A stretch of 64,000 nt of DNA from Acetobacterium sp. KB-1 (GTDB lineage: Bacteria; Bacillota; Clostridia; Eubacteriales; Eubacteriaceae), in assembly GCF_003260995.1 (NCBI RefSeq), contig NZ_CP030040.1, positions 804,578-868,577 of the forward strand, written 5' to 3'. A program made the position numbers and the translations under genes. Under the pieces are notes generated by a model that had not been told where the DNA came from, did not search any database, and saw only the letters and a program-made list of their open reading frames with translations. This document shows positions 1 through 64,000 of the stretch, piece by piece. The stretch's first letter is position 1; each line of letters begins with the position of its first letter.

Positions 1-132
1 TCTATCATATCACATCAGTAATTTTGCTGCAAAGATTATTCCAACGGCGGCATATTGATTCAGTATCACCAGTATAACAACAAGTATCGTCTCTAATTTA
101 CCATTGTCCTAGGACGATCTTAGCATCAATAG

Positions 133-3123
133 TCACTCCTCTAATTTTGTCTTGGTTAATTCGAATTTACTGACCATGTTTTTAAGCATTTCCGACTGGC
201 TGTAAAGTTCTTCACTGGCGGCGGCGCTTTCTTCGGCGGTGGCTGAGTTGGTCTGAACGACCTGCGATATCCGATCGATACCGATGTTGATCTGGTTGAT
301 GGAAGTGTTTTGCTCGTTGGAAGCGGTGTCAATTTTACTAACCAGTACGGCAACCCTAGTAACCCCGTCTAGAATTTCTGTGAGCGATTCAGCGGTGTTG
401 TTGGCAATGACAGTTCCCTCGGAAACCTTGGTAATGGAACCTCCAATCAGTTCGGTGGTTTCTTTGGCAGCTTCGGCACTGCGTCCCGCCAGAGTTCGGA
501 CCTCTTCGGCCACCACTGCAAAGCCCTTGCCCTGCTGTCCTGCCCGGGCGGCTTCCACCGCTGCATTCAAGGCCAGGATATTGGTCTGGAAGGCGATATC
601 ATCGATGACCTTGATGATGTTCGAAATCTTAGCCGAGGCGGCATTGATTTCTTCCATTGACCTAAGCATCTGCTGCATCTGGGTGTTGCCGTTTTCGACA
701 TTTTGCCGGGCGATACGGGTCAGCTGATTGGCCTGGTCGGCATTTTGGGCGTTATCTCTGGTTTGAACGGCAACTTCGGTGATGGAAGCATTGAGTTCTT
801 CCATGGAACTGGCCTGCTCGGTGGCGCCCTGAGCCAAGGCCTGACTGCCGAAGGATACCTGTTTGGATCCGGAAGCGACCTCATCGGCGGCATTATTGAT
901 ATTGCCGATAATCTCATTAAATGACCGGATGGTATCATTCAGCGAGTTTTTGATGATCATATAACTGCCCTGATAATCGCCCTTCATGAATTGGGTCAGA
1001 TTACCGGTGGCCATCTGTTCAAGTACGATGACAGCCTCATTGATAGGCTGTTCGATGGAATCCAGGGTCTGGTTGAAGCCCGCGACGATATCCCGATACC
1101 CGCCGGCGAATTTTGTCGCATCACTGCGGATTTCCAGTTTACCGTTAATCCCGGCCTGAGCCAGATTTCGGGATTCTGCAATCAGATTGTCAATGGTGGT
1201 CAGGGTGGCAATGATCGATGGGATCAGCTTATCGTTAGCGGAACGCTTGCCAATGGCAACAAAGTCGTTAAGCCGACTGGCATCGCCTTGGGAAATATCG
1301 ACAAAGGCATCCGAAACATTGAGCAGATTGGCATGAACCCGGTTGATTTCCTCGGCAAACTCGGCCATATTGCCTTTATAGGCGCCGGTCATGGAAATAG
1401 TGTAATCATTGACAGCCATTTTATTCATCACCTGGCGACCCTCATTGATGGGTACCAACAGGGCGCTCAAGGTATTGTTAAAGCCCGCGATGATTTTACG
1501 GAAATCGCCGCTGTGGCGGGTAGCGTCTGCCTTTATTTCCAGTTGGCCGTCGGTAGCTGCCCGGGCCAGCATTTCGGCATCGGACACCAGGGCATTGATA
1601 TTGTCGATACAGGAATTCAGGTTTTCTTTAATGGTATTAAAGTCGCCATGATAGGTGGCGATGATTTTTTCGGGTATATTCCCGCGACTGATTTTATTGA
1701 CGTAGTCTGCCGATGTATTCAGGGGCTCGACCACGGTATTTAACATGTTATTGACGCCAACCACAATATCCCGGTACTTGCCCTGGAATTTGCCGGCATC
1801 GCCGCGGATCGATAAATGGCCATCGGCGGCTGATTGGGTAAGCATCTCCACCTCGGTTTCCAGATTTTTCAGATTTTCCACAACTTTGATTAAACTCCTG
1901 GATTGAACATCCTTATCTGATTTCACGTCCACCTGAACGTTGAGATTTCCCAAGGAGATCTGTTCAAGTGTCATTATATTTTCCTGGATGTTTTCTGATA
2001 ATTTTTTGAAGGATAAACCAAGCATGCCCAGCTCATCCTGACGCTTGATGATGTCATTGGTAATTTCATTATCAAAATCTCCAATTTCCGCTTTACGAAA
2101 GAGCTCGGTAATTAAAACGATGGGATTGACCATGCTTTTAATCAATTTCATTAGGATAATGCTTAGGATAAGAAGGGTCAGCAAAAACAATCCAACGAGC
2201 TGATAAATCAGCATCATAATCGGTTTGTTCAGTTCGCTTTGGGGTTCCATGATGGCCAGTGTCCAACCGGTTGCGGGAATGGGTGCATAATAGATATTGT
2301 TTTTTCCGGCACTATCCGTAAAAACGCCGCTTCCGGTTTCACCGCTGATAATGCGTTCTCCTAGTGATGAAAGGCTTTCGTCGGTGTCGTCAAGAAGATT
2401 GACACGCATACTTTTGGAAGTATCCTGATCGGCAATGTAAAGGCCGGTTTGATCCACGAGGAAGGCCCGGCCGGTTTCACCGACTTTGATTTCACTGACA
2501 AGCTTCTGCAGACTGCTTAAATCAATATCGCCGGTGACTGTCCCCTGTAATTTTCTGCCACTGTCGTAAAATGCGGAAGTAGCGGTTACCATGGAAATTC
2601 CCAGGGTTTCATCTTTAAATGGCGCCGACCAGGCAATTTCACCATTGGCTGATTTGCCATTCACATACCATTCCTGATTAGGATAGTCATATTCTTCGGT
2701 GCTGAATAGTGCTGCATCAAAGGTAATGTTCGCACCATCCCGGTATGCATATGGGCCAAAATATTTTTGCTCGGTCCGATAGCAGTTGTATTCATACCAG
2801 ACACCAGCACCATATGTATCATCGTTGAGGCCAATGTACTGGGTGATAAGATCACTATACGCCTCGGTTGTCATTTGATTTCCGGTTACACCAATGGTCT
2901 TTCCCAAACTGCGGACAACATCGCTGTGGTTACCCAGGGTTTGTTCAACTTGGTTAATTGTACTGTCGAGTTGCAGGTTCATGCGTTCTTCTATTTGTTT
3001 ATTCTCAGTATAAATGCTGAGAGTAATAACCGTTATTCCGATTAATAGTAACGCCATTGCAACAAATGCTAATACTAATGATGTTACTTTATTTCCAATT
3101 GACTTTCTGTTAAACTTATTCAT
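133..3123 (-). CDS. Methyl-accepting chemotaxis protein, large, with extracellular Cache sensor
   Basis: Membrane chemoreceptor of 996 aa that should pass ligand binding to CheA/CheW. An N-terminal membrane helix (about residues 15-37) is followed by an extracytoplasmic dCache-like sensor (about 40-295; PNQEWYVNG and [11 protein letters not shown] are typical Cache strings), a second membrane helix (about 305-328), a HAMP, and several repeated HAMP-like blocks of the type IVAGFNNTL. The C-terminal signalling coiled coil has the conserved hairpin ([20 protein letters not shown], then [15 protein letters not shown]). It is longer than most receptors because of the repeated HAMP-like segments. 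No CheR/CheB pentapeptide is seen at the C-terminus. GGAG precedes the ATG. The ligand is unknown. Single gene, followed at its upstream side by a dispersed repeat. Confidence 0.95.
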
Positions 3124-3162
3124 TTCAGTCTCCGTCTATAAATTATTGTTGTGAATTTGACG

Positions 3163-3303
3163 TTTGTTTGTAATGCATGAGTTGGTGTGGCTATTTAGGT
3201 TGCGGGCAGGTAATACCCGCCCCTACGGGATTACATTGACGTTTTCTTAAAATCATATGCTTGTTCCGGTTCGTAGGGGCGATTATTAATCGCCCGTTTA
3301 TGT
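3163..3303. repeat. Dispersed ~130-bp repeat, copy 1
   Basis: Copy 1 of a repeat whose partner is at 4888-5023. Shared blocks are GTTTGTTTGT, TTGGTGTGGC, GGTAATACCCGCCCCTAC, CTTAAAATCA, CGGTTCGT and GGGGCGATTATTAAT. Within each copy the CGCCCCTAC block and the downstream GTAGGGGCG block are inverted, so the element can fold into a long hairpin, as expected of a REP/MITE-like non-coding element. Together the two copies bracket the antiporter gene. Confidence 0.75.
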
Positions 3304-3332
3304 TTGTTTGTTGTGAAGATTCATTTTGGAAA

Positions 3333-4703
3333 TCACCTGTCTGCCCGGTCTGCGGTGGCAAATAATGGTTTTTTGAGAGATTTATCCGCTAACCTGAATT
3401 CCTTTTTATTATTTAGCATTTTATATGCCTTCCCCACGGTCAGACCCTGAAATACTGTGGTAAATAGTACAATGGCATAGGTTGAAACTAAGAACAGGTT
3501 ATAGATTTGTGATGATAAAACATTGTTTGTTCCCATAATCAGGGCTAAGCATAAACCGCCTTTTAACCCGCCCCATGTCAAAAAGGCAGCTAATTTCATT
3601 CTTTTCATACCATCGGGCAGATTCCTGGTAAAGAGCAATGCCGTGGATACTCCGGCCATTCTTGATACGGTATTAAAAAAAATGGCGCCTGATCCGATGA
3701 TGATGATCATGGTGATCGGTAGTGTGTTAAAGTTTCTGATACTGATAAATAATAAACCAACTAAGAGAAACAGCATTCCGTTTAAGAGACTATCAATCAC
3801 TGACCAAAATGAATAGAATAATTCCCGCACTTCATGGATTAACTCGCAACGGTTTTGTTTTTGAATTCTGGAAATGCCGGTTGCATAATACAACCCGCAG
3901 ATCACTGCTGCAATGGGTCCGGAAAAGCCCAGATAATTACAGATAAGATACGCAATCATCACGGTTAATATGCTTGAGAAAATTTTAATGTAGGGGTCTT
4001 TTGAGCGTTTGAAAATTTCAAAGAAAAGAAATGATATGACGAATCCTATCAGGGCCGCACCCAGAACTTCGGCTGACAGCTCTATGATAAAACTTATAAT
4101 TGAAATATCTCCAGAGGTGTGTTTAAGGATACTGATGAGGGTGGCAAAAATAGCCACTGCAACACCATCATTAAACAAGGCTTCTCCTTCAATGATCAAT
4201 CCCAGCCGTTTGGACAGCCCGGCTTTTGCCAGAATGCTCATGGCTGAAATGGGATCGGTGGGTGCGACGATTGAACCCAGAATAAGGGCCTTAAGCAAAC
4301 TGATGTTCACATGAATAATAAATCCCAATCCCCATAAGAGCAACCCGTAAATCATGGTTGAGACAATGGTTGAAGCAATGGCCATGCTACCGATTAAGTA
4401 TTTATCTTTACTAAAATCACTGAATTTAATTCTTGATGCCCCGCTAAAGAGCATGAAACATAAAACCCCATGAAATAAAAAATCGTTGAAATTAAATTCG
4501 CGGTACAGATTATAAAATTCTTCGGGGATCTGTACGACATTCATGGTTCGACCGCAGATGACCATCACGGTAAATGCAAATCCAAAAACGACCAGACCAA
4601 TTTCATAGGGAAGCTTTATTGTTTTTTCATTTATAAAACTAAACACAACCACTAAAAGAAGCAGTCCGCTAAAAAGGATCAATAATTCATCAAAATTAAA
4701 CAT
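3333..4703 (-). CDS. Cation:proton antiporter, CPA1/NhaP-like
   Basis: Integral membrane protein of 456 aa with about 12 hydrophobic segments. It resembles the Na+/H+ (or K+/H+) exchanger family PF00999. The string GSIVAPTDPISAMS contains the TDP-type motif of the transport core, and GEALFNDGVAVAIF carries the acidic ND pair typical of electroneutral CPA1 exchangers. The short hydrophilic C-terminus has no obvious regulatory domain. ATG is preceded by GGAG at good spacing. Its likely role is sodium/pH homeostasis, relevant to acetogens that use Na+ bioenergetics, but ion specificity cannot be read from sequence. It is flanked on both sides by copies of the same ~130-bp repeat and looks like a single-gene unit. 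Confidence 0.9.
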   Translation of the reverse strand: MFNFDELLILFSGLLLLVVVFSFINEKTIKLPYEIGLVVFGFAFTVMVICGRTMNVVQIPEEFYNLYREFNFNDFLFHGVLCFMLFSGASRIKFSDFSKDKYLIGSMAIASTIVSTMIYGLLLWGLGFIIHVNISLLKALILGSIVAPTDPISAMSILAKAGLSKRLGLIIEGEALFNDGVAVAIFATLISILKHTSGDISIISFIIELSAEVLGAALIGFVISFLFFEIFKRSKDPYIKIFSSILTVMIAYLICNYLGFSGPIAAVICGLYYATGISRIQKQNRCELIHEVRELFYSFWSVIDSLLNGMLFLLVGLLFISIRNFNTLPITMIIIIGSGAIFFNTVSRMAGVSTALLFTRNLPDGMKRMKLAAFLTWGGLKGGLCLALIMGTNNVLSSQIYNLFLVSTYAIVLFTTVFQGLTVGKAYKMLNNKKEFRLADKSLKKPLFATADRADR

Positions 4704-4887
4704 ATTTTCTCCATTTTGTACTTTTTAACAGAAAATTGCGAAACAAATTTCAGACTGCTATCTCCATAAACCGGAACTGCCTATGGATGTATGCCTTCAT
4801 TCATTTGTCTCGCAATTGACTGTCAATACTTTTTTTGTTAACCGGTTTAAATGAAAAATCGATTTGGCATCATTATTCGCCTGCCCG

Positions 4888-5023
4888 GGTTTGTTTGTGG
4901 TGCAGGCATTGGTGTGGCCTTTTTACGTTACGGGCGGGTAATACCCGCCCCTACAGGAGTGAAATGACGGTTGCTTAAAATCAATACGCTTGTTTCGGTT
5001 CGTGGGTGGGGGCGATTATTAAT
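4888..5023. repeat. Dispersed ~130-bp repeat, copy 2, touching the end of the permease gene
   Basis: Second copy of the repeat at 3163-3303, in the same orientation. It fills most of the 315-bp space between the antiporter and the APC permease. Its right end (GGCGATTATTAAT) runs into the stop codon of the permease (TTA at 5019-5021 on this strand), so the present C-terminus of the permease may have been set by insertion of the element. The remaining 4704-4887 shows no gene. Confidence 0.7.
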
Positions 5024-6410
5024 TTGTTTTTATATCAACTTCCCGCACCACTTTTTTATCTGCATTTTCTTTCTTTGCATAAAGCCAGAAAGGAACAAAA
5101 AGGAAAAGTACGAGAACCCCAATTAAAGCCGGGGCGATACCATAATCCAATTTATTGATATAGAAAATCCCTGCCAGATATAAGGGAATATTCAACATAC
5201 AAAAACCAAGTCCGACATATTTCCACCATTTTGGCGCAAGTATTTTTTGGTCTCCTTTGGCTTTAAAATAAGCAAAAAGGGTGATGCCATTGGCGATAAC
5301 ATAGCCCATCGCCGAGCCGGCGACAATCGCCGATGGGGTTCCAATAAAAATCAAAACAAAATTCAAAATAGCAATTGAAATCATGGCCTTGACAGGTACC
5401 CCGTATTTATTTGTTTCTGTCAATACTTTCGGCAAATTACCTTCCACCGCCATTGACTGCATCGCCTGGGCTGAACCAAGCAAGGCTGTCTGAATGATTA
5501 AAATCATCGATGCCATGAGCATAATGACAGTTACAAATACACCTGCGCTGCCAAACGACATCTTTGCCATTAAAAGCATTGGTGAATAAGGCTCTTCGAT
5601 AATTCCCTGTATTCCCAGTGTCCCAACACAAGCAGTTTGGACCAGCACGAAGGTTACCAGACAGATCAGTCCACAGAAGAATAAGGCTTTCGGTAAATCT
5701 TTCTTGGGTTTTTCATAATCCGGAGCATAGACTGCTGCGGTTTCCCAGGCGCAGGCACTCCACTGAGCCATTGCCATTATTCCCAGCAATATCAGGATGT
5801 GTGAAATATTCCAGCTCCATGTTTCCGGAAATAAGCTCACAGCGGTAATGTTGCTTAACTGAAACTGTCCCGTTACAATGGGTACGATCGAAAGAACGAC
5901 GAGTGGGATCAATGCAACCACTGCTAGAATATTCCCAATCATGGCACCTCCGGATAAACCTTTTCTGTTAATACCGATTAAGACTGTAAATATAACGGCT
6001 CCGGCCACCAGTGAAATCGCTTTTTCAGAAAAACCGCCCAGAGCCGGTATCATGCCATGTAAATATGTTCCGATCAGAAGTGAAAATATTGCTAAAACGG
6101 GATTCCAGGCCATCCAATAACCCCATGCGCTAAATCCGCCAATAAATTTGTTGATATCATAGTCTTCGGAATTTTTCCCTTTAAAAATTGCCTGAACATA
6201 ACCCGGCAAGCCCCGGGCCTCGGGGTACATCAGCGCAAAGTCTCCATAGGCGAGGTTTTGAAGAAAACCCTGGGAGATTGAAAGCATCCAAACAATGATT
6301 GAAAATACGCCAACGTAACCTGCAAAATAGCCGATATTGGGAAGAATTAACATTGGCACACCTAATGCGATAACCAAACCTTGCTTCCAACTAATTTTAT
6401 TTGTATTCAT
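5019..6410 (-). CDS. APC-family amino acid/amine permease
   Basis: Polytopic membrane protein of 463 aa with about 12 membrane helices, of the amino acid-polyamine-organocation superfamily. The N-terminal helix has the unwound glycine-rich pattern (ALGVPMLILPNIGYFAG), and the conserved helix 6 region AQWSACAWETAAVYAPDYEKPKKDLPKA resembles APC permeases (the E-x-P-x-x-xPxA type loop), written here only as landmarks around residues 215-245. Substrate is unknown. It lies downstream of the ethanolamine locus and that locus lacks eutH, so amine or amino acid import is plausible but unproved. RBS AGAAAGG lies before the ATG. The last codon and stop overlap the dispersed repeat at 4888-5023. Confidence 0.85.
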   Translation of the reverse strand: MNTNKISWKQGLVIALGVPMLILPNIGYFAGYVGVFSIIVWMLSISQGFLQNLAYGDFALMYPEARGLPGYVQAIFKGKNSEDYDINKFIGGFSAWGYWMAWNPVLAIFSLLIGTYLHGMIPALGGFSEKAISLVAGAVIFTVLIGINRKGLSGGAMIGNILAVVALIPLVVLSIVPIVTGQFQLSNITAVSLFPETWSWNISHILILLGIMAMAQWSACAWETAAVYAPDYEKPKKDLPKALFFCGLICLVTFVLVQTACVGTLGIQGIIEEPYSPMLLMAKMSFGSAGVFVTVIMLMASMILIIQTALLGSAQAMQSMAVEGNLPKVLTETNKYGVPVKAMISIAILNFVLIFIGTPSAIVAGSAMGYVIANGITLFAYFKAKGDQKILAPKWWKYVGLGFCMLNIPLYLAGIFYINKLDYGIAPALIGVLVLFLFVPFWLYAKKENADKKVVREVDIKTN

Positions 6411-6608
6411 ATTTTACCTTTCTGTAGCATTATTGATTGATATTTATTCATTTTAATCCTTTAATTTACGTATTTTTGAGTGTCGATCAGAAAAATGATT
6501 AAAAAGGTAGCAAAACACCAATCTAAAATTGTCGCTAACATAAAGCGGGACAATTTTTGATTAGCATTTTGCTATAATTATGTTGCTTTAAAGTTTATGA
6601 TCAGGTGT

Positions 6609-6890
6609 TTAAATTAAAAATTCCGGTATGTATTTCTGTGCCCGGGTAGCGCCGTATTCAGTAATCGCATAAGTAACAACCAGGTTATTATCTTTGTCTT
6701 CTACCGCATTTTTAACTTCCACCAAACCAACACCTTTCATCGACATCAAATGATCGTCAATGGCCGTCTCGTTACATTGTTTTTCATTTCCATATATGGG
6801 TTTCAATTGTGTATGAAATTCTTGGGGAGTCATTCCCTCTTTATTCTTAATCAATAAATTGATCATATAAAATCTTACTGGCGCTTTCAT
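6609..6890 (-). CDS. Small winged-helix-like protein
   Basis: Protein of 93 aa with a strong AGGAG before the ATG. The pattern of a helical N-terminal half (KEGMTPQEFHTQL; AIDDHLMSMKGVGLVE), followed by two strands and a terminal helix (NLVVTYAITEYGATRAQKYI), looks like a minimal winged-helix fold of the PadR/MarR kind, with the phrase TEYGATRA resembling T-x-x-G wings. No ligand domain is present. It sits between the DMT transporter and the APC permease at the tail of the ethanolamine locus and could be a local regulator. This is fold-level recognition only. An A+T-rich gap with an imperfect hairpin (about 6517-6560) separates it from the permease gene. Confidence 0.6.
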   Translation of the reverse strand: MKAPVRFYMINLLIKNKEGMTPQEFHTQLKPIYGNEKQCNETAIDDHLMSMKGVGLVEVKNAVEDKDNNLVVTYAITEYGATRAQKYIPEFLI

Positions 6891-6954
6891 AATTCAACTC
6901 CTGCTTTCTATTTTTAAATAATATAATTGTAGTATAGTTTGAGAATGTTTCTAT

Positions 6955-7965
6955 CTACGTAATATCTCTTAACGAAATTAACTCTGATGGTTTCCCAACT
7001 ACCAGTACACAACCAACTAATAAGATAACTAAACCAACAAAGAAATTAATCTGCAATGTCGCACCAAAAATAACAACACCTAAAACAGTAGCACTAATTG
7101 TCATGATTGGATTAATTGCCATCGACCGGGCCGCCCCAGCAGCATTTCCTGCCCGATAGTAAAAATAGTAACTGCCTCCCGCAAATATAGCTGCACCAAT
7201 CATCCATACCGCTGATAATGATGTTATTGATTCAAAGAAGTACCCAAAAGAAACGAGTCCCAACCCTGAAACAATTGGAATAGCTAAAAATGACAGTAAT
7301 CCTGAAATAACAAAACGGAACCCAATTGCAATTTCCGGATCAACAAAATCCATTCCTGCCGTTGCAACAACCATTTCTAATGCCCAACCAGTTGCACATA
7401 CCAATGCAAATATTACACCTATATAAAAGTGGGGATAAGCTTCCCCTGATGGTGGAATCCAGCCTACGGTAATTGCGCCTGCAACAGCTAAACCAATTCC
7501 CACCCAGGCTCGTCCGCTTATGTGTTCTTTTAAAAACAATCGTGAAGCCAGTGCCCCAAAGGCGGGTAACATGGCCGTGAAAATAAGGGAATACACCGGT
7601 CCACACAAGGTAACCGCTGCCATATAGCTGCCAAGTGCCAATGGTCCGCCAAAGAATGCTGCCAGCATAATAAATCGTCCCGGCTTTGTTGAGGCAATTC
7701 TAAGATACTCGCGATGTTTGCCTGCCTGTGCATTTTTTAGAAAAACAAGAATTGCTGCTATACCATCTTGCATTGCCGCCATAATCATTGGTATTAACAT
7801 CAAACTCATTAATGCTAACGTAGCAAATGGTTCCTCTCCCATTGCAAATGTTTGAAATGTGGGTCCCACACCATAGGTTAATCCTGCCGTTACTGCCCAT
7901 GCAATACCGTATTTAGCATACTTAAGATTTTTTCTGTGCAACCGGCCTTTGACATTTTCATTCAT
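6955..7965 (-). CDS. DMT-superfamily (EamA-like) transporter
   Basis: Membrane protein of 336 aa with about ten hydrophobic helices in two EamA-like halves. The first half ends with AFGALASRLFLKEHISGRAWVGIGL, whose central F-L-K-E-H-I is the usual EamA landmark, and the second with SMAINPIMTISATVLGVVIFG. ATG follows AGGAG. It is the last gene of the ethanolamine locus on this side, 65 bp after the conserved eut protein gene. The locus lacks eutH, so this gene is a candidate for ethanolamine entry or for export of a product. That assignment rests only on position; family members move many small metabolites. Confidence 0.85.
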   Translation of the reverse strand: MNENVKGRLHRKNLKYAKYGIAWAVTAGLTYGVGPTFQTFAMGEEPFATLALMSLMLIPMIMAAMQDGIAAILVFLKNAQAGKHREYLRIASTKPGRFIMLAAFFGGPLALGSYMAAVTLCGPVYSLIFTAMLPAFGALASRLFLKEHISGRAWVGIGLAVAGAITVGWIPPSGEAYPHFYIGVIFALVCATGWALEMVVATAGMDFVDPEIAIGFRFVISGLLSFLAIPIVSGLGLVSFGYFFESITSLSAVWMIGAAIFAGGSYYFYYRAGNAAGAARSMAINPIMTISATVLGVVIFGATLQINFFVGLVILLVGCVLVVGKPSELISLRDIT

Positions 7966-8030
7966 TGAAATTCTCCTGTTTCTTTTTTATTATAATCATT
8001 TTGAGCTATTTTTTAAGGGTTTTGATCTGG

Positions 8031-8717
8031 TTAAATAAAGGTAATGGTTGTGTTGCTTTCTTTAAACACATCGTTTGCATAGGGCGTCACCAATGTCCCG
8101 ATTTTTAAAACGATGTTTGGTTCTGCCGCAAGCTTTTTTGCCAGTTCATAGTTGATTAATTTTTTCACTGTACTGTATTTGACCGTGGTTAGTCCATTGA
8201 CAATAGTCGGCTCTGCCCGGGTCTCTTTTTTCTCAGTTTTCGGCAATACTGCCTTTTCCTCGGAAATGAGCATGCTTTCCAGGGCCACACTGCTCATAAT
8301 GCGAACGCCGCACAATTCCAATTGCTTTTCATGATCTCTGAATACATTGTAAAAGACCGGATTTGCAATTGCTTTGTACATCCGGTATTCAAGACCTTCT
8401 TCGAGGACATAAACATCTTTCCCGGTTAATAAAAACTGGCGTAATGCTCTAGTTTTATCATTAATGGCAACGCCATTGACCGAAGCGGACATTTCATCGA
8501 CTGTTAGTTTACTTATAACCAAAAATTCATATCCCAGAAAATCATTTTTATCTTTAAGTGTATCTAACATTACTGCTTCATATCCGGGGATTGCCATTGC
8601 CATGTCATCGCATTGCAGAAGCTTTTTTCCCGGAATCGCTTCAATTTCTGTTTGATGCTGATTAATTTTTTCAATTATACGATTAAACACTTCGTTGGTT
8701 ATCAGTTCAAGGTTCAT
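8031..8717 (-). CDS. Conserved ethanolamine-utilisation protein of unknown function
   Basis: Soluble protein of 228 aa without signal peptide. Its context (after pduL/eutD) and general composition fit the uncharacterised protein that accompanies Gram-positive eut clusters (TIGR02536-like). An N-terminal alpha/beta region (about 1-145) has hydrophobic strands such as YEFLVISKLTV and KDVYVLEEGLEY. A charged linker (about 155-170) leads to a C-terminal part (about 172-228) with KYSTVKKLINYELAKKL and KIGTLVTPYANDVF, the latter resembling a small-molecule binding loop. Good RBS AAAGGAG. Its gene lies between eutD and the DMT transporter. No catalytic motif was recognised, so no function is claimed. 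A shell-associated or aldehyde-handling role is only a guess from position. Confidence 0.75.
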   Translation of the reverse strand: MNLELITNEVFNRIIEKINQHQTEIEAIPGKKLLQCDDMAMAIPGYEAVMLDTLKDKNDFLGYEFLVISKLTVDEMSASVNGVAINDKTRALRQFLLTGKDVYVLEEGLEYRMYKAIANPVFYNVFRDHEKQLELCGVRIMSSVALESMLISEEKAVLPKTEKKETRAEPTIVNGLTTVKYSTVKKLINYELAKKLAAEPNIVLKIGTLVTPYANDVFKESNTTITFI

Positions 8718-8768
8718 TTACTCACTCCTTTCTAAGCTAATTGTAAAACATCTGAGGTCTGTTTATTG

Positions 8769-9410
8769 CTACTCTGCTTTTACAATTAAGCCTAATGTTC
8801 TTCTCCCCAGGTTACAGGCATTTGCTTCATCATAATCGATATGCATATAGGTGTCGAACTTATTGGAAACCCGGAGATTCACATTCTTAAAAATCATCGG
8901 ACGATCGGTATTCACCTCAATGTTCACGCGATCACCATCTTTTACTGATAAATTTTTAGCATCTTCCGATGACATGTGAATATGTCTTTCCGCCACCAGT
9001 ACCCCTTCGTTGAGATATACTGTTTTTCCGTTCGCACTGATTTCGATAGGCGCTGTTCCCATTAATTTGCCACTTTCATGAACCGGTGCATTAACACCCA
9101 GGACCTTAGCATCTGTTTTTGAAACTTCAATCTGAACTTTTTCTCTTTCCGGACCTAATACCACAACATTTTGGAGCTGGCCTTTCGGGCCGATAAGGAT
9201 CACCCGTTCTTTGGCGACGAATTGACCGGGTTGTGACAACGTCTTGATATTGGTCAGCTGATAATCTTTGCCAAAGAGTTTATCGATTACGACCCTAGAC
9301 AAATGCACATGGCGTCCTGAGGCTTCAATCTCAATATAGCCTGATTTTTTTAATCTGGTATAGATTCTTTCAAAAATAATATCAACGATTTTTTCTATTT
9401 GATCGCTCAT
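8769..9410 (-). CDS. pduL: Phosphate acyltransferase PduL-type (EutD role)
   Basis: Converts acetyl-CoA plus phosphate to acetyl phosphate and CoA inside or at the microcompartment. The 213-aa protein has the two PduL metal-binding signatures: GRHVHLS at about residues 29-35 and ERHIHMS at about 139-145, each supplying zinc-ligand histidines in a beta-barrel domain. A third histidine region near the C-terminus, TYMHIDYDEANA, is also typical. An amphipathic N-terminus (EKIVDIIFERIYTRLKK) resembles a shell-targeting helix. It follows eutT in the operon. In acetogens this step leads to ATP by acetate kinase. Assignment is firm at family level; acetyl versus propionyl preference is inferred from the ethanolamine context. 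Confidence 0.93.
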   Translation of the reverse strand: MSDQIEKIVDIIFERIYTRLKKSGYIEIEASGRHVHLSRVVIDKLFGKDYQLTNIKTLSQPGQFVAKERVILIGPKGQLQNVVVLGPEREKVQIEVSKTDAKVLGVNAPVHESGKLMGTAPIEISANGKTVYLNEGVLVAERHIHMSSEDAKNLSVKDGDRVNIEVNTDRPMIFKNVNLRVSNKFDTYMHIDYDEANACNLGRRTLGLIVKAE

Positions 9411-9503
9411 CTCTCGCCTTTCAGTATTAATTATCTTAGGTAATTGTGAAAACTGACATCAAAGCAAATATAGTTCTATTCTTTTAAATTTCGCAATTAC
9501 CTA

Positions 9504-10268
9504 TTAATGATCTAAATGCTTAAAAATAATAATATACATAACCGAGGATAAACGGTTATATCCCTGGATCAGGTCGATTCTTCCCACCGTGCCATCTGCC
9601 AGCTTAAACCCTTCATAACAGGCGATTTCTGTCTTTCTGATCAACGCCCGAAGGGAATTGAGCAGAATTGGAATTTCTCCCAGCTTATATGTAATATTAA
9701 ATAAGTGTTCACGACCAAAGTATTTTTTAGGATTATGTGACATATCGCGGATTTCCTGTTGATTAAACCCTAATATCTTACTGGTGTCAAGTGCTTCGTT
9801 TAAAACTTCTGATCTTGATAATTCACCGATATAGTCAAAGACTTCCTGCAAATCCGAAACCAGGTCAGTCAATTGGAGTTCATTGGCGCGAATCTGAACT
9901 TTCATGATTTCACCCATTAACACATCGACTTCGCCTCTGAGTTTAATCCGTTTATGATCCTTGCCGACAAGAAGATTCCCGTAAAGCTGAGTCATGTGCT
10001 CAGGCTTTTCGTCTAAAAAACCGCCACTTTCTAAGTTGAACTTGCCAATTTTCTTTGCTGCCATTACTCCGGCATTTTCCATTACGCTGGTAGTTAGGTT
10101 TTTTTCGATGTCATCATCGATTAACACCAGCTTTAATTTATGATCTGCTAGGACCGACTTTGCCGATGGGGTTAACATTGACTTAAGGGGAAGTCGCAAT
10201 TCACTATCGGTGATCGATTCGCCGCTTTTAATTATTTTTTTTATGCCATCTTCAGTTATTAAATTCAT
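9504..10268 (-). CDS. eutT: Ethanolamine-type cobalamin adenosyltransferase EutT
   Basis: Transfers the adenosyl group of ATP to cob(I)alamin, making the adenosylcobalamin used by ethanolamine ammonia-lyase. The 254-aa protein has the EutT landmark KPEHMT near residue 85. After it comes a four-helix-bundle cobalamin adenosyltransferase region with VDVLMGEIMKVQIRANE and a terminal helix. The HX11CCX2C metal motif described for the Salmonella enzyme is not present: no CC pair occurs anywhere in the protein. RBS AAGGAAG. The gene sits between eutM and pduL, as expected in a eut locus. The family call is solid, and the missing cysteine motif suggests the metal-independent variant. Confidence 0.88.
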   Translation of the reverse strand: MNLITEDGIKKIIKSGESITDSELRLPLKSMLTPSAKSVLADHKLKLVLIDDDIEKNLTTSVMENAGVMAAKKIGKFNLESGGFLDEKPEHMTQLYGNLLVGKDHKRIKLRGEVDVLMGEIMKVQIRANELQLTDLVSDLQEVFDYIGELSRSEVLNEALDTSKILGFNQQEIRDMSHNPKKYFGREHLFNITYKLGEIPILLNSLRALIRKTEIACYEGFKLADGTVGRIDLIQGYNRLSSVMYIIIFKHLDH

Positions 10269-10336
10269 TGGTTCACTTCCTTAATAAATTTAAGTGATAT
10301 GAAACCCATATCACTTAAATCAACTGAATAATCGAC

Positions 10337-10630
10337 CTAGTTATTGGAACCTTTTTCCTGTGGCAACATTTCATTAACATCCGCATGCGGACGAGGTATA
10401 ACATGTACTGAAACTAAATCGCCAACTCTTTCGGCTGCGGCAGCACCGGCATCTGTTGCAGCTTTTACTGCACCAACATCGCCTCTGACCATGACGGTTA
10501 CCAGTCCGCTGCCAATTTGTTCTTTTCCGATTAATGTAACGTTTGCTGCTTTTACCATTGCGTCTGCCGCTTCAATCGCTGCTACTAAACCACGTGTTTC
10601 AATCATTCCCAATGCATTTGTGTTTGCCAT
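10337..10630 (-). CDS. eutM: Microcompartment hexameric shell protein EutM/PduA-type, copy 1
   Basis: Single BMC domain protein of 97 aa that forms hexagonal shell tiles with a central pore. The sequence has the canonical [20 protein letters not shown] start, [20 protein letters not shown] core and VIPRPH strand. I chose the ATG at 10630 because GGAGGT lies right upstream; an in-frame TTG 15 bp earlier overlaps that ribosome site. It is close to the second copy at 20698-20982, differing mainly at the C-terminus ([12 protein letters not shown] here). It lies between eutE and eutT. Two nearly identical major shell proteins in one locus is normal for such organelles. Confidence 0.96.
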
Positions 10631-10651
10631 TTTATTTACCTCCAAGTAAAA

Positions 10652-12157
10652 TTAAATATTTAATTGATTTCTAAGTTTTTCTAAAATTAAATCGGTAATA
10701 CCTTCGAGTTTATTCTCAACTGCTCGATTCAGTTCCGTTTCGCTTACTGTTTTTTCGACTGAATTGCTTTTAGCGCATTCAATACTGTTTCGTATTTCAG
10801 CCAGTTCTTTGACCCCATAGGCGACGCGTCGCAAATTGAGTAAGTTCAACGGCGAGATGTTATCGGATGTCGCACTTCCGCCCACTGCACCGCATCCCAG
10901 GGTAAAGGCCGGCAGTAAATTGGTTGTCGCTCCCACGCCGCCTAATGCTCCGGCGGTATTGACCAATAATCGACTGACGGGTTTCCTTAACGCAAATTCT
11001 CTGATAATTTCTTCATTTTTCGAGTGGATGATCATGGTATGACCGGCACCCTCTTTCGTCAAAATCTCAATTGCTCTGTCACAGGCTTTTGGCCAGGTGT
11101 CTTCAATGTAAAAAGCTAAGATCGGGCAAAGCTTTTCTCTTGAAAATGGGATGTTGTGTCCAACCATGGTTTCCTGCCCAATCAGAACTTTTGTGTTTGC
11201 CGGAACTTTGATCCCAGCCATTTCAGCAATATATAAAGCTGTTTTACCGACAATTTTAGGATTCATTGTCATCTTGGGTGTCAGCATTATTTTTTCCAGA
11301 AGTTTTTTCTCCGCTGATGTCAGCATATAACAGCCCTGTTTTTTGAGTTCTCTCAGAACTTCCTGTTCAGATTCTTTTTCAATGATAATGGACTGCTCTG
11401 ATGCACAGATAACGCCGTTATCGAAGGTTTTAGAATCGATGATCTGTTTGATGGCATGGGGAATGTCCGCACTTTTTTCGATAAATGCCGGGCCATTTCC
11501 AGGTCCGACACCAATTGCAGGATTTCCAGATGAATAAGCAGCTTTTACCATTGCCTCACCACCGGTTGCCAGAATCAAACTGGTGTCTATATTCTTTAAT
11601 AACTCATTGGTCCCTTCCAGAGTTATAATCGTTGCGCACCCAATACAGTCTTTAGGCATGCCGGCAGCGATAGCCGCCTCTTTAATCACTCTCACTGTCT
11701 CGATGATACAATTTTTAGCCGTTGGATGGGGTGAGAAAACAATTGAATTCCCGGCTTTTATGGAAATCAGCGCCTTATAAATTACTGTCGATGTCGGATT
11801 CGTCGATGGAATTAATCCTGCCACGACGCCTACTGGCACAGCCACTTCATAGATTTTTTTGATTTCATCGCTGCTGACAATGCCAACTGTTTTCATGTCT
11901 TTGATACTGTCGTATACGACTTGTGAAGCAAAATAGTTTTTAATCACTTTATCTTCGGCCACACCAAATCCAGTCTCTTCATTTGCTAATTTCGCCAGTT
12001 TTTCGAGGTTTTGCATGGCCGCGTCTTTGATCGCTGCACAAATGAAATCAATTTCTGCCTGACTCATTTGGGCAAGTTTTGTCTGTGCCGTCTTTGCATT
12101 TTTCAGCAACTGGCGGGTTTCTTGAATTGATAACAAATCTTTGTCTACTAACTGCAC
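10652..12157 (-). CDS. eutE: CoA-acylating acetaldehyde dehydrogenase EutE
   Basis: Oxidises acetaldehyde to acetyl-CoA with NAD+ inside the microcompartment. The 501-aa aldehyde dehydrogenase has the catalytic cysteine at about residue 251 in FDNGVICASEQ, the cofactor-loop region ATGGEAMVKAAYSSG, and the EutE/PduP-like string GVGPGNGPAFIE. The C-terminal tail (about 470-501, ELNRAVENKLEGITDLILEK) is an amphipathic helix after a linker and looks like an encapsulation peptide. In the Salmonella enzyme the targeting sequence is elsewhere, so this is an inference. The start is GTG with AGGAGG seven bases upstream. It lies between eutK-like and eutM genes. The NADH it makes must be reoxidised, and no eutG is seen nearby. 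Confidence 0.95.
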   Translation of the reverse strand: MQLVDKDLLSIQETRQLLKNAKTAQTKLAQMSQAEIDFICAAIKDAAMQNLEKLAKLANEETGFGVAEDKVIKNYFASQVVYDSIKDMKTVGIVSSDEIKKIYEVAVPVGVVAGLIPSTNPTSTVIYKALISIKAGNSIVFSPHPTAKNCIIETVRVIKEAAIAAGMPKDCIGCATIITLEGTNELLKNIDTSLILATGGEAMVKAAYSSGNPAIGVGPGNGPAFIEKSADIPHAIKQIIDSKTFDNGVICASEQSIIIEKESEQEVLRELKKQGCYMLTSAEKKLLEKIMLTPKMTMNPKIVGKTALYIAEMAGIKVPANTKVLIGQETMVGHNIPFSREKLCPILAFYIEDTWPKACDRAIEILTKEGAGHTMIIHSKNEEIIREFALRKPVSRLLVNTAGALGGVGATTNLLPAFTLGCGAVGGSATSDNISPLNLLNLRRVAYGVKELAEIRNSIECAKSNSVEKTVSETELNRAVENKLEGITDLILEKLRNQLNI

Positions 12158-12160
12158 AGT

Positions 12161-12748
12161 TTATTCCTCCTTTTCTTTTAATTCATTTAAAATATTTGCG
12201 ATCAGATCAAATTTACGGGATCTTTTGATTTTTTCTCTGCTGATGCCTTTAATGTTTATATCACGGGCTAATTTTCTTAACCTGGAAACGGTCATCAGAT
12301 TCAGGGATTCTTCCGAGTAATTATACTCTTTATCATTCGACACGGATGTTGACGATTTATCTTCAGTGATCGCGTCTTCACCAATTAACTTCTCTACTAC
12401 ACTACATTGCTCTTCCTGATTTTCCATTACAGTAATTTTCGTAGGTGCAGCGTTGTTGACAACTTCATGCCCGGATGAATTACTGTGGCAGAGCATTTTT
12501 TTGGTCTGATCGTCTAGTCTTGCAATGATGGTATGTTTTCTGCATTTCCCTGCCAGATTTGCCGCTTCTACCCCTGCGGCAACGCTGGCCGATACAGCTG
12601 CTACATCCCCTGTGATGATGATGGATACAATGCCGCCTGACATTTTATCAAACCTTACAAATTCAACATCAGCGGTTTTAAGACATGTATCCAAGGCATT
12701 CACAGCTCCCACAAAACCGACTGTATCAATTATACCGACGGAAGTCAT
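12161..12748 (-). CDS. eutK: EutK-like shell protein: BMC domain plus SAP/Rho-N-like C-terminal domain
   Basis: A 195-aa protein with an N-terminal BMC domain (about 1-85: VGIIDTVGFVGAVNALDTC, GGIVSIIITGDVAAVSASV). A low-complexity acidic and Ser/Asn-rich linker (about 90-145) leads to a compact basic C-terminal domain (about 148-195: LNLMTVSRLRKLARDINIKG, then KIKRSRKFDLIANIL). The last part resembles SAP or Rho-N helical-extension domains that bind nucleic acid. In enteric EutK the C-terminal domain is a winged-helix candidate nucleic-acid binder, so this may be a functional analogue with a different fold. RBS is weak (GTAGGT) and overlaps the end of eutL. Family role is known as minor shell component. 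Nucleic-acid binding is inference. Confidence 0.8.
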   Translation of the reverse strand: MTSVGIIDTVGFVGAVNALDTCLKTADVEFVRFDKMSGGIVSIIITGDVAAVSASVAAGVEAANLAGKCRKHTIIARLDDQTKKMLCHSNSSGHEVVNNAAPTKITVMENQEEQCSVVEKLIGEDAITEDKSSTSVSNDKEYNYSEESLNLMTVSRLRKLARDINIKGISREKIKRSRKFDLIANILNELKEKEE

Positions 12749-12752
12749 TATT

Positions 12753-13409
12753 TTAACCTACTATCGGGTTATTGGCAATGTATTGAACCGCTTGGGCAAA
12801 CGCGTCGCAGGCCGCTTTGCATGCCGATTGTGAACCGCTCATCAAGGCACCGGAAAAGTTTGATGTCGCTGTCGGCGGTAGAAATGTCTTGCAAATTTTT
12901 ACATCCGCTGCTTTTAGTGCGGCATCAATACCGTACATTGCCTCAATTGGTGGGGCAATACAATAAGCCAACGGCATTCCGGCTGGTATCTCCGCAGTTT
13001 CCGATAAATAGCTGCCGGTACTTGATATACAGTGAGCTAAATAAATAGATTCACCTTTTTCATTGGCATTGACGAAATATGCTCCGTTTTCGATATAATG
13101 AGCACATGCATCCAGGCCGCTCTTTACCTCAGCCGGATTTTCGCCGGCCAATATACCAAATGCTTCCCCGGCAAAGGTTGTAAAAATTCCGACAAATGCC
13201 GAGAACATACATTCCCCATATACCACTTCTACATCAGCAGCTTTTGTGGCCTCATCAAGAGCGATAAATGTAACATCATCGATGGAACCTGTAATCAGGC
13301 CCAGGCTGCGTTGATGCGGTTTAAGATTAAGCGCCTTAGCTAAATCTTCACTGACATTTGGAATAATATTCTGGCACACAACATTAGCGCGTATAATTTC
13401 TCCTAACAC
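12753..13409 (-). CDS. eutL: Trimeric tandem-BMC shell protein EutL
   Basis: A 218-aa shell protein with two circularly permuted BMC domains, forming pseudohexameric trimers with a gated pore. It shows the EutL-type start IIRANVVCQNIIPNVSEDLA and repeated core elements ALDEATKAADVEVVYGE and AMYGIDAALKAADVKICKTF. Length equals the usual about 219 aa. The start is GTG with AGGAGG eight bases upstream. Order eutC-eutL-eutK-eutE is conserved with other eut operons. Permeation of ethanolamine or cobalamin is known or proposed for the family; nothing here contradicts it. Confidence 0.94.
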   Translation of the reverse strand: MLGEIIRANVVCQNIIPNVSEDLAKALNLKPHQRSLGLITGSIDDVTFIALDEATKAADVEVVYGECMFSAFVGIFTTFAGEAFGILAGENPAEVKSGLDACAHYIENGAYFVNANEKGESIYLAHCISSTGSYLSETAEIPAGMPLAYCIAPPIEAMYGIDAALKAADVKICKTFLPPTATSNFSGALMSGSQSACKAACDAFAQAVQYIANNPIVG

Positions 13410-13430
13410 TAATTAATCCTCCTATCCAAT

Positions 13431-14333
13431 TTATACTAATTTTAAATCCACACCAGACATTTTATTCTTGAGCATGGTCTGACAAAGCTCAGCTATTTGA
13501 GCACCTGCTTCAACCGGTGCGGTTCCCAGTTCATGAATGTTGGAAATGACCGTTCTTCTGGCCTCTTCCATACCAACTGTTGGTTTATAGGTAATATATG
13601 CTCCCATAGACCCGGTTGAGTTTAATCCTGGTCTTTCGCCACAGAATACGGCAATTACGTCAGCATCTGTTATTTCGCCGATTTCATCGCCGATGGCAAC
13701 CCGGCCATTGGTGACAAAGAACGGTGTTGAGTATGTGATTCCCAGTGAGTCCAGTCCCTGCTGTAGAGCGGGAAGAAAATCTGCGGCATTTTTTTCAATG
13801 GCCCGTGAGCTTAATCCATCGACAAAAACAATCTGCACATTGAGATTCTTAACGGTATTTTTTTTGACGGTTTCTACCGCTTCATCGGTCAGTTTTTTTC
13901 CGGTGTTAGGGTTTTTGATGTATTCTGCTTTATCCGCAGCAATTGTAGAAAGTTTGATGAATCCGAGGTCTTCGACCAGGGTTACGTCAACATCTGACCA
14001 TACCGCATTCTGAGCTGCCGAGTGATCGGCTAAAAATCTCATATAGGCTTTGGTTAAAGATCTTGGACCGGCTCTCCAAATACCTAATCGACCGGACGTA
14101 AATTCTTTCATTTTCATATATCCATCGCGATCGTATGGATTGGGAATAAAGAATGTTTCCTGCATGGTTGCCACAGTCACATCTTCGACAAAACCATCAT
14201 CAATGCTGCCTGCCGTGGCAGACTTAATTACCTGGTTCTTTACAGAACCGGTTCCTGCTTCGCTTAATTCTTCTTGAATAACATTTTTAATAATGTCGCG
14301 AATCGTATCTTTTAAAATAGCTTCATTTATCAT
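13431..14333 (-). CDS. eutC: Ethanolamine ammonia-lyase small subunit EutC
   Basis: Small subunit of the adenosylcobalamin-dependent lyase that splits ethanolamine to acetaldehyde and ammonia. The 300-aa protein has the EutC core RLGIWRAGPRSLTKAYMRFL, KLSTIAADKAEYIKNP, VFVDGLSSRAIEKNA, GDEIGEITDADVIAVFCGER and PGLNSTGSMGAYITYKPTVG. The N-terminal about 60 residues (ILKDTIRDIIKNVIQEELSE) form an amphipathic helix. In the enteric protein that region is needed for solubility and shell targeting. Length is normal and the gene directly follows eutB (18-bp gap). RBS GGGGTG. Co-expression with eutA, eutB and the antiterminators upstream is expected. Confidence 0.96.
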   Translation of the reverse strand: MINEAILKDTIRDIIKNVIQEELSEAGTGSVKNQVIKSATAGSIDDGFVEDVTVATMQETFFIPNPYDRDGYMKMKEFTSGRLGIWRAGPRSLTKAYMRFLADHSAAQNAVWSDVDVTLVEDLGFIKLSTIAADKAEYIKNPNTGKKLTDEAVETVKKNTVKNLNVQIVFVDGLSSRAIEKNAADFLPALQQGLDSLGITYSTPFFVTNGRVAIGDEIGEITDADVIAVFCGERPGLNSTGSMGAYITYKPTVGMEEARRTVISNIHELGTAPVEAGAQIAELCQTMLKNKMSGVDLKLV

Positions 14334-14351
14334 TTATATCACCCCTTCTTT

Positions 14352-15719
14352 TTATTTTAAGAATATTGAAGCATCGCCGGCTTTTTCGGTAAACATACCG
14401 TATTGGTCGAGAATCTCCATTTTTTGCAGCCATTTTTCAAATTCAGGTACTCGTTTCATTCCCGATAATTCCAACAGTGTTTGCCAGTCGTGATTTCCCA
14501 ATAATTGATAGTTAAGCATGATGTCGTCACCCATTGGTGCGGTTACAAAGGCTGGCATCCCAGCGTGAGCCAGTAATAATGCAAGGTTTTCGGAATCATT
14601 TTGACTGGCCGGCATATGGTTGGTGTAACAGACATCTACACCCATTGGGAATAGTGATAACGTTCCCATAAAATGCTCTTCCAGACCGGCTCGTAATTGT
14701 TGAACGGAGTCATAAATATATTCCGGTCCGATGAATCCGACTACCGACATAACATAAAAAGGATCATAGCGTTTGGCATAACCATAGGTGCGGGCTTCCA
14801 GGGTAAGCATATCAACTCCCAGATGGGCGTCGCAGGATAGTTCTGAACCTTCCCCGGTTTCGAAGTACATGATGTTTTTCCCACCGGAAATACATTCGCG
14901 TTTTCCCAGATCATAAGCATCATCAAGCATGGTGGTGGTTACACCAAATGATTCGTTGGCCTTTTGGGTTCCGGCAATGGATTGAAAAATCATATCTAAC
15001 GGTGCGCCTTTACGAAGGGCGGCCATCTGCGTTGTAATATGAGCAAGTACACAGTTTTGGGTCGGTATTTCCCATTTCATTCGGAAATCATATAGTTTCT
15101 GAAGTAGGAAAGTTGTTGATTCCACGGTATCCTGAACCGGATTCAAGCCAAGCATCGCATCCCCTACACCATAGGCAAGCGCTTCATAGAGTTCTGCAAA
15201 AATGCCGTCAATATCATCGGTCTGATGATTCGGTAAGGCACGATTTGCGGCAATACCACGTTGTCCGATGGTGGTGACACAGGTAGCAACATTATCGATT
15301 TTTTTCGCGGCATAAATCAGATCCATATTTGACATGATTTTTGTAACGGCGGCAACCATTTCTGCTGTCAATCCGGTTGCAATTCTTTGAATAATCGGAC
15401 CGGTTGAAGTGTACAACATCATAAAGTCCCGAAGATTTCCGACGGTCCAGTTTTTAATTTCTTTATACACGGCTTCATTAACCTGATCCTGAATGACTCG
15501 GGTAACATCATCAAGTTCATAGGGAACTGCCGGATTATTGCGAATATCAGATAACAACATATCTGCCAGCACTATTTTTGCTGCTGCTCTTTCTTCAGTT
15601 GAAGTTGCAGCTAAACCTGCCAGCTGATCCCCGGATTTCTGTTCACTTGCTTTCGCCTGGACTTCATTAACATTTTTGAATTGGTAGGTTCTTCCAAACA
15701 ATACGGTTTTTAATTTCAT
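14352..15719 (-). CDS. eutB: Ethanolamine ammonia-lyase large subunit EutB
   Basis: Catalytic TIM-barrel subunit that binds ethanolamine and adenosylcobalamin. I place the start at the ATG at 15719, giving 455 aa, because AAGGAG lies just upstream and the N-terminus MKLKTVLFGRTYQFK matches the family; longer in-frame starts have no ribosome site. Landmarks include SGDQLAGLAA, FMMLYTSTGPIIQRIATG, GLNPVQDT, VLAHITTQ, SIAGTQKANESFGVT, MYFETGEGSELSCDAHLGVD and VVGFIGPEYIY. The run QNDSENLALLLAHAG lies near the C-terminus. All are typical of EutB. It sits in the eutA-eutB-eutC-eutL block, and a strong hairpin separates it from eutA. Confidence 0.97.
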   Translation of the reverse strand: MKLKTVLFGRTYQFKNVNEVQAKASEQKSGDQLAGLAATSTEERAAAKIVLADMLLSDIRNNPAVPYELDDVTRVIQDQVNEAVYKEIKNWTVGNLRDFMMLYTSTGPIIQRIATGLTAEMVAAVTKIMSNMDLIYAAKKIDNVATCVTTIGQRGIAANRALPNHQTDDIDGIFAELYEALAYGVGDAMLGLNPVQDTVESTTFLLQKLYDFRMKWEIPTQNCVLAHITTQMAALRKGAPLDMIFQSIAGTQKANESFGVTTTMLDDAYDLGKRECISGGKNIMYFETGEGSELSCDAHLGVDMLTLEARTYGYAKRYDPFYVMSVVGFIGPEYIYDSVQQLRAGLEEHFMGTLSLFPMGVDVCYTNHMPASQNDSENLALLLAHAGMPAFVTAPMGDDIMLNYQLLGNHDWQTLLELSGMKRVPEFEKWLQKMEILDQYGMFTEKAGDASIFLK

Positions 15720-15779
15720 ACTTTCACTCCTTATTTTTTGGATTATCATACATATGACAATCAATACTTTGTTTAGCTT

Positions 15780-15842
15780 TTAGTTAACTAATCAAAGTGC
15801 CGGTTATTGTTTCCACTAACCGCTACTTTGATTAGTTCAACC
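15780..15842 (-). other. Strong stem-loop between eutA and eutB
   Basis: A 13-bp inverted repeat, AACTAATCAAAGT with ACTTTGATTAGTT, closes an inner GGTTA/TAACC stem. On the transcript it is followed by AACTAAAAG rather than a U-tract, so it does not look like an intrinsic terminator. A nearby upstream GACTAAT/ATTAGTC pair (about 15860-15885) adds a second hairpin. It may stabilise or mark processing of the eutBC message. The A-B gap (15720-15948) holds no gene. Confidence 0.55.
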
Positions 15843-15948
15843 TTTGACTAAACTGTCGCGACTAATTTGAATAATCGGATTAGTCACATCCGCCAATTTG
15901 CTCATCCTGCAAAAGAGGCCTTGATGTCTTTGGAAATTCCTGTGTCCC

Positions 15949-17426
15949 CTATTTAAAAATCAATGTTTTTACAACAACCGGTAATACCATCCCGCCGGCA
16001 ATGGGATTGCCAATATCGATGTAATCTCCGTCGCTGACGGTCACAGCGTCAATGCAGATCACGTGATGATCATTATTCAACAGCCGCTTAATCGTCTGTC
16101 CCAGCACTTTTGCAATGTCTTTTTCGGAAACGACGATAATCGGATAATTATGCCTGATCAACGCCTCCAAACCGTTGATCAATTGTTCGGCACAGGCTAC
16201 TATGTCCTTGAAAGAAGGTGAATTGATGCCTTCAAAAGCAATCGCAACCATCTGAAATTCATCTTCCAGTTTAAACCATTCAATGCGTTTTGCTACCTCA
16301 TCTGCTATTTCACTGATACTGTTTTTATCCGTAAATGGTATTTTCACAATCGGAATGTTTTTAATGGGTAAGGCTGACTTATCGTATGTTACCGTACTGC
16401 CGCTGATATCGGTAGTATGTGACCCCGCTCCGACAACGGTAGCGCGAATGGTTTCTTCGGCATTCATCACCTTTAATTTGGTGAATAAATCCGAACGACG
16501 GATTTCTCGTCCCAAAATTATTCCCATATCCTGGTATTTAAAAACATCCTCTTTTTCATCGTAGTGGTAGACGATGTCTGCGACGCCGCCGGAAAATGTT
16601 AAATAGTTGATGGGGTTCTTGATTACCATATCTTCAATCGTGAGCATCATATCGTAGTAGTGATCCTGGGGCGTAATTCCGACAACGGTTTCAAGCTGAT
16701 GAACCATTATTTTCGCTAATTTTGTCAAGCTGTTTTCGTTGGCAGTCTGACCCAATGCAATATCGAGTTTTTCGTTTTTAATGATTTTTTTTATTTTTTC
16801 ATTGATGTAGATTATCTTTCCCTGCTTATCCATCTTGACTAAACGACCGCCAATATCCAGACACCCGGTGCTGACTCAGACACCCGGTGCTGACTCAGAC
16901 ACCCGGTGCTGACTGTCTCCCCGTGATCAAAAACAACCACATTCGAGGTTCCTCCGCCGATATCAATGTTTGCGACGACGTTGTTGTGTTCTTTGGAAAT
17001 CTTGTCTGAACCTGCGCCTTTACCAGAAATGATGCTTTCTAAAACCGGTCCTGCCGTTGCTACCACAAAGTCTCCGGCATAACCGCTCAGTTTGTGTAAC
17101 ACTTCACTGGCATTCGCCCGTCTGGCGGTTTCTCCGGTAATAATAACCGCGCCGATATCGATATCCTTTTTCGCAATTCCGGCCCTGGCAAACTCGCTGT
17201 CGATGATTTTCATGACTTCATTCATATCAATGCGATCATTCGATGTCAAAGGCGTGAAATAAATTTCACTGCGGTACACGATCCGCTTGCCAATAATTTC
17301 TATCCGGGCGATATTGAAACTTGATGCCATGTTTTCCAGCAGAATTTTTGTAAAAACCAACTGTGTGGTTGAAGTACCGATATCTATTCCGACACTGAGA
17401 ATTTCCTGTCTTTTAAAGTTTTCCAT
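15949..17426 (-). pseudogene. eutA: eutA, EAL reactivating factor, frame broken by a 19-bp triplication
   Basis: EutA removes damaged cobalamin from ethanolamine ammonia-lyase in an ATP-dependent way. The first part (17426 down to about 16915) has the actin/Hsp70-type ATPase motifs VGIDIGTSTTQLVF and NIDIGGGTSNVVVFD. The rest (from about 16857 down to 15949) continues the family with [15 protein letters not shown] and the C-terminal FEGINSP and [20 protein letters not shown] segments. Between them a 19-bp unit occurs three times (16858-16914). Removing two copies (38 bp) restores one uninterrupted frame of 479 aa, the normal size, reading [15 protein letters not shown]. As given, a 195-aa and a 294-aa open frame result. 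The gene is either truly broken, switchable by slippage, or hit by an assembly error. RBS GAGGGAG. Confidence 0.88.
16858..16914. repeat. 19-bp tandem repeat, three copies, inside eutA
   Basis: The unit CAGACACCCGGTGCTGACT is repeated perfectly at 16858-16876, 16877-16895 and 16896-16914. One copy is the native eutA sequence; the other two add 38 bp and shift the frame. The copies are identical, so the expansion is recent or artefactual. Confidence 0.97.
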
Positions 17427-17474
17427 GTATTTCTCCCTCTTGATCCAGTATGATTTTCCATGTCGCTAACATTG

Positions 17475-17565
17475 AAAAAAAAGACGCAGCTTAAATTATA
17501 AACATCAATTAGTTGATATTTATCCCTTAAGCTGCGTCGCTTTTTTACATTACGTCTTTGCAATG
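17475..17565 (-). promoter_or_regulatory. EutV (ANTAR) antiterminator with overlapping terminator, proximal to eutA
   Basis: Dual-hairpin leader on the minus strand. P1 (17548-17565) is CATTGC-AAAGAC-GTAATG with a six-base loop. P2 (17529-17542) is AAGC-GACGCA-GCTT. The 3' arm of P2 is shared with the 5' arm of an intrinsic terminator (17483-17538, stem GACGCAGCTTAA/TTAAGCTGCGTC, then eight U). P2 and terminator are mutually exclusive, as in the known EutV sites where the ANTAR regulator stabilises P1-P2. It lies about 50 bp before the eutA start. Confidence 0.85.
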
Positions 17566-17619
17566 CAATGTTTATTTTTTTGTCAAATTTTGCTATTCGA
17601 TTTCTTAAACAGTCTGAGT

Positions 17620-17713
17620 AAAAAAAGTAGCTTAAAATTTGAATACCTGCTTTAGATATTCAAACTAACTAACTTTAAGCTACGTCGCCTAAAATAATTG
17701 CTTCATCGCAATT
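17620..17713 (-). promoter_or_regulatory. EutV (ANTAR) antiterminator with overlapping terminator, distal to eutA
   Basis: Second module directly after the eutW stop. P1 (17696-17713) is AATTGC-GATGAA-GCAATT. P2 (17677-17690) is AGGC-GACGTA-GCTT. The overlapping terminator (17627-17683) pairs GTAGCTTAAA with TTTAAGCTAC and ends in seven U. Its P1 loop starts with G, unlike the A of the other P1 loops here; loop position 4 is G in all. Two consecutive modules thus separate eutW from eutA. Confidence 0.8.
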
Positions 17714-17725
17714 TATAATATTAAT

Positions 17726-19204
17726 TTATAATTTGAAGGCAAATGAAGTTGTGGTACCTTCATCTCCGGTTTCAATAATTAATTTGCCCAGCAGTTTTTC
17801 ATAAACATAAGCCTTAACGATGTTGAGACCCAGACCACTTCTTTTTTTCTCTCCAGATTTGTAACCGATTCCGTTATCCTTTACTTCAATCATCTTGATT
17901 TTTCCATCACTTGCAGTTGTCACTTCGATGTGACCGACACCCCCATTGGGAAATGCGTACTTCAGCGAGTTTTGAATCAGTTCGTTTACAATCAAAGCAA
18001 TAACTGTCGATTTTTCACTGTCAACAAAAAAGTCAGCACCTTTAACCGATATTTCAATTTCTTTATTAGCTGTTGCGACGAATGATATCATGTTTTGTTT
18101 TATTTTGTCAAGCATTTCTTGAACCGAAACCAGATTATTTGACTTTTTTTCTAAAAGTTCGTGGGTGACCGCAATACTCATGATCCGGTTGATGCTGTCA
18201 CTTAAGATGGTTTTTACCTCTGGATCCTTAGCATTTCGACTTTGCAACCGCAGTAAAGAAGCCACCGTTTGCAGATTGTTTTTAATGCGGTGATGAATTT
18301 CATGTGAACTCACCAAATAACTGTTCACTTCTTTTTCATATTTTCTCATTTCTGTAATATCATCAATAAACACAATCACATCAACCGTCTTTTTCATCCG
18401 GATAATGATGTGAATGCGATAAAATTTATCGCCGATTGCCACCTTTCCGTCATAACTTTTTTCAATAATGATACGGTTGTCATCATTATTGCTAAAGGTC
18501 CCTTCGATATTCGATAGAACATCGTCAAAATTCTTTGTTGTGTAGTTCAGGTTATCAAAATGTTGATTTTCAATGGATTTAAACCCCAGTTCCTGATACA
18601 TCTTAACTGCCCGTTGATTAAAATATTTTAAATGACCGGTTTCGTCGAATATTAAAATACCCTCGCGCAATTGCAAGGCTTCATTTTCATTGCTTTTACC
18701 GAAAATCGAACTCCATAGCTCCTCGATTTTTTCGTTTTCCGGGGATCGCTGTAATGGCGCCCCTGGCACCACGGTCAATCTTAAATCCAGTATTTTCTCA
18801 AGTATTAATGTGGCCACGACATTATTATTGTGCATGATCGGCACAACTGTTTGTTTTGTCCATATCTTCTTTTTGTTACGGTCAAAACTCATACCAATGA
18901 TATCTTTTGTGGTTACTCCCAGATCAAATGAACGAAATACTGCCGGTTCATTCTCACGGTAAATAATATCGCCTAAATACGAGTCAACATATATTGATTT
19001 CTTTTTTTTATATGATTCAGCAACCACTACCGCCAGATCTTTATCGTGTACCTTTATATCAATAAACGACTCCCCGTCAAATCCTTCGTTAAAATATGGT
19101 AGAATTTTAGCCACGTCAATTATCGCTTCGATTTCATCATTGTTTAACAGCGTAAACTCTTTACATTGTTTTATAATAAATTCGCGGTCGCATTTATACT
19201 TCAT
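17726..19204 (-). CDS. eutW: Ethanolamine-sensing histidine kinase EutW
   Basis: Cytosolic sensor kinase of 492 aa that phosphorylates EutV when ethanolamine is present. Residues about 1-140 form the H_kinase_N-type input domain of EutW/PdtaS kinases. About 180-290 is a PAS domain (GILIFDETGHLKYFNQRA). The dimerisation helix has the HisKA_2 signature with phospho-acceptor His at about 305 (HHRIKNNLQTVASLLRLQ). The HATPase domain has N-box VNELIQNSLKYAF and G-boxes DNGIGYKSG and GLGLNIV. There are no membrane helices. The start codon overlaps the eutV stop (ATGA), implying coupling. Its own downstream region carries two EutV target sites. Confidence 0.94.
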   Translation of the reverse strand: MKYKCDREFIIKQCKEFTLLNNDEIEAIIDVAKILPYFNEGFDGESFIDIKVHDKDLAVVVAESYKKKKSIYVDSYLGDIIYRENEPAVFRSFDLGVTTKDIIGMSFDRNKKKIWTKQTVVPIMHNNNVVATLILEKILDLRLTVVPGAPLQRSPENEKIEELWSSIFGKSNENEALQLREGILIFDETGHLKYFNQRAVKMYQELGFKSIENQHFDNLNYTTKNFDDVLSNIEGTFSNNDDNRIIIEKSYDGKVAIGDKFYRIHIIIRMKKTVDVIVFIDDITEMRKYEKEVNSYLVSSHEIHHRIKNNLQTVASLLRLQSRNAKDPEVKTILSDSINRIMSIAVTHELLEKKSNNLVSVQEMLDKIKQNMISFVATANKEIEISVKGADFFVDSEKSTVIALIVNELIQNSLKYAFPNGGVGHIEVTTASDGKIKMIEVKDNGIGYKSGEKKRSGLGLNIVKAYVYEKLLGKLIIETGDEGTTTSFAFKL

Positions 19205-19782
19205 TTCTTTTCGCCTTTTTGTGCCTGTAACAGTATCGTTTCGCTGATAACCCGGAGTGAGTAGCCTTTTTCCATACTCAGTGATCTGAGTTTTTTATAG
19301 GCGCTGTCCTCATCGAGGCCTCCGGATTGCATTAAAAATCCTTTTGCCTTCTCAATCATTTTGCGATCTTCCAGTCTTTTGGTAATGTCATTTAATTTTT
19401 GCTCATTTTTTTCGGACTCAAGTGATTTTGCATAGGCGATTTTTATTGTCGGCAGCAAACTCTTCTCATCGATCGGTTTGACAACATAACCAAATACGCC
19501 GCTTTTTTTAGCGCCCTCAATAAATATATCGTCGGAATATGCGGTCAGAAAAACGACGCACTTACACAGTTTATCTCTGCGAATTATCTTGGCAGCACTG
19601 ACGCCATCTAAATTAGGCATATTAATATCCATCAGCACCATATCCGGATGATAGCTTGTGCATAAATTGATGGCATCAAAACCATCCTTCCCTTCACCCA
19701 GAACTTCAAATCCGGCATCTTCAAGTATACACCGAATATCCATCCGGGTTACCGGTTCATCTTCGACAACGATAATTCTCAT
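19201..19782 (-). CDS. eutV: ANTAR response regulator EutV
   Basis: RNA-binding antitermination regulator of 193 aa. The receiver domain (about 1-120) has acidic pocket E7/D8, phospho-acceptor Asp52 in LMDINMPN, Thr in FLTAYS and Lys in VVKPID. The C-terminal ANTAR helix bundle (about 130-190) shows RKMIEKAKGFLMQS, DEDSAYKKLRSLSM and SLRVISETILL. I prefer the ATG at 19782, which has GAGG six bases upstream; a GTG at 19800 would add six residues. The gene overlaps nothing essential of eutP and couples to eutW. It should act on the four dual-hairpin leaders in this window by preventing termination. Confidence 0.95.
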   Translation of the reverse strand: MRIIVVEDEPVTRMDIRCILEDAGFEVLGEGKDGFDAINLCTSYHPDMVLMDINMPNLDGVSAAKIIRRDKLCKCVVFLTAYSDDIFIEGAKKSGVFGYVVKPIDEKSLLPTIKIAYAKSLESEKNEQKLNDITKRLEDRKMIEKAKGFLMQSGGLDEDSAYKKLRSLSMEKGYSLRVISETILLQAQKGEKK

Positions 19783-19790
19783 AACTAACC

Positions 19791-20225
19791 TCAACTCCAC
19801 TCAAGAAATTTTCTTAACTCTGCGATCTTCTTATTTTTCAATGATGAAATTTTAAATATTTCATTAACCCCCGATAACCTTAGTGAATCTTCTGCATAAC
19901 TGAAATCCTTTTCATCCAGCATCAGATCGATCTTGGTCACAATCCCAATGATTGGTTTAGTAAACATCCTTGCAAAACCCGGCGGAAACACATTGGACCG
20001 GCTTTTACAGTCCATTACCAGGGCCACCACATCTGCTTCCACAGATGTCACCTGCAACGCTGAATAGTAACCACGATTTTCCAGGTATTCTCCGGGTGTA
20101 TCGATGACATTTTTATGAAATTCAATAGCCTGGGTTTTGTCATAATCGATATCGAAAGACCCCATTCGTTGATACAAAGTTGTCTTACCGCTTCCTGATG
20201 GCCCGATAAACATAACTTTTTTCAT
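19791..20225 (-). CDS. eutP: EutP/PduV-type small GTPase-like protein
   Basis: P-loop protein of 144 aa. Walker A is GPSGSGKTT at about residues 8-16, the switch II-like DTPGEYLENRGYYSAL at about 42-57, and the specificity motif TKID at about 97-100. Family members accompany microcompartment operons; PduV is thought to link organelles to filaments and some EutP proteins have been reported to bind or use nucleotides as kinases. RBS GAGG. It lies between eutS and eutV, the normal place in Gram-positive eut operons. The final codons overlap the alternative GTG start of eutV. Confidence 0.9.
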   Translation of the reverse strand: MKKVMFIGPSGSGKTTLYQRMGSFDIDYDKTQAIEFHKNVIDTPGEYLENRGYYSALQVTSVEADVVALVMDCKSRSNVFPPGFARMFTKPIIGIVTKIDLMLDEKDFSYAEDSLRLSGVNEIFKISSLKNKKIAELRKFLEWS

Positions 20226-20235
20226 TGGCTCAACC

Positions 20236-20580
20236 TCAAGATCGTGTCACTGTTGGGATTGACATGCCCTGTAACAGAGACAATGTCTGAAGAACGCTTT
20301 CGACAGATGCTTCCACCGAACCGACATCGCCTTCAATCACCAGGGAACCATTAAAGCGATCGACATAGCCGATGGTAACATCACCTGATTTTACCGCAAC
20401 ATCCGCTGCGATGATGGCCGCCTCACTGGGTGTAATGGTCAGGATTCCAATCGAATTATGGTTCTCTTCCAGTCCTAATTTTTTATAGATGCTATTATCG
20501 GGATTTACAATAATATGCGCTAACGTAACCTGTTTTCCCGGAACGTATTCCTGGATCACTCTTTGGACATTCTCATTCAT
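20236..20580 (-). CDS. eutS: Shell protein EutS/PduU-type
   Basis: Circularly permuted single-BMC shell protein of 114 aa, near the usual length. The N-terminal segment [20 protein letters not shown] is the hallmark of EutS/PduU, which form a bent hexamer with a beta-barrel capping the pore. The core [22 protein letters not shown] and [17 protein letters not shown] follows. RBS AGGAGAG. It sits between a eutM copy and eutP. Homologues bend the shell and are non-essential in some hosts. Confidence 0.94.
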
Positions 20581-20697
20581 TCTTGAACTCTCCTATGTTA
20601 GTTAAAGCGCTGATTATTTTATAATGATATTAAATAACTATTTAATTGTCAACACTTTAACTATAATTTCTATTCATTTCTTAATTTTTATTTCTCT

Positions 20698-20982
20698 TTA
20701 GTTGGCTTCTTGTAGTAAAATCATCGCCACATCTTCATGCGGTCTTGCAATAACATGTACCGAGATCAGCATGCCGACTCTTGAGGCTGCGGCTGCCCCG
20801 GCATCCGTTGCAGCTTTCACCGCACCCACATCGCCTCTGACCATTACGGTGACCAAACCACTGCCGATTTGCTCTTTTCCGATTAATCTGACATTTGCCG
20901 CTTTAACCATGGCGTCAGCAGCCTCAATCGCGCCTACCAAACCTTTTGTTTCAATCATTCCCAATGCATCTGTTGTACTCAT
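20698..20982 (-). CDS. eutM: Microcompartment hexameric shell protein EutM/PduA-type, copy 2
   Basis: Single BMC-domain protein of 94 aa, nearly the same as the copy at 10337-10630 across [20 protein letters not shown] and [19 protein letters not shown]. Differences cluster at the C-terminus ([13 protein letters not shown]). AGGAGG lies at good spacing. It is followed by eutS after about 115 bp that show no terminator. The two paralogues probably tile together as major shell hexamers. Confidence 0.96.
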
Positions 20983-21142
20983 TTTTTCCTCCTGAATATT
21001 TTCTTATTTTTCAGAGTATTGACTCTTATTTCAATGAGAACCATTGACCCCGGATGCAACACATTTGTAACGACTGCACCTCTTCGTCATGATGTATCTG
21101 ACCAGATACAATAACTTTCATTTGAAATCTTTGCTGATAACC

Positions 21143-21652
21143 TTAATTCGATTGCTTATCTTCGCACAGATCCTGCCAATTAGCGGGATATGCTGCAAAG
21201 AAAAATTTACAATGATCCGGTGAACTGAATGTAACAGCCGTTTCCTTTGGAATGAAGATAACATCGCCGGCATGGCCGGTGAACTTTTTCCCGTCATATG
21301 TTATCTCCAATGTTCCTTCTACGATGTAATCCAACTCGTCATAACCTAAATACCAGTCAAAAGCGGACTCTTCAATTCTCAAAAAACCGGTTGCCATGTT
21401 TGGACATTCTTCGATGGTCAGTATTTCTTTAAAGGTAACCTTATCATCTGGATTTCCGGTATTGAAATTTTCAAAAACCACACTGTTGCCCCGGATCAGT
21501 CTGATTCTGTCAGGCTCAGTGGCCTTTTTTAATTGTTGCTCATCTGTTGTCAGTGACGTCATTACTTCATTCACAATCTGTGCTATCAGTTCCTCAGAAA
21601 TATTTAAATCCAAAACTCGATCCTTGATTATCTGTTCAATATTGTTATTCAT
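21143..21652 (-). CDS. eutQ: EutQ-like cupin protein
   Basis: Protein of 169 aa whose C-terminal half (about 75-160) is the EutQ cupin barrel: IEESAFDWYLGYDELDYIVE, GTLEITYDGKKFTGHAGDVI and FIPKETAVTFSSPDHCKFFF. EutQ is needed for anaerobic ethanolamine growth in Salmonella and was reported to have acetate kinase activity. The N-terminal helix (IEQIIKDRVLDLNISEELIA) is amphipathic, of the type that docks on shells. RBS AGAAGGA. It lies between pduT-like and eutM genes. The family call is safe; whether this one has kinase activity is not visible. Confidence 0.9.
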   Translation of the reverse strand: MNNNIEQIIKDRVLDLNISEELIAQIVNEVMTSLTTDEQQLKKATEPDRIRLIRGNSVVFENFNTGNPDDKVTFKEILTIEECPNMATGFLRIEESAFDWYLGYDELDYIVEGTLEITYDGKKFTGHAGDVIFIPKETAVTFSSPDHCKFFFAAYPANWQDLCEDKQSN

Positions 21653-21677
21653 TTTTATGTCCTTCTCTTTCTTTCAT

Positions 21678-22226
21678 TTATAATAAAGTATTTTTGAAGT
21701 CCTTATGCGGCGATGGTATGACCGTATAATAGACGATATTCCCACTTTCTTTGATCACTGCAACCCCGGATTCTATGGAGGCATCGACCTCTGAAACATC
21801 TCCGGTCATGACCAAATAGGATTTACCGCCGATGCCGGAACCCAGCCTTAATTCAACCAGCTGCACGCCTGATGCTTTCACACAGGTGTCTGCTGCCACA
21901 ATCAATGAGGCCATTGCCATACTTTCAATCACACCGATCGCGCCTATTTTCTCAACATTACTGGAACCGGTAATGGCCGGGAAAATTTGCTCATCGACGT
22001 TTGGAATCATCAAATCATCAATAATAAACTCGCCGCCTAAAAGCTTTGCTGCTTCTATTGAATTCTCCACTGAGCCGACGTCGCCATATATTAAGGTAAT
22101 ATATTTCCCCGGACAAGTTGCTGTTGAAAACATCAGCTGCACATTGGCAACTTTGAGCATATGATCTGCTACTTCAATGCCTTTTGCAATACTGTTAAGT
22201 TCGATAAACCCAATTGTATTTATCAT
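21678..22226 (-). CDS. pduT: PduT-type tandem-BMC shell protein with iron-sulfur cysteine
   Basis: Shell protein of 182 aa with two BMC domains (IGFIELNSIAKGIEVADHML; IGVIESMAMASLIVAADTC). The first domain has TCPGKYITLIYGDV around residue 38, matching the PduT pore loop whose cysteines from three subunits hold a [4Fe-4S] cluster in the trimer. This makes it a candidate electron conduit through the shell. It overlaps the stop of the pduS-like gene (ATGA), the partner flavoprotein. PduT is usual in propanediol organelles and less usual in eut loci. Confidence 0.92.
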   Translation of the reverse strand: MINTIGFIELNSIAKGIEVADHMLKVANVQLMFSTATCPGKYITLIYGDVGSVENSIEAAKLLGGEFIIDDLMIPNVDEQIFPAITGSSNVEKIGAIGVIESMAMASLIVAADTCVKASGVQLVELRLGSGIGGKSYLVMTGDVSEVDASIESGVAVIKESGNIVYYTVIPSPHKDFKNTLL

Positions 22227-23560
22227 ATCCTATCCTCTCGTGCTTCAATTGTAATGGATTCATTGGAAACTTCTGTAATCATTCCTGAAATACTGGCATG
22301 AATACACGCACCCATTTTTCCGTTTTCTATTTCGCCAATAAGCATCCCTTCATCGACCATCATCTCTTTTTCCACCACTGGTTTAGCCAATGTTCCGATA
22401 TGCTGTTTAAGGGGAATTACAACTTTTTTCACATTGTACGCAAAACTTTTTAATGGTGCACACCGATCATATTCTTTTAACCCAAGTCTTTCGATGAGTC
22501 GTTTAACCGGTATTTTCCGGTACTCTATCATTTCCGATATGGATTTTTGTTCTCCGCCTTTATCAATGCTTATCCCAGCCGCGATTAACTCCTTTTTAAT
22601 CATAATATTGACTTTTCTCGGCGACAATCCGTTTGGACAGGCATATAATTCACAGGCTCCACACTCGGAACAGCCCAATGCTGTTTTCATGCCTAAAAAA
22701 TCTGATAAACCATAGTTTGCAATGCGCATGACTAAATGGGGTTTGACATTATGACCAAGTAAATCCCGGGGACATAGGTCAGTACACTTTTGGCATTGTA
22801 TGCAGGCAATCTTTGATTGTTTTAATACCTGCTCATTCCCTTTTGTTTTATTTTCAATCAATGAAGAATTCTGATCTAAGAGTATAATTGCCTTTGTGGT
22901 TTTCGTAATTGGCAATTCAAAATCGAAGATTATCTTTCCCATCATTGGACCGCCGTCAATACCAACTTTTCCAGTCAAGGTTTCTATTCCGCATAACGCC
23001 AAGGCTTCTTTATAACTCATACCAATTGGAAGGCAAAAGGTTGCGGGGGTTTTTACATCGCCGGTAATCGTTACATAAGTGGTTGTCACCGTTTTTCCCC
23101 TGGCAGCATTGTACACATTTAAAATCGTTTCCACATTACATACGATGCAGCCAACATTCAAAGGAATTCCACCTTTTGGTACCACTCTTTTCAAAACTTC
23201 ATAGACGGTTATTTGTTCATCACCCGCCGGATAAAAATCTTCAAGCAGGAAAAGCTCAATATTTTCCGAATCCTTCAATTGTTCTTTTAAACAATCGATT
23301 ACTTCTGTATGTTTCGCTTTAATTGCAACATAACCCTTTTTAGCCCCGGTTTCCTGGATAATACCGGTTAAACCTTCTAATATATCGTTGGTATGGTGAA
23401 GCAATAATTCCTGATCAACCCGTATCAAGGGTTCGCACTCTGCGGCATTAACGATTATATATTCGGCTTTTGCTGCCAATTTCACATATGTTGGAAAACC
23501 AGCACCTCCGGCCCCGACAACACCTGCTTCCATGATTCTGTTTGTAAATTCACTATTCAT
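22223..23560 (-). CDS. pduS: PduS-like iron-sulfur flavoprotein (cobalamin reductase / NADH dehydrogenase)
   Basis: RnfC-like protein of 445 aa from the ATG at 23560, chosen because GAGGGGG stands just before it. The N-terminal glycine-rich nucleotide/flavin segment VGAGGAGFPTYVKLAA and NAAECEP match RnfC/PduS. A SLBB domain follows. Two ferredoxin-type [4Fe-4S] motifs stand at about residues 250-300, CIQCQKCTDLCPRD and CSECGACELYACPNG. A C-terminal barrel-sandwich segment has EKEMMVDEGMLIGEIENG. PduS reduces corrinoid in propanediol organelles and interacts with PduT. Here it may reactivate cobalamin for EutT/EutBC or oxidise NADH made by EutE. It overlaps eutN by eight bases. Confidence 0.92.
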   Translation of the reverse strand: MNSEFTNRIMEAGVVGAGGAGFPTYVKLAAKAEYIIVNAAECEPLIRVDQELLLHHTNDILEGLTGIIQETGAKKGYVAIKAKHTEVIDCLKEQLKDSENIELFLLEDFYPAGDEQITVYEVLKRVVPKGGIPLNVGCIVCNVETILNVYNAARGKTVTTTYVTITGDVKTPATFCLPIGMSYKEALALCGIETLTGKVGIDGGPMMGKIIFDFELPITKTTKAIILLDQNSSLIENKTKGNEQVLKQSKIACIQCQKCTDLCPRDLLGHNVKPHLVMRIANYGLSDFLGMKTALGCSECGACELYACPNGLSPRKVNIMIKKELIAAGISIDKGGEQKSISEMIEYRKIPVKRLIERLGLKEYDRCAPLKSFAYNVKKVVIPLKQHIGTLAKPVVEKEMMVDEGMLIGEIENGKMGACIHASISGMITEVSNESITIEAREDRI

Positions 23561-23840
23561 GTATATCCCCCTCATCTTCATTTTTTTCATCGATAATACC
23601 GATAATGATGCAGTCAACCGGTGCGTTTTCTAATCCTTCTGACCTTCTTGCCGCACTTCCATTCGTGAGTAATACCAGTTCGCCGATTCCGGCTCCGATT
23701 AAATCCGTAGCAACGATAATCTCACCATTTTCAGATTCTTTTTCGCGGTTCAATAGTTTCACTCTCAGGAGTTTTAATCCCCTTAACTCATCTTCTTTTC
23801 TTGTGCACCAGATACTGTCTATAACCCGTCCAATCTTCAT
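23553..23840 (-). CDS. eutN: Pentameric vertex shell protein EutN
   Basis: BMC-P (EutN/CcmL) protein of 95 aa that closes shell vertices as a pentamer. Landmarks are MKIGRVIDSIWCTRK, LLRVKLL, IIVATDLIGAGIGELVLLTN, GSAARRSE and PVDCIIIGIID, all typical of the fold. RBS GAGGGTG lies about 11 bases upstream, slightly long. The gene abuts the upstream BMC gene and overlaps the pduS-like start. One pentamer gene in the locus is sufficient for a closed shell. Confidence 0.96.
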   Translation of the reverse strand: MKIGRVIDSIWCTRKEDELRGLKLLRVKLLNREKESENGEIIVATDLIGAGIGELVLLTNGSAARRSEGLENAPVDCIIIGIIDEKNEDEGDIHE

Positions 23841-24143
23841 TTACTGCGACACCCTCTCTTTAAACTCTTTAGCGATATTATTCAGGGCTTCCTTTACTGA
23901 TGCAACATCACCCAGTACAGCAATCATGGTAAAATGCTGGGGACATATACCTTTTATCTCAACAACATCGACAGCTGCTGTTTTTTCAGCAATATCAGTT
24001 GCCACAAACATTTCCACGAGTTTTCCCTGTACTAATCCAACGGTATCAAATTTCTCACTCTCCAGGAAATCTTTTGAAAACAAACGACTTCTCATCATTT
24101 TAATCACCCCGTCAGAAGGCGATTTAATTATTTCAATATCCAT
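23841..24143 (-). CDS. Divergent BMC-domain protein
   Basis: Small protein of 100 aa (ATG at 24143 with AAAGGATG upstream). The C-terminal two thirds resembles a BMC fold: DTVGLVQGKLVEMFVATDIA, EKTAAVDVVEIKG, CPQHFTMIAVLGDVASVKEA. The N-terminal third is an extra segment (IIKSPSDGVIKMMRSR). It keeps the GDVASVKEA strand-helix of shell proteins but lacks the usual KIGSG pore loop, which reads GICPQHF. It lies between eutJ and eutN with a short overlap of eutJ. It could be a minor shell tile or internal scaffold. Function unassigned. Confidence 0.8.
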   Translation of the reverse strand: MDIEIIKSPSDGVIKMMRSRLFSKDFLESEKFDTVGLVQGKLVEMFVATDIAEKTAAVDVVEIKGICPQHFTMIAVLGDVASVKEALNNIAKEFKERVSQ

Positions 24144-24984
24144 ATTTTTTACATCCTTTAGCCGGCACACAATTCATGGCAATACCAATTGGCGTTACAA
24201 AATGCGGGTTTTTCGGTTTGTATGTTTTAATGTTTAGATCCTTTTCGATGACCTTTTCAATATTTAAAAGACAGCTTGTTCCCCCTACCAGATATATTCC
24301 ATCAATACTATATTCATTAATATGCTTTTTGATAATTGAAGCTATTTTCTGGGCCACCGGTCTTAGCAATCCGGAAATTTCTTCTTGTTTATCCGGATCC
24401 TGTTTTACAATTTCTGCTTCATCAAATGAAATTTTATAAGCTCCAGCAATCACTAATGTGCATTGCGTTCCTCCGGTTGCCTCATCAGCAACTGCTACAA
24501 TTTTTCCTTCTTCTATAATAGCCAGGCCGGTTGTTCCGCCGCCGATATCCACAACAACACCATTCTTGATACCAAGAACGGCATTGGCTGCAGTCGGTTC
24601 ATCAACAACATTGATCACATCAAACCCTGCTCCTTCGACAACATTTTTAATATACTTTGTATCGTTAATTGTTGTACCCGGAGGTATTGCCACCGCTGCA
24701 TCTTTTAATTCACAGCCGATTTTATCTTCAATTTCTATTTTCAATTGTTTAACAATTTTTAATGCTCCCATATAATCAACAAGCAAACCATCTTTAACCA
24801 CTTGCGCAAATCGATACGCACCAGCAATTGGGTTCTTATTCTCATCCAATACACAGATGACAATATAAGCGGTTCCGAGATCAACCCCTACCATCAATCG
24901 CTCTTTATTTTTAGGTGTGATTGAATGGCTAAGTATATTTATAAAATCGAATGTAATCTTGTCTGATTCTTTAAATAAATCCAT
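24133..24984 (-). CDS. eutJ: EutJ, Hsp70-like chaperone of the ethanolamine locus
   Basis: ATPase of 283 aa with actin/Hsp70 fold. Phosphate-1 motif VGVDLGTAYIVICVLDE is at about 32-48, the connect and phosphate-2 segment NGVVVDIGGGTTGLAII at about 138-154, VVDEPTAANAVLG at about 124-136, and the adenosine motif IYLVGGTSCLLNIEKVI near 230. EutJ is assumed to help fold or assemble eut enzymes; direct proof is limited. RBS AAAGGAA. It is the first structural gene after the antiterminator at 25106-25194 and starts the long block down to eutW. Confidence 0.94.
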   Translation of the reverse strand: MDLFKESDKITFDFINILSHSITPKNKERLMVGVDLGTAYIVICVLDENKNPIAGAYRFAQVVKDGLLVDYMGALKIVKQLKIEIEDKIGCELKDAAVAIPPGTTINDTKYIKNVVEGAGFDVINVVDEPTAANAVLGIKNGVVVDIGGGTTGLAIIEEGKIVAVADEATGGTQCTLVIAGAYKISFDEAEIVKQDPDKQEEISGLLRPVAQKIASIIKKHINEYSIDGIYLVGGTSCLLNIEKVIEKDLNIKTYKPKNPHFVTPIGIAMNCVPAKGCKKYGY

Positions 24985-25105
24985 TTCCTTTCGCCCTCAT
25001 TTCTTATCCACAAGACTCATCCTAACTTTTTCAAAGTCTTGAAAAACTATTTATTGCACATTTTATGTTTCATTTTCGTATGTTTTGCAACCCTTTACAA
25101 TAAAA

Positions 25106-25194
25106 AACAAAAAACTTCCATGTCATTACCCCTTTTACTGGATAATCACATGGAAGCTTCGTCGCTTTTATACAAATACTCCGTTGCATTTGTA
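25106..25194 (-). promoter_or_regulatory. EutV (ANTAR) antiterminator with overlapping terminator before eutJ
   Basis: P1 (25171-25194) is TACAAATGC-AACGGA-GTATTTGTA, a nine-pair stem with loop bases A1 and G4. P2 (25154-25167) is AAGC-GACGAA-GCTT. The terminator (25115-25156) pairs CTTCCATGT with ACATGGAAG and ends in a U-rich tract. P2 and terminator share sequence. This is the clearest EutV-type leader in the window and should gate the eutJ-to-eutW transcript. Confidence 0.88.
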
Positions 25195-25212
25195 CTATTA
25201 AATTGTAAATTC

Positions 25213-25241
25213 ATTATCTCAAATTTATTTAATAATGTCAA
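25213..25241 (-). promoter_or_regulatory. Promoter for the eutJ operon
   Basis: Minus-strand -35 TTGACA (25236-25241) and -10 GATAAT (25213-25218) with 17-bp spacing, a near-consensus vegetative promoter. Expected initiation lies a few bases before the P1 hairpin, so the transcript would begin almost at the antiterminator. Confidence 0.75.
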
Positions 25242-25354
25242 CCTGCTTTATTTTTAATTAACTATTTTTCCATCTCACTTTAACCTGTGTGCAATTATTA
25301 CTTCAATGGAAACCGCGTAAACTGCAGTTCAGCTGTGGTAAAACACGAGGTAAT

Positions 25355-25510
25355 TCAGGCTGTTTTTAATTCTTCGTAGATTTCTTCGGCACGTTTATAA
25401 TTATATGTTTCGCAATCAAAAATATCTTGTTTAAACTCAAGTGCCATAAAATAACCATCAGGTACATCAAATGATATTTTGATATCTTTGTTTTCCAATA
25501 AACTTCTCAT
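25355..25510 (-). CDS. 51-aa small protein under its own eut-type leader
   Basis: ATG at 25510 with AAGAGGAG a few bases upstream; stop TGA at 25355-25357. The 51-aa product starts MRSLLENKDIKISFDVPDGY and ends YKRAEEIYEELKTA. It looks like two short beta strands followed by an acidic C-terminal helix, with one cysteine (residue 33) and no membrane segment. I do not recognise a family. It has its own promoter and EutV-type antiterminator (25557-25689), nearly identical to those of the eutJ operon, so it should be switched on with the ethanolamine genes. It might be a cargo, adaptor or regulatory peptide. A good RBS, clean frame and dedicated control argue for a real gene. Confidence 0.65.
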   Translation of the reverse strand: MRSLLENKDIKISFDVPDGYFMALEFKQDIFDCETYNYKRAEEIYEELKTA

Positions 25511-25556
25511 TTCATTCTCCTCTTGAATTCATATTTTGTAACTTTTACAATAAAAA

Positions 25557-25642
25557 GCAAAAACTTCCATATCATTACCCTTTTACTGGCTAATCATATG
25601 GAAGCTCCGTCGCTTTTATACAAATACTTCGTTGCATTTGTA
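25557..25642 (-). promoter_or_regulatory. EutV (ANTAR) antiterminator with overlapping terminator before the 51-aa gene
   Basis: P1 (25619-25642) is TACAAATGC-AACGAA-GTATTTGTA. P2 (25602-25615) is AAGC-GACGGA-GCTT. The terminator (25564-25604) pairs CTTCCATAT with ATATGGAAG, then a U-rich run. Compared with the eutJ leader, the terminator stem has a compensatory change (G-C to A-U type) that keeps pairing, which indicates selection on the structure. Confidence 0.85.
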
Positions 25643-25660
25643 CTATTAAATTATTGATTT

Positions 25661-25689
25661 ATTATCTCAAATAAATTTAATAATGTCAA
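25661..25689 (-). promoter_or_regulatory. Promoter for the 51-aa gene
   Basis: TTGACA (25684-25689) and GATAAT (25661-25666) with 17-bp spacing on the minus strand, the same as the eutJ promoter, as part of the duplicated ~160-bp promoter-leader module. Confidence 0.75.
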
Positions 25690-25733
25690 CCTGCTTTATT
25701 TAATTTATTTTAAAATTATAAACCACCCTGGCT

Positions 25734-27042
25734 TTATTGGTTTCTGCTGCATTTTTTAGCTTTAGCAAATATTTTATCTAATTGCTCTTGTGCATGATTT
25801 TTTGTTTCCCATCCAAATGATACCCGATAAGGCGATTCCATCTAATGTCGTTTTAGCGATAGCGTCTTCAGCGCCGAAAGATAAGAATATTTTCCACTAG
25901 AAATTAACGATAAAACGAAAATACAATAAATCCTGGATTCCCGAAATTTATAACGATGGCGGATCAACCCCCAGGGCCTCATAAAGATCCTTTTGCTTTT
26001 CAGTGATTTCACTAAGTACTCGACCATGCAAGGATGCACTTTTCTATTTGCAAAAAGACTTTTTCTTTCAAATCGAACTGAAAAAGAGCGCGCACCTCAA
26101 TTTCACAACTTTCTTTTTCATAGATCGGATAATTCAAATTATAAATGAACCGTTCTGTTTTCATTAGCATCACCTCATGGTTTATTTGATGTTTCCGATT
26201 CCGTATTTTGTCCCCACTTCCACCACTTTCGTCAAGTTAAGTGTGCTTGGCAGCGAAAAGAAATTCACCGCCCTAAACTACCACCCCCAGAATCTTAAGT
26301 TGGGCATTGATTTCTTTTTCCAACGCCGCAATTTCCTCATTGTCCTGGGCCAGCAAGCGATTGACTGCATCGAGATCACAGGGATCCATCCCCCAAACGG
26401 TTCTGGAGCAGGCGATCCTGTTGCGCCGGGAAGTTCAGCGGCGGTCTGGCCCGACTAGTCGACAAGTTTTGTACCCAATGCCTGATTTTCGGTGACCAGC
26501 AGGAAAAACGTTTGATTGATGATCACATGGTGAAACTGATCATTCAATCCGAGTTGTCCTAGAATGGCCGAGTGAAACATTGTTGAGTATTGCCGATGAG
26601 GTATCGCTTTAAAGGATTCCATCTAAAAAATAAACTGAGCAAGAGCAATCTGCTAAGTTCTTTCTCCGTTAAAACACTGTCGATTATTTTTGACACCATG
26701 TCCAACAATTTGGGGACAACATATGCCATCAGTTTCTGGACAGAATAGGTTAGTAGCAACAAACAGCCTCGCAAATCTGGATTACAGTAATCAAGAAAAC
26801 AATGTTCGGTTGATGATAATCAAGTCAGTATAGCTTACAACTATACCAACAATGACGGTAAAACGGCCTTTGCTAAGTGTTCGTCTAATTCTTTTTTAGT
26901 GGAGGCAATCCGTACCAGTTCAAGGTGCCAATTAAATTAGAAATTATCGGCATCTAAAAAAGTGGTTTTCTGAAAGAATAAAGCAACTTTGACTTTTTTT
27001 TCAATAACTTCTACCATTTTTTCTTACTAGGTATATTAAATT
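25734..27042. other. Gene-poor, decayed segment
   Basis: About 1.3 kb without a convincing intact gene. Minus-strand scraps are visible: a 35-aa frame at 25734-25841 (MESPYRVSFGWETKNHAQEQ...), the frameshifted small gene at 25948-26164, and a coiled-coil fragment near 26281-26400 (DLDAVNRLLAQDNEEIAALE...). Each is cut by stops or frameshifts, so this looks like an eroded insertion or horizontally acquired remnant. From 26560 to 27042 I see nothing recognisable. Confidence 0.55.
25948..26164 (-). pseudogene. Small frameshifted gene of unknown family
   Basis: A good ribosome site (GAGGTG) precedes ATG at 26164. The frame starts MKTERFIYNLNYPIYEKESC and runs 50 codons to a stop at 26012-26014. 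A second frame overlapping its end continues HGRVLSEITEKQKDLYEALG and stops at 25948-25950. One single-base change near 26025 would join them to a protein of about 72 aa. The family is not recognised; the C-terminal phrase reminded me of transposase tails, but not strongly enough to call. Confidence 0.4.
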
Positions 27043-27789
27043 TTAATATAATTCTGGTTTACGATAAGAAAAGTAATCGATCTTTTTATTGAAATCATTT
27101 TCTTGAGATACTGTATAAACTAAAAATGAATTGTTTTTCAAATTTTCTTTCACACAAATGCCATTACCATTAACAATTTGAATGCCCCCATAATAATTCG
27201 AACAAATCATACAAAAATTACATTCATAAGCTCTTGCTAACATATACTTTGACCAATTCTTTGCTCTTTTTTGTGAATCATAGGGTGTTTTAAAAGGAGC
27301 AATAATAATTTCCGCTCCTTGTTCCTTCTGCATGATACTCATATCCATAATATGTGTATCCAAGCAAATCTGAATTCCAAAGGTATACTCTTTGAATTTA
27401 AAAACATCAATTTTATTCCCTGCAGAAAATATTTTTCGTTCATTTTTTCCTAGATGAACCTTACAGTAAAGATAGTCTACTCCATTTGGAAGCGCTACCC
27501 TTTGTCCAATATAATATTGTTCTTCTTTTTTTATAATTAATCCATAACTAACGGCGGTATTATAGATTTTTGCTAATTCTTTTATCTCATTCGTATACCT
27601 TATCAGCTTTTCTTCTTTTTCTATCGTATTAATCATACTCATTTTGCTACATAAAAACAATTCACTAAAACACACTAAATCTAAGGTTGGATTTTTTTTT
27701 ATTGCATTGGCTATAATCTCATAATTATAGCCAAGATCTTCTTCCGATGGAATAAGCGATGATACCCCTATTTTAAGATCTTTTTTCAT
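27043..27789 (-). CDS. Carbon-nitrogen hydrolase (nitrilase superfamily)
   Basis: Cytosolic hydrolase of 248 aa with the Glu-Lys-Cys triad: Glu43 in VCFSELF, Lys110 in YCKVHLGKNE, and the nucleophile Cys142 in GIQICLDTH. A second conserved Glu region is replaced by the usual spacing. It should cleave an amide or nitrile. It is the last gene of the corrinoid-importer operon, 8 bp after the binding-protein gene, so it may process a corrinoid or another imported amide, such as corrinoid side-chain or lower-ligand amides. That is inference only. A gap with decayed DNA follows. Confidence 0.85.
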   Translation of the reverse strand: MKKDLKIGVSSLIPSEEDLGYNYEIIANAIKKNPTLDLVCFSELFLCSKMSMINTIEKEEKLIRYTNEIKELAKIYNTAVSYGLIIKKEEQYYIGQRVALPNGVDYLYCKVHLGKNERKIFSAGNKIDVFKFKEYTFGIQICLDTHIMDMSIMQKEQGAEIIIAPFKTPYDSQKRAKNWSKYMLARAYECNFCMICSNYYGGIQIVNGNGICVKENLKNNSFLVYTVSQENDFNKKIDYFSYRKPELY

Positions 27790-27797
27790 TAAACAAC

Positions 27798-28742
27798 TTA
27801 CACCCCATAAATTTTGTTTTGTAATTCTTTTAATCCATCTAAATATCTTAAGGTTGCACTTGAAATAAGTTTTTCATCAATAATATATAATTCGCCCTCT
27901 ATAACTGCTTTAATTTGAGAAAATCCTGGTCTTGCCTCAATTGTTTCAACTGATATCAACTTGTTCATTGTTCCTTCTTGTGCAATATAGACATCAATTT
28001 CATTACTCTTTGATAATAAATTTTCTTCGCCAAATTCAACAACTGTTGCACTACCATCACTTTCGATATCTTGCGCAATGTTATTTAACCCAATTATAGT
28101 TAAGGCTTTTCCAGCAAAGGAATCTTGCGTTACCGTTTTAAATTTATCACCAATACTTTCAAAATAAGCTGTTTTTCTAGGATCAATTCCTTCTCCTTTT
28201 TTTTGTATTTCATCAATTTGAGAATGGAAGTTCTCTAATAACGCTTCTCCTTCCGCATCTTTTCCAACAATCATTGCTAATCGCGTTATATAATTATCAA
28301 AATCATCGAACTTGCTACAATATAAATTAATAACAGGTATCCCTGCATCTTCAATCGCTTTTACATAATCTGGATAACGTTCAACAATCATTGTTCGTGC
28401 GATTACAACATCTGGATCAGCTGCAATTAACAATTCCGGATCATCTTTATAACTAAATTGCTCTTTTTCTAAAACTGCTTCAGGATAATTATCGCTGGTT
28501 CCTACCCCGATAATTTCACTATCTAGACCCATTGAAAAAAGATTTTCAGTATGTGCTGAATAAAGTGATACAACTTTTTTTGCTGGCTCACTCAAAGAAA
28601 TTTCTACACCACTATCATCAATAAATCTTATTTCTGAATCCCCTGTTGTTTGAACCGCTTCTGTCGTTGAACACCCTGTCAACCCCATTAGTCCTGTTAA
28701 TAACACACAAAATAATGCCACTATTGCTTTAAATCGTTTCAT
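27798..28742 (-). CDS. ABC importer substrate-binding lipoprotein, BtuF-like
   Basis: Extracytoplasmic lipoprotein of 314 aa. The signal peptide KRFKAIVALFCVLLTGLMG is followed by lipobox LTGC (Cys24). The mature part is a class III binding protein fold with ISLSEPAKKVVSLYSAHTEN and LIAADPDVVIARTMIVERYP, as in vitamin B12 and siderophore binding proteins. It is followed by a nitrilase gene and preceded by the ATPase and permease. The cobalamin riboswitch upstream of the operon makes corrinoid the most likely ligand. RBS GGGGAG. Confidence 0.88.
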   Translation of the reverse strand: MKRFKAIVALFCVLLTGLMGLTGCSTTEAVQTTGDSEIRFIDDSGVEISLSEPAKKVVSLYSAHTENLFSMGLDSEIIGVGTSDNYPEAVLEKEQFSYKDDPELLIAADPDVVIARTMIVERYPDYVKAIEDAGIPVINLYCSKFDDFDNYITRLAMIVGKDAEGEALLENFHSQIDEIQKKGEGIDPRKTAYFESIGDKFKTVTQDSFAGKALTIIGLNNIAQDIESDGSATVVEFGEENLLSKSNEIDVYIAQEGTMNKLISVETIEARPGFSQIKAVIEGELYIIDEKLISSATLRYLDGLKELQNKIYGV

Positions 28743-28762
28743 TTTCTTCTCCCCTTTTTTTA

Positions 28763-29500
28763 CTATTCTAAGACCAAAGAATGATTAAAAAAATCACCTT
28801 TGACTTTAAAAACATCGTATAATGTTTGACTGGTTAATACCTCTTCACTTTTACCACAATCATAAATTCCATCATGGTTTAATATAATTAATTCATCACA
28901 ATATTTTCGTGCTAAGGATAAATCATGAATAACCATGATCACTAATTTACCTTTCTCAACTTCCGAACGCAATTGTTTGAAAAATCTCACCTTATAAAAA
29001 ATATCAGCATTTGATAATCCTTCATCCACTAAAATCGCATTACTTTCTTGGGCTAATACTTTGGTAAAAAACGCACGTTGTACTTCACCACCACTTAATT
29101 GTGTTAACGGTTTATCGCAATACTCACTTAAATCATTTTCTTTAATCCGTGTATTAATAATTATGTCATTATCTTCACGACTCATACTATCATGAGCATA
29201 GCGGCCCATTGACACCAATTCTTTTAGAGTATACGGAAACTTTACAATTGTACTTTGTCTCATATATGATAATTCTTTCGCCATTTCTTTTTGAGAATAA
29301 TCACCTAGTTGTTTTCCCTTGAGTAGCACTTCCCCAGAATTCATTGGAATATCTCTTGAAATAACATTAAGTAACGTCGATTTCCCAACCCCGTTTGGTC
29401 CAATAATCCCATATAAAATATTAGGATGAAACTCAATACTGATATCATTTAGGATTTTCTTTTTACCATAACTCACATAAATATTTTTCATATTTATCAT
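28763..29500 (-). CDS. ABC importer ATPase, BtuD/FecE-like
   Basis: Nucleotide-binding subunit of 245 aa. Walker A GPNGVGKST (about residues 34-42), Q-loop YMRQST, signature LSGGEVQRAF (about 137-146), Walker B AILVDEGLSNAD and H-loop VIHDLSLA are all present. The D-loop/Walker B reads DEGLSNAD rather than the usual DEPTS. It lies between the permease and binding-protein genes in the same operon and should power corrinoid import. Start ATG at 29500 with GAGG upstream. Confidence 0.93.
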   Translation of the reverse strand: MINMKNIYVSYGKKKILNDISIEFHPNILYGIIGPNGVGKSTLLNVISRDIPMNSGEVLLKGKQLGDYSQKEMAKELSYMRQSTIVKFPYTLKELVSMGRYAHDSMSREDNDIIINTRIKENDLSEYCDKPLTQLSGGEVQRAFFTKVLAQESNAILVDEGLSNADIFYKVRFFKQLRSEVEKGKLVIMVIHDLSLARKYCDELIILNHDGIYDCGKSEEVLTSQTLYDVFKVKGDFFNHSLVLE

Positions 29501-29505
29501 CCTGC

Positions 29506-30456
29506 TTACCTCTTTTTCATAATAAAAATATAAATAAAAAACGGCCCTCCAACCATGGTCGTTAATACCCCAACTGGTATTTCATGTTGCAAAACAGTTC
29601 GGGTTATAGTATCAGCTAATAATAAAAACAAGGCCCCTAAAAGGGCACTCATTGGCAATACTTTACGATTATCTGCGCCAACAAAAATACGACATAAATG
29701 TGGTACAACCAAACCAACAAATCCAATAATGCCACACAATGATACTGCAAATGCGGTTAATGTGACAGCTGTCAATAATAATAAACGATATACAAAATCA
29801 TAAGCAATTCCAACGGATTTGGCCTCTTCTCTTCCTAATGTAAGAATATTTAATTCTTCCATATACCGGGATGCTATAAAATATCCAATCGCAGTAATAA
29901 CCGCAACAACACATACTTTTTCAATAGGTTTTGATGCTAAATTTCCCATCAACCAATAGACCATTTCAACAACATCTTCATCTGCTAAACTCTTTAATAA
30001 GCTAATTCCTGCTGAAAAAATGCTTCCAATAATAATTCCAGCTAAGATTACATTAGCCGAATCCAAGGTGCCTTTTACTCGTGATAACCACATCACAATT
30101 GCAATTACAACATAACTAAAGACAATTGCCAAAATCTGAATTGGCAGTGCCACCCCAAAGGCAATATTAACGTAAATTGCCAAACATGCTCCAAAGGCGG
30201 CTCCTGATGAAATTCCTAAGGTATAGGAATCTGCTAAAGGATTTTGGAGTAAGCCTTGTAAAATTACACCACTTGACCCTAATGCGCTTCCCACAAATAT
30301 CGCCGCCAACACTCTGGGAAAACGAATTTTATAAAAAATCGTTTTCCCAATCTCAGAATCTATTTCCGTTAGATTCACTTTACCAACATTTATTGCAAAT
30401 AGCCCAAGTCCAATCAGTCCAATTATAAGAATCAAATTAATCCATTTACTTTTCAT
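29506..30456 (-). CDS. ABC importer permease, BtuC/FecCD family
   Basis: Integral membrane permease of 316 aa with about ten helices. I start at the ATG at 30456 (AGGA about nine bases upstream); a GTG at 30480 would add eight residues. Family landmarks: FPRVLAAIFVGSALGSSGVI, LQNPLADSYTLGISSGAAFG, the coupling region LGREEAKSVGI, and the C-terminal GFVGLVVPHLCRIFVG with the typical PH motif. First gene of the riboswitch-controlled operon. The permease class serves B12, heme and iron chelates; the riboswitch points to corrinoid. Confidence 0.93.
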   Translation of the reverse strand: MKSKWINLILIIGLIGLGLFAINVGKVNLTEIDSEIGKTIFYKIRFPRVLAAIFVGSALGSSGVILQGLLQNPLADSYTLGISSGAAFGACLAIYVNIAFGVALPIQILAIVFSYVVIAIVMWLSRVKGTLDSANVILAGIIIGSIFSAGISLLKSLADEDVVEMVYWLMGNLASKPIEKVCVVAVITAIGYFIASRYMEELNILTLGREEAKSVGIAYDFVYRLLLLTAVTLTAFAVSLCGIIGFVGLVVPHLCRIFVGADNRKVLPMSALLGALFLLLADTITRTVLQHEIPVGVLTTMVGGPFFIYIFIMKKR

Positions 30457-30557
30457 AAAATATTTCCTGCCATTATTCACATTCCTGCTTTTTTATTTAT
30501 TATTAATGTCAAAAATAGCTTTATTTTTAAACGATTAACAACCTTTATAGATATTTA

Positions 30558-30597
30558 TCAAAAAAACTCTTAGTTTCTACTAAAAACTAAGAGTTTA
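30558..30597 (-). terminator. Intrinsic terminator of the cobalamin riboswitch
   Basis: Minus-strand hairpin AACTCTTAGTTT...AAACTAAGAGTT (30566-30597) followed by seven U. It lies between the riboswitch aptamer and the permease start, so it is the expected expression platform: bound cobalamin favours termination. Confidence 0.85.
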
Positions 30598-30650
30598 TAT
30601 GTTATACAATAAAATCATCTCCATTACTTGTAGAGTACTTGTGATACAAT

Positions 30651-30806
30651 AATAGGCAGATATTCTGACTCAAGCATTCCCATTTTTTCACCTTCCCAGT
30701 TTCCCAGTGGTTTATTGAAAAAACTAAACTTTTACAGCGGCAAGACCGTGTAGGATTTTCACCTAACTTCCCCTTTTATTAATCGTTCAGAAACGATTAT
30801 CCTATT
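30651..30806 (-). promoter_or_regulatory. Cobalamin riboswitch
   Basis: On the minus strand the B12 box region reads GGTGAAAATCCTACACGG then GCCGCTGTAA (about 30732-30765), followed by CTGGGAA, GGGAATGC and GAGTCAGAATATCTGCC. The P1 helix pairs AATAGG (30801-30806) with CCTATT (30651-30656). All are canonical pieces of the cobalamin aptamer. It controls the permease-ATPase-binding-protein-nitrilase operon and identifies corrinoid as the regulated nutrient. Confidence 0.93.
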
Positions 30807-30978
30807 ACAATTATTTAATTACTCTTATAATAACATAATTGTAAAGTATTATCAACATATGTCAATAACATTATTTTTTAATTTTAACTTTCTTTCAAAA
30901 AATACAAAAGCCACCTCATCACAAGGCGGCCTTAATTGTATTAATATTTGAGTTTTTATTTGTCTAAGCACGCAAAAA

Positions 30979-31018
30979 ATAATACAATTTAGCGTAATGC
31001 CATTTACGCTAAATTGTA
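30979..31018. repeat. Perfect 17-bp inverted repeat
   Basis: AATACAATTTAGCGTAA is followed, after about five bases, by its reverse complement. A third partial copy (ATTACGCTAA) follows at about 31020. It lies in the 30.85-31.27 kb gap, which holds no gene apart from a 9-codon frame after the LysR gene that stops and then reopens. It may be an operator or a mobile-element end; no U-tract argues against a terminator. Confidence 0.6.
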
Positions 31019-31275
31019 TTATTACGCTAAAAAGTATAAACTACTATATTTATAGCTTTCTAAATTTTTTAAATATTTCGTTCAGATGATTTTCTAATAT
31101 AACGTCAACTAGAAAGTGACCCAAGGGTGTTACAATTTCATTGTAGCTGAACAAAGATTAGTATCAATAATATCCGAAAATAACCCTTCCTGAGAAAAAC
31201 GATTCAAAACAGCAACCTGTCTTAGATCGTTTTTCTCAATTTTTTACAAAATTTGTTTCTGATTAAGAGCCATGC

Positions 31276-32178
31276 TTACCCCTCCTTCATTTGCTGACTT
31301 TCTGTCAAGGCCTGAATAAACTTGCGGATCGCCGGGCTCTTATCTTCTTTCCGGCAGGCTGCGATCACATCAAATCGGTACTGATCCCCTTTGAGAGGAA
31401 TGCAGCGGATCCGGTCATTGGCATAGAACTTGAGCTTTCCGGGAATAATCGCCACTCCATCCCCGGCTTCGGCCATCAATAAGGATGAGCTGATACACTC
31501 ATAACGGAGCATCTTATTCGGGGGTATTTTTTCGGCGTTGAAAACCTTATTCATATAGGTTGCATAGCCATTGAATTTGTCATTGGCCGGCAGCAGAATC
31601 CGCTGTGAAAAGAGTTCATCAATGGCCACACTTTTCTTTCTGGCCAGCGGATGGTTTTTGCTGACTGCCACCCGCAGCACATCGGGATATAATTTATAAG
31701 TATCGCACCAGGAACTGAGCAGCTCCTGGTCGAAATCGAGGGTGATAATAACATCGACCTCATTGGTCTTTAATTTTTGCGGTAGATCGCCATAATCGCA
31801 GGAAAGCAAAGTCAGTTTAACGTGGGGACAGGCCTGTTCAAATAATTGCGCCGATGGTCCCAGAATTTCCCTGGTGTGGGCATGGAGATAACCGATTCGT
31901 AATTCCATTTCAAGCCCGGCGACGGCCATTTTTACTTTTTTCATGCTCTCATCATACTGATTGACAATAATATTGGCCTCGGTCAATAAGATCCGGCCAA
32001 TCACGGTCAGTTCCAAATGGTGGTGGCTTCTGGTAAATAAAGACGCTCCGACTTCTTCTTCCAGGGCGGCAATGTGCTTACTCAATACTGATTGGGTAAT
32101 AAACATTTCCTCTGCCGTTTTGCTGAAATTAAGATTTCTGGAAAGCGCAATAAACTCTTTCAATAAATCAATTCGCAT
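31276..32178 (-). CDS. LysR-family transcriptional regulator
   Basis: Regulator of 300 aa. The N-terminal winged helix-turn-helix (about 1-60) has FIALSRNLNFSKTAEEMFIT, QSVLSKHIAALEEEVGASLF and TRSHHHLELT. The C-terminal part (about 90-300) is a type-2 periplasmic-binding-like co-inducer domain. It is divergently arranged with the flavin enoate reductase at 32524, the usual pattern for a LysR protein and its target. A palindromic T-N11-A type site (32382-32400) lies between them. A related palindrome occurs before the dehydratase-like operon at 43236, so that operon may also be a target. The inducer is unknown. RBS AAAGGAAAGG. Confidence 0.93.
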   Translation of the reverse strand: MRIDLLKEFIALSRNLNFSKTAEEMFITQSVLSKHIAALEEEVGASLFTRSHHHLELTVIGRILLTEANIIVNQYDESMKKVKMAVAGLEMELRIGYLHAHTREILGPSAQLFEQACPHVKLTLLSCDYGDLPQKLKTNEVDVIITLDFDQELLSSWCDTYKLYPDVLRVAVSKNHPLARKKSVAIDELFSQRILLPANDKFNGYATYMNKVFNAEKIPPNKMLRYECISSSLLMAEAGDGVAIIPGKLKFYANDRIRCIPLKGDQYRFDVIAACRKEDKSPAIRKFIQALTESQQMKEG

Positions 32179-32381
32179 CGATTTTTCCTTTCCTTTTCCA
32201 GATTAAGCTGCTGATGAGCTTGTAGGTCCTCTCATCAGCAATCGCCGCGGTTAACGCGATCGCCTGAAACATCTGGAAACTTTCTCTCTTTATTCTACCT
32301 GATTAATAAATTTCCGGCAAGAAACCTTCATTTATATTTAATCTTATATTATTCGTCTTAAGCTAAAGAATACAAGAAGGA

Positions 32382-32400
32382 CTATTCTATTTTGGAATAG
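32382..32400. promoter_or_regulatory. Candidate LysR operator
   Basis: CTATTC-N7-GAATAG palindrome containing ATTTTGGAAT, with the T-N11-A spacing favoured by LysR proteins. It is 20 bp upstream of the -35 of the divergent reductase promoter. The 32179-32523 gap otherwise holds this site, the promoter and a GCTGATGAG/CTCATCAGC inverted repeat close to the LysR start. Confidence 0.6.
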
Positions 32401-32419
32401 ATCATGGTCTTTTTTGAAT

Positions 32420-32448
32420 TTCACACTAAATCCGCCGAATGATATAAT
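32420..32448 (+). promoter_or_regulatory. Promoter of the enoate reductase gene
   Basis: TTCACA (32420-32425) and TATAAT (32443-32448) with 17-bp spacing on the plus strand. The ATG follows about 75 bp later behind AGAGGAGA. Confidence 0.7.
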
Positions 32449-32523
32449 TCGTTTACAATGATAAATATTTAACAAAATACTTGTAATTATTTATCCACAT
32501 TACAATTAAGAGGAGAATTACTT

Positions 32524-34473
32524 ATGAACCTGAAGTACCCCAATCTTTTTTCCCCCATCAAAATTGGAAACATCACCTACAAAAACCGGATTTTTTCGGC
32601 ACCGATCTCGTTGCAGGAACTGTCCCCGGAACTTACCTTAACTCAGGAAAACATTGCCTTTTTTGAGCTGCGGGCCAAAGGCGGCGCTGCCAATGTTACC
32701 GTTGGTGTTGCCAATGTGCTGGACACCGGTCGTGGTCATACCAAGGAACTGGCGCTGGATAATCCTCTGATTATGCCATCCCTGACCCATTGTGCCCGAA
32801 CCATCCGACGCCATGGTTCAATCCCCAGCATTGAACTGTGCCATGCCGGAATGTTTGCCGGTCTGCCCAATCTGGAAAATCCCCATCCCACCAATATCCC
32901 TTATGGACCGCTTTATGAAGTAGCCGCAGATGGTACTGTCGTACGCCCATGGGATGAAGGAATGATCATGGAATTAGTGGAAGCTTTTGCCAATGGTGCC
33001 CGCCTGGTTAAAACCGCTGGTTTTGAAATGCTAATGGTGCATGCCGCCCATGGCTGGTTGCTGAGCCAGTTCATTTCGCCGACAAACACCCGCTGCGATC
33101 AGTTCGGCGGCAGTTTTGAAAACCGCATGCGCTTCCCGGTAATGGTCTTAAAAGCGATCCGCGAAGCCGTCGGACCGGGCTTCCCGATTGAATTCCGAAT
33201 GAATGCCGTGGAGCTTTTTGAAGAAGGCCATGGTTTGGATGAAGCCATCGAAATCGCTAAATACGTTCAGGAATATGTGGATATCATCCACGTCAGCGCT
33301 GGTAATCAAAAAATCGGCGAAACCTTTGTCCGTACCCATCCGGATATGTTCCTGCCACATGGTGTCAATGTCGAATATGCCGCTGCGATTAAAAAGCATG
33401 TCAACATCCCGGTAGCAGTAGTTGGTGCCATTACCGATCCGGACCTGTGCGAAGAAATTATCGCTTCCGGCAAGGCCGATATTGTAGAAATGGCCCGTGG
33501 CCTGATGGCTGATCCGTTCCTGCCGCAAAAAGCCATGGAAGGCCGTGATCAAGACATCCGTAAATGTATGCGCTGTCACGTCTGTTTTGACACCATCATT
33601 ATGACCCGTGATACCGCCTGTGCCCTTAACCCGGTTATCGGAGAAGAAGAACTGTACTTCTCGCCACCAGCGGCCCCAGCGAAACTTAAAAAAGTCCTGG
33701 TTGCCGGCGGCGGTCCTGGCGGTATGCAGGCAGCCATTACTGCGGCCGAACGCGGTCACAACGTGATTCTCTGCGAAGCCACCGACAAATTGGGCGGCCA
33801 GATTCTTTGCGAGGCTCATGTTGATTTCAAGAAAAACTATTTTGAATTTGGCCAATGGTTAATCCATCAGCTGGAACAACTGGATAACGTCGAAATCCGC
33901 TTAAACACCCGAGTTGATGCCAAACTTGTTGACGAAATTAAACCAGATGCCTTAATTTGTGCCCTGGGTTCGGACCCACTGGTTCTGGACATTCCTGGAA
34001 TTGATGACGAACGTGTCATCTATGCCGCAGAGCTGGCCAAAGAAAATCCGAATATCGGTCAGAAAGTGGTTGTCATCGGCGCTGGTCTGGTTGGCTGTGA
34101 ATCCGCCATTCACTTCCTCCGCGAAAAGAAAGACGTCACCCTAATTGAATGCCGGGATGATTTTGCCGTCGATGCCAATGCTTTCCATAAAATGGCTTTA
34201 AATATAAATCTTCGCGATGGTGCGGATATCCGTCTTAACACTACGGTTAAAGCCATTACCAAAGCTGGTGTTGTTGCGGTCGATCAAGATGGCAATGAAG
34301 TGGTTTTCCCGGCGGACACGATCTTCTGTGCAGCTGGCATGAAATCCAAATCAGAAGATGTTGAAGCACTGCGTGGTTCCGTCATGGAATTCTGGCCCAT
34401 CGGTGACTGTGTCAAACCGGGCAAAGTTCAAACCGCCATTCAGCATGGTTATTATGCGGCTCTTGACTTATAA
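32524..34473 (+). CDS. FMN/FAD/Fe-S enoate reductase (Old Yellow Enzyme, 2,4-dienoyl-CoA reductase type)
   Basis: Flavoenzyme of 649 aa expected to reduce the C=C of an enoate or enoyl compound with NAD(P)H. The N-terminal half (about 1-365) is an OYE TIM barrel for FMN; HAAHGWLLSQFISPTNTRCD is its typical active-site strand. A cysteine cluster KCMRCHVCF followed by CALNP (about 356-376) should hold a [4Fe-4S] cluster, although its spacing is C-x2-C-x2-C-x11-C rather than the more usual C-x2-C-x3-C. The C-terminal half carries FAD/NAD Rossmann motifs AGGGPGGMQAA and VIGAGLVGCESA. Control is probably by the divergent LysR protein. Substrate cannot be read; clostridial relatives act on cinnamate- or bile-acid-type enoates. 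Confidence 0.92.
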   Translation: MNLKYPNLFSPIKIGNITYKNRIFSAPISLQELSPELTLTQENIAFFELRAKGGAANVTVGVANVLDTGRGHTKELALDNPLIMPSLTHCARTIRRHGSIPSIELCHAGMFAGLPNLENPHPTNIPYGPLYEVAADGTVVRPWDEGMIMELVEAFANGARLVKTAGFEMLMVHAAHGWLLSQFISPTNTRCDQFGGSFENRMRFPVMVLKAIREAVGPGFPIEFRMNAVELFEEGHGLDEAIEIAKYVQEYVDIIHVSAGNQKIGETFVRTHPDMFLPHGVNVEYAAAIKKHVNIPVAVVGAITDPDLCEEIIASGKADIVEMARGLMADPFLPQKAMEGRDQDIRKCMRCHVCFDTIIMTRDTACALNPVIGEEELYFSPPAAPAKLKKVLVAGGGPGGMQAAITAAERGHNVILCEATDKLGGQILCEAHVDFKKNYFEFGQWLIHQLEQLDNVEIRLNTRVDAKLVDEIKPDALICALGSDPLVLDIPGIDDERVIYAAELAKENPNIGQKVVVIGAGLVGCESAIHFLREKKDVTLIECRDDFAVDANAFHKMALNINLRDGADIRLNTTVKAITKAGVVAVDQDGNEVVFPADTIFCAAGMKSKSEDVEALRGSVMEFWPIGDCVKPGKVQTAIQHGYYAALDL

Positions 34474-34497
34474 AATCACCAATCCATAACCATTTAA

Positions 34498-34542
34498 ACA
34501 GAAACCGAAGATGCCTAAAAAATTTAGGATCTTCGGTTTTTT
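34498..34542 (+). terminator. Intrinsic terminator after the enoate reductase
   Basis: Plus-strand AACCGAAGAT(G)CCTAAA pairs with TTTAGGATCTTCGGTT, followed by seven T. It closes the single-gene reductase transcript. Confidence 0.88.
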
Positions 34543-34591
34543 TATCTTATTCAAATAATAGCTTTAACAGCACAGCCTCCAGACAATGGTT

Positions 34592-35803
34592 TTATCCTGG
34601 TTCTTCATTACTTTTTAATACAAAGCCATGAAGGGTTTCCAGAGCCTTCCACAGAAAGGTATCATTTAAAACAAAATGCGGATTGTGCAATGGATTGCTA
34701 ACATCTCCGGGCATTGCAAAAATCATCAGAATCCCTGGCACTTCTTCTAAGTACTGATAAGCATTATCGCCGGCAAGATAAACTGTCGTTTCCAGCGAAA
34801 ATGACGCTCCCCAGACCTGCTGCCCCACATTAATCGCGCGGCGAATCAGTTTCTGATCATTCACAATGGGCAGTACCGGTGTTTTATTGATATGTAATTC
34901 GATATCTGCGCCAACTTCTTTTTCTATTTCTTTAAGACGATGATACAGCTCTGCACCAATCTCATCGTATTCTGCTTTTGTCACTGTCCGGATATTTCCG
35001 TTCATGACGACTTCGCCAGCCATCGCGGATGATGAAGTCCCACCTTTGATGGTTCCCAAGCCGATCCGGAAAGGATTATTCAATTGATAGGTCTGATTCA
35101 GCATCTCAACCATCGTAATGACTTTACCGGCAACCATAATGGCATCAATACCGCGGGTATTATCCGCCCAGTGGGTGGATTTCCCCTTGATCCGAACATT
35201 TATTTTTCCCAGGGTAGCTGACGCCACCCCATCATTCACTTCCATCCCGGCATTTTCTTTATTCACAAAATGAAACATCACACATTCATCGACAGGATGA
35301 CTTTTCAAAACACCCTGCTTCAGCATGAAACTGGTCCCTTTCCCGATTTCTTCTGCCGGTTCAAAAACAAATTTGACGTTGACTCTAGCTGGATGGTTAT
35401 CGGCGGCAATAATTTCTGCCAGAACTAACGCCACTGCCATATTGGCATCATGACCACAAGCATGCATCACCCCATCGCGCATTGATTTGTGGGGAGAGTT
35501 AGTCAGTTCATGGATAGGTACGGCATCCATTTCCACGCGAATAATTATTGTCCGTCTTTTCTTTTGATACGGCAGCATAGCAGTACACCCCGTCGGATCC
35601 ATCCGCTGGACTTCGTACCCCAGCTTTTCAAGTCGTTTAACGATGAATGCGGTGGTTTCAAATTCCTGAAATGCCAATTCTGGATGTCGGTGAAAATGCT
35701 GCTGGAGTTCTAGGATTTTATCCTGCAAAGCGCGGTAATCCAACTTAATCGCAAAGTGTCTTTTTCGTTGCCGAGCCATGGGCTCGATATTTCGTTGGAT
35801 CAT
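34592..35803 (-). CDS. M20-family amidohydrolase / aminoacylase
   Basis: Zinc-dependent peptidase-fold hydrolase of 403 aa. Metal-site motifs are VEMDAVPIHE, MHACGHDANMA, EPAEEIGKGT (catalytic Glu-Glu) and the late HNPHFVL histidine; a dimerisation domain lies about 200-310. Family members remove acyl groups from N-acyl amino acids or hydrolyse indole-3-acetyl and hippurate-type amides. The gene starts directly at the stop of the chemoreceptor gene (TAA then ATG), with no clear ribosome site, so translation is probably coupled. That link to a receptor suggests substrate sensing and hydrolysis belong together. Substrate unknown. Confidence 0.88.
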   Translation of the reverse strand: MIQRNIEPMARQRKRHFAIKLDYRALQDKILELQQHFHRHPELAFQEFETTAFIVKRLEKLGYEVQRMDPTGCTAMLPYQKKRRTIIIRVEMDAVPIHELTNSPHKSMRDGVMHACGHDANMAVALVLAEIIAADNHPARVNVKFVFEPAEEIGKGTSFMLKQGVLKSHPVDECVMFHFVNKENAGMEVNDGVASATLGKINVRIKGKSTHWADNTRGIDAIMVAGKVITMVEMLNQTYQLNNPFRIGLGTIKGGTSSSAMAGEVVMNGNIRTVTKAEYDEIGAELYHRLKEIEKEVGADIELHINKTPVLPIVNDQKLIRRAINVGQQVWGASFSLETTVYLAGDNAYQYLEEVPGILMIFAMPGDVSNPLHNPHFVLNDTFLWKALETLHGFVLKSNEEPG

Positions 35804-38101
35804 TTAGCTTCTGCGCAGCTGAAATTGATTCAGCATCTGCTTCAGCATTTCTGCCTGGCTGGCTAGTTCTTCGCTGGCTGCCGCACTTTCTTCTGAGGTG
35901 GCCGAATTATGCTGAACAACCTGGGCTACCTGGTCGATACCAGCGTTGATCTGCGCAATGCTGGTGGCCTGTTCGTTTGATGCTTCTGAAATGTTAACAA
36001 CGATTGCGGTTGTTTTTTCAATGCCATCGACGATCTCTTTTAAAGCGGCTGCTGTTTCATCGGCAATTCGGGTCCCCATTTCAACCTTATTGATGGAACC
36101 TTCAATCAGCAGAGTTGTCTCTTTGGCCGCATCGGCACTCCGGGCTGCCAGCGATCGCACTTCTTCCGCAACGACAGCAAATCCACGCCCATGCTGGCCG
36201 GCTCGGGCGGCTTCAACCGCAGCATTAAGCGCCAGTATATTGGTCTGAAAAGCGATATCATCAATGACTTTAATAATTTTGGATATTTCTTCAGAGGATT
36301 CATTGATTTCAGCCATCGAAACCTGCATCGATGCCATTTGCTCATTTCCGCTGATGGCATTGCTCATGACATCGGTGGCCAAAGATCGTGCTTTGTTTGC
36401 ATCCATGGCATTCCGTTTGGTCTGATCAGCTATTTCCGTAATGGATGCGGTTAATTCCTGCACTGAGCTCGCCTGTTCAGTAGAGCCCTGTGATAAAGCC
36501 TGACTACCATTGGAAACCTGTCCGGCACCAGTCGCAACCTGATCGGCTGCACAGGTAATATCAGCAAGCATCTGATTCAGTTTTGCGATAATTGTATTCA
36601 ATGCATTTGATATATCGCTAAAGTCGCCATCAAAGTCAGACACCTTATCCATATCCAGTTTTCCATTTCCAATATTGATCGTAATCTCGGAAATATCCGT
36701 GATTAGTCTGTTTAATTGCCCTGTTGTGGCATTTACAGAATTTTTAAGATTTTTAAATTCACCTTCATATGAACCACAAACCTGTACCTGCAGATCACCT
36801 TGCTCAATAGCAGCCATCACCCCGGATACTTCCTGCAGCGGTTTGGCAATTTCTGCTAAAATGCTGTTCATACCACTGACTAAATCGGCCCAGGTCCCCT
36901 TGAATTGCGACACATCAGTCCTTTTTTCCAGATTTCCCTCGATCACAGCTTTTGTCATGGTTATGCCCGCTTCGACCATTCCGCCCACGGATTCCTGAAC
37001 CTGTTGCAAATGATCCCGGATTTGTTCAAACTGCTGTCGGACCTCCTCAGTATAGTCGTCGGCTTCAGTGATTGTTAGGTCAAAATTCAGATCGCCTTCG
37101 GCCATCCGCAGCAAGTTCTGCTGAAGCCGCGCCACTTCGGCTTTTAAGTAGTTTATCACCTTTGTGTTAGGGGTTAAATCTGAAGTAATTTCGACAAAAC
37201 CAATCTGCTCTCCCTGCCGATTGGTTATAAAAGAGGTGGTATTTTTATTATACAGCCCGGCAAATTCAAAATAGGTATCATTTGCTCCTTTTTCGGTCAA
37301 CCGTCGATACCCACAATCTTCCGAATTGCAGATCGTCGCTCCGGCATTGCAGCAATCCGTCCCCACCGCTGATTCACGATCCTTAATCGCTCCGGCAGCG
37401 GCCAGATAACCTTCGTAGGATTTGTTCAGAAAGGTCCATTTCATCTGATTATCCATCGCCTGAACGGGGAATGGCATGGCATCGAGAATTGCGGTGAACC
37501 AGTCGATTTTTTCCTGAGCAAATGCCATGATCTGATTAACTGACCCCATCTGGGACTGATACGCACCCGTCACTAATGCTGTGGGCCCACTTTGCGAAAA
37601 AATCCCCCGCTCCGCCTGAACAGAAACCGCTTCTAATACGTCGGTAACAGCGAGGATGGCATTTTTTATAGTCATCAAGCTCTGCCCCAGACGATCTTTA
37701 TCAGAAAATGGGCCAATCTCCCCTGATAGATCCCCAACCGCCAGCTTTTCTGCCTGTTCAGCCTGGTTTTGAAGCGCTTTGGCGATAGACGTGCAAGACT
37801 CCAGGATGCCGTCCAGTAGATCGTTAGGCTGGCTTTCCCGTTCAATTCCTAATTCCTCGATTGACAGTTGCGCAGTCAGTTCCTCAATGGCCGTCAGTTT
37901 TCGGGCAGTCTTTTTCACTGAGAGCAGGATCACCCCGACAATCCCGGCCAGACCAACTAGCAGGATCATCAGAAAACCATTTAAGCCAGGCTTGGCATCT
38001 GCCCAGAACTGCAGCGTGCCCATTGCGGCTGCATAAATCAGCAGGATCGGCACGCCGATTGTGAGCAGTGTTTTTCTTGAAAATTTATTTCGCCATTTCA
38101 T
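35804..38101 (-). CDS. Methyl-accepting chemotaxis protein with cysteine-rich PAS domain
   Basis: Chemoreceptor of 765 aa with two close membrane helices near the N-terminus (about 12-33 and 42-62), so almost no extracytoplasmic sensor. The input seems cytosolic: a PAS domain (about 205-310, ILDAMPFPVQAMDNQMKWTF) contains the cysteine cluster CCNAGATICNSEDCG (about 250-264), which may bind a metal, heme or redox cofactor. HAMP-like repeats follow (about 390-500), then the signalling hairpin [20 protein letters not shown] and EVRSLAARSADAAKE. It is co-transcribed with the M20 hydrolase. It could sense redox state or an intracellular ligand related to the neighbouring catabolic genes. Confidence 0.93.
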   Translation of the reverse strand: MKWRNKFSRKTLLTIGVPILLIYAAAMGTLQFWADAKPGLNGFLMILLVGLAGIVGVILLSVKKTARKLTAIEELTAQLSIEELGIERESQPNDLLDGILESCTSIAKALQNQAEQAEKLAVGDLSGEIGPFSDKDRLGQSLMTIKNAILAVTDVLEAVSVQAERGIFSQSGPTALVTGAYQSQMGSVNQIMAFAQEKIDWFTAILDAMPFPVQAMDNQMKWTFLNKSYEGYLAAAGAIKDRESAVGTDCCNAGATICNSEDCGYRRLTEKGANDTYFEFAGLYNKNTTSFITNRQGEQIGFVEITSDLTPNTKVINYLKAEVARLQQNLLRMAEGDLNFDLTITEADDYTEEVRQQFEQIRDHLQQVQESVGGMVEAGITMTKAVIEGNLEKRTDVSQFKGTWADLVSGMNSILAEIAKPLQEVSGVMAAIEQGDLQVQVCGSYEGEFKNLKNSVNATTGQLNRLITDISEITINIGNGKLDMDKVSDFDGDFSDISNALNTIIAKLNQMLADITCAADQVATGAGQVSNGSQALSQGSTEQASSVQELTASITEIADQTKRNAMDANKARSLATDVMSNAISGNEQMASMQVSMAEINESSEEISKIIKVIDDIAFQTNILALNAAVEAARAGQHGRGFAVVAEEVRSLAARSADAAKETTLLIEGSINKVEMGTRIADETAAALKEIVDGIEKTTAIVVNISEASNEQATSIAQINAGIDQVAQVVQHNSATSEESAAASEELASQAEMLKQMLNQFQLRRS

Positions 38102-38174
38102 TTTTTTCTCCTTGTGATTTTCATTTTTTAGCTTTCTTTATTTCGTTCTTTCATTCTTTTATTATGGCCACCTA

Positions 38175-38215
38175 ATAAAACGGTCCTTCTGCCTTAAACA
38201 GGCAGAAGGATCGGT
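38175..38215 (-). terminator. Intrinsic terminator after the CooC-like gene
   Basis: Minus-strand ATCCTTCTGCCT pairs with AGGCAGAAGGACCG and is followed by TTTTATT. It closes the five-gene operon that starts at 43126. Confidence 0.8.
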
Positions 38216-38266
38216 GTATGCTTCCTTCATGGCTTATGTCAAATTGATTGATCAGTCTTAATCCTT

Positions 38267-39070
38267 CTAACCTTGATTCAATAATTTTTCAGAAATCGCC
38301 TGAACACGCTGGACCGCCTGTGAATCTGCAGGCAGCTCGGTGAGCGGTTTACCCACCGCATCATAGGCCACAATATTTTCATCTAGATCGATGATTCCTA
38401 AAACCGGCACATTCATCGCCTCGATCGACTGTTTCAGTACCGTCTCATCGAATCCGTCAGGCACTCGATTGATGACCACCCATAGTTTGCGACAATTAAT
38501 AACCCCATCCTCGGTCACCATTTTCCGGATATGGGCCACCGTCTCCCGGCCGCGCGACGAGGTATCTGTGAGAATGATCAAATCATCCACTTCACTGACA
38601 ACCTGCCGATTGATCTGTTCAAGGCCTGCTTCCCCATCGATCAGAATCGTATCAAAAGTCTGCATTAACAATTCGATGGAACAGCGCAGCAAGGTATTAA
38701 CAGAGCAATAGCAGCCCTGGGTTTCTGAACGACCCATGGCCAGAAATGCCAGCTGATCCGTTTCAACCAGGGTATCCAGCACCAGATAATCCAGCAAATT
38801 AGCCAGTTTCGTTTTATCGTCGGCATCGCCATGTTTTGCGGTGTCAATAATCGTTTCGCGGACCTGCCCCATGGTTCGTTCGGCCTTAATCCCGAGGGTA
38901 TTTGGTAAACCAATGGCCGGATCGGCATCAATGACAATCAACTTTCCGGCTTTTTCATTGATCATCAGGGCCTGGGTCAGCATGGCGGTAAAGGCCGTTT
39001 TTCCCACTCCGCCTTTTCCGCAGACGGCAATAACGCGTTTAGTTTGGTTGCCAATTTCACAGTTTTTCAT
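38267..39070 (-). CDS. CooC/AcsF-type nickel-insertion ATPase
   Basis: MinD-like dimeric ATPase of 267 aa from the ATG at 39070 (AGGA upstream; longer in-frame starts overlap the preceding gene). The deviant Walker A is GKGGVGKTAF (about residues 18-27), followed by DADPAIGLPNTLG. A CxC metal motif stands at Cys120 and Cys122 in GRSETQGCYCSVN, the signature of CooC proteins that load nickel into CO dehydrogenase or acetyl-CoA synthase. Walker B-like TILIDGEAGLEQ follows. It overlaps the acetyl-CoA-synthase-like gene by 14 bases. No CO dehydrogenase catalytic gene is in the window, so its client may be the neighbouring protein. Confidence 0.9.
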   Translation of the reverse strand: MKNCEIGNQTKRVIAVCGKGGVGKTAFTAMLTQALMINEKAGKLIVIDADPAIGLPNTLGIKAERTMGQVRETIIDTAKHGDADDKTKLANLLDYLVLDTLVETDQLAFLAMGRSETQGCYCSVNTLLRCSIELLMQTFDTILIDGEAGLEQINRQVVSEVDDLIILTDTSSRGRETVAHIRKMVTEDGVINCRKLWVVINRVPDGFDETVLKQSIEAMNVPVLGIIDLDENIVAYDAVGKPLTELPADSQAVQRVQAISEKLLNQG

Positions 39071-39845
39071 GATTTTTTCCTGCTTCTTTCTGATAGGCGC
39101 CACTGATTTTTTTAACTTCCTGACAGACATCCTTTTCCTCACAGGCGCCGCAGTGTCCGCCGGGTTTACACTGGGAAATATCAACGCCCCGTTCTTCCCA
39201 GATTTTTCGTTTCATTTCCTTGACCATCTGACTGACTGGTTCGCCCAGTTCTTTCAACCCGAGGACATCCTGTTTTTCGGAAGTCACAAACAAGATGCTG
39301 ACGGCTTCGGCAGGGGGAAATTCCGCTTTGATCCGGCTGATCAATGCTTCCCCGATCCGCTGAAAACTCAAACCTTTTGCTGCAGCCTCATAACTGATTC
39401 GACACCAGATGTTTTCGAGGGTGCTTTTGATCATGAACCCTTCACACAGATCCGCCGGTATCGAATAATTCAGCAGCGCAAAGCGGTCTTCTTCAGTCAG
39501 TGCCCTGCCTGCAATCAGAATGACCAGTCCCAAAGGCATCTGCTTATTTTCGCTTTCCGCCACTTCACTGCCAATTACAATGATCTCCCCATCATTGATG
39601 CTGTCGTCACTTGCTGAACAGACCACAAACGACATGGAACCGGCTGCGGGGCTTCCCAGTTCAAGAAAGGTATCTGATCTGAGCACGATCGTTGACCCGG
39701 ATTTTTTACTGCTGTCTGCTTCGAACGGCCGCACCGTTGCCTGATATCGCCTGACGTTTTTTTTCAATCCGTCCAATTTATTAACGTAGTTAAAAATGCT
39801 CTTGCTTATTTCGTTAAATTCAATTGCTTCATTAATTTCACTCAT
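39057..39845 (-). CDS. Acetyl-CoA synthase beta-like protein, truncated, with C-terminal Cys cluster
   Basis: Protein of 262 aa. Its main part (about 50-190) resembles the middle domain of acetyl-CoA synthase (CdhC/AcsB): IVLRSDTFLELGSPAAG, DGEIIVIGSEV, PLGLVILIAGRALTEEDRFA, ENIWCRISYEAAAKGLSFQR and IGEALISRIKAEFP. A cysteine set C-x5-C-x2-C-x5-C (Cys226, 232, 235, 241: QCKPGGHCGACEEKDVC) stands where the A-cluster ligands of the full enzyme begin. The C-terminal A-cluster domain is absent, so it cannot be a normal synthase. It is next to a CooC-like ATPase and a dehydratase activator. Start chosen at 39845; two upstream in-frame ATGs lack ribosome sites. Confidence 0.8.
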   Translation of the reverse strand: MSEINEAIEFNEISKSIFNYVNKLDGLKKNVRRYQATVRPFEADSSKKSGSTIVLRSDTFLELGSPAAGSMSFVVCSASDDSINDGEIIVIGSEVAESENKQMPLGLVILIAGRALTEEDRFALLNYSIPADLCEGFMIKSTLENIWCRISYEAAAKGLSFQRIGEALISRIKAEFPPAEAVSILFVTSEKQDVLGLKELGEPVSQMVKEMKRKIWEERGVDISQCKPGGHCGACEEKDVCQEVKKISGAYQKEAGKNHEKL

Positions 39846-39846
39846 C

Positions 39847-40653
39847 TTAGCACTCGCCTGTTTTGACATGATTATTACAATACGCATCGCGACCCAACAG
39901 CGCGGCCCCTAAGGCCCCTGCGATTTGCGGGTTTTCAGATAAGGGGGCCAGTTTAAAGTTCAGTCGCTTTTCCAAACTGCGAATTAACGCCTGATTCTGG
40001 GCACACCCGCCGGTCAAGACCACTTCTGCTTTGATACCGGTTTTATTTGCCATGGAAAAAATACGTCGGGCGATTGAATCATGAATGCCCGCTGCAATAT
40101 CGTGTATGTCAGCCCCTTTGTTGATCAGGGTGACCACTTCGGATTCGGCAAAAACGCTGCATTGTTTGGAAATAGCGACCGGATTATCAGATTCAAGGGC
40201 AAATTTAGACAGCTCTTCCAGCGAACAATCCAAGGCTCTCCCCATGGCCTCAAAAAATCGACCAGTGCCGGCGGCACATTTGTCGTTCATCATAAAATCA
40301 AAAATTTTTCCCTGATTATTCAGCGAAATCACCTTACAGTCCTGCCCGCCAATATCAATGACAGTTCTGACGTTAGCGTTCATCCAAAAGGCCCCATGGG
40401 CATGACAGGTAATCTCAGAGATGTTCGACTGGATAAATGACACCCCTTCCCGACCATAGCCGGTACCGACAATCGTTGACAGGGCCTCCCGCGAATCCAA
40501 ACCGGCTTTTGCAATAGCCTTTTCCAGAACAGTCTGCGCCGTCTTTTCGGGATTGCCTTTTGAATTCATGACCGCCCAGGAAATAATTTTTTCATCGTCA
40601 ACGATCACCGCTTTGCCAGTGGCCGAGCCTAAATCACATCCACAATAATACAT
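39847..40653 (-). CDS. ATPase activator of 2-hydroxyacyl-CoA dehydratase type (BadF/HgdC family)
   Basis: Homodimeric [4Fe-4S] ATPase of 268 aa that injects low-potential electrons into its partner. ASKHA-fold motifs: GCDLGSATGKAVIVDD at the N-terminus, VIDIGGQDCKVISL (about 98-111) and VVLTGGCAQNQALI near 213. Cluster cysteines are Cys126 in NDKCAAGTGRF and Cys165 in ISKQCSVFAESEV, the usual pair. RBS GGAGAG. It lies downstream of the two dehydratase-like subunits and just upstream of the acetyl-CoA-synthase-like gene. Archerase-type function is known for the family; its client here is inferred from the operon. Confidence 0.93.
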   Translation of the reverse strand: MYYCGCDLGSATGKAVIVDDEKIISWAVMNSKGNPEKTAQTVLEKAIAKAGLDSREALSTIVGTGYGREGVSFIQSNISEITCHAHGAFWMNANVRTVIDIGGQDCKVISLNNQGKIFDFMMNDKCAAGTGRFFEAMGRALDCSLEELSKFALESDNPVAISKQCSVFAESEVVTLINKGADIHDIAAGIHDSIARRIFSMANKTGIKAEVVLTGGCAQNQALIRSLEKRLNFKLAPLSENPQIAGALGAALLGRDAYCNNHVKTGEC

Positions 40654-40677
40654 ATTTTTCTCTCCATTATTTAATGT

Positions 40678-41979
40678 CTATTTTTCACTTAAGCCGGTCA
40701 CTCTGAAAAATTCGGATATTTGTTTCTTAACCTCTTCCATCGGAGTATAGCGTTCATCAAACAAGCTGGTTGTCAGACTTAACAACGGTACGTCTAAATC
40801 TTTGCACAGTTCTTTTAAAAACTTAGTCGTTGCCGATTGATCTTTATGGCCCATATGGCCCGGGAAAATGACGCAGTCAATGCTGTAATCTTTCACAATC
40901 CGGGTGATGTCTTCCAGAAATACTTCAACGGTTCCGCGGGCCTGTCGAATCATCGGGACTTCGGCGGTTGATCGTCGCGCCAGGCCCAGCAGCATGCTTT
41001 CCGGTGTTGATGTATCGATGGGGGTATAAGGTGCGTATCCCTGAAAGTCCATAACCACATTGGCCTTCCATTCTTCTGCAAGCCACTGCCCCAACTCTTC
41101 ATTCCATTGCGGGGCTAGGTCGGCCCACAGAATTCGGATCTGCTCATCCGGAACTGCTCCGATCCCAGCTTTAACCTTTTGTTCCGCATCATAAACCATC
41201 ATTTGCAGCAGTTCAGTTGCCTTTTGTTGGCCAGCCCGGACATGCTGGGTAATCGGCCAGGCAACGACCGATCCTTGAAATGATCCGCCCGGACAGGGAA
41301 CGGCTCGTCTTAATTCATTATATTCAGCCCAGGTTTCATACTGACGATTGGTTTCTTCAATCACCGCTCTTAATTTGTCATAATCCATTTTAACGCCGGG
41401 GTGCACCGCCTCCAGAAAAGTGATCATTCCTTTGAGTTCATTGGCAAAATATTGATAATCCTCTTCACTGGTGCCATAGCCATAATCCAATGAAAAATCC
41501 GGAACGTTTGCCCAACCGTTATGTTTAAAGGATTCGTGCATAACCGGTTGGGCATCGCATGGTTCGAGCATCGCCAGCATTGCAGTTGGTTTTGGCACTA
41601 AATGATCCTGGACGGCATAGGTGCTGAGACGAATCAGCGAGCAGATATCATCCGGCAGCGAAATCTTATCCGATTCTTCTAGATCATAGAGTTCGGTCAT
41701 GTACATATGTCCCAGAATATTAAAAACGGGATTAAAAAAATGAATGTCCATTGCCGCCAGAATCTCCGAGGCGTTGCCATACCAGGTGGACACCATTGGT
41801 GCTCCGGTTTCAATGCATTCCAAGGTTTTTTTATCACTTTCCATAACCAGATTGATCAGCCCAATTAAGACCGGGTTTTGCATTTCTGGTGGGGCACTTT
41901 GAATCATCCCTAAAACATGTTGCCATCGGCCGATACATTCCTGGGTACGCTGTACCCCGGGTACTGATTGATTTGTCAT
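40678..41979 (-). CDS. 2-hydroxyacyl-CoA dehydratase / benzoyl-CoA reductase-like subunit, larger
   Basis: Protein of 433 aa of the HgdB/BcrB superfamily. The family binds a [4Fe-4S] or double-cubane cluster with three conserved cysteines. Here Cys113 (DDICSLIR) and Cys141 (LEPCDAQ) match, but the third position, normally Cys before Lys, reads GHMGHKD with His378. The cluster site is therefore altered or lost. Other family features, such as the long helical insertion around 195-260 and the terminal Rossmann-like domain, are retained. RBS GGAGGG. It is adjacent to the 381-aa subunit, which has a complete cysteine set. Substrate is not deducible. Confidence 0.88.
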   Translation of the reverse strand: MTNQSVPGVQRTQECIGRWQHVLGMIQSAPPEMQNPVLIGLINLVMESDKKTLECIETGAPMVSTWYGNASEILAAMDIHFFNPVFNILGHMYMTELYDLEESDKISLPDDICSLIRLSTYAVQDHLVPKPTAMLAMLEPCDAQPVMHESFKHNGWANVPDFSLDYGYGTSEEDYQYFANELKGMITFLEAVHPGVKMDYDKLRAVIEETNRQYETWAEYNELRRAVPCPGGSFQGSVVAWPITQHVRAGQQKATELLQMMVYDAEQKVKAGIGAVPDEQIRILWADLAPQWNEELGQWLAEEWKANVVMDFQGYAPYTPIDTSTPESMLLGLARRSTAEVPMIRQARGTVEVFLEDITRIVKDYSIDCVIFPGHMGHKDQSATTKFLKELCKDLDVPLLSLTTSLFDERYTPMEEVKKQISEFFRVTGLSEK

Positions 41980-41980
41980 T

Positions 41981-43126
41981 TTATTTTCCCTCCAATGTTT
42001 CCTGAAATGCCTGAACCCGGGTTTTCAGCTGACCGATACCGGTAAGATTATATTCGATTTCCAATTTTAAATGTGGCAGGTTGTTTTCCTTGGCATAACG
42101 GGCAAAATCATCCTGTTCGTAAGCGAAGATATCGCATAGCAGCAATCGGGCACTGATGATCCCGTCAACCTCGCCGTCTTTGGCCAGTTCCTTAATCTGC
42201 TCATAGCGCTGTAAGCTGGTTCCATAAGTCCGGGGATCTGATGGCCGTTCATTGAGATAGTATTGACTGATTGCCGCCAGCGGATCGCCGGTTTCAGAAA
42301 TATCCTTTAGACATGAACGGGTACCATACCAGAGCAGATCGGTGACGACCATTGCGCCCTGACTTTCCAGTACCTCAATGAAATTGGGATCATCAATTTC
42401 TCCGCCGATAATCATTAACCGCGCTTTTGGTTTTTCCGTCCCAGTCTGATTTCTTAGTTCATCCAGCAGCGCTGCCAACCGAATATTGTATTCTTTTTTA
42501 GGCATCGAGTAACCGGCAACCATCACCGCCAGAACATCGGCCCCGGATATCGGCGGTTTTTCTTTTTTGCGCAGTTCATACAGTTTGCGCTGCAATTTTC
42601 GGGTCTTATTGTGCAGCTGAACGGCTTCGGTTAACTTTTCATCGGTTATTGCAACATCATAGGTTGCTTCAATGCTTTCTTTGAGTTTTTCAAGCTCCTT
42701 TGTATAAAGCGCGGTCTGAAGATCCCCCAGTTTTTGCGGTACCACCAGAAAGTGAAAACACAATTCCGGATTTCGCTCTTTCCAGTTTTCAAACAAGCGC
42801 CGGAGATGGTCGCAGGCATTAAAGGAAACCACACCGTCAAGAAAATCAAATTGATTTTCCAGAACCATTTCATAATTATAGCGGACATAGCTGCAATTGA
42901 TCTGACTGAAGTAGGCATCCGAAAGATCGGTACTGTCGGCTCCGGTTCCGCGAATTCGATACGGCATGATGCCAGCGGCTGTAAAAAGCTCTTCCGGAAC
43001 ATTGGCATAATAATAACCCACAACTTTTCCGCCATTTTTTTTCCATTCTTTAATCGCTTCATTGTTTAAGTTCTTAGCAACATCTCTAAAAAATTCCAAT
43101 GAATTGGTTTGATTCGATGTACTCAT
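41981..43126 (-). CDS. 2-hydroxyacyl-CoA dehydratase / benzoyl-CoA reductase-like subunit, smaller
   Basis: Protein of 381 aa, first gene of the operon. The entry strand GGKVVGYYYANVPEELFTAA is typical of HgdB/HgdC-like and BcrC/D-like proteins. All three cysteines expected for the cluster are present: Cys78 (QINCSYVR), Cys105 (FNACDHLRR) and Cys331 (LLLCDIFAYE). It probably pairs with the 433-aa subunit; together with the activator this is a complete ATP-driven reductase set. RBS AGGAGG. No CoA-transferase or acyl-CoA ligase gene is nearby, so the substrate may not be a CoA thioester. A LysR-like palindrome and a -10 (43199-43204) lie upstream. Confidence 0.9.
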   Translation of the reverse strand: MSTSNQTNSLEFFRDVAKNLNNEAIKEWKKNGGKVVGYYYANVPEELFTAAGIMPYRIRGTGADSTDLSDAYFSQINCSYVRYNYEMVLENQFDFLDGVVSFNACDHLRRLFENWKERNPELCFHFLVVPQKLGDLQTALYTKELEKLKESIEATYDVAITDEKLTEAVQLHNKTRKLQRKLYELRKKEKPPISGADVLAVMVAGYSMPKKEYNIRLAALLDELRNQTGTEKPKARLMIIGGEIDDPNFIEVLESQGAMVVTDLLWYGTRSCLKDISETGDPLAAISQYYLNERPSDPRTYGTSLQRYEQIKELAKDGEVDGIISARLLLCDIFAYEQDDFARYAKENNLPHLKLEIEYNLTGIGQLKTRVQAFQETLEGK

Positions 43127-43235
43127 TTAATTCCTCCTGCGTTTTTAAAGATACTCAGTCTTCAGATTTCTGTTCTTCTGTAAACGTTCTTATCTAAAAT
43201 TATAAAGGGCCTGTTGATAAATATAAAACGAAACC

Positions 43236-43255
43236 TTGGAATACTATTATTCCAA
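43236..43255. promoter_or_regulatory. Palindromic operator before the dehydratase-like operon
   Basis: Perfect 8-bp arms TTGGAATA-CTAT-TATTCCAA. It contains ATTCCAAAAT across its right edge, the complement of ATTTTGGAAT found in the LysR site at 32382-32400. A TATAAT-type -10 for the operon lies at 43199-43204 on the minus strand. The 43127-43437 gap contains this and the terminator of the next gene, and no gene. Confidence 0.6.
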
Positions 43256-43372
43256 AATGTCATTCCATTAGGCTGATCACGCGATTTTTACCATCATCAT
43301 TCTTTCGTCCCGATAAATGATTAAAGACAATTATCAGTCATAAATATAAGCGGTTGCTATTTTTAAAGAAAT

Positions 43373-43420
43373 AAAAAGACCCTCTATTAAAATTTGTAGG
43401 TAATAATAGCTAGGTCTTGT
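43373..43420 (-). terminator. Intrinsic terminator after the first PucR regulator
   Basis: AAGACCTAGCTATTATTACC pairs with the downstream TAATAGAGGGTCTT, then TTTAT. It is closely similar to the terminator at 60843-60891 at the other side of the catabolic island. Confidence 0.78.
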
Positions 43421-43437
43421 GAAGGGCAACCGGATCT

Positions 43438-45000
43438 TTAGCTGCTTAAGCTCATATAACAGGATATTAAGATATGCATTGTAACCGCATCATCGGATAA
43501 ATCGACATTCATCATATCGATAATTTTAGTGATTCGATAATTAAAGGTATTCCGATGGATAATTAACTTTTCGGCCGCTTGAGCGATGTTTCTCCCGCAC
43601 AAAAGATAAACATATAAATTCATTACATAATCCGTCCCGTTTTTTGTATCATACTGGCTGAGGGTAATCACATCAGGATGCAGCAATACTGATAAATCGA
43701 TACTCTTTGAGCACAGATCGATCATGTGTTTCATAAAGTAATTTGTATAATGATAAATTTTCTCTTCGCCCTTAGTCAGAAAACCCAAAGATAAGGCTTT
43801 GACTGCCTGTTTGTAATAAAACAAAATGTTATAGTAATCACTAAATTGATTGCTGATCCCACAATAACAGTGTAATTTGTCAATTATTTCCCCCAGCAAA
43901 GTATGTACTTTTTCGTAGGTATTCACTTCTGTATCTATTTTTATTACCGCAACAATCTGATCTCTGTATTTAAAAACAATTGACTGCGGTAATGTTTGAT
44001 TAATAAAATTTACACAAAATTCATAGTAAACCGTCTTTTTTTCATTCTTTGAAAAATCTCCCGAATAAAAATAATCAAAATTTATCAAATAGTATTGATC
44101 TTCGAGTTTCCAATTTCGCTTTGATAACTGATACTGTACCGTTTCACGGTCAATTTGCTTTCCCGAAATCAACCGGAAGGTTACATAATCGATACCTTGG
44201 GTAGAAATCATATAGTTATGATTGTTGCTGATCGCATCGGCAAATACCTTTGACAGGTGGTTTACAATACTTAATTGACCAAAAGTAAATGGTGCAATCA
44301 AATCTACAACACCCATATTGCCTACTCTTTTTTCATTGACAAAAATGTTTGCGATCATATGTTTATAGCGTTCTTCTTTGTAAAGCGAACTTTTTTGCTC
44401 GGTTATATAAGCGTCCTTGGCTTTCATTAAGGTATCAACATAGGTTCTGTCATAGGTGCTAAAATAATCGACACTTATTTGGCCAAACTGAACAACCTCA
44501 AGCCAAACGGTTTCATCGTAATTACTTGGTAGGTTGCCACTTTTGGCTAAACAAATCTGGGTATTATCAAACAAAGCAATCGGATTCGTTAATTTTTCAT
44601 ATCCGATATCAAGAATCGATTGCAGGTCGTGTTTATCGATTATCGATTTTTTAAGCCGTTCATCCCATAAGTTATAAGCATCAAATACACCCAATATTCT
44701 ATTGAGCACGTCGGAAATTGGGCTTTCATTATTGATTAAAAGATAATCGACATCTTTAAAAACTGCTAATGACGCGGCATCAGCAGTTCCAATTAAAATG
44801 ATGCCGGTAGCAGCCTCAAAATGGTCATACGTCTGAAACTGTTCAGTCAAACCGACATAAACATAGCCTGTTTCAAATAGATCGCTATTCGAATTTAAAA
44901 GTCTCGCACTGATAAGGTTCAATTTTTTATTTTCGCTTAGATGAAGCGTCGGTTTTAAATCTACTATTTGATCTGCTATAATTTGCATGTTTATTTTCAC
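43438..45000 (-). CDS. PucR/CdaR-type transcriptional regulator 1
   Basis: Regulator of 520 aa. The C-terminal about 65 residues form the PucR-type helix-turn-helix (NIAQAAEKLIIHRNTFNYRI, then TKIIDMM). The remainder contains an N-terminal sensory part like the purine-catabolism/CdaR regulators and a degenerate GGDEF-like middle. Start is GTG with GAGG upstream; an ATG follows four codons later. It is placed next to the GcvT-like gene at 45279 and likely controls the island. The second regulator of the same family, at 57060, is only distantly similar. The effector could be the island's substrate. Confidence 0.85.
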   Translation of the reverse strand: MKINMQIIADQIVDLKPTLHLSENKKLNLISARLLNSNSDLFETGYVYVGLTEQFQTYDHFEAATGIILIGTADAASLAVFKDVDYLLINNESPISDVLNRILGVFDAYNLWDERLKKSIIDKHDLQSILDIGYEKLTNPIALFDNTQICLAKSGNLPSNYDETVWLEVVQFGQISVDYFSTYDRTYVDTLMKAKDAYITEQKSSLYKEERYKHMIANIFVNEKRVGNMGVVDLIAPFTFGQLSIVNHLSKVFADAISNNHNYMISTQGIDYVTFRLISGKQIDRETVQYQLSKRNWKLEDQYYLINFDYFYSGDFSKNEKKTVYYEFCVNFINQTLPQSIVFKYRDQIVAVIKIDTEVNTYEKVHTLLGEIIDKLHCYCGISNQFSDYYNILFYYKQAVKALSLGFLTKGEEKIYHYTNYFMKHMIDLCSKSIDLSVLLHPDVITLSQYDTKNGTDYVMNLYVYLLCGRNIAQAAEKLIIHRNTFNYRITKIIDMMNVDLSDDAVTMHILISCYMSLSS

Positions 45001-45211
45001 CGAATTTACCTCTAGTCATTTTCAAAATTCAGGATGATCCTTTTTAACCTGATCATTACGTTTTTTAATAGCATTCGTTTTGTAATCTTAACTTATTATA
45101 TACCTTTATTCAACCCATTGAATCATGCGGGACTTTTTTTACCGGCTTCATTAATATTTTTCGTTTTCTGCCGCACGGTTTATTTTAACTTTGGTCGGCT
45201 TAAAATAACTA

Positions 45212-45244
45212 TAAAAGAGGTAGTGATATTTTTCACTGCCTCTT
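45212..45244 (-). terminator. Intrinsic terminator after GcvT/LigM-like gene 1
   Basis: AAGAGGCAGTGA pairs with TCACTACCTCTT, followed by TTATAGTTATTTT. It separates the methyltransferase-like gene from the PucR regulator gene. Confidence 0.75.
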
Positions 45245-45278
45245 GCCAAGCTGTTTCCTGAATTACTGAATTATTTTC

Positions 45279-46628
45279 TTATGCTTTATATCGGGGAATT
45301 TGTTCAACATCAAAAATACTGTTATTTTCCATTACAACATAAGGAGTTTGAACCACTTTTACGCGTACGTCTTTTTGTGGAAAACCAGGGCTGCCCCAAA
45401 CAACTGTCAATTCGGTGCCTTCTTTGGCAAATTCTTTGTCAATAAAACCTAAAGAAATCATTCGTTGATAGTAAATACTATTGAGTCTTCCTGCTGATAC
45501 CCCAACCATCTTATCTCCGGCCATAACCTTGTCATGGTGATAATAGTAATGGTCTTCTTCATCTTCAGTCATAAATGGATTATAATTGTAATCTGTTGGA
45601 TACTCATCCATTGGTTCATATGCCTCGACATCACGGCCTTTGAACTGTGACGCGACGATATCGGCAATATCATCGGGATTCCATTCTAACGTAACTAATG
45701 TTGTTTTTTGATTTTCAGCTATTTTCTGAAGTGCTTCTTTACCAGGAAAATCATGGTTGAATTTTACTCGGGATCCCCAACCCACATCAAATGGTGTTCT
45801 GAAACGTACTTCAAGATCATCCCCAACACTTCCGAGAAGGGCTCTTTTATGGAAGGTTGTATGAGGGGGATTTTCTTCCAGATACTCTCTGATTCCTGGG
45901 GTTTCCTGCAATGGCAATGGATAATGGATGTAAATATTTGGGAATCCGCCTTCGGTATGGTTCATGCAATATGCCCGTGAACCAAGTTTTTTCGCTCCAA
46001 ATGGTTTTGCTGCCTCCCAGATGCTGCTGTACACTTGCTCTAATTTATCCATATCTCCGTGCAGCTCATAAGCCAAGGTACCAGACATTCCCAAACGTAA
46101 GATACGTACATCAACATCTGCAATTTTTGCCATCCGATGTTTTACATATCCGATATCATGTAAATCACACTTGCCGGCATTTTCAAGTATTTCCAGTGAT
46201 TTAGGGCCAGCAACTTGAATAAAGAATTCGGTACCAGTTAAGTCAGTACCCACAATATCCATATCTGTTATTGACACATAATAATCAATGACTGGGCTTA
46301 GCCAATAACACCGGAAGGTATCTTCGGCAATTTTCATGACAACGCCGTCAGTTAAAATCTGTCCTTTTTCATTACAAAGGATGCAGTGATTGATTCCACC
46401 CACTTTTGTCGTTGTAAAATCGTTTACACTAATTGATGTCATGAACTTAGCTGCGTCAGGTCCTTTAATATCATAAACCGGTGAAATACACAATTGTGTA
46501 CTGACATATGCACTTGTTTTGCTGGCTACAACTTCTTTTCGATACCCTGTATACTCATATGGTGATAAAATACCAGCATGATTACTAAATAAAAATGCCC
46601 CTTTATTGATTACTTCTGAATTAAACAT
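45279..46628 (-). CDS. GcvT/LigM-like tetrahydrofolate methyltransferase 1
   Basis: Protein of 449 aa of the aminomethyltransferase (GcvT) superfamily, which moves one-carbon groups to tetrahydrofolate. It shows the GcvT folate-domain patterns SPVYDIKGPDAAKFMTSISV, GQILTDGVVMKIAED, FFIQVAGPKSLEILENAG, RLGMSGTLAYELHG and GKEALQKIAE. Overall size and the family resemble LigM/DesA O-demethylases, which make methyl-THF without corrinoid, or DmdA. A second member lies at 60941. RBS AAAGGAG. The substrate is unknown: methoxy, N-methyl or S-methyl donors are all possible. In an acetogen the methyl-THF would feed the Wood-Ljungdahl pathway. Confidence 0.88.
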   Translation of the reverse strand: MFNSEVINKGAFLFSNHAGILSPYEYTGYRKEVVASKTSAYVSTQLCISPVYDIKGPDAAKFMTSISVNDFTTTKVGGINHCILCNEKGQILTDGVVMKIAEDTFRCYWLSPVIDYYVSITDMDIVGTDLTGTEFFIQVAGPKSLEILENAGKCDLHDIGYVKHRMAKIADVDVRILRLGMSGTLAYELHGDMDKLEQVYSSIWEAAKPFGAKKLGSRAYCMNHTEGGFPNIYIHYPLPLQETPGIREYLEENPPHTTFHKRALLGSVGDDLEVRFRTPFDVGWGSRVKFNHDFPGKEALQKIAENQKTTLVTLEWNPDDIADIVASQFKGRDVEAYEPMDEYPTDYNYNPFMTEDEEDHYYYHHDKVMAGDKMVGVSAGRLNSIYYQRMISLGFIDKEFAKEGTELTVVWGSPGFPQKDVRVKVVQTPYVVMENNSIFDVEQIPRYKA

Positions 46629-46966
46629 TTTTTCTCCTTTTTTGTTTTAGTTCGTTTAATTAGCCGACGAAAACGAGTGTAATTTAATTGTATTTTTTTG
46701 CATTTCGTCAACTATCTTTTGCATATTGTATCTGTTTCCAATAACAAATAATTCCAGCTGGGATTTATTTTCTTCTATCAGATTAATCTATGGTTTAAGT
46801 ATAAGATATTCATCCCGGTACTACAATGTCAATATCAACGAAAATAACACCAATATTTGGTCAACTACTCTCATTCTAAAAATAGTGCCAGTCTGCCCTT
46901 TATGGGTATCATTATTAGAAAGTTTTGATCTTTGTTTGACTGCTTAGATCGTGTCCTAAATAAAAA

Positions 46967-47006
46967 ATGCCGGGGCTGATTTTCTTCAAATCCTGCCCCG
47001 GTATTG
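46967..47006 (-). terminator. Intrinsic terminator after the OFA-type transporter
   Basis: ACCGGGGCAGGATT pairs with AATCAGCCCCGGC, followed by a six-T tract on the minus strand. The rest of the 46629-47032 gap carries an A+T-rich upstream region of the GcvT-like gene and nothing else recognisable. Confidence 0.88.
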
Positions 47007-47032
47007 CTTATTAAATTCAATATAATTGGCTG

Positions 47033-48283
47033 CTAGCCTTCAATCGGTATTGCTGATCCGATCTCTTTTTCACTTTTAACACCCAGCAGATAATTCAATG
47101 TTAAGGCAATTGCGGCGAAAACAATAATCAGTATGAAAGTCGAATTGTAAGAACCGCCAGATTTTTCCAGTAACGAGCTCGAAATCAACGGTCCGATCAA
47201 TGCTGCTGGAATAATCGCAAAATTCGTTAGACTAAAATTAACCGGATAATTTTTAACGCCATAAAATGAATTGATAACCGCAGATGTCAATGCCGGTGAG
47301 CCACCATAACAGGTTCCAACTAATAGTATCCCAATAAATACAAAAATGACATTTTGCGTCAAGGCGCCCAGGCATAGACATAACCCTGCTATAACTAAAA
47401 TAGAATTGTTTAATATCATTGCTTTATTTCGGCCAATCCGGTCAAATAATGTGCCGAATAGAACACGTCCGCCACCATTAAATACCGACACCATCAAGCC
47501 TAATTGTGCTGGTGCACCAAAGGCTATCGCAATCGTTGCGGCGCTATTGATAACTAACAACCCCGCCGAGCTCACCATGATGACCCATAGGAAAAAGCAC
47601 CAGAATGCGCCAGTTTTAAGCATTTCAATTGAAGTATATTCGGTTTTTCTGGCGCCGCTCGCTTCGTGTTTTATCTTTTCGTCTTTGACTGGTTTCGTCA
47701 CTTGTTTTTTTATAAAAAAAGAACCCAGCGCCATAACGATCGAAACGCCAATTGCCAGATAGAAAAAGGTCTGCAGTAAGCCAAATTGACCAATCATAAT
47801 ATTGATAAATGTGCCTAGAACCATGCCGCCAAGACCAAATCCCATCAATAATATCCCTGATGCCATTCCCGCTTTTTCCGGAAACCAGGAAATAACTGAA
47901 CTAATAATGGCATTATAGCCCATGCCGACCCCGGTTCCGCAAAGGATCCCATAAAATACATACAGCATCAAAAGGCTTTGCGCCGGTTGTTCCGGGTTAA
48001 TTTTTGAAACGCCCAGGAAGCCTGAAAACAATAATGCTGCAGCAATCAAAACGATGTGTTGATTTTTTAAGACCTTCGTCAACTTTCCACTAACAAAGCC
48101 CCCCAAGCAAAAACAAATCATCGAAATCGTAAAGCTTAACGTTAAATCCGTGGCTGTCCAGGTTACAAAAATTTTGTTGAGCGGTGCTTTGAAAATTGAC
48201 CAGGCATACAATAATCCCAGGAACATCAGCATAATCGTTCCTGCTATTAGATAGAGCCATCTTTTTTTACTTTCGACATTCAT
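47033..48283 (-). CDS. MFS transporter, oxalate/formate antiporter (OFA)-like
   Basis: Twelve-helix transporter of 416 aa. The start [26 protein letters not shown] and the helix pair [12 protein letters not shown] are typical of the OFA family that exchanges carboxylates such as oxalate/formate or lactate. The family motif region [20 protein letters not shown] (about 120-140) is also present. It is the end gene of the ptb-buk-aldehyde dehydrogenase-glycyl radical enzyme block and could export or import a carboxylate made by this pathway. RBS CGGAG. Substrate is not readable. Confidence 0.85.
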
Positions 48284-48311
48284 AATTTTCTCCGTTTTCT
48301 TAAAACATTGT

Positions 48312-49415
48312 TTAACTGCAGAATCCCTGCCAAACAGGTATCCCTGTATAGTTCAGCGCTTCTTCTTCATTGTTCAGGACCCGCAGCACTCCGGAGGCTA
48401 ATGCTTCCATTTCAAATTCACCGGCCATCACTTCTTCCGGAGCAATCCAATCAACGTATTCTTTTAAGGCAGTGACCAGATATTTACTTCTTGAAATACC
48501 GCCGGTTAAAATGATCGCATCAACTTTTCCTTTTAAAGCCACGGCACACGCTCCTACGCTTTTACCGATTTGATAAATCATTGCATCGAATATTAACCGT
48601 GCATGCTGATCGCCCGCAGCGATTCTTTTTTCCACTTCAAGCATATCTTGCGTTCCTAAATGATCAATCAGGCCGCCTTCTTTGTTAAATCTGTCATAAA
48701 GTTCTTTTTCGGTGTATTTTCCGCTAAAACACAGTTTCAATATTTTTATTGCCGGCAATGTCCCGGCACGGGTGGGAGTCATCGGTCCATCGCCGCCGAT
48801 AATGTCGTTAGAATCAATCATTCTGCCATGTTGATGGGCCGTGATCGAAATCCCGCCGCCAAGATGACATACAATTAGATTGGTTTGCTCATATTTTTTG
48901 CCAACGTTCTGACAAAATCGCAATGCCACTTCTTTTTGATTCAGGGCATGAATTCGGCTTTCTCGATAGACATCTGAAAGACCGGTAACTCTGGCGATCT
49001 CATCAAATTCATCAACGTCCGGTGGATTGACGATGTAAGCAGAACCGCCAAATTCCTCTTTGAAAGCATTGCAAATCTGAGACGCTAATTGTGCGGGATG
49101 TTGACCGGCCATCCCCTTACTGGCATGTTCTAAAAGCTTCGGTCCGATTTCATAAGTACCGCCCTTTATGGGAACCAGACCACCGCCTCGGCCAACAAAA
49201 ACATCGATACTTTCAATGGGTATATTTTCTTGCTTTAACATCTCTGTAACCATTTGTTTGCGATACGGCAACTGTTCTTGTATTTCTTTGTACTTTTTTA
49301 GGGTCACCACATCATGATTAATATTTTTACTGAAAATTATCTCATCATTTGAAAAGACTGCTATTTTTGTTGAAGTTGAGCCCGGATTAATTGCTAGAAT
49401 TTTATATTTTTTCAC
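48312..49415 (-). CDS. buk: Butyrate kinase-type acyl kinase
   Basis: Phosphotransferase of 367 aa that makes ATP from an acyl phosphate and ADP. ASKHA-type motifs: [15 protein letters not shown] at the N-terminus, [13 protein letters not shown] (about 184-196), TPTRAGTLP (about 217-225) and [12 protein letters not shown] near 308. The size and these motifs fit the butyrate kinase family rather than the about 400-aa acetate kinase. GTG start with AGGAG eight bases upstream. It follows ptb at 11 bp, forming the classical ptb-buk pair. Branched or short-chain acyl groups are all possible substrates. Confidence 0.92.
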
Positions 49416-49426
49416 TATCTCATCTC

Positions 49427-50344
49427 CTAAAAATTTTTAGCGACATAGGCCGCTAATGCCATTGAATAATATTTATCAGATGCTTCCGCAGACCGTGAAG
49501 TCAAAACAATCGGCACCTTAGCACCGACTACCAGACCGGCTGTCTGAGCATCTGCAAAACCGGTAAATGATTTTACCAGCATATTTCCTGAAACAATATC
49601 GGGAACAATCAGTAAATCTGCATCGCCCGCTACAGGACTTTGATATCCTTTGATTTTAGCTGCTTCCTTATTGGTGGCAAGATCAAAGGATATTGGTCCC
49701 TCGATAATGCAATTCTTGATTGCCCCGCTGACATTCAGCTTTTTCAAGTTGTCCGAATCGATCGTATCAGGCATTTTGGGATTCATTTTCTCAACAGCGC
49801 CCATAACTGCCACCTTTGGATTTGCCACGCCAAAGGCATGCAGGACATTCAGGGCGTTTAACAAAATCTCCTTCTTGCCATCAAAATCCGGATTGGTATT
49901 CATCCCAATATCGGATACTGCTAATAGTTTGTGGTACTTGTCATTACTGAACTGATAGAAACCGATTAATGATATCAGGCCGCCTTTTTTCAGATTACTT
50001 TCTTTATTCACAATGGCTTTCATCAGTTGGCCGGTTTCCAGCTTGCCCTTCATAATGACATCTGCTTTTTTATCATGTACGAGCTGAATTGCAATTTTCA
50101 GACAGGTCTCAACATCACCTGCCGGCACGATCTGATAGGCATCGGAAAGCTCGCCTAAATTCTGAAGGATTTCTGTTATTTTTATTTCATCACCAATGAG
50201 TATTGGAACGATCAGGTTATCTTTGGCAGCTTTCACCACACCTTCTAACGTGTGTTCATCCTGTGCGGCGACCACCGCTACCCTACTCTTTTTATCCATT
50301 TTTTGCACTTGAATAATCAAGTCAGCAAAATTTTTGATCTTCAT
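49427..50344 (-). CDS. ptb: Phosphate butyryltransferase-type enzyme
   Basis: Converts an acyl-CoA to acyl phosphate and free CoA. The 305-aa protein is a PTA_PTB-family enzyme with VPILIGDEIKITEILQN, ADVIMKGKLETGQLMKAIVN, DIGMNTNPDFDGKKEILLNA, GPISFDLATNKEAA and DLLIVPDIVSGNML as family landmarks. It directly precedes buk. RBS AGGGAG. It is downstream of the CoA-acylating aldehyde dehydrogenase gene; the three together would turn an aldehyde into an acid plus one ATP. Acyl-chain preference is unknown. Confidence 0.92.
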   Translation of the reverse strand: MKIKNFADLIIQVQKMDKKSRVAVVAAQDEHTLEGVVKAAKDNLIVPILIGDEIKITEILQNLGELSDAYQIVPAGDVETCLKIAIQLVHDKKADVIMKGKLETGQLMKAIVNKESNLKKGGLISLIGFYQFSNDKYHKLLAVSDIGMNTNPDFDGKKEILLNALNVLHAFGVANPKVAVMGAVEKMNPKMPDTIDSDNLKKLNVSGAIKNCIIEGPISFDLATNKEAAKIKGYQSPVAGDADLLIVPDIVSGNMLVKSFTGFADAQTAGLVVGAKVPIVLTSRSAEASDKYYSMALAAYVAKNF

Positions 50345-50502
50345 AATTGTCTACTCCCTTTAAATAAAACGTACCTATTGAATCTGATGATTCAGACTAT
50401 TAAATCTATTAGACAAGAAAACAAAGTCACTATTTTGTAAAACAGCATTTATTAGCCCGATCATCATTTATATTTATCCTTTTATCCGTTCGTCCTTATC
50501 AT

Positions 50503-51837
50503 TTAGAGAATATAGTTTCCGCCATCAGCCATAGCAAAGCGTCTTCTTCTTGTAAACGTACCGGCATCACAGATACCTTCGCCTGTTGGGGTGGCGATTG
50601 TAGGGCCATTTGATCCGCTGCCGCCGACCCCAAATGCAGCCAAGGTCCCGCCATTTTGAACAAAGATCGTGGTGTCGATCATTTTGCCGAAGGCCGTAAC
50701 ATTATCGATATTTTTTGACCAGATGGTTGCCGAATGTTTGTTTTCATGCTCTGCCGCAACCGCCCACTCTTTTGCCTGCTCAAAACTTTCACATCGCACG
50801 ACTGGCAAAATTGGCATCATTTGTTCGGTCTGAACAAACAGGTCATCATTTTGGGCCTCAAATACACAAATTTTCGGGTCGCCATCCACAGCAACACCAG
50901 CTTCCTTCAAAATTTTGCTGGCATGTTGACCAACCATTTTTTTATTTGCTGCATACTCACCATTTGGCAATTGACTGATCGCCACGGCCGTTACCATATC
51001 AGCTTCTGCTCGTGTTAACAGCTTGGCACCCTGTTTTAAAATTTCTGCCATAAACTTATCGTACACACTATCCAGCACGAACAGTTCTTTTTCCGCTACA
51101 CACAAAAGACCGTTATCAAATGAAGCTGATCCGAAAATCCCTACGGCAGCCTTTGCGACATCTGCCGTTTCATCAATAATCGACGGTGGGTTACCGGCGC
51201 CTGCGGCAATTACTTTTTTTCCAGATTTCATCAGCGTTGCTACCATCGCCGGTCCTCCGGTACCGACCAGTACCTTAATTACTGGCGATGCCATGATATC
51301 ATTGAGCGATTCCATCGATGGATCTTTTATCATCGTGATTAAATTACATGGTCCGCCTACTTCTGTGATCGCCTCATTAATCAGATTAACCGCATTAGCC
51401 GTGCATGCCTTTGCGGATGGGTGGGCATTAAACACAATTGAATTACCTGAAGCAACGATTGCAATTCCATTTCCGGCCACCGTCGCTACGGGATTCGTTA
51501 CTGGAGTTACGCCGCCAATCACACCAAAAGGAGCTGGAAATTCTACCGTCAGCCCCTGATTTGTCGAATATATACGATTCGGCAAAGTTTCGGTCCCACC
51601 GGCAAGCATGATCGCCCCGGTATCTTTGATAATTTTATCTTCATACCGTCCATATCCGGTTTCATCAAGCTCATGCTGAGCCAATTCTTCGATGTGCATC
51701 ATGAATACTTTTTTAATATTGGCTATATATGCCTCCCGATCATCGATTGTATGATTTTTCATCAGCTCGAGCTGTGCTATTCTAGCCGCTTCAATAGCTT
51801 CTTTTGCATTTTCGAAAACCCCTAATTGTTTGGTCAT
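50503..51837 (-). CDS. CoA-acylating aldehyde dehydrogenase
   Basis: Protein of 444 aa of the PduP/EutE-like aldehyde dehydrogenase group. The catalytic Cys is about residue 246 in FDNGLLCVAEK. Other landmarks are FGVIGGVTPVTNPVATV, VGTGGPAMVATLMKSG, GAGNPPSIIDETAD, and C-terminal FVQNGGTLAAFGVGGSGSNG. It is shorter than EutE of the same window (501 aa) and lacks the amphipathic C-terminal tail, so it is probably free in the cytosol, consistent with the absence of shell genes in this block. It should oxidise the aldehyde released by the glycyl radical enzyme. RBS AAGGAG. Confidence 0.92.
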   Translation of the reverse strand: MTKQLGVFENAKEAIEAARIAQLELMKNHTIDDREAYIANIKKVFMMHIEELAQHELDETGYGRYEDKIIKDTGAIMLAGGTETLPNRIYSTNQGLTVEFPAPFGVIGGVTPVTNPVATVAGNGIAIVASGNSIVFNAHPSAKACTANAVNLINEAITEVGGPCNLITMIKDPSMESLNDIMASPVIKVLVGTGGPAMVATLMKSGKKVIAAGAGNPPSIIDETADVAKAAVGIFGSASFDNGLLCVAEKELFVLDSVYDKFMAEILKQGAKLLTRAEADMVTAVAISQLPNGEYAANKKMVGQHASKILKEAGVAVDGDPKICVFEAQNDDLFVQTEQMMPILPVVRCESFEQAKEWAVAAEHENKHSATIWSKNIDNVTAFGKMIDTTIFVQNGGTLAAFGVGGSGSNGPTIATPTGEGICDAGTFTRRRRFAMADGGNYIL

Positions 51838-51898
51838 ATTAATAAACTCCTTATTTACATTGATTTTTCGCTGTCTTTATTAAAACAGTTTGCTTATC

Positions 51899-52873
51899 TT
51901 AAGCTAAACGATACTTCACATTTGATCCTGCCACTGCCGATACACCGTATTCTTTCATCACTTCAACCAGTTCTAAAATATTGTTTTCCCAGACTTCACG
52001 CTCCGGCATCTTATAATCATTTCCCAGTGGGTATTCTAAACCAAGTGATTCATATTTCTCCGTTCCCATTTTATGGTAGGGAAGCAATTGAACCTGGATC
52101 ACTTTATTTTGCAGTTCTTCTGCGATAAAACTTGCCGTTCTTCTAATGTTATCTTCATCGTTGTTAATTTCCGGGATAATCGGAATTCTGATGATTAGCG
52201 GTATTCCCGCATTAACGGTCTTTTGGATATTACTGAGAATTCGAGTATTCCCGCCACCGCAATACTTCATATGGCGATCTGAATTCATATGCTTGATATC
52301 TGTAATAATCAAATCCGTGTACGGAAAAAATTTCTCTAGTATTTTGAAATCACATTGCATACTTGTTTCGACCACCGTATTGACATGATTTTGCTTAGAT
52401 ACTTTCAACAACTCAAGGGAAAATTCCCATTGAACAGTGACTTCACCACCGTTTAAGGTAATTCCGCCGCCGGACTTTTGATAATAAGCCCGGTCGGCTA
52501 AAACCTGTTTCATGACTTCCTCAACGCTCATCAGCTCGCCCCATGTTTTAATTGCCTTTGAATAGCAGACATTTGCACAGACCTGACAGTCCCGGCAATT
52601 TTGGCGATCAATTTTTTGAATCCGATTTTCCATAAAAAGCAACGGAGATTCAGGTTGCAGTGGACAGACGTCAAGACAAAGACCGCATTTGTCTTTTCCG
52701 ATGCATTTGATTGGATAAATACCTAGTTCCGGTTTGGGATTAATACTTTCAGGGTTGCTGCACCATTTACAATGCATCGGACAGCCCTTTAAAAATATTT
52801 CGGTCCTTATTCCTGGGCCGTCGTGGATTGTATATCTTTGAATGTTATACACCAGACCTGCTTTACTGTTCAT
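51899..52873 (-). CDS. Glycyl-radical-enzyme activating protein (radical SAM)
   Basis: Radical SAM activase of 324 aa. The radical SAM cluster motif CPMHCKWC (Cys31, 35, 38) is preceded by [21 protein letters not shown] ferredoxin-like insert holds two further clusters: Cys57, 63, 66, 70 and Cys93, 96, 99, 103. Such inserts occur in activases of dehydratase/lyase glycyl radical enzymes and not in the simple PFL activase. I start at the ATG at 52873; an in-frame TTG 18 bp upstream is less likely. It installs the glycyl radical on the neighbouring enzyme, 33 bp upstream. Confidence 0.93.
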
Positions 52874-52906
52874 AGCTTCCACTGACTCCAATTTCTTTTA
52901 AGAATC

Positions 52907-55441
52907 TCAGAACGATAATTCCGTTCTTCCGATGATATCATTTTGTAATTCTTTACTCAGTTCCACAAAATAGGCGCTGTAACCTGCGACTCTAACCAGT
53001 AAGTCAGTATAGTCGGCAGGATTTTTTTGGGCTGCCAGCAGCGTTTCTTTATCGGCCACAGTAAATTGGCTATGCATTCCTTTTTTCTGGATGAATGTTT
53101 CGATCAGGGATATTAAGTTATCTCTGCCAACCTCGCCATCCAACGCTGCGGGTGAAAACTTCCAGTTTAATAATGTACCGTTGCCCGCCTGGCTGTGATC
53201 AAGCTTGGTAACCGAATTTGCAATTGCGCTTGGCCCTTTAACATCATGGGGACTGCATAATGTATGGGTTGCTCCCATACAATCTGAAATCGGCTCATAG
53301 GCTTTTCGGCCTTCAATGGAAGCGTATTGCATTAGTCCGCATGCGACATTAACGGCGACCGAATAGGCCCCCGCCTGAAAATGACCGCCATGGGCCGTCG
53401 GTTTGCCGTTTACGTGTTTACAGTATGTCTCGAGTCCGATTTTGGTTAACATATCGGCATAATCGTCATCATTGCCATAATGATGGACCTGATCACTATT
53501 GACATAGGCATACAATTTTTCATGGCCAACCCAGTTATCTTTAGCTGCTGTTAATAATTCTTTTCCGGTTATTTTCTTTTCATCAAAAACTAATTGCTTA
53601 ATTGTTGACAATGCATCTCCCACACTGCCGATCCCAACAGCTTGCGGTCCCGTGAAGTTATAAATTGCCCCGCCGGCCGTTACATCAGTGCCGGAGCTTA
53701 TACAGCCTTCGATGAGATTGGATAAGAAAGGTAATGGTTTAATCTCTTGATGAATAACATCAGTCTTGTTCAGCATGGCAATCATATTGTTACACCAATA
53801 TTCCATCTGGGTGTCATAGGCCTGGAGAACATCATCAAATTTTTCAAATTCTTCCAAACTCCCCGTATCAATCCCCAGAGATTTCCCCACTCCTGCACAC
53901 CGTTCATAGCGAGGGCAGTCATTGGAGCATTCCATACAATGACCATGATTGATAGCCAGTTCAAGCACTTTATTGATATTAAAATACGCCGCATCATGCC
54001 AACCGTATTCTTTTCCTGTTGCATCTGGTTCTACGCAGCCAACTACCTGGTAGTTTCTTGCATCTTCAACACTTCTTCCATTGGCAATCATTGTCGGAAT
54101 GGTCACATCGTCATTGAATATTTTAGGTTCACCCAGCCCCAGCCGTATCAAATTGGCGGTCTTAACTTTTAATTCATAAGGCGTATTGGCATGCAAACGA
54201 ACTGCTGTCCATGGGGTTGGCACTCTGGTATGGGCGACGGCATCAAGGACCATAAAGGTCAGATCATTTGTCCCATCCATCCCGTCAGTCTTAATACCGC
54301 CAACCGTTAACGCGGGTCCGCCAATTCCGCCATTTGAAAAGATATCGATACTGATATGATCGCGGATTTTATTCATATCCCAGATCTTGATATGGAAATT
54401 TTCAATTAATTCCTGCATTTCTGCTCTAGTAGCAATCCCGTTTTTAATGTCGTTTTCATAGAACGGATACATGTATTGGTCGAATCTGCCATAAGAAATA
54501 GAGTGACCGTTTGATTCAATTTCTACCATCGTATTGGCAAAATGAACGGCTTGGATTGCTTCATAAAAAGTTCTTGGTGTTCCCTTGGCAATCTGTTCAC
54601 AAATTCCGGCAATCTTTTCCAGTTCTGCTTTTCTATTGCTGTCTTGCTCTTTTTCAGACATTTCTTTTGCCAGGGCAGCATGGCGAAGAATAAAATCAGA
54701 AGCTGCTTCATTCATGATTAGATCAGCTTTTAAATTATTCATTTTCTTTATATCATCAGGATTTGTTTGATCACATTTTTTAATTTGTTCCTGAATTTCT
54801 GTTGCTATCCCGCCATAACCCATTTTAAATAATCGATCGTAATTTACGCCAAGGTGGCCCGCCCCACAGAAGATGTAACCATTGCATAAGAAAACACCTT
54901 TTTCCATATGGGATCCTTTGATTTCATCATCAGTCAAAATTGGGATTAATCGTTCTTCAACCGTATTGCCTTTCCAATAGTCTTCGATACTTTTTAATTG
55001 TTTATATGTCTCTTCCGAATGCGTAAAATAGTCATGAGTTCTATTTTCACTGTAGCCCAGCAGCCCCTGTTCCATTTCATCAATTAACCAATTTAATCCA
55101 AATTCCGGGAAAACTGACGCATTCTTTTTTGTACAGCCTAACGTACCAACCACCAATTCATTTTCGTAGATATAAATAGGAATTTTGCGCAGCACTTCTG
55201 CCATGGCTTCGGCAACTACAATAATATGCGGCTGACCGTGCAGTTTTTTATAAACTTCGGTCATGATCATTGCCCGATCTGGAATAACCTCACCATTTGT
55301 TGTCTTTTGAGTATCATCCAGGATCGCATTGATTCTTGGAAATGGTGAAGGATCGGTTACTTTACCCACTGCACCCACACCCCACACCTTGTCGAAGGGC
55401 TCAACAGCAGAAGCGATATTGCTTACTCTATTATTTTTCAT
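52907..55441 (-). CDS. Glycyl radical enzyme of the dehydratase/lyase type
   Basis: Protein of 844 aa from the ATG at 55441 (AGGAGG upstream). The active-site triad is Cys469-Val-Glu471 in VVGCVEPDATGKEYG, typical of C-O/C-N/C-S eliminating glycyl radical enzymes (glycerol/propanediol dehydratase, choline lyase, isethionate lyase), not PFL (which has Cys-Cys). The radical glycine is about Gly820 in RVAGYSA. NGHSISYGRFDQYMYPFY (about 311-328) is the usual substrate-region strand. An unusual cysteine cluster follows the active site: Cys502, 505, 509, 515 (HCMECSNDCPRYERC). The product is probably an aldehyde, oxidised by the downstream dehydrogenase. Substrate is not assignable by eye. Confidence 0.93.
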   Translation of the reverse strand: MKNNRVSNIASAVEPFDKVWGVGAVGKVTDPSPFPRINAILDDTQKTTNGEVIPDRAMIMTEVYKKLHGQPHIIVVAEAMAEVLRKIPIYIYENELVVGTLGCTKKNASVFPEFGLNWLIDEMEQGLLGYSENRTHDYFTHSEETYKQLKSIEDYWKGNTVEERLIPILTDDEIKGSHMEKGVFLCNGYIFCGAGHLGVNYDRLFKMGYGGIATEIQEQIKKCDQTNPDDIKKMNNLKADLIMNEAASDFILRHAALAKEMSEKEQDSNRKAELEKIAGICEQIAKGTPRTFYEAIQAVHFANTMVEIESNGHSISYGRFDQYMYPFYENDIKNGIATRAEMQELIENFHIKIWDMNKIRDHISIDIFSNGGIGGPALTVGGIKTDGMDGTNDLTFMVLDAVAHTRVPTPWTAVRLHANTPYELKVKTANLIRLGLGEPKIFNDDVTIPTMIANGRSVEDARNYQVVGCVEPDATGKEYGWHDAAYFNINKVLELAINHGHCMECSNDCPRYERCAGVGKSLGIDTGSLEEFEKFDDVLQAYDTQMEYWCNNMIAMLNKTDVIHQEIKPLPFLSNLIEGCISSGTDVTAGGAIYNFTGPQAVGIGSVGDALSTIKQLVFDEKKITGKELLTAAKDNWVGHEKLYAYVNSDQVHHYGNDDDYADMLTKIGLETYCKHVNGKPTAHGGHFQAGAYSVAVNVACGLMQYASIEGRKAYEPISDCMGATHTLCSPHDVKGPSAIANSVTKLDHSQAGNGTLLNWKFSPAALDGEVGRDNLISLIETFIQKKGMHSQFTVADKETLLAAQKNPADYTDLLVRVAGYSAYFVELSKELQNDIIGRTELSF

Positions 55442-55602
55442 ATTCTTTTCCTCCTCTAAATTTGTTGGGTTACACGATTTGATCATGCAACCCAACCGCA
55501 TTAATGATTGCTGATGCTATTAATCTTTTTTCACTAGATCGAAAAACGGATACGTATCATTTATCAATTTTAAAAAAGATATCAATTGAATATTTAAGAA
55601 TT

Positions 55603-56787
55603 CTACTTCATTTCAATTTCAGGTATTTCTCGCCTGCTTTTTAGAAATCCCCAGATTAAAGCAATGATTCCCATTGCCCCGATGAGCGCTGCGCCAAAGA
55701 TAAATGCCATCTGGTTATTATTTACGCCTTGTCCTAACATAGCGGCGATCGGATTAACAACATATGGTGACAAAAACATGGCCAGGTTCAGTGAACATGT
55801 TGCAATTGCGACTACCATCCCAACCGCCAGCGGTTCAACTGAGCTTGCCGCACCGATAAACAGAGCCGGCATACAAATTGAAAATGCAATTCCGCAAATA
55901 AGACTGCCCGCATAAATCATCGTCATACTGCCGGCAAATGCTACTAGTAAATATGAGCCCGACAATAACAGGAGACCAATCGCAAAAGTTAGACTTTTCG
56001 CGGTATTTGCAAGTTTCCCAAACAACATTCCCATAACAAAACCACCGAAAGCAAAGAATGCTAAGCCTAAACCGGCGGTTGCTGCCGTGCCAAGCTGATA
56101 GTCATTGATCAAAAAAGAAAGCGAATTTGAATAGATTTGACCGCCAATAAAAAAGATAAACATCAATCCTATCCAACCCCATGCTTGAGTTGTAATTTTT
56201 ACTTTTTCGCTATTTTTAGAAACAACGCTTTTTTCTGGTTTTTTAAATGGTACCAGGGCAATTACCCCCATTAAGGAAATAATTCCAATAAAATGTACGT
56301 AGAACCCGATATTCCATGCAATTGAACCTAACCATCCTCCAATAAACACCATTGCACCACATCCAAGCATTTGAGCCGACGTCATGTTGCCTTGGACTTT
56401 TTCACGTTCAGCCCCTTCGAAATTCTCAGCAACTAAAGCTGAACACGTAACTTGGATAATCCCGATACCAATACCTAAGATACCCCTCATGATTAAAATC
56501 ATGGTAAAATCTGTCATCAGCCCTGGAATAATACCACCAAAAAGAAATGCCAATATTCCAATAATTAAGAGTACTTTTTTTGCAACACTTTCCATTAGTT
56601 TTCCAGTTATTAATGTTACTGGTATGATTATCAAACAAGGAATCGAAATTAAACTCGTTATCATTGTTTGATTAAGATCCGGAAAGTTAGCACCAATTGT
56701 TGATAATGAACCAGCTACTCCGATAACCCCCATCATGAGTATTGCAGCACTATAAATCCCAATTTTTAATTTTTGCTTATTTTGCAT
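55603..56787 (-). CDS. MFS transporter
   Basis: Twelve-helix transporter of 394 aa from the ATG at 56787 (AAAGGGG upstream; a further in-frame start would overlap a different frame). Typical MFS features are LITGKLMESVAKKVLLIIG (loop 2-3) and MRGILGIGIGIIQVTCSALV, and a central hydrophilic loop (about 185-205). It precedes the glycyl radical enzyme gene and follows a regulator, so it probably brings in the island's substrate. Substrate is unknown. Its similarity to the OFA-like transporter at 47033 is only at superfamily level. Confidence 0.85.
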   Translation of the reverse strand: MQNKQKLKIGIYSAAILMMGVIGVAGSLSTIGANFPDLNQTMITSLISIPCLIIIPVTLITGKLMESVAKKVLLIIGILAFLFGGIIPGLMTDFTMILIMRGILGIGIGIIQVTCSALVAENFEGAEREKVQGNMTSAQMLGCGAMVFIGGWLGSIAWNIGFYVHFIGIISLMGVIALVPFKKPEKSVVSKNSEKVKITTQAWGWIGLMFIFFIGGQIYSNSLSFLINDYQLGTAATAGLGLAFFAFGGFVMGMLFGKLANTAKSLTFAIGLLLLSGSYLLVAFAGSMTMIYAGSLICGIAFSICMPALFIGAASSVEPLAVGMVVAIATCSLNLAMFLSPYVVNPIAAMLGQGVNNNQMAFIFGAALIGAMGIIALIWGFLKSRREIPEIEMK

Positions 56788-57009
56788 TTTTCCCCTTTCC
56801 GCAGCGTTGTTTATGTTTAGTTTAAACATTGCCACACACAATCGTTAACGATTACACTAGTAACACCGTTAAGGATTGAAAAATTCATTCGTATTCGTCG
56901 CGCGCGAATCTTCATAGCGGTATTTTATCGTTTTCAGAACATCGCAATCAATGCTATCGTGCACAGACATAAAATTAACACTGTTCATTATGCACATTAC
57001 AAAACCCTC

Positions 57010-57054
57010 AAAAAAATACTAAACCGCAGCTTAAATTTATAAGCTACGGTTTAG
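57010..57054 (-). terminator. Intrinsic terminator after PucR regulator 2
   Basis: CTAAACCGTAGCTTATA pairs with TTTAAGCTGCGGTTTAG, then TATTTTTTT. The loop is short. It ends the regulator transcript before the transporter gene. Confidence 0.85.
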
Positions 57055-57059
57055 CCGTG

Positions 57060-58589
57060 TTAAAATTCATCCATATATCTCATGTAAAATATCAGTTCTT
57101 CTCTTATTTCAGGTCTTTTATAATCATCTCCAAGCAATTCCTCAATTCGGTTGATTCTATTTTTTAACGAATTTCTATGCATGTGTAGGTCTTTCGATGT
57201 GATTGTGTAACTGCTTTGATTTCGAATAAAAATCTTGAATGTTTCATAGTAGTTCGATTTGTGCTCCTGATCATAATCAATCAATTTTTGAATGAGCGGA
57301 TGGAAAAGATTGTCCATTGATATTTTTTTTGCCAATAAATCCATACTGTAAATACTGACATATTCATGAAAATGATAAATATTTTTCTTATCTTTATCAA
57401 CGAATTTTACAATAAAGTCAAATATTTCTTTTATATTTGGCAGTTCCTGAAAGGTTACAAAAACAGAGCTCAAAATCAAATAACAATGATTGCAATCCAA
57501 AAAATCTGATAGTTTTAATTGAATTTCATCGGTTAAATATCTTTCCTTTTCAAGTGGGATAATAATATAAATATTGGATTCCAAAAAAACACATTTTGAA
57601 TTTTTTATGATTCTTTCAATATAATTCATAATTGTAATATAATAATCCGTTCTTATCATACCTTTTCGAAATGAAATAAGACCCATCTGGTATTTTGAGC
57701 TCAATTTGAACCCCAGCTTTAAGAGATGCTTATTGATGGCGTTTCGATCTGATAATTCTCCTGATATGGTATCCAGTAAAAATTGCTCATAGAAAAACCC
57801 CCGATCTGGCTTTTTATCATAAAAGGCATTAATATTTTCATTGATATGTTCAACAATATAATTAAATAGCTGAATCGTATGTTTTTCAAAGGGATTGTAA
57901 AAATCATTTTTCTTATGCATGCCGATCATCGCCACTGCATGTCTGCCATTTAGTAGTGCTGAGACTTTTAAATAATGACCGCTGATATTCGAAGGTATTT
58001 CAATTGTTGGCGGATCTAATTTAATAATATCTTTAATTTTAGGTTCGCTGATAGAAACTAAATCATAATGTTCATAACCATAACCTTCTTTCATTGCCTG
58101 CCAGATAAGATCATCAGGCGCATCCATTTTTGAACTGATCGCCAGAACGTTATGATTTAAATCCAACATACAAAGCGGCATCTCTAATATTTCGGTAGCT
58201 AAGTCGATGAGTTTTTGAAAATTGACATCCTTATAGACCAATTTATTGAATTTCTCACTTAAATTATTGTATTTTTTAAATGTGGAAATAGTAATATTGA
58301 GGATCATTTCAATTGAAATATTACTGACAACAAGGATGTTCAAGTACAAATAGTTTTCCATCTTGAAATCTCCAGGTATGCCGCAGCATAAGATATTCAA
58401 ATTATTTGGTAAATATTGAGGATTAAGGAATTCTGCGGCTTTAAAAATATATAGATTGGAAGTATCCAAATCATCTGAGCCTGCAACATATAATTCGTAA
58501 GAATCAAGCTGCAACTCATCATTGCTTATATGACCAAATTTTATATAGGGTTCGATGCTGTTTTTTATAATACTCATACTTAGCTTCAT
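57060..58589 (-). CDS. PucR/CdaR-type transcriptional regulator 2
   Basis: Regulator of 509 aa with C-terminal PucR-type helix-turn-helix (SYTITSKDLHMHRNSLKNRI, then NRIEELLGDD). The N-terminal part has a small sensory region; the middle (about 130-330) shows a GAF-like pattern ending in LNGRHAVAMIGMHKK. It is the same family as the protein at 43438, with different N-terminal sequence. The gene lies between the MFS transporter and fhs, in the island's centre. RBS GAGGAG. Regulated genes are probably the glycyl radical enzyme block and the methyltransferases. Confidence 0.85.
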   Translation of the reverse strand: MKLSMSIIKNSIEPYIKFGHISNDELQLDSYELYVAGSDDLDTSNLYIFKAAEFLNPQYLPNNLNILCCGIPGDFKMENYLYLNILVVSNISIEMILNITISTFKKYNNLSEKFNKLVYKDVNFQKLIDLATEILEMPLCMLDLNHNVLAISSKMDAPDDLIWQAMKEGYGYEHYDLVSISEPKIKDIIKLDPPTIEIPSNISGHYLKVSALLNGRHAVAMIGMHKKNDFYNPFEKHTIQLFNYIVEHINENINAFYDKKPDRGFFYEQFLLDTISGELSDRNAINKHLLKLGFKLSSKYQMGLISFRKGMIRTDYYITIMNYIERIIKNSKCVFLESNIYIIIPLEKERYLTDEIQLKLSDFLDCNHCYLILSSVFVTFQELPNIKEIFDFIVKFVDKDKKNIYHFHEYVSIYSMDLLAKKISMDNLFHPLIQKLIDYDQEHKSNYYETFKIFIRNQSSYTITSKDLHMHRNSLKNRINRIEELLGDDYKRPEIREELIFYMRYMDEF

Positions 58590-59895
58590 GGATCTCGCTC
58601 CTCAAAATTATTTACCTATACAATTTTTTACATTTGAATAGCTGTTTTAGCTATGATAAACCGATGATTTCCCCATCTTCGCTAATATCCATACCGTTGG
58701 CTGCCGGCACTTTTGGCAGACCGGGCATGGTCATGATTGCACCAGTAATTGCTACCACAAAACCGGCGCCGGCGGATAGACGAATTTCTTTCACGTGGAT
58801 GTCAAAGTTTCGGGGTGCCCCAAGCAGAGCGGCATCATCTGAGAAGGAATACTGGGTTTTTGCCATGCACACCGGCAGATGATCAAAGCCCAGAGCAACA
58901 ATCTCATCCAGTTGTTGCTTGGCTTCTAAACTGAAGACCACGCCATCAGCCCGGTAAATTTCTTTGGCAATGGTTTCGATCTTTTCTTCGATGGGCAGTT
59001 CCAGTGCATAAAGCGGTGTGTAAGGTGTCGCATTCTGATCACAGAGTCTGACCACTTCTTCAGCCAGCTCGACCCCGCCTTTTCCACCTTGTGAAAAGAC
59101 ATCGGAGAGCACGACTTTAACATCTTCTTTTTCACAGGCCTGTTTGATGGCATCAAATTCAGCAACCGTATCGGTGGGAAACTTGTTGATGGCAACCACA
59201 ACCGGCACGTTGAATTTTTTCAGGTTTTCCAGATGCTGAACAATGTTGGCACTGCCAAGTTCCACTGCTTTGACATTTTCGTTGGCCAATTCTGCTTTTT
59301 CAACGCCGCCATTCATTTTCAGCGCCCGTACGGTTGCCACAATCACTACCACACTGGGGCTGATGCCGGCATAACGGCATTTAATATCAAAGAACTTTTC
59401 GGCTCCCAGGTCGGCGCCAAATCCAGCTTCGGTTACCACGTAATCCGCCAGTTTCAAAGCAGTTTTAGTGGCCAGGACTGAGTTGCAACCATGGGCGATA
59501 TTGGCAAAGGGACCGCCATGAATGAAGGCCGGGGTATTTTCCAGAGTTTGCACCAGATTGGGTTTGATGGCGTCTTTTAACAGCAATTCCATAGCCCCGG
59601 TAGCTTCCAGATCGTTGGCGGTCACTGCTTTACCGTCGGTGTTATAAGCGACGATCATCCGGCCCAGACGTTCTTTTAAATCAGTCAGGCTGGAGGCCAG
59701 ACAGAGAATTGCCATGATTTCCGAGGCTACCGTAATATCATAACCGGTTTCCCGGGCAATCCCATTGGCGCGACTCCCTCTTGCAACAGTGATCCTTCTT
59801 AATGCCCGGTCATTCATGTCAACCACCCGACGCCAGACAATCCGGTCCATATCAATGTTTAAGGCATTTCCCTGATGGAGGTGATTATCCAGCAG

Positions 59896-60162
59896 GGCTG
59901 CCAGCAGGCTGTGGGCGGAAGTAATGGCATGGAAATCGCCGGTAAAATGCAGGTTGATATCATCCATTGGCACAACCTGTGAGTGGCTGCCAGCAGGCTG
60001 TGGGCGGAAGTAATGGCATGGAAATCGCCGGTAAAATGCAGGTTGATATCATCCATTGGCACAACCTGTGAGTGGCTGCCAGCAGGCTGTGGGCGGAAGT
60101 AATGGCATGGAAATCGCCGGTAAAATGCAGGTTGATATCATCCATTGGCACAACCTGTGAGT
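59896..60162. repeat. 89-bp tandem triplication 1 in fhs
   Basis: Three consecutive identical 89-bp units starting GGCTGCCAGCAGG at 59896, 59985 and 60074. One unit is the native fhs sequence (around [13 protein letters not shown]). The two extra units add 178 bp and shift the frame. Confidence 0.97.
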
Positions 60163-60328
60163 AACCGCCGCCGGCAGCACCGCCTTTGACCCCAAAGCAG
60201 GGTCCCAGGGACGGTTCTCTTAAGGTGGTGATGGTTTTCTTGCCAATGTAGTTGAGCGCCATGGACAGACCCACATTGGTGGTCGTTTTTCCTTCCCCAG
60301 CTGGTGTCGGGTTGATGGCCGTTACCAG

Positions 60329-60595
60329 CACCAGTTTACCGTCTGGTTTATCCTGATTGTCTTTTAATACCGATAGTGACACCTTGGCTTTGTGATTGCC
60401 GTAAAGCTCCAGTTGATCACCAGTTTACCGTCTGGTTTATCCTGATTGTCTTTTAATACCGATAGTGACACCTTGGCTTTGTGATTGCCGTAAAGCTCCA
60501 GTTGATCACCAGTTTACCGTCTGGTTTATCCTGATTGTCTTTTAATACCGATAGTGACACCTTGGCTTTGTGATTGCCGTAAAGCTCCAGTTGAT
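60329..60595. repeat. 89-bp tandem triplication 2 in fhs
   Basis: Three 89-bp units starting CACCAGTTTACCG at 60329, 60418 and 60507, covering the start of the native gene ([17 protein letters not shown]). Same period and copy number as triplication 1 although the sequence differs. Confidence 0.97.
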
Positions 60596-60842
60596 CCTCT
60601 GGAATACCCAGTTTTGAAGCAACATCTGCAATCGGTTGCAGATTTGCTTCCTGTGCGATCTGTACGTCTGTTTTCATAAATTCTCCTATTTCTGTTTCAC
60701 ATAATTTAAAATGTTGATATGCTAATTCAATTTTTGATGTTCATTATAATATACTCATTTTTGTTTGTAATCGTTTTTTAATTAGAAATATCAACATACA
60801 TTTCGTCAGTAATAACCAAAGTAGGCAATTTTCTTACCCAAC

Positions 60843-60891
60843 AAAAAAGACCCGCTATTAAAAATTTTAGTTAATAATAGCTGGATCTTTT
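60843..60891 (-). terminator. Intrinsic terminator after GcvT/LigM-like gene 2
   Basis: AAGATCCAGCTATTATTAAC pairs with the downstream TTAATAGCGGGTCTT, then six T. It is about 85 percent similar to the terminator at 43373-43420. Confidence 0.8.
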
Positions 60892-60940
60892 CCGTACTGG
60901 TTAAATATTTAATTGTTTTTTTTGTTAAACTGAAGGAATC

Positions 60941-62350
60941 TTAATCCATTGTGCCGACGGGTATTTGGCTGACATCCACTTTCTGGTTTCTGCCTTCGTC
61001 CATATAAGGATAACGGACAATTTTAGCACGAATTTTCTTCTGTTTTGTTCCCGGATCACCCCAGAGAACATAGACTTCGTTGCCAATAATGTTTTGAGCT
61101 TTTTCAATTGAACAAAGTGAAATCATTTTTTTGTAATACCATGCAATCATACGGCCGGTACTAATACCGATCTCGTTTCCATCTTGATCAAGCACCATAT
61201 CAGCATGGTAACTCGGATGACCGAAAGAAAAATCATCAGGCATAGCAATATCCTGGAAAGGGTCTTCGGTAAACTGAGAACGGTGTATCTCGAGAATATC
61301 ATCGATATTCCACTCAAGGGTGGTCATTTGTCGATAAGTACCTTCTTCTTCAATTTTCATTAGCGCTTCTTTTCCAATGAAATCATGATCGTAGTTGATG
61401 GTTTTACCCCAACCGAGTTCAATTGGGTTACGATATCGTTTTTGAAGATCTTTGCCCATACTTCCGCTAAGCGCATCATTCGAAATCAAATCGCCTGCTA
61501 CCATGCCATTGGCTGATAAAAATGCAGCAAATGCTTCGTTTTCAAACCATGGGAACAGGAAGTCAATATAAGCTTGCGGGAAACCATTTTCCCAATGGGT
61601 CATATTATAAGCAGCGACTCCAAGTCGCTCAATGCCATATTTTTGGCCGGCCTTCATGATCATCTCAAACACAGGAATGGAATCTTCAATATTGCCATGG
61701 ACCTCGTACGCCAATGAACCTGCCATCCCGACACGAATAATCGTTACTTCGGCGCCGGCTATTTTTGTTTTTTTCATTCCAAAGAATGGGATATCATGTA
61801 AATTAACGCCGCTTGCCGCATCAAGAATCTGTAACGAAGTTGGTCCGCCTAGTTGGAATAAAAATACTTTTTCTGTTAAATCTTCGCCCCAAACATCCAT
61901 TCCGCTTGTATGAACACAGTACGCAACCCATGGTGCCAGCCAGTAGGTAATGAACTCTTCTTCACCAGTTCTCATCAGTACGCCATCCATCATTACTCTG
62001 CCTGCTTCGTCGCACATGATTCCATGCTTGCCTTTATTGATCGGGAATGTACCAAAGGAATTGCCAAAATATTTATTTAAAAACTTGAATGAATCAGGAC
62101 CGCCAAATTTATATGTCGGCGACGGATTTAAACCAGTGTGAATATAACAGCTTTCATGCCATGCCACTTCTTCCGCTCTCCAACCACTGTACTCGCTTGG
62201 CTGCAAACCCGCTTGATAAGGATTTGCGGCATAGGTGCAATAGTGATGCAGATTTCTTGCTTGAGAAAGGTCCGGTGGAACGACCGGGCTGTGAAATAAA
62301 CCAAAATTCGTTTCTTTTTCATAACTTAATGCCAGTTCTTTGTAACTCAT
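60941..62350 (-). CDS. GcvT/LigM-like tetrahydrofolate methyltransferase 2
   Basis: Protein of 469 aa of the GcvT superfamily, close in length to LigM-type O-demethylases (about 470 aa). Family patterns: SPTYKFGGPDSFKFLNKYFG, GRVMMDGVLMRTGEEEFIT, FLFQLGGPTSLQILDAASG, RVGMAGSLAYEVHG and GKEALMKIEEEG. It resembles the copy at 45279 in overall layout, with an extra N-terminal segment. No corrinoid-binding motif is present. It is upstream of fhs and a terminator separates the two. A methyl group from a methoxy or N-methyl donor to THF is the most likely reaction. RBS GGGAGG. Confidence 0.88.
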   Translation of the reverse strand: MSYKELALSYEKETNFGLFHSPVVPPDLSQARNLHHYCTYAANPYQAGLQPSEYSGWRAEEVAWHESCYIHTGLNPSPTYKFGGPDSFKFLNKYFGNSFGTFPINKGKHGIMCDEAGRVMMDGVLMRTGEEEFITYWLAPWVAYCVHTSGMDVWGEDLTEKVFLFQLGGPTSLQILDAASGVNLHDIPFFGMKKTKIAGAEVTIIRVGMAGSLAYEVHGNIEDSIPVFEMIMKAGQKYGIERLGVAAYNMTHWENGFPQAYIDFLFPWFENEAFAAFLSANGMVAGDLISNDALSGSMGKDLQKRYRNPIELGWGKTINYDHDFIGKEALMKIEEEGTYRQMTTLEWNIDDILEIHRSQFTEDPFQDIAMPDDFSFGHPSYHADMVLDQDGNEIGISTGRMIAWYYKKMISLCSIEKAQNIIGNEVYVLWGDPGTKQKKIRAKIVRYPYMDEGRNQKVDVSQIPVGTMD

Positions 62351-62853
62351 AAAATTACCTCCCGTATTTGTAAATGTTTTCTAAGGTCATTATAGATCGT
62401 TTTCATTTTTATTGAAAACGAATAAATAGAATCCTCTCATTCCAAATATTCGTAAAGAAAAGATTATATATTGCTTTTTGTGTTTTATTCTTTTCATTTA
62501 GTTAATTTTTGATCATTAACGAGATTAGTTGCAAACTAAGCTGTGAAACTTAATTTATTATCGTAAAGACAACTTTATTTATTTATTATTTGATCAAATT
62601 ATTTTAAATTAGTAAAATGCTGCAATACATATTTTACAGAAAAAAGCCTTCCAGATCAAAATAAATTAATCTGGAAGGCCCAATATACCCTGGAATATAA
62701 AATTGAGTTAAATGGTCTAAATCCTTTTATCAAAGATTCTTCAAAAATCCAACTTCAGTTAATATTTCATCATAAGCATTGAAGAGCCATTACTATGTGG
62801 ATGCTTTAGATAAATTATTGTTTGAATGAATAATAAATTCGCTCCATTACATT
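62351..62853. other. 503-bp intergenic region
   Basis: A+T-rich. It contains the promoter region of the GcvT/LigM-like gene 2 (no firm -35/-10 chosen) and the terminator at 62639-62683. No gene is recognisable. Confidence 0.6.
62639..62683 (-). terminator. Intrinsic terminator after the GNAT gene
   Basis: GCCTTCCAGAT pairs with ATCTGGAAGGC, followed by six T on the minus strand. Eleven-pair stem, loop of about eleven bases. Confidence 0.9.
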
Positions 62854-63357
62854 TTATCGAACAAGTGCATACATACACGAATCAGCTAGTTCGGAGTTTT
62901 TATAAACACTTTTCTTAAATGTTCCTTCCAGTTGAAAGCCAGCTTTTTCTAAAGCACGGCGGGCACCACTGTTTTCGGAAAATGGTCTGGCATAGATTCG
63001 CATGAGATCGGATCCTGAAAAAACTTTTTTGCATAATTCGATAATTGCTTGTGTCGTGATCCCTTTTCCCCAGTAAGATTCTCCCAGCCAAAACCCTAAT
63101 TCACCGCTTTTACAGCCAATATCATCTTGCCTCAGTAGGCTAATTGAACCTGCAACCTGATCATCAATGACAATCGCTTGACTTATTTGTTTTTGTCTGA
63201 ATTGCGTCTTATTTTTTAGGATAAATAAATGAGCATCGTCCAGCGTATACGGGTACGGAAAGGTATTTCGCAAATGGCCGGCCACTTGGGGATTATTTGC
63301 GAGTGGCACAATTTTCGGTGCATCGGTCAGCTCCCATGCTCGTAATTGAAATTTCAT
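62854..63357 (-). CDS. GNAT-family N-acetyltransferase (RimJ/RimL-like)
   Basis: Acetyl-CoA-dependent acyltransferase of 167 aa. The central strand-turn with LGFWLGESYWGKGITTQAII holds the acetyl-CoA pyrophosphate loop (G-x-G-like GKGI). The tail ENSGARRALEKAGFQLEGTF is the family's motif B with the conserved ASxRxLEKxGF type pattern. It is related to the ribosomal-protein acetyltransferase group, but the substrate is unknown. It is followed by a terminator and preceded by ndk by about 30 bp. RBS GGGAG. Confidence 0.9.
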   Translation of the reverse strand: MKFQLRAWELTDAPKIVPLANNPQVAGHLRNTFPYPYTLDDAHLFILKNKTQFRQKQISQAIVIDDQVAGSISLLRQDDIGCKSGELGFWLGESYWGKGITTQAIIELCKKVFSGSDLMRIYARPFSENSGARRALEKAGFQLEGTFKKSVYKNSELADSCMYALVR

Positions 63358-63385
63358 CGGTTAACTCCCTGATTTTATAAATTTT

Positions 63386-63856
63386 TTAAGGATATGATTC
63401 AGCGACACGGTCATTGAACCATAATTTTATTTCTTTCTTAAACGATTCTTCTGAATCGCTGCAATGAATCAGATTATGACAATTTCGGCCTTCCTGATTG
63501 GCGTCCGCCATCGAGTCTTTTCCATAATCTCCGCGAATTGTTCCTGGAAATGCCTTGCTTGGATCGGTTGCGCCGGTTAAAAGCCGGGCGTTTGGAATCG
63601 CATCCGGCCCATCCTGGCTTAAAATGATCGGTATCATACCCTTGTTCAGCAAATCTGATACGATGATCGTTTTAAACGTTGGTCCGAGTTTTTCTATGAC
63701 TTCTTGATAATGCTGCAAAATCAAGGTTTCACTGGCTTTTTTAAAACCAACTATTTCAATCCCAAAATTATGTTCTTTAAAACGGCTGATAATGGTTTCA
63801 ACCAATTCAGCCGCCAGCGCATCGGGTTTCATGATGATAAATGCATAAGATTTCAT
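63386..63856 (-). CDS. ndk: Nucleoside diphosphate kinase
   Basis: Transfers gamma-phosphate between nucleoside triphosphates and diphosphates. The 156-aa protein has the catalytic histidine His131 in NLIHCSDS (canonical N-x-I-H-G-S-D-S with Gly to Cys), and GTIRGDYG near 105-112. It has an insertion compared with the usual about 140 aa. Terminal region IKLWFNDRVAESY resembles family members. RBS AGAGAGG. It is the last gene in the window and shares a transcript with the GNAT gene. Confidence 0.93.
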   Translation of the reverse strand: MKSYAFIIMKPDALAAELVETIISRFKEHNFGIEIVGFKKASETLILQHYQEVIEKLGPTFKTIIVSDLLNKGMIPIILSQDGPDAIPNARLLTGATDPSKAFPGTIRGDYGKDSMADANQEGRNCHNLIHCSDSEESFKKEIKLWFNDRVAESYP

Positions 63857-63916
63857 TTTCTTAGCCTCTCTTTGATTTAAATTTTTGAATTTTTTATTTC
63901 TTAAAAAACCTTTTTA

Positions 63917-63994
63917 TTAAAAAACAATGATCCGATCCGTACCAGTCATTGTGATAGGGGCAACAATCACTGGTACGCTGAATCATTGTTTTTT
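63917..63994. terminator. Bidirectional hairpin at the window edge
   Basis: AAAAAACAATGAT at 63919 and ATCATTGTTTTTT at 63982 form an outer stem; CGTACCAGT and ACTGGTACG form an inner stem. The A-tract on one side and T-tract on the other suit termination in both directions, between ndk and a gene beyond the window. Confidence 0.75.
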
Positions 63995-64000
63995 AATTTA

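Follow-up and report, generated by a model that had tools for sequence, protein, structure and literature searches.

What kind of enzyme is encoded by an operon that combines two HgdB-type subunits and a BadF/HgdC-type activator with an acetyl-CoA synthase (ACS)-like protein and a CooC-type ATPase? Such an operon lies in the window, the stretch of 64,000 nt of Acetobacterium sp. KB-1 DNA that was analysed here. Judged from sequence, it probably encodes (we put the probability at roughly 55%) an ATP-driven low-potential Fe-S enzyme from the superfamily of class I benzoyl-CoA reductases (BCR) and 2-hydroxyacyl-CoA dehydratases (HAD), together with a dedicated module for activation and metal handling. 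The enzymes of this superfamily catalyse reductions that rank among the most demanding in biology.

Organization and conservation of the operon

All five open reading frames were found where the earlier note had placed the five gene families on the minus strand. The features are:

43438..45000, minus strand: PucR/CdaR-type regulator gene, next upstream of the operon (Pfam HTH_30, 1.3e-14)
43199..43227, minus strand: sigma-70-like promoter candidate TTTATA-17-TATAAT, weak, 73 bp upstream of HgdB1
41981..43126, minus strand: HgdB1, HgdB/BzdN-type subunit, 381 aa (Pfam HGD-D, 1.1e-84)
40678..41979, minus strand: HgdB2, HgdA/BzdO-type subunit, 433 aa (Pfam HGD-D, 4.6e-44)
39847..40653, minus strand: BadF, BadF/HgdC-type ATP-dependent activator, 268 aa (Pfam BcrAD_BadFG, 9.1e-56; TIGR00241, 7.6e-75)
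39057..39887, minus strand: ACS-like protein (ACSl), 276 aa, possible alternative start at 39845 (Pfam CdhC, 1.4e-18)
38267..39070, minus strand: CooC-type P-loop ATPase, 267 aa from the ATG at 39070; reading frame open to 39184
38184..38210, minus strand: strong intrinsic terminator-like hairpin at the operon end, 11 bp stem and T tail

From HgdB1 to CooC the genes are separated by gaps of 1 bp and 24 bp and then overlap by 41 bp and 14 bp. This spacing and the hairpin at 38210-38184 agree with the single operon with one terminator that had been proposed. The start of CooC was revised from 39184 to 39070, which is the probable start and is also used by the copy in G011, a near-identical locus. 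None of the five genes is disrupted, and all evolve under purifying selection (dN/dS 0.04-0.20 versus G011). Matches like the promoter candidate upstream of HgdB1 are expected here by chance alone. From its position, the PucR/CdaR-type gene possibly encodes a regulator of the operon.

A locus scan seeded with ACSl gave 80 loci, 56 of which had enough upstream sequence for counting. Their linkage is not due to chance, since 52 of these 56 loci contain all five families. The cassette was found in Lachnospiraceae, Oscillospiraceae, Acetobacterium and Chloroflexota, with many anaerobes of gut and sediment among its carriers, most commonly in the order CooC-HgdB1-HgdB2-BadF-ACSl. The earlier note had left it to be checked whether the gene order is unique to this strain; it is not, as the cassette is widespread beyond the window genome and the window order itself was found in two Chloroflexota. 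The combination had been called unfamiliar, and literature searches agreed: no published description of an HgdB/BadF/CooC/ACS-like combination was found in the open-licence papers searched, and the cassette is mentioned neither in a paper on the mlp gene cluster (PMC10418091) nor in one on CODH gene context (PMC13056359).

Butyrivibrio cassettes contain two HgdB pairs but one CooC, one BadF and one ACSl gene, and in one Pseudobutyrivibrio CooC, BadF, ACSl and HypA are together while the HgdB pair is located elsewhere. Because of these doubled and detached pairs, we concluded that the CooC-BadF-ACSl trio behaves as a module for exchangeable HgdB pairs.

The HgdB pair and its activator

The family profile of HgdB1 had its best PDB match to BzdN (8s02_B, 4e-55), and both the profile and the predicted fold of HgdB2 matched BzdO, MbdO, HadB and DCCP, with DCCP and BzdO closest. 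The BadF profile matched MbdQ (3.7e-82) and HgdC (1hux, 4.2e-75), and Cys126 and Cys165 of BadF were invariant in the alignment. The operon has one BadF gene; the only other BadF matches above the cut-off came from a single long protein elsewhere, which has two such domains. These family matches agree with the ATP-driven metallo-reductase/dehydratase type of core suggested from the sequence before.

Class I benzoyl-CoA reductases of the BzdNO(PQ) and MbdON(PQ) type likewise consist of two homologous HgdB-type subunits and an ATP-dependent BadF-type activator. Their activator, however, is built from two different BadF-type subunits while the window operon has one activator gene, and the cassette adds the ACS-like and CooC proteins. 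The HAD enzymes (HadBC/HadI, HgdAB/HgdC) combine a heterodimer with a single-gene activator of the homodimer type carrying two cluster Cys, as in the window set, but lack the ACS-like and CooC partners, and no genes of a 2-hydroxyacid pathway were seen near the window operon. The DCCP:DCCP-R system belongs to the same superfamily and also receives electrons in an ATP-driven manner. NCBIfam model NF040772 for DCCP was the best model for HgdB1, yet the score was 197 bits against a cut-off of 350 bits. Furthermore, DCCP is encoded by one gene and forms homodimers with a six-Cys double cubane, whereas the window operon encodes two different subunits and extra partners.

In BzdN, six Cys ligate an [8Fe-9S] double cubane cluster (PMC11971306), and these six are common to the HgdB1 family. 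HgdB1 of the window keeps the proximal cluster ligands Cys78, Cys105 and Cys331, but Tyr40, Trp266 and Asp297 replace the three distal ligands of BzdN and nearly all relatives. Its ligand pattern is Y,C,C,W,D,C, while virtually all other complete homologues have six Cys. The HgdB1 of G011 shares the loss as far as this partial protein extends, with just the last two positions (Trp, Asp) visible. The nearest relatives within this subtype, L126 and L144, have all six Cys. Decay of HgdB1 after the loss of the ligands was ruled out by dN/dS.

Cys113, Cys141 and His378 of HgdB2 form a putative catalytic [4Fe-4S] site. Position 378 is Cys in most relatives (CCC in 73 homologues). Although the fold of HgdB2 is like that of BzdO, His378 stands where BzdO has Cys380, and the three Cys of a [4Fe-4S]-OH2 site are not complete. 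Of the three Cys ligands that each HAD subunit carries, HgdB1 has all, whereas the third is replaced by His in HgdB2. Given the ligand loss in HgdB1 and the His in HgdB2, the chemistry of the window enzyme may differ from that of its family.

The ACS-like protein and the CooC-type ATPase

The sole Pfam match of ACSl, to CdhC (PF03598), spans residues 68-205 of 276, and the protein corresponds to the A2/CdhC N-terminal domain of ACS and includes the initial Cys residues of the domain that follows. Its profile matched 3git in the PDB (7e-14), and the predicted fold had significant matches to ACS/CdhC only (E 2.1e-11). ACSl shares the A2 sequence and fold with the ACS beta subunit CdhC/AcsB, and the two align at the first Cys-x2-Cys of the A-cluster region. 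ACSl differs by its Cys spacing (Cys240-x5-Cys246-x2-Cys249-x5-Cys255) and by the missing nickel-site domain: the protein stops about 20 residues past the last motif Cys, and the ligands of the A-cluster [4Fe-4S] and dinickel site (Cys-Gly-Cys) are not present in it. The term truncated ACS used in the earlier note thus needs refining: the A2 fold is there and so is the first Cys-x2-Cys, whereas the nickel-site domain is missing. The structure models were of single chains, and the ACSl model was unreliable around the cysteines (pLDDT <50 at 241-250). Met152 is invariant in a segment where ACS carries a Trp, which we take to be part of the CoA-binding region. The host acetogen has three full-length ACS copies elsewhere in its genome. 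Because five genomes that were checked contain ACSl but no full-length ACS, it is not a leftover of the Wood-Ljungdahl pathway.

The ATPase belongs to the P-loop AAA_31/CbiA families of Pfam and has the motifs GKGGVGKT and GCYC. Its best match among solved structures was CooC1 (3kje, 3.2e-22), with the Cys-X-Cys of both aligned; this motif is kept in 56 of 56 homologues. The P-loop and Cys-X-Cys are common to the nickel-insertion ATPases CooC1 and AcsF, but the window ATPase has neither CODH nor full ACS alongside, and several cassette genomes have no full-length ACS at all.

Nickel chaperones occur near related cassettes: 20 neighbouring regions contain HypA and 11 contain HypB, together with an IsrA-type reductase. 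It is already known that HypA/HypB accompany IsrA-type proteins (PMC10134865). Because they nearly always co-occur with an IsrA-type gene, as a check for confounding revealed, they support nickel in the cassette only in part. At L087, HypA is present on a contig without IsrA and HgdB. No HypA/HypB genes were found beside the window operon. The earlier suggestion that the CooC-like ATPase may load a metal was strengthened by the conserved Cys-X-Cys and by HypA/HypB beside about 20 cassettes. Homology to CooC and the HypA/HypB neighbours suggest that the metal may be nickel.

Neighbouring genes

Another gene near the window operon resembles genes beside other cassettes:

32524..34473, plus strand: OYE/BaiCD-like flavin/Fe-S reductase

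OYE genes of the same similarity cluster adjoin 16 other cassettes, besides the G011 locus, and the product is possibly an electron donor or a downstream reductase. Membership of this gene in the operon was ruled out: it lies past the terminator and on the opposite strand, and the genus commonly has OYE paralogues.

In gut Clostridia the cassette is frequently flanked by IsrA-type genes together with HypA/HypB; in about 20 loci the IsrA-type gene follows directly downstream. HgdB, BadF, ACS-like and CooC genes are all absent from the published operon of IsrA, a putative isoprene reductase of Acetobacterium wieringae. Roughly half of the complete cassettes lack an IsrA-type neighbour, and the IsrA-type gene of the window genome (L146) is unlinked to the cassette.

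Neither an aromatic CoA ligase nor a 2-hydroxyacid dehydrogenase or CoA-transferase gene was seen near the window operon. The earlier suggestion of a substrate other than a CoA thioester is nevertheless weak: an acyl-CoA dehydrogenase gene lies just upstream of the cassette at L126, and an acetyl-CoA hydrolase/CoA-transferase gene is close to it in five Oscillospiraceae/Clostridia loci. With such CoA-related neighbours in relatives, a CoA thioester may also be the substrate.

Proposed mechanism and alternative explanations

We suggest that a BadF dimer would be reduced by ferredoxin or a flavin/Fe-S oxidoreductase and that ATP hydrolysis would push single electrons from BadF to HgdB1. HgdB1 would relay them to HgdB2, whose [4Fe-4S] site could then reduce a strong C=C, C-O or aromatic bond or start a radical elimination. 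ACSl would dock with this module, and its C-terminal cysteines may bind an Fe-S or mixed-metal centre, and CooC would spend ATP on inserting or removing a metal, most likely nickel, in ACSl or the HgdB core.

The missing three distal ligands in HgdB1 of the window, and of G011 as far as visible, would also fit a redox-neutral radical lyase or dehydratase like HAD, in which the injected electron is recycled without net reduction; the Acetobacterium variant would then stand apart from a family of reductases. Loss of part of the double cubane has been tied to the step from BCR to HAD (PMC11971306), the single activator gene is as in HAD, and the acyl-CoA dehydrogenase at L126 is placed as if acting after a dehydratase. 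However, HgdB2 with its His378 does not have the Cys set of HAD and BzdO, the expected dehydrogenase and CoA-transferase genes were not seen near the window operon, and L126 and L144 have retained all six Cys. We consider a dehydratase of this kind rather unlikely. A similarly sceptical view applies to CooC and ACSl as general parts of Fe-S assembly or electron donation in which nickel has no role. The Cys motif of ACSl, which has no nickel-site domain, could hold a plain Fe-S cluster, and relatives of CooC include MinD/ParA/NifH-type ATPases, but the invariant Cys-X-Cys and the HypA gene at L087 argue for nickel.

Less probable still, the cassette would serve to activate reductively or to mature another metalloenzyme, either a nickel enzyme such as an IsrA-type reductase or a corrinoid protein, with the HgdB pair as electron conduit and not as catalyst. 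It would resemble the MCR activation complex, and ATP-driven activation of a nickel enzyme via complex Fe-S clusters is known (PMC12176620). Both CooC and ACSl are akin to nickel-enzyme machinery, and the downstream IsrA-type genes would supply a target, but about half of the complete cassettes have no such gene beside them, that of the window genome is unlinked, and two HgdB pairs per trio in Butyrivibrio fit better to substrate-specific catalysts. Finally, the three ACS copies of the host could suggest that the ACS-like and CooC genes lie here by chance or are remnants of a decayed CODH/ACS operon. This was refuted by the linkage in 52 of 56 loci, by ACSl in genomes without full-length ACS and by the intact genes with dN/dS of 0.13-0.20.

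The evolutionary series from six Cys to three in HgdB1 and from Cys to His in HgdB2 offers a natural experiment on the trimming of a double cubane down to one cluster. The known metal sites of the BCR/HAD superfamily are iron-sulfur clusters. More tentatively, and with the odds against it, the cassette could represent ATP-driven low-potential reductases of a new, nickel-assisted class, widespread among gut Lachnospiraceae/Oscillospiraceae and also found in Acetobacterium and Chloroflexota. A fragment of ACS would there be re-used with a CooC-type ATPase to build or drive the metal site of a benzoyl-CoA-reductase-like enzyme. If true, the tie between the core of this superfamily and nickel-enzyme machinery would suggest a new metallocofactor or electron-delivery scheme. 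Since members of the cassette are common in rumen and gut bacteria, the question bears on anaerobic metabolism in animals.

An Operon of Five Known Families in the Acetobacterium Genome

The genome of Acetobacterium sp. KB-1 consists of one contig of 3,988,268 bases, with the window at 804578-868577. Five minus-strand genes with clear domain matches extend from 43126 to 38267:

41981-43126, minus strand, HgdB1 (HgdB/BzdN-type subunit), 381 aa
40678-41979, minus strand, HgdB2 (HgdA/BzdO-type subunit), 433 aa
39847-40653, minus strand, BadF (BadF/HgdC-type activator), 268 aa
39057-39887, minus strand, ACSl (acetyl-CoA synthase-like protein), 276 aa
38267-39070, minus strand, CooC-like ATPase, 267 aa counted from the ATG at 39070
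38210-38184, minus strand, strong hairpin with T tail, closing the transcription unit

From 5' to 3' the genes were separated by 1 bp and 24 bp and then overlapped by 41 bp and 14 bp. The five families, tight spacing and hairpin were all found, which confirmed the earlier claim of a five-gene set with one terminator. HgdB1 and HgdB2 were the only PF06050 genes of this genome. Outside the cassette, at 1413362-1415068 of the contig, two BadF domains are joined in one very long protein (open frame of 1413 aa), with a layout resembling that of plasmalogen synthase PlsA.

Recurrence and Subtypes

We used an ACSl alignment to scan 84,980 species genomes, which gave 80 loci, and scored the ORFs there by five home-made profiles. 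All five families were present at 52 loci. Among the 28 incomplete loci, 24 had a contig end near ACSl; four were long enough yet lacked one to four genes. The commonest order was CooC-HgdB1-HgdB2-BadF-ACSl; the exact window order, HgdB1-HgdB2-BadF-ACSl-CooC, occurred in two Chloroflexota (L126 and L144).

Within the genus, only one further genome (G011) carried the window version, with proteins 91-98% identical, while A. dehalogenans (G003) and G012 carried another version, also complete for the five families. In the HgdB1 and BadF trees the window grouped on a long branch with the L126/L144 Chloroflexota clade with full support, and the A. dehalogenans copy was placed elsewhere. There are thus two cassette subtypes, which Acetobacterium probably acquired in separate events. 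In G011, the only close relative, the otherwise intact operon carries an IS110-like transposase (split ORFs) between HgdB2 and BadF.

The Butyrivibrio loci had two HgdB pairs per single CooC, BadF and ACSl, and one Pseudobutyrivibrio had CooC-BadF-ACSl-HypA at one site and the HgdB pair at another. These arrangements suggest a division of labour, with the CooC-BadF-ACSl trio as one module for activation and metal handling and the HgdB pair as an exchangeable catalytic part. Downstream of the solitary Pseudobutyrivibrio pair (L149 11419-17155), nitrogenase-like H, D and K genes are accompanied by MetK and a nucleosidase-like gene; as judged by eye, they look like a methylthio-alkane reductase set.

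Cluster Ligands of the Core

The HgdB1 family profile matched BzdN best (8s02_B, 4e-55), followed by HadC and the double-cubane cluster protein (DCCP). HgdB2 matched DCCP and BzdO/MbdO by profile and BzdO, MbdO and HadB by predicted fold; BadF matched MbdQ, HadI and HgdC. The [8Fe-9S] double cubane of BzdN is bound by Cys 36, 73, 100, 263, 293 and 327, and the catalytic [4Fe-4S] cluster of BzdO by Cys 95, 128 and 380 (PMC11971306). We transferred these positions to the homologues by alignment, counting complete HgdB1 sequences without ambiguous bases. All six cysteines were present in every complete HgdB1 homologue except that of the window, which had Y,C,C,W,D,C. In G011, where HgdB1 is partial, the final three positions were W,D,C. 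Of the HgdB2 sequences, 73 had all three cysteines, and the four of the window subtype had C,C,H.

Through these substitutions the window HgdB1 has lost the distal sub-cluster ligands. Decay as the cause was ruled out, since all frames were open and dN/dS against G011 was 0.04-0.20 across the operon genes (for HgdB1, only its final 123 codons were compared). A loss of this kind was proposed for the 2-hydroxyacyl-CoA dehydratases (PMC11971306). The chemistry of the window variant may have shifted to a redox-neutral radical type like that of the dehydratases.

ACSl and the CooC-Like ATPase

ACSl matched the A2 domain of acetyl-CoA synthase (7e-14 to 3git), and the only significant matches to its predicted fold were ACS/CdhC. 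Unlike full ACS, it has no nickel-site domain and stops just past the A-cluster region's first Cys-x2-Cys. The motif Cys-x2-Cys-x5-Cys was found in 78 homologues and is Cys-x5-Cys-x2-Cys-x5-Cys in the window subtype. Full-length ACS was absent from five ACSl-bearing genomes, which means that ACSl serves a function of its own. The ATPase matched CooC1 (3.2e-22) and shares with it the Cys-X-Cys (CooC1 residues 112 and 114 in the alignment), kept in 56/56 homologues.

At L151 3783-12425, in genome G744 of the Chloroflexota, short ACS-like proteins and 835-aa CODH/HCP-like proteins occur as two tandem pairs; these short proteins have the full A-cluster motif.

Neighbouring Genes

An IsrA-type flavin/Fe-S reductase directly followed the cassette in about 20 gut loci, with HypA at 20 loci and HypB at 11 loci alongside it. 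IsrA relatives are reported to travel with HypA/HypB (PMC10134865), so the hint of nickel may come from IsrA rather than from the cassette. An OYE/BaiCD-like reductase was found near the cassette in 18 loci, including the window and G011. Both reductase types are plausible electron donors. With a CoA-transferase-like gene near five cassettes and an acyl-CoA dehydrogenase near that of L126, the substrate may be a CoA thioester. Upstream of the A. dehalogenans cassette are an aldehyde ferredoxin oxidoreductase and an Fe-type alcohol dehydrogenase.

At about 485-489 kb (L146 3222-6690), unlinked to the cassette, KB-1 has HypB-like and HypA genes together with an IsrA-type reductase homologue (45% to the gut type). 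The window also holds a glycyl radical enzyme cluster (47033-56841, minus strand) with an activase, an aldehyde dehydrogenase and phosphotransacylase-like and butyrate-kinase-like genes. The enzyme scored 1010.7 (cut-off 1000) against NCBIfam (2S)-3-sulfopropanediol dehydratase, and sulfonate fermentation in an acetogen is possible. Two minus-strand GcvT-like proteins (45279-46628, matching the tetrahydrofolate-type demethylases DesA/LigM, and 60941-62350) each have a PucR-type regulator nearby, and a formate-THF ligase-like gene lies at 58651-59973.

Proposed Mechanism and Novelty

In the benzoyl-CoA reductase/2-hydroxyacyl-CoA dehydratase superfamily, a BadF-type dimer drives ATP-dependent single-electron transfer to a two-subunit iron-sulfur enzyme. 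We assign the cassette to this ATP-dependent superfamily as a variant; the families, linkage, motifs and selection are shown by the data above. Electrons would enter BadF from a ferredoxin or flavin/Fe-S donor and pass via HgdB1 and HgdB2 to the substrate, and CooC would add a metal to ACSl or the core, or take one out, with nickel as the probable metal.

No NCBIfam equivalog scored above cut-off for HgdB1, HgdB2 or ACSl. Each of the five families is already known, and a search of open-licence literature gave no description of them as a conserved set of five. There is a real chance that the cassette hides a new nickel-assisted enzyme class.
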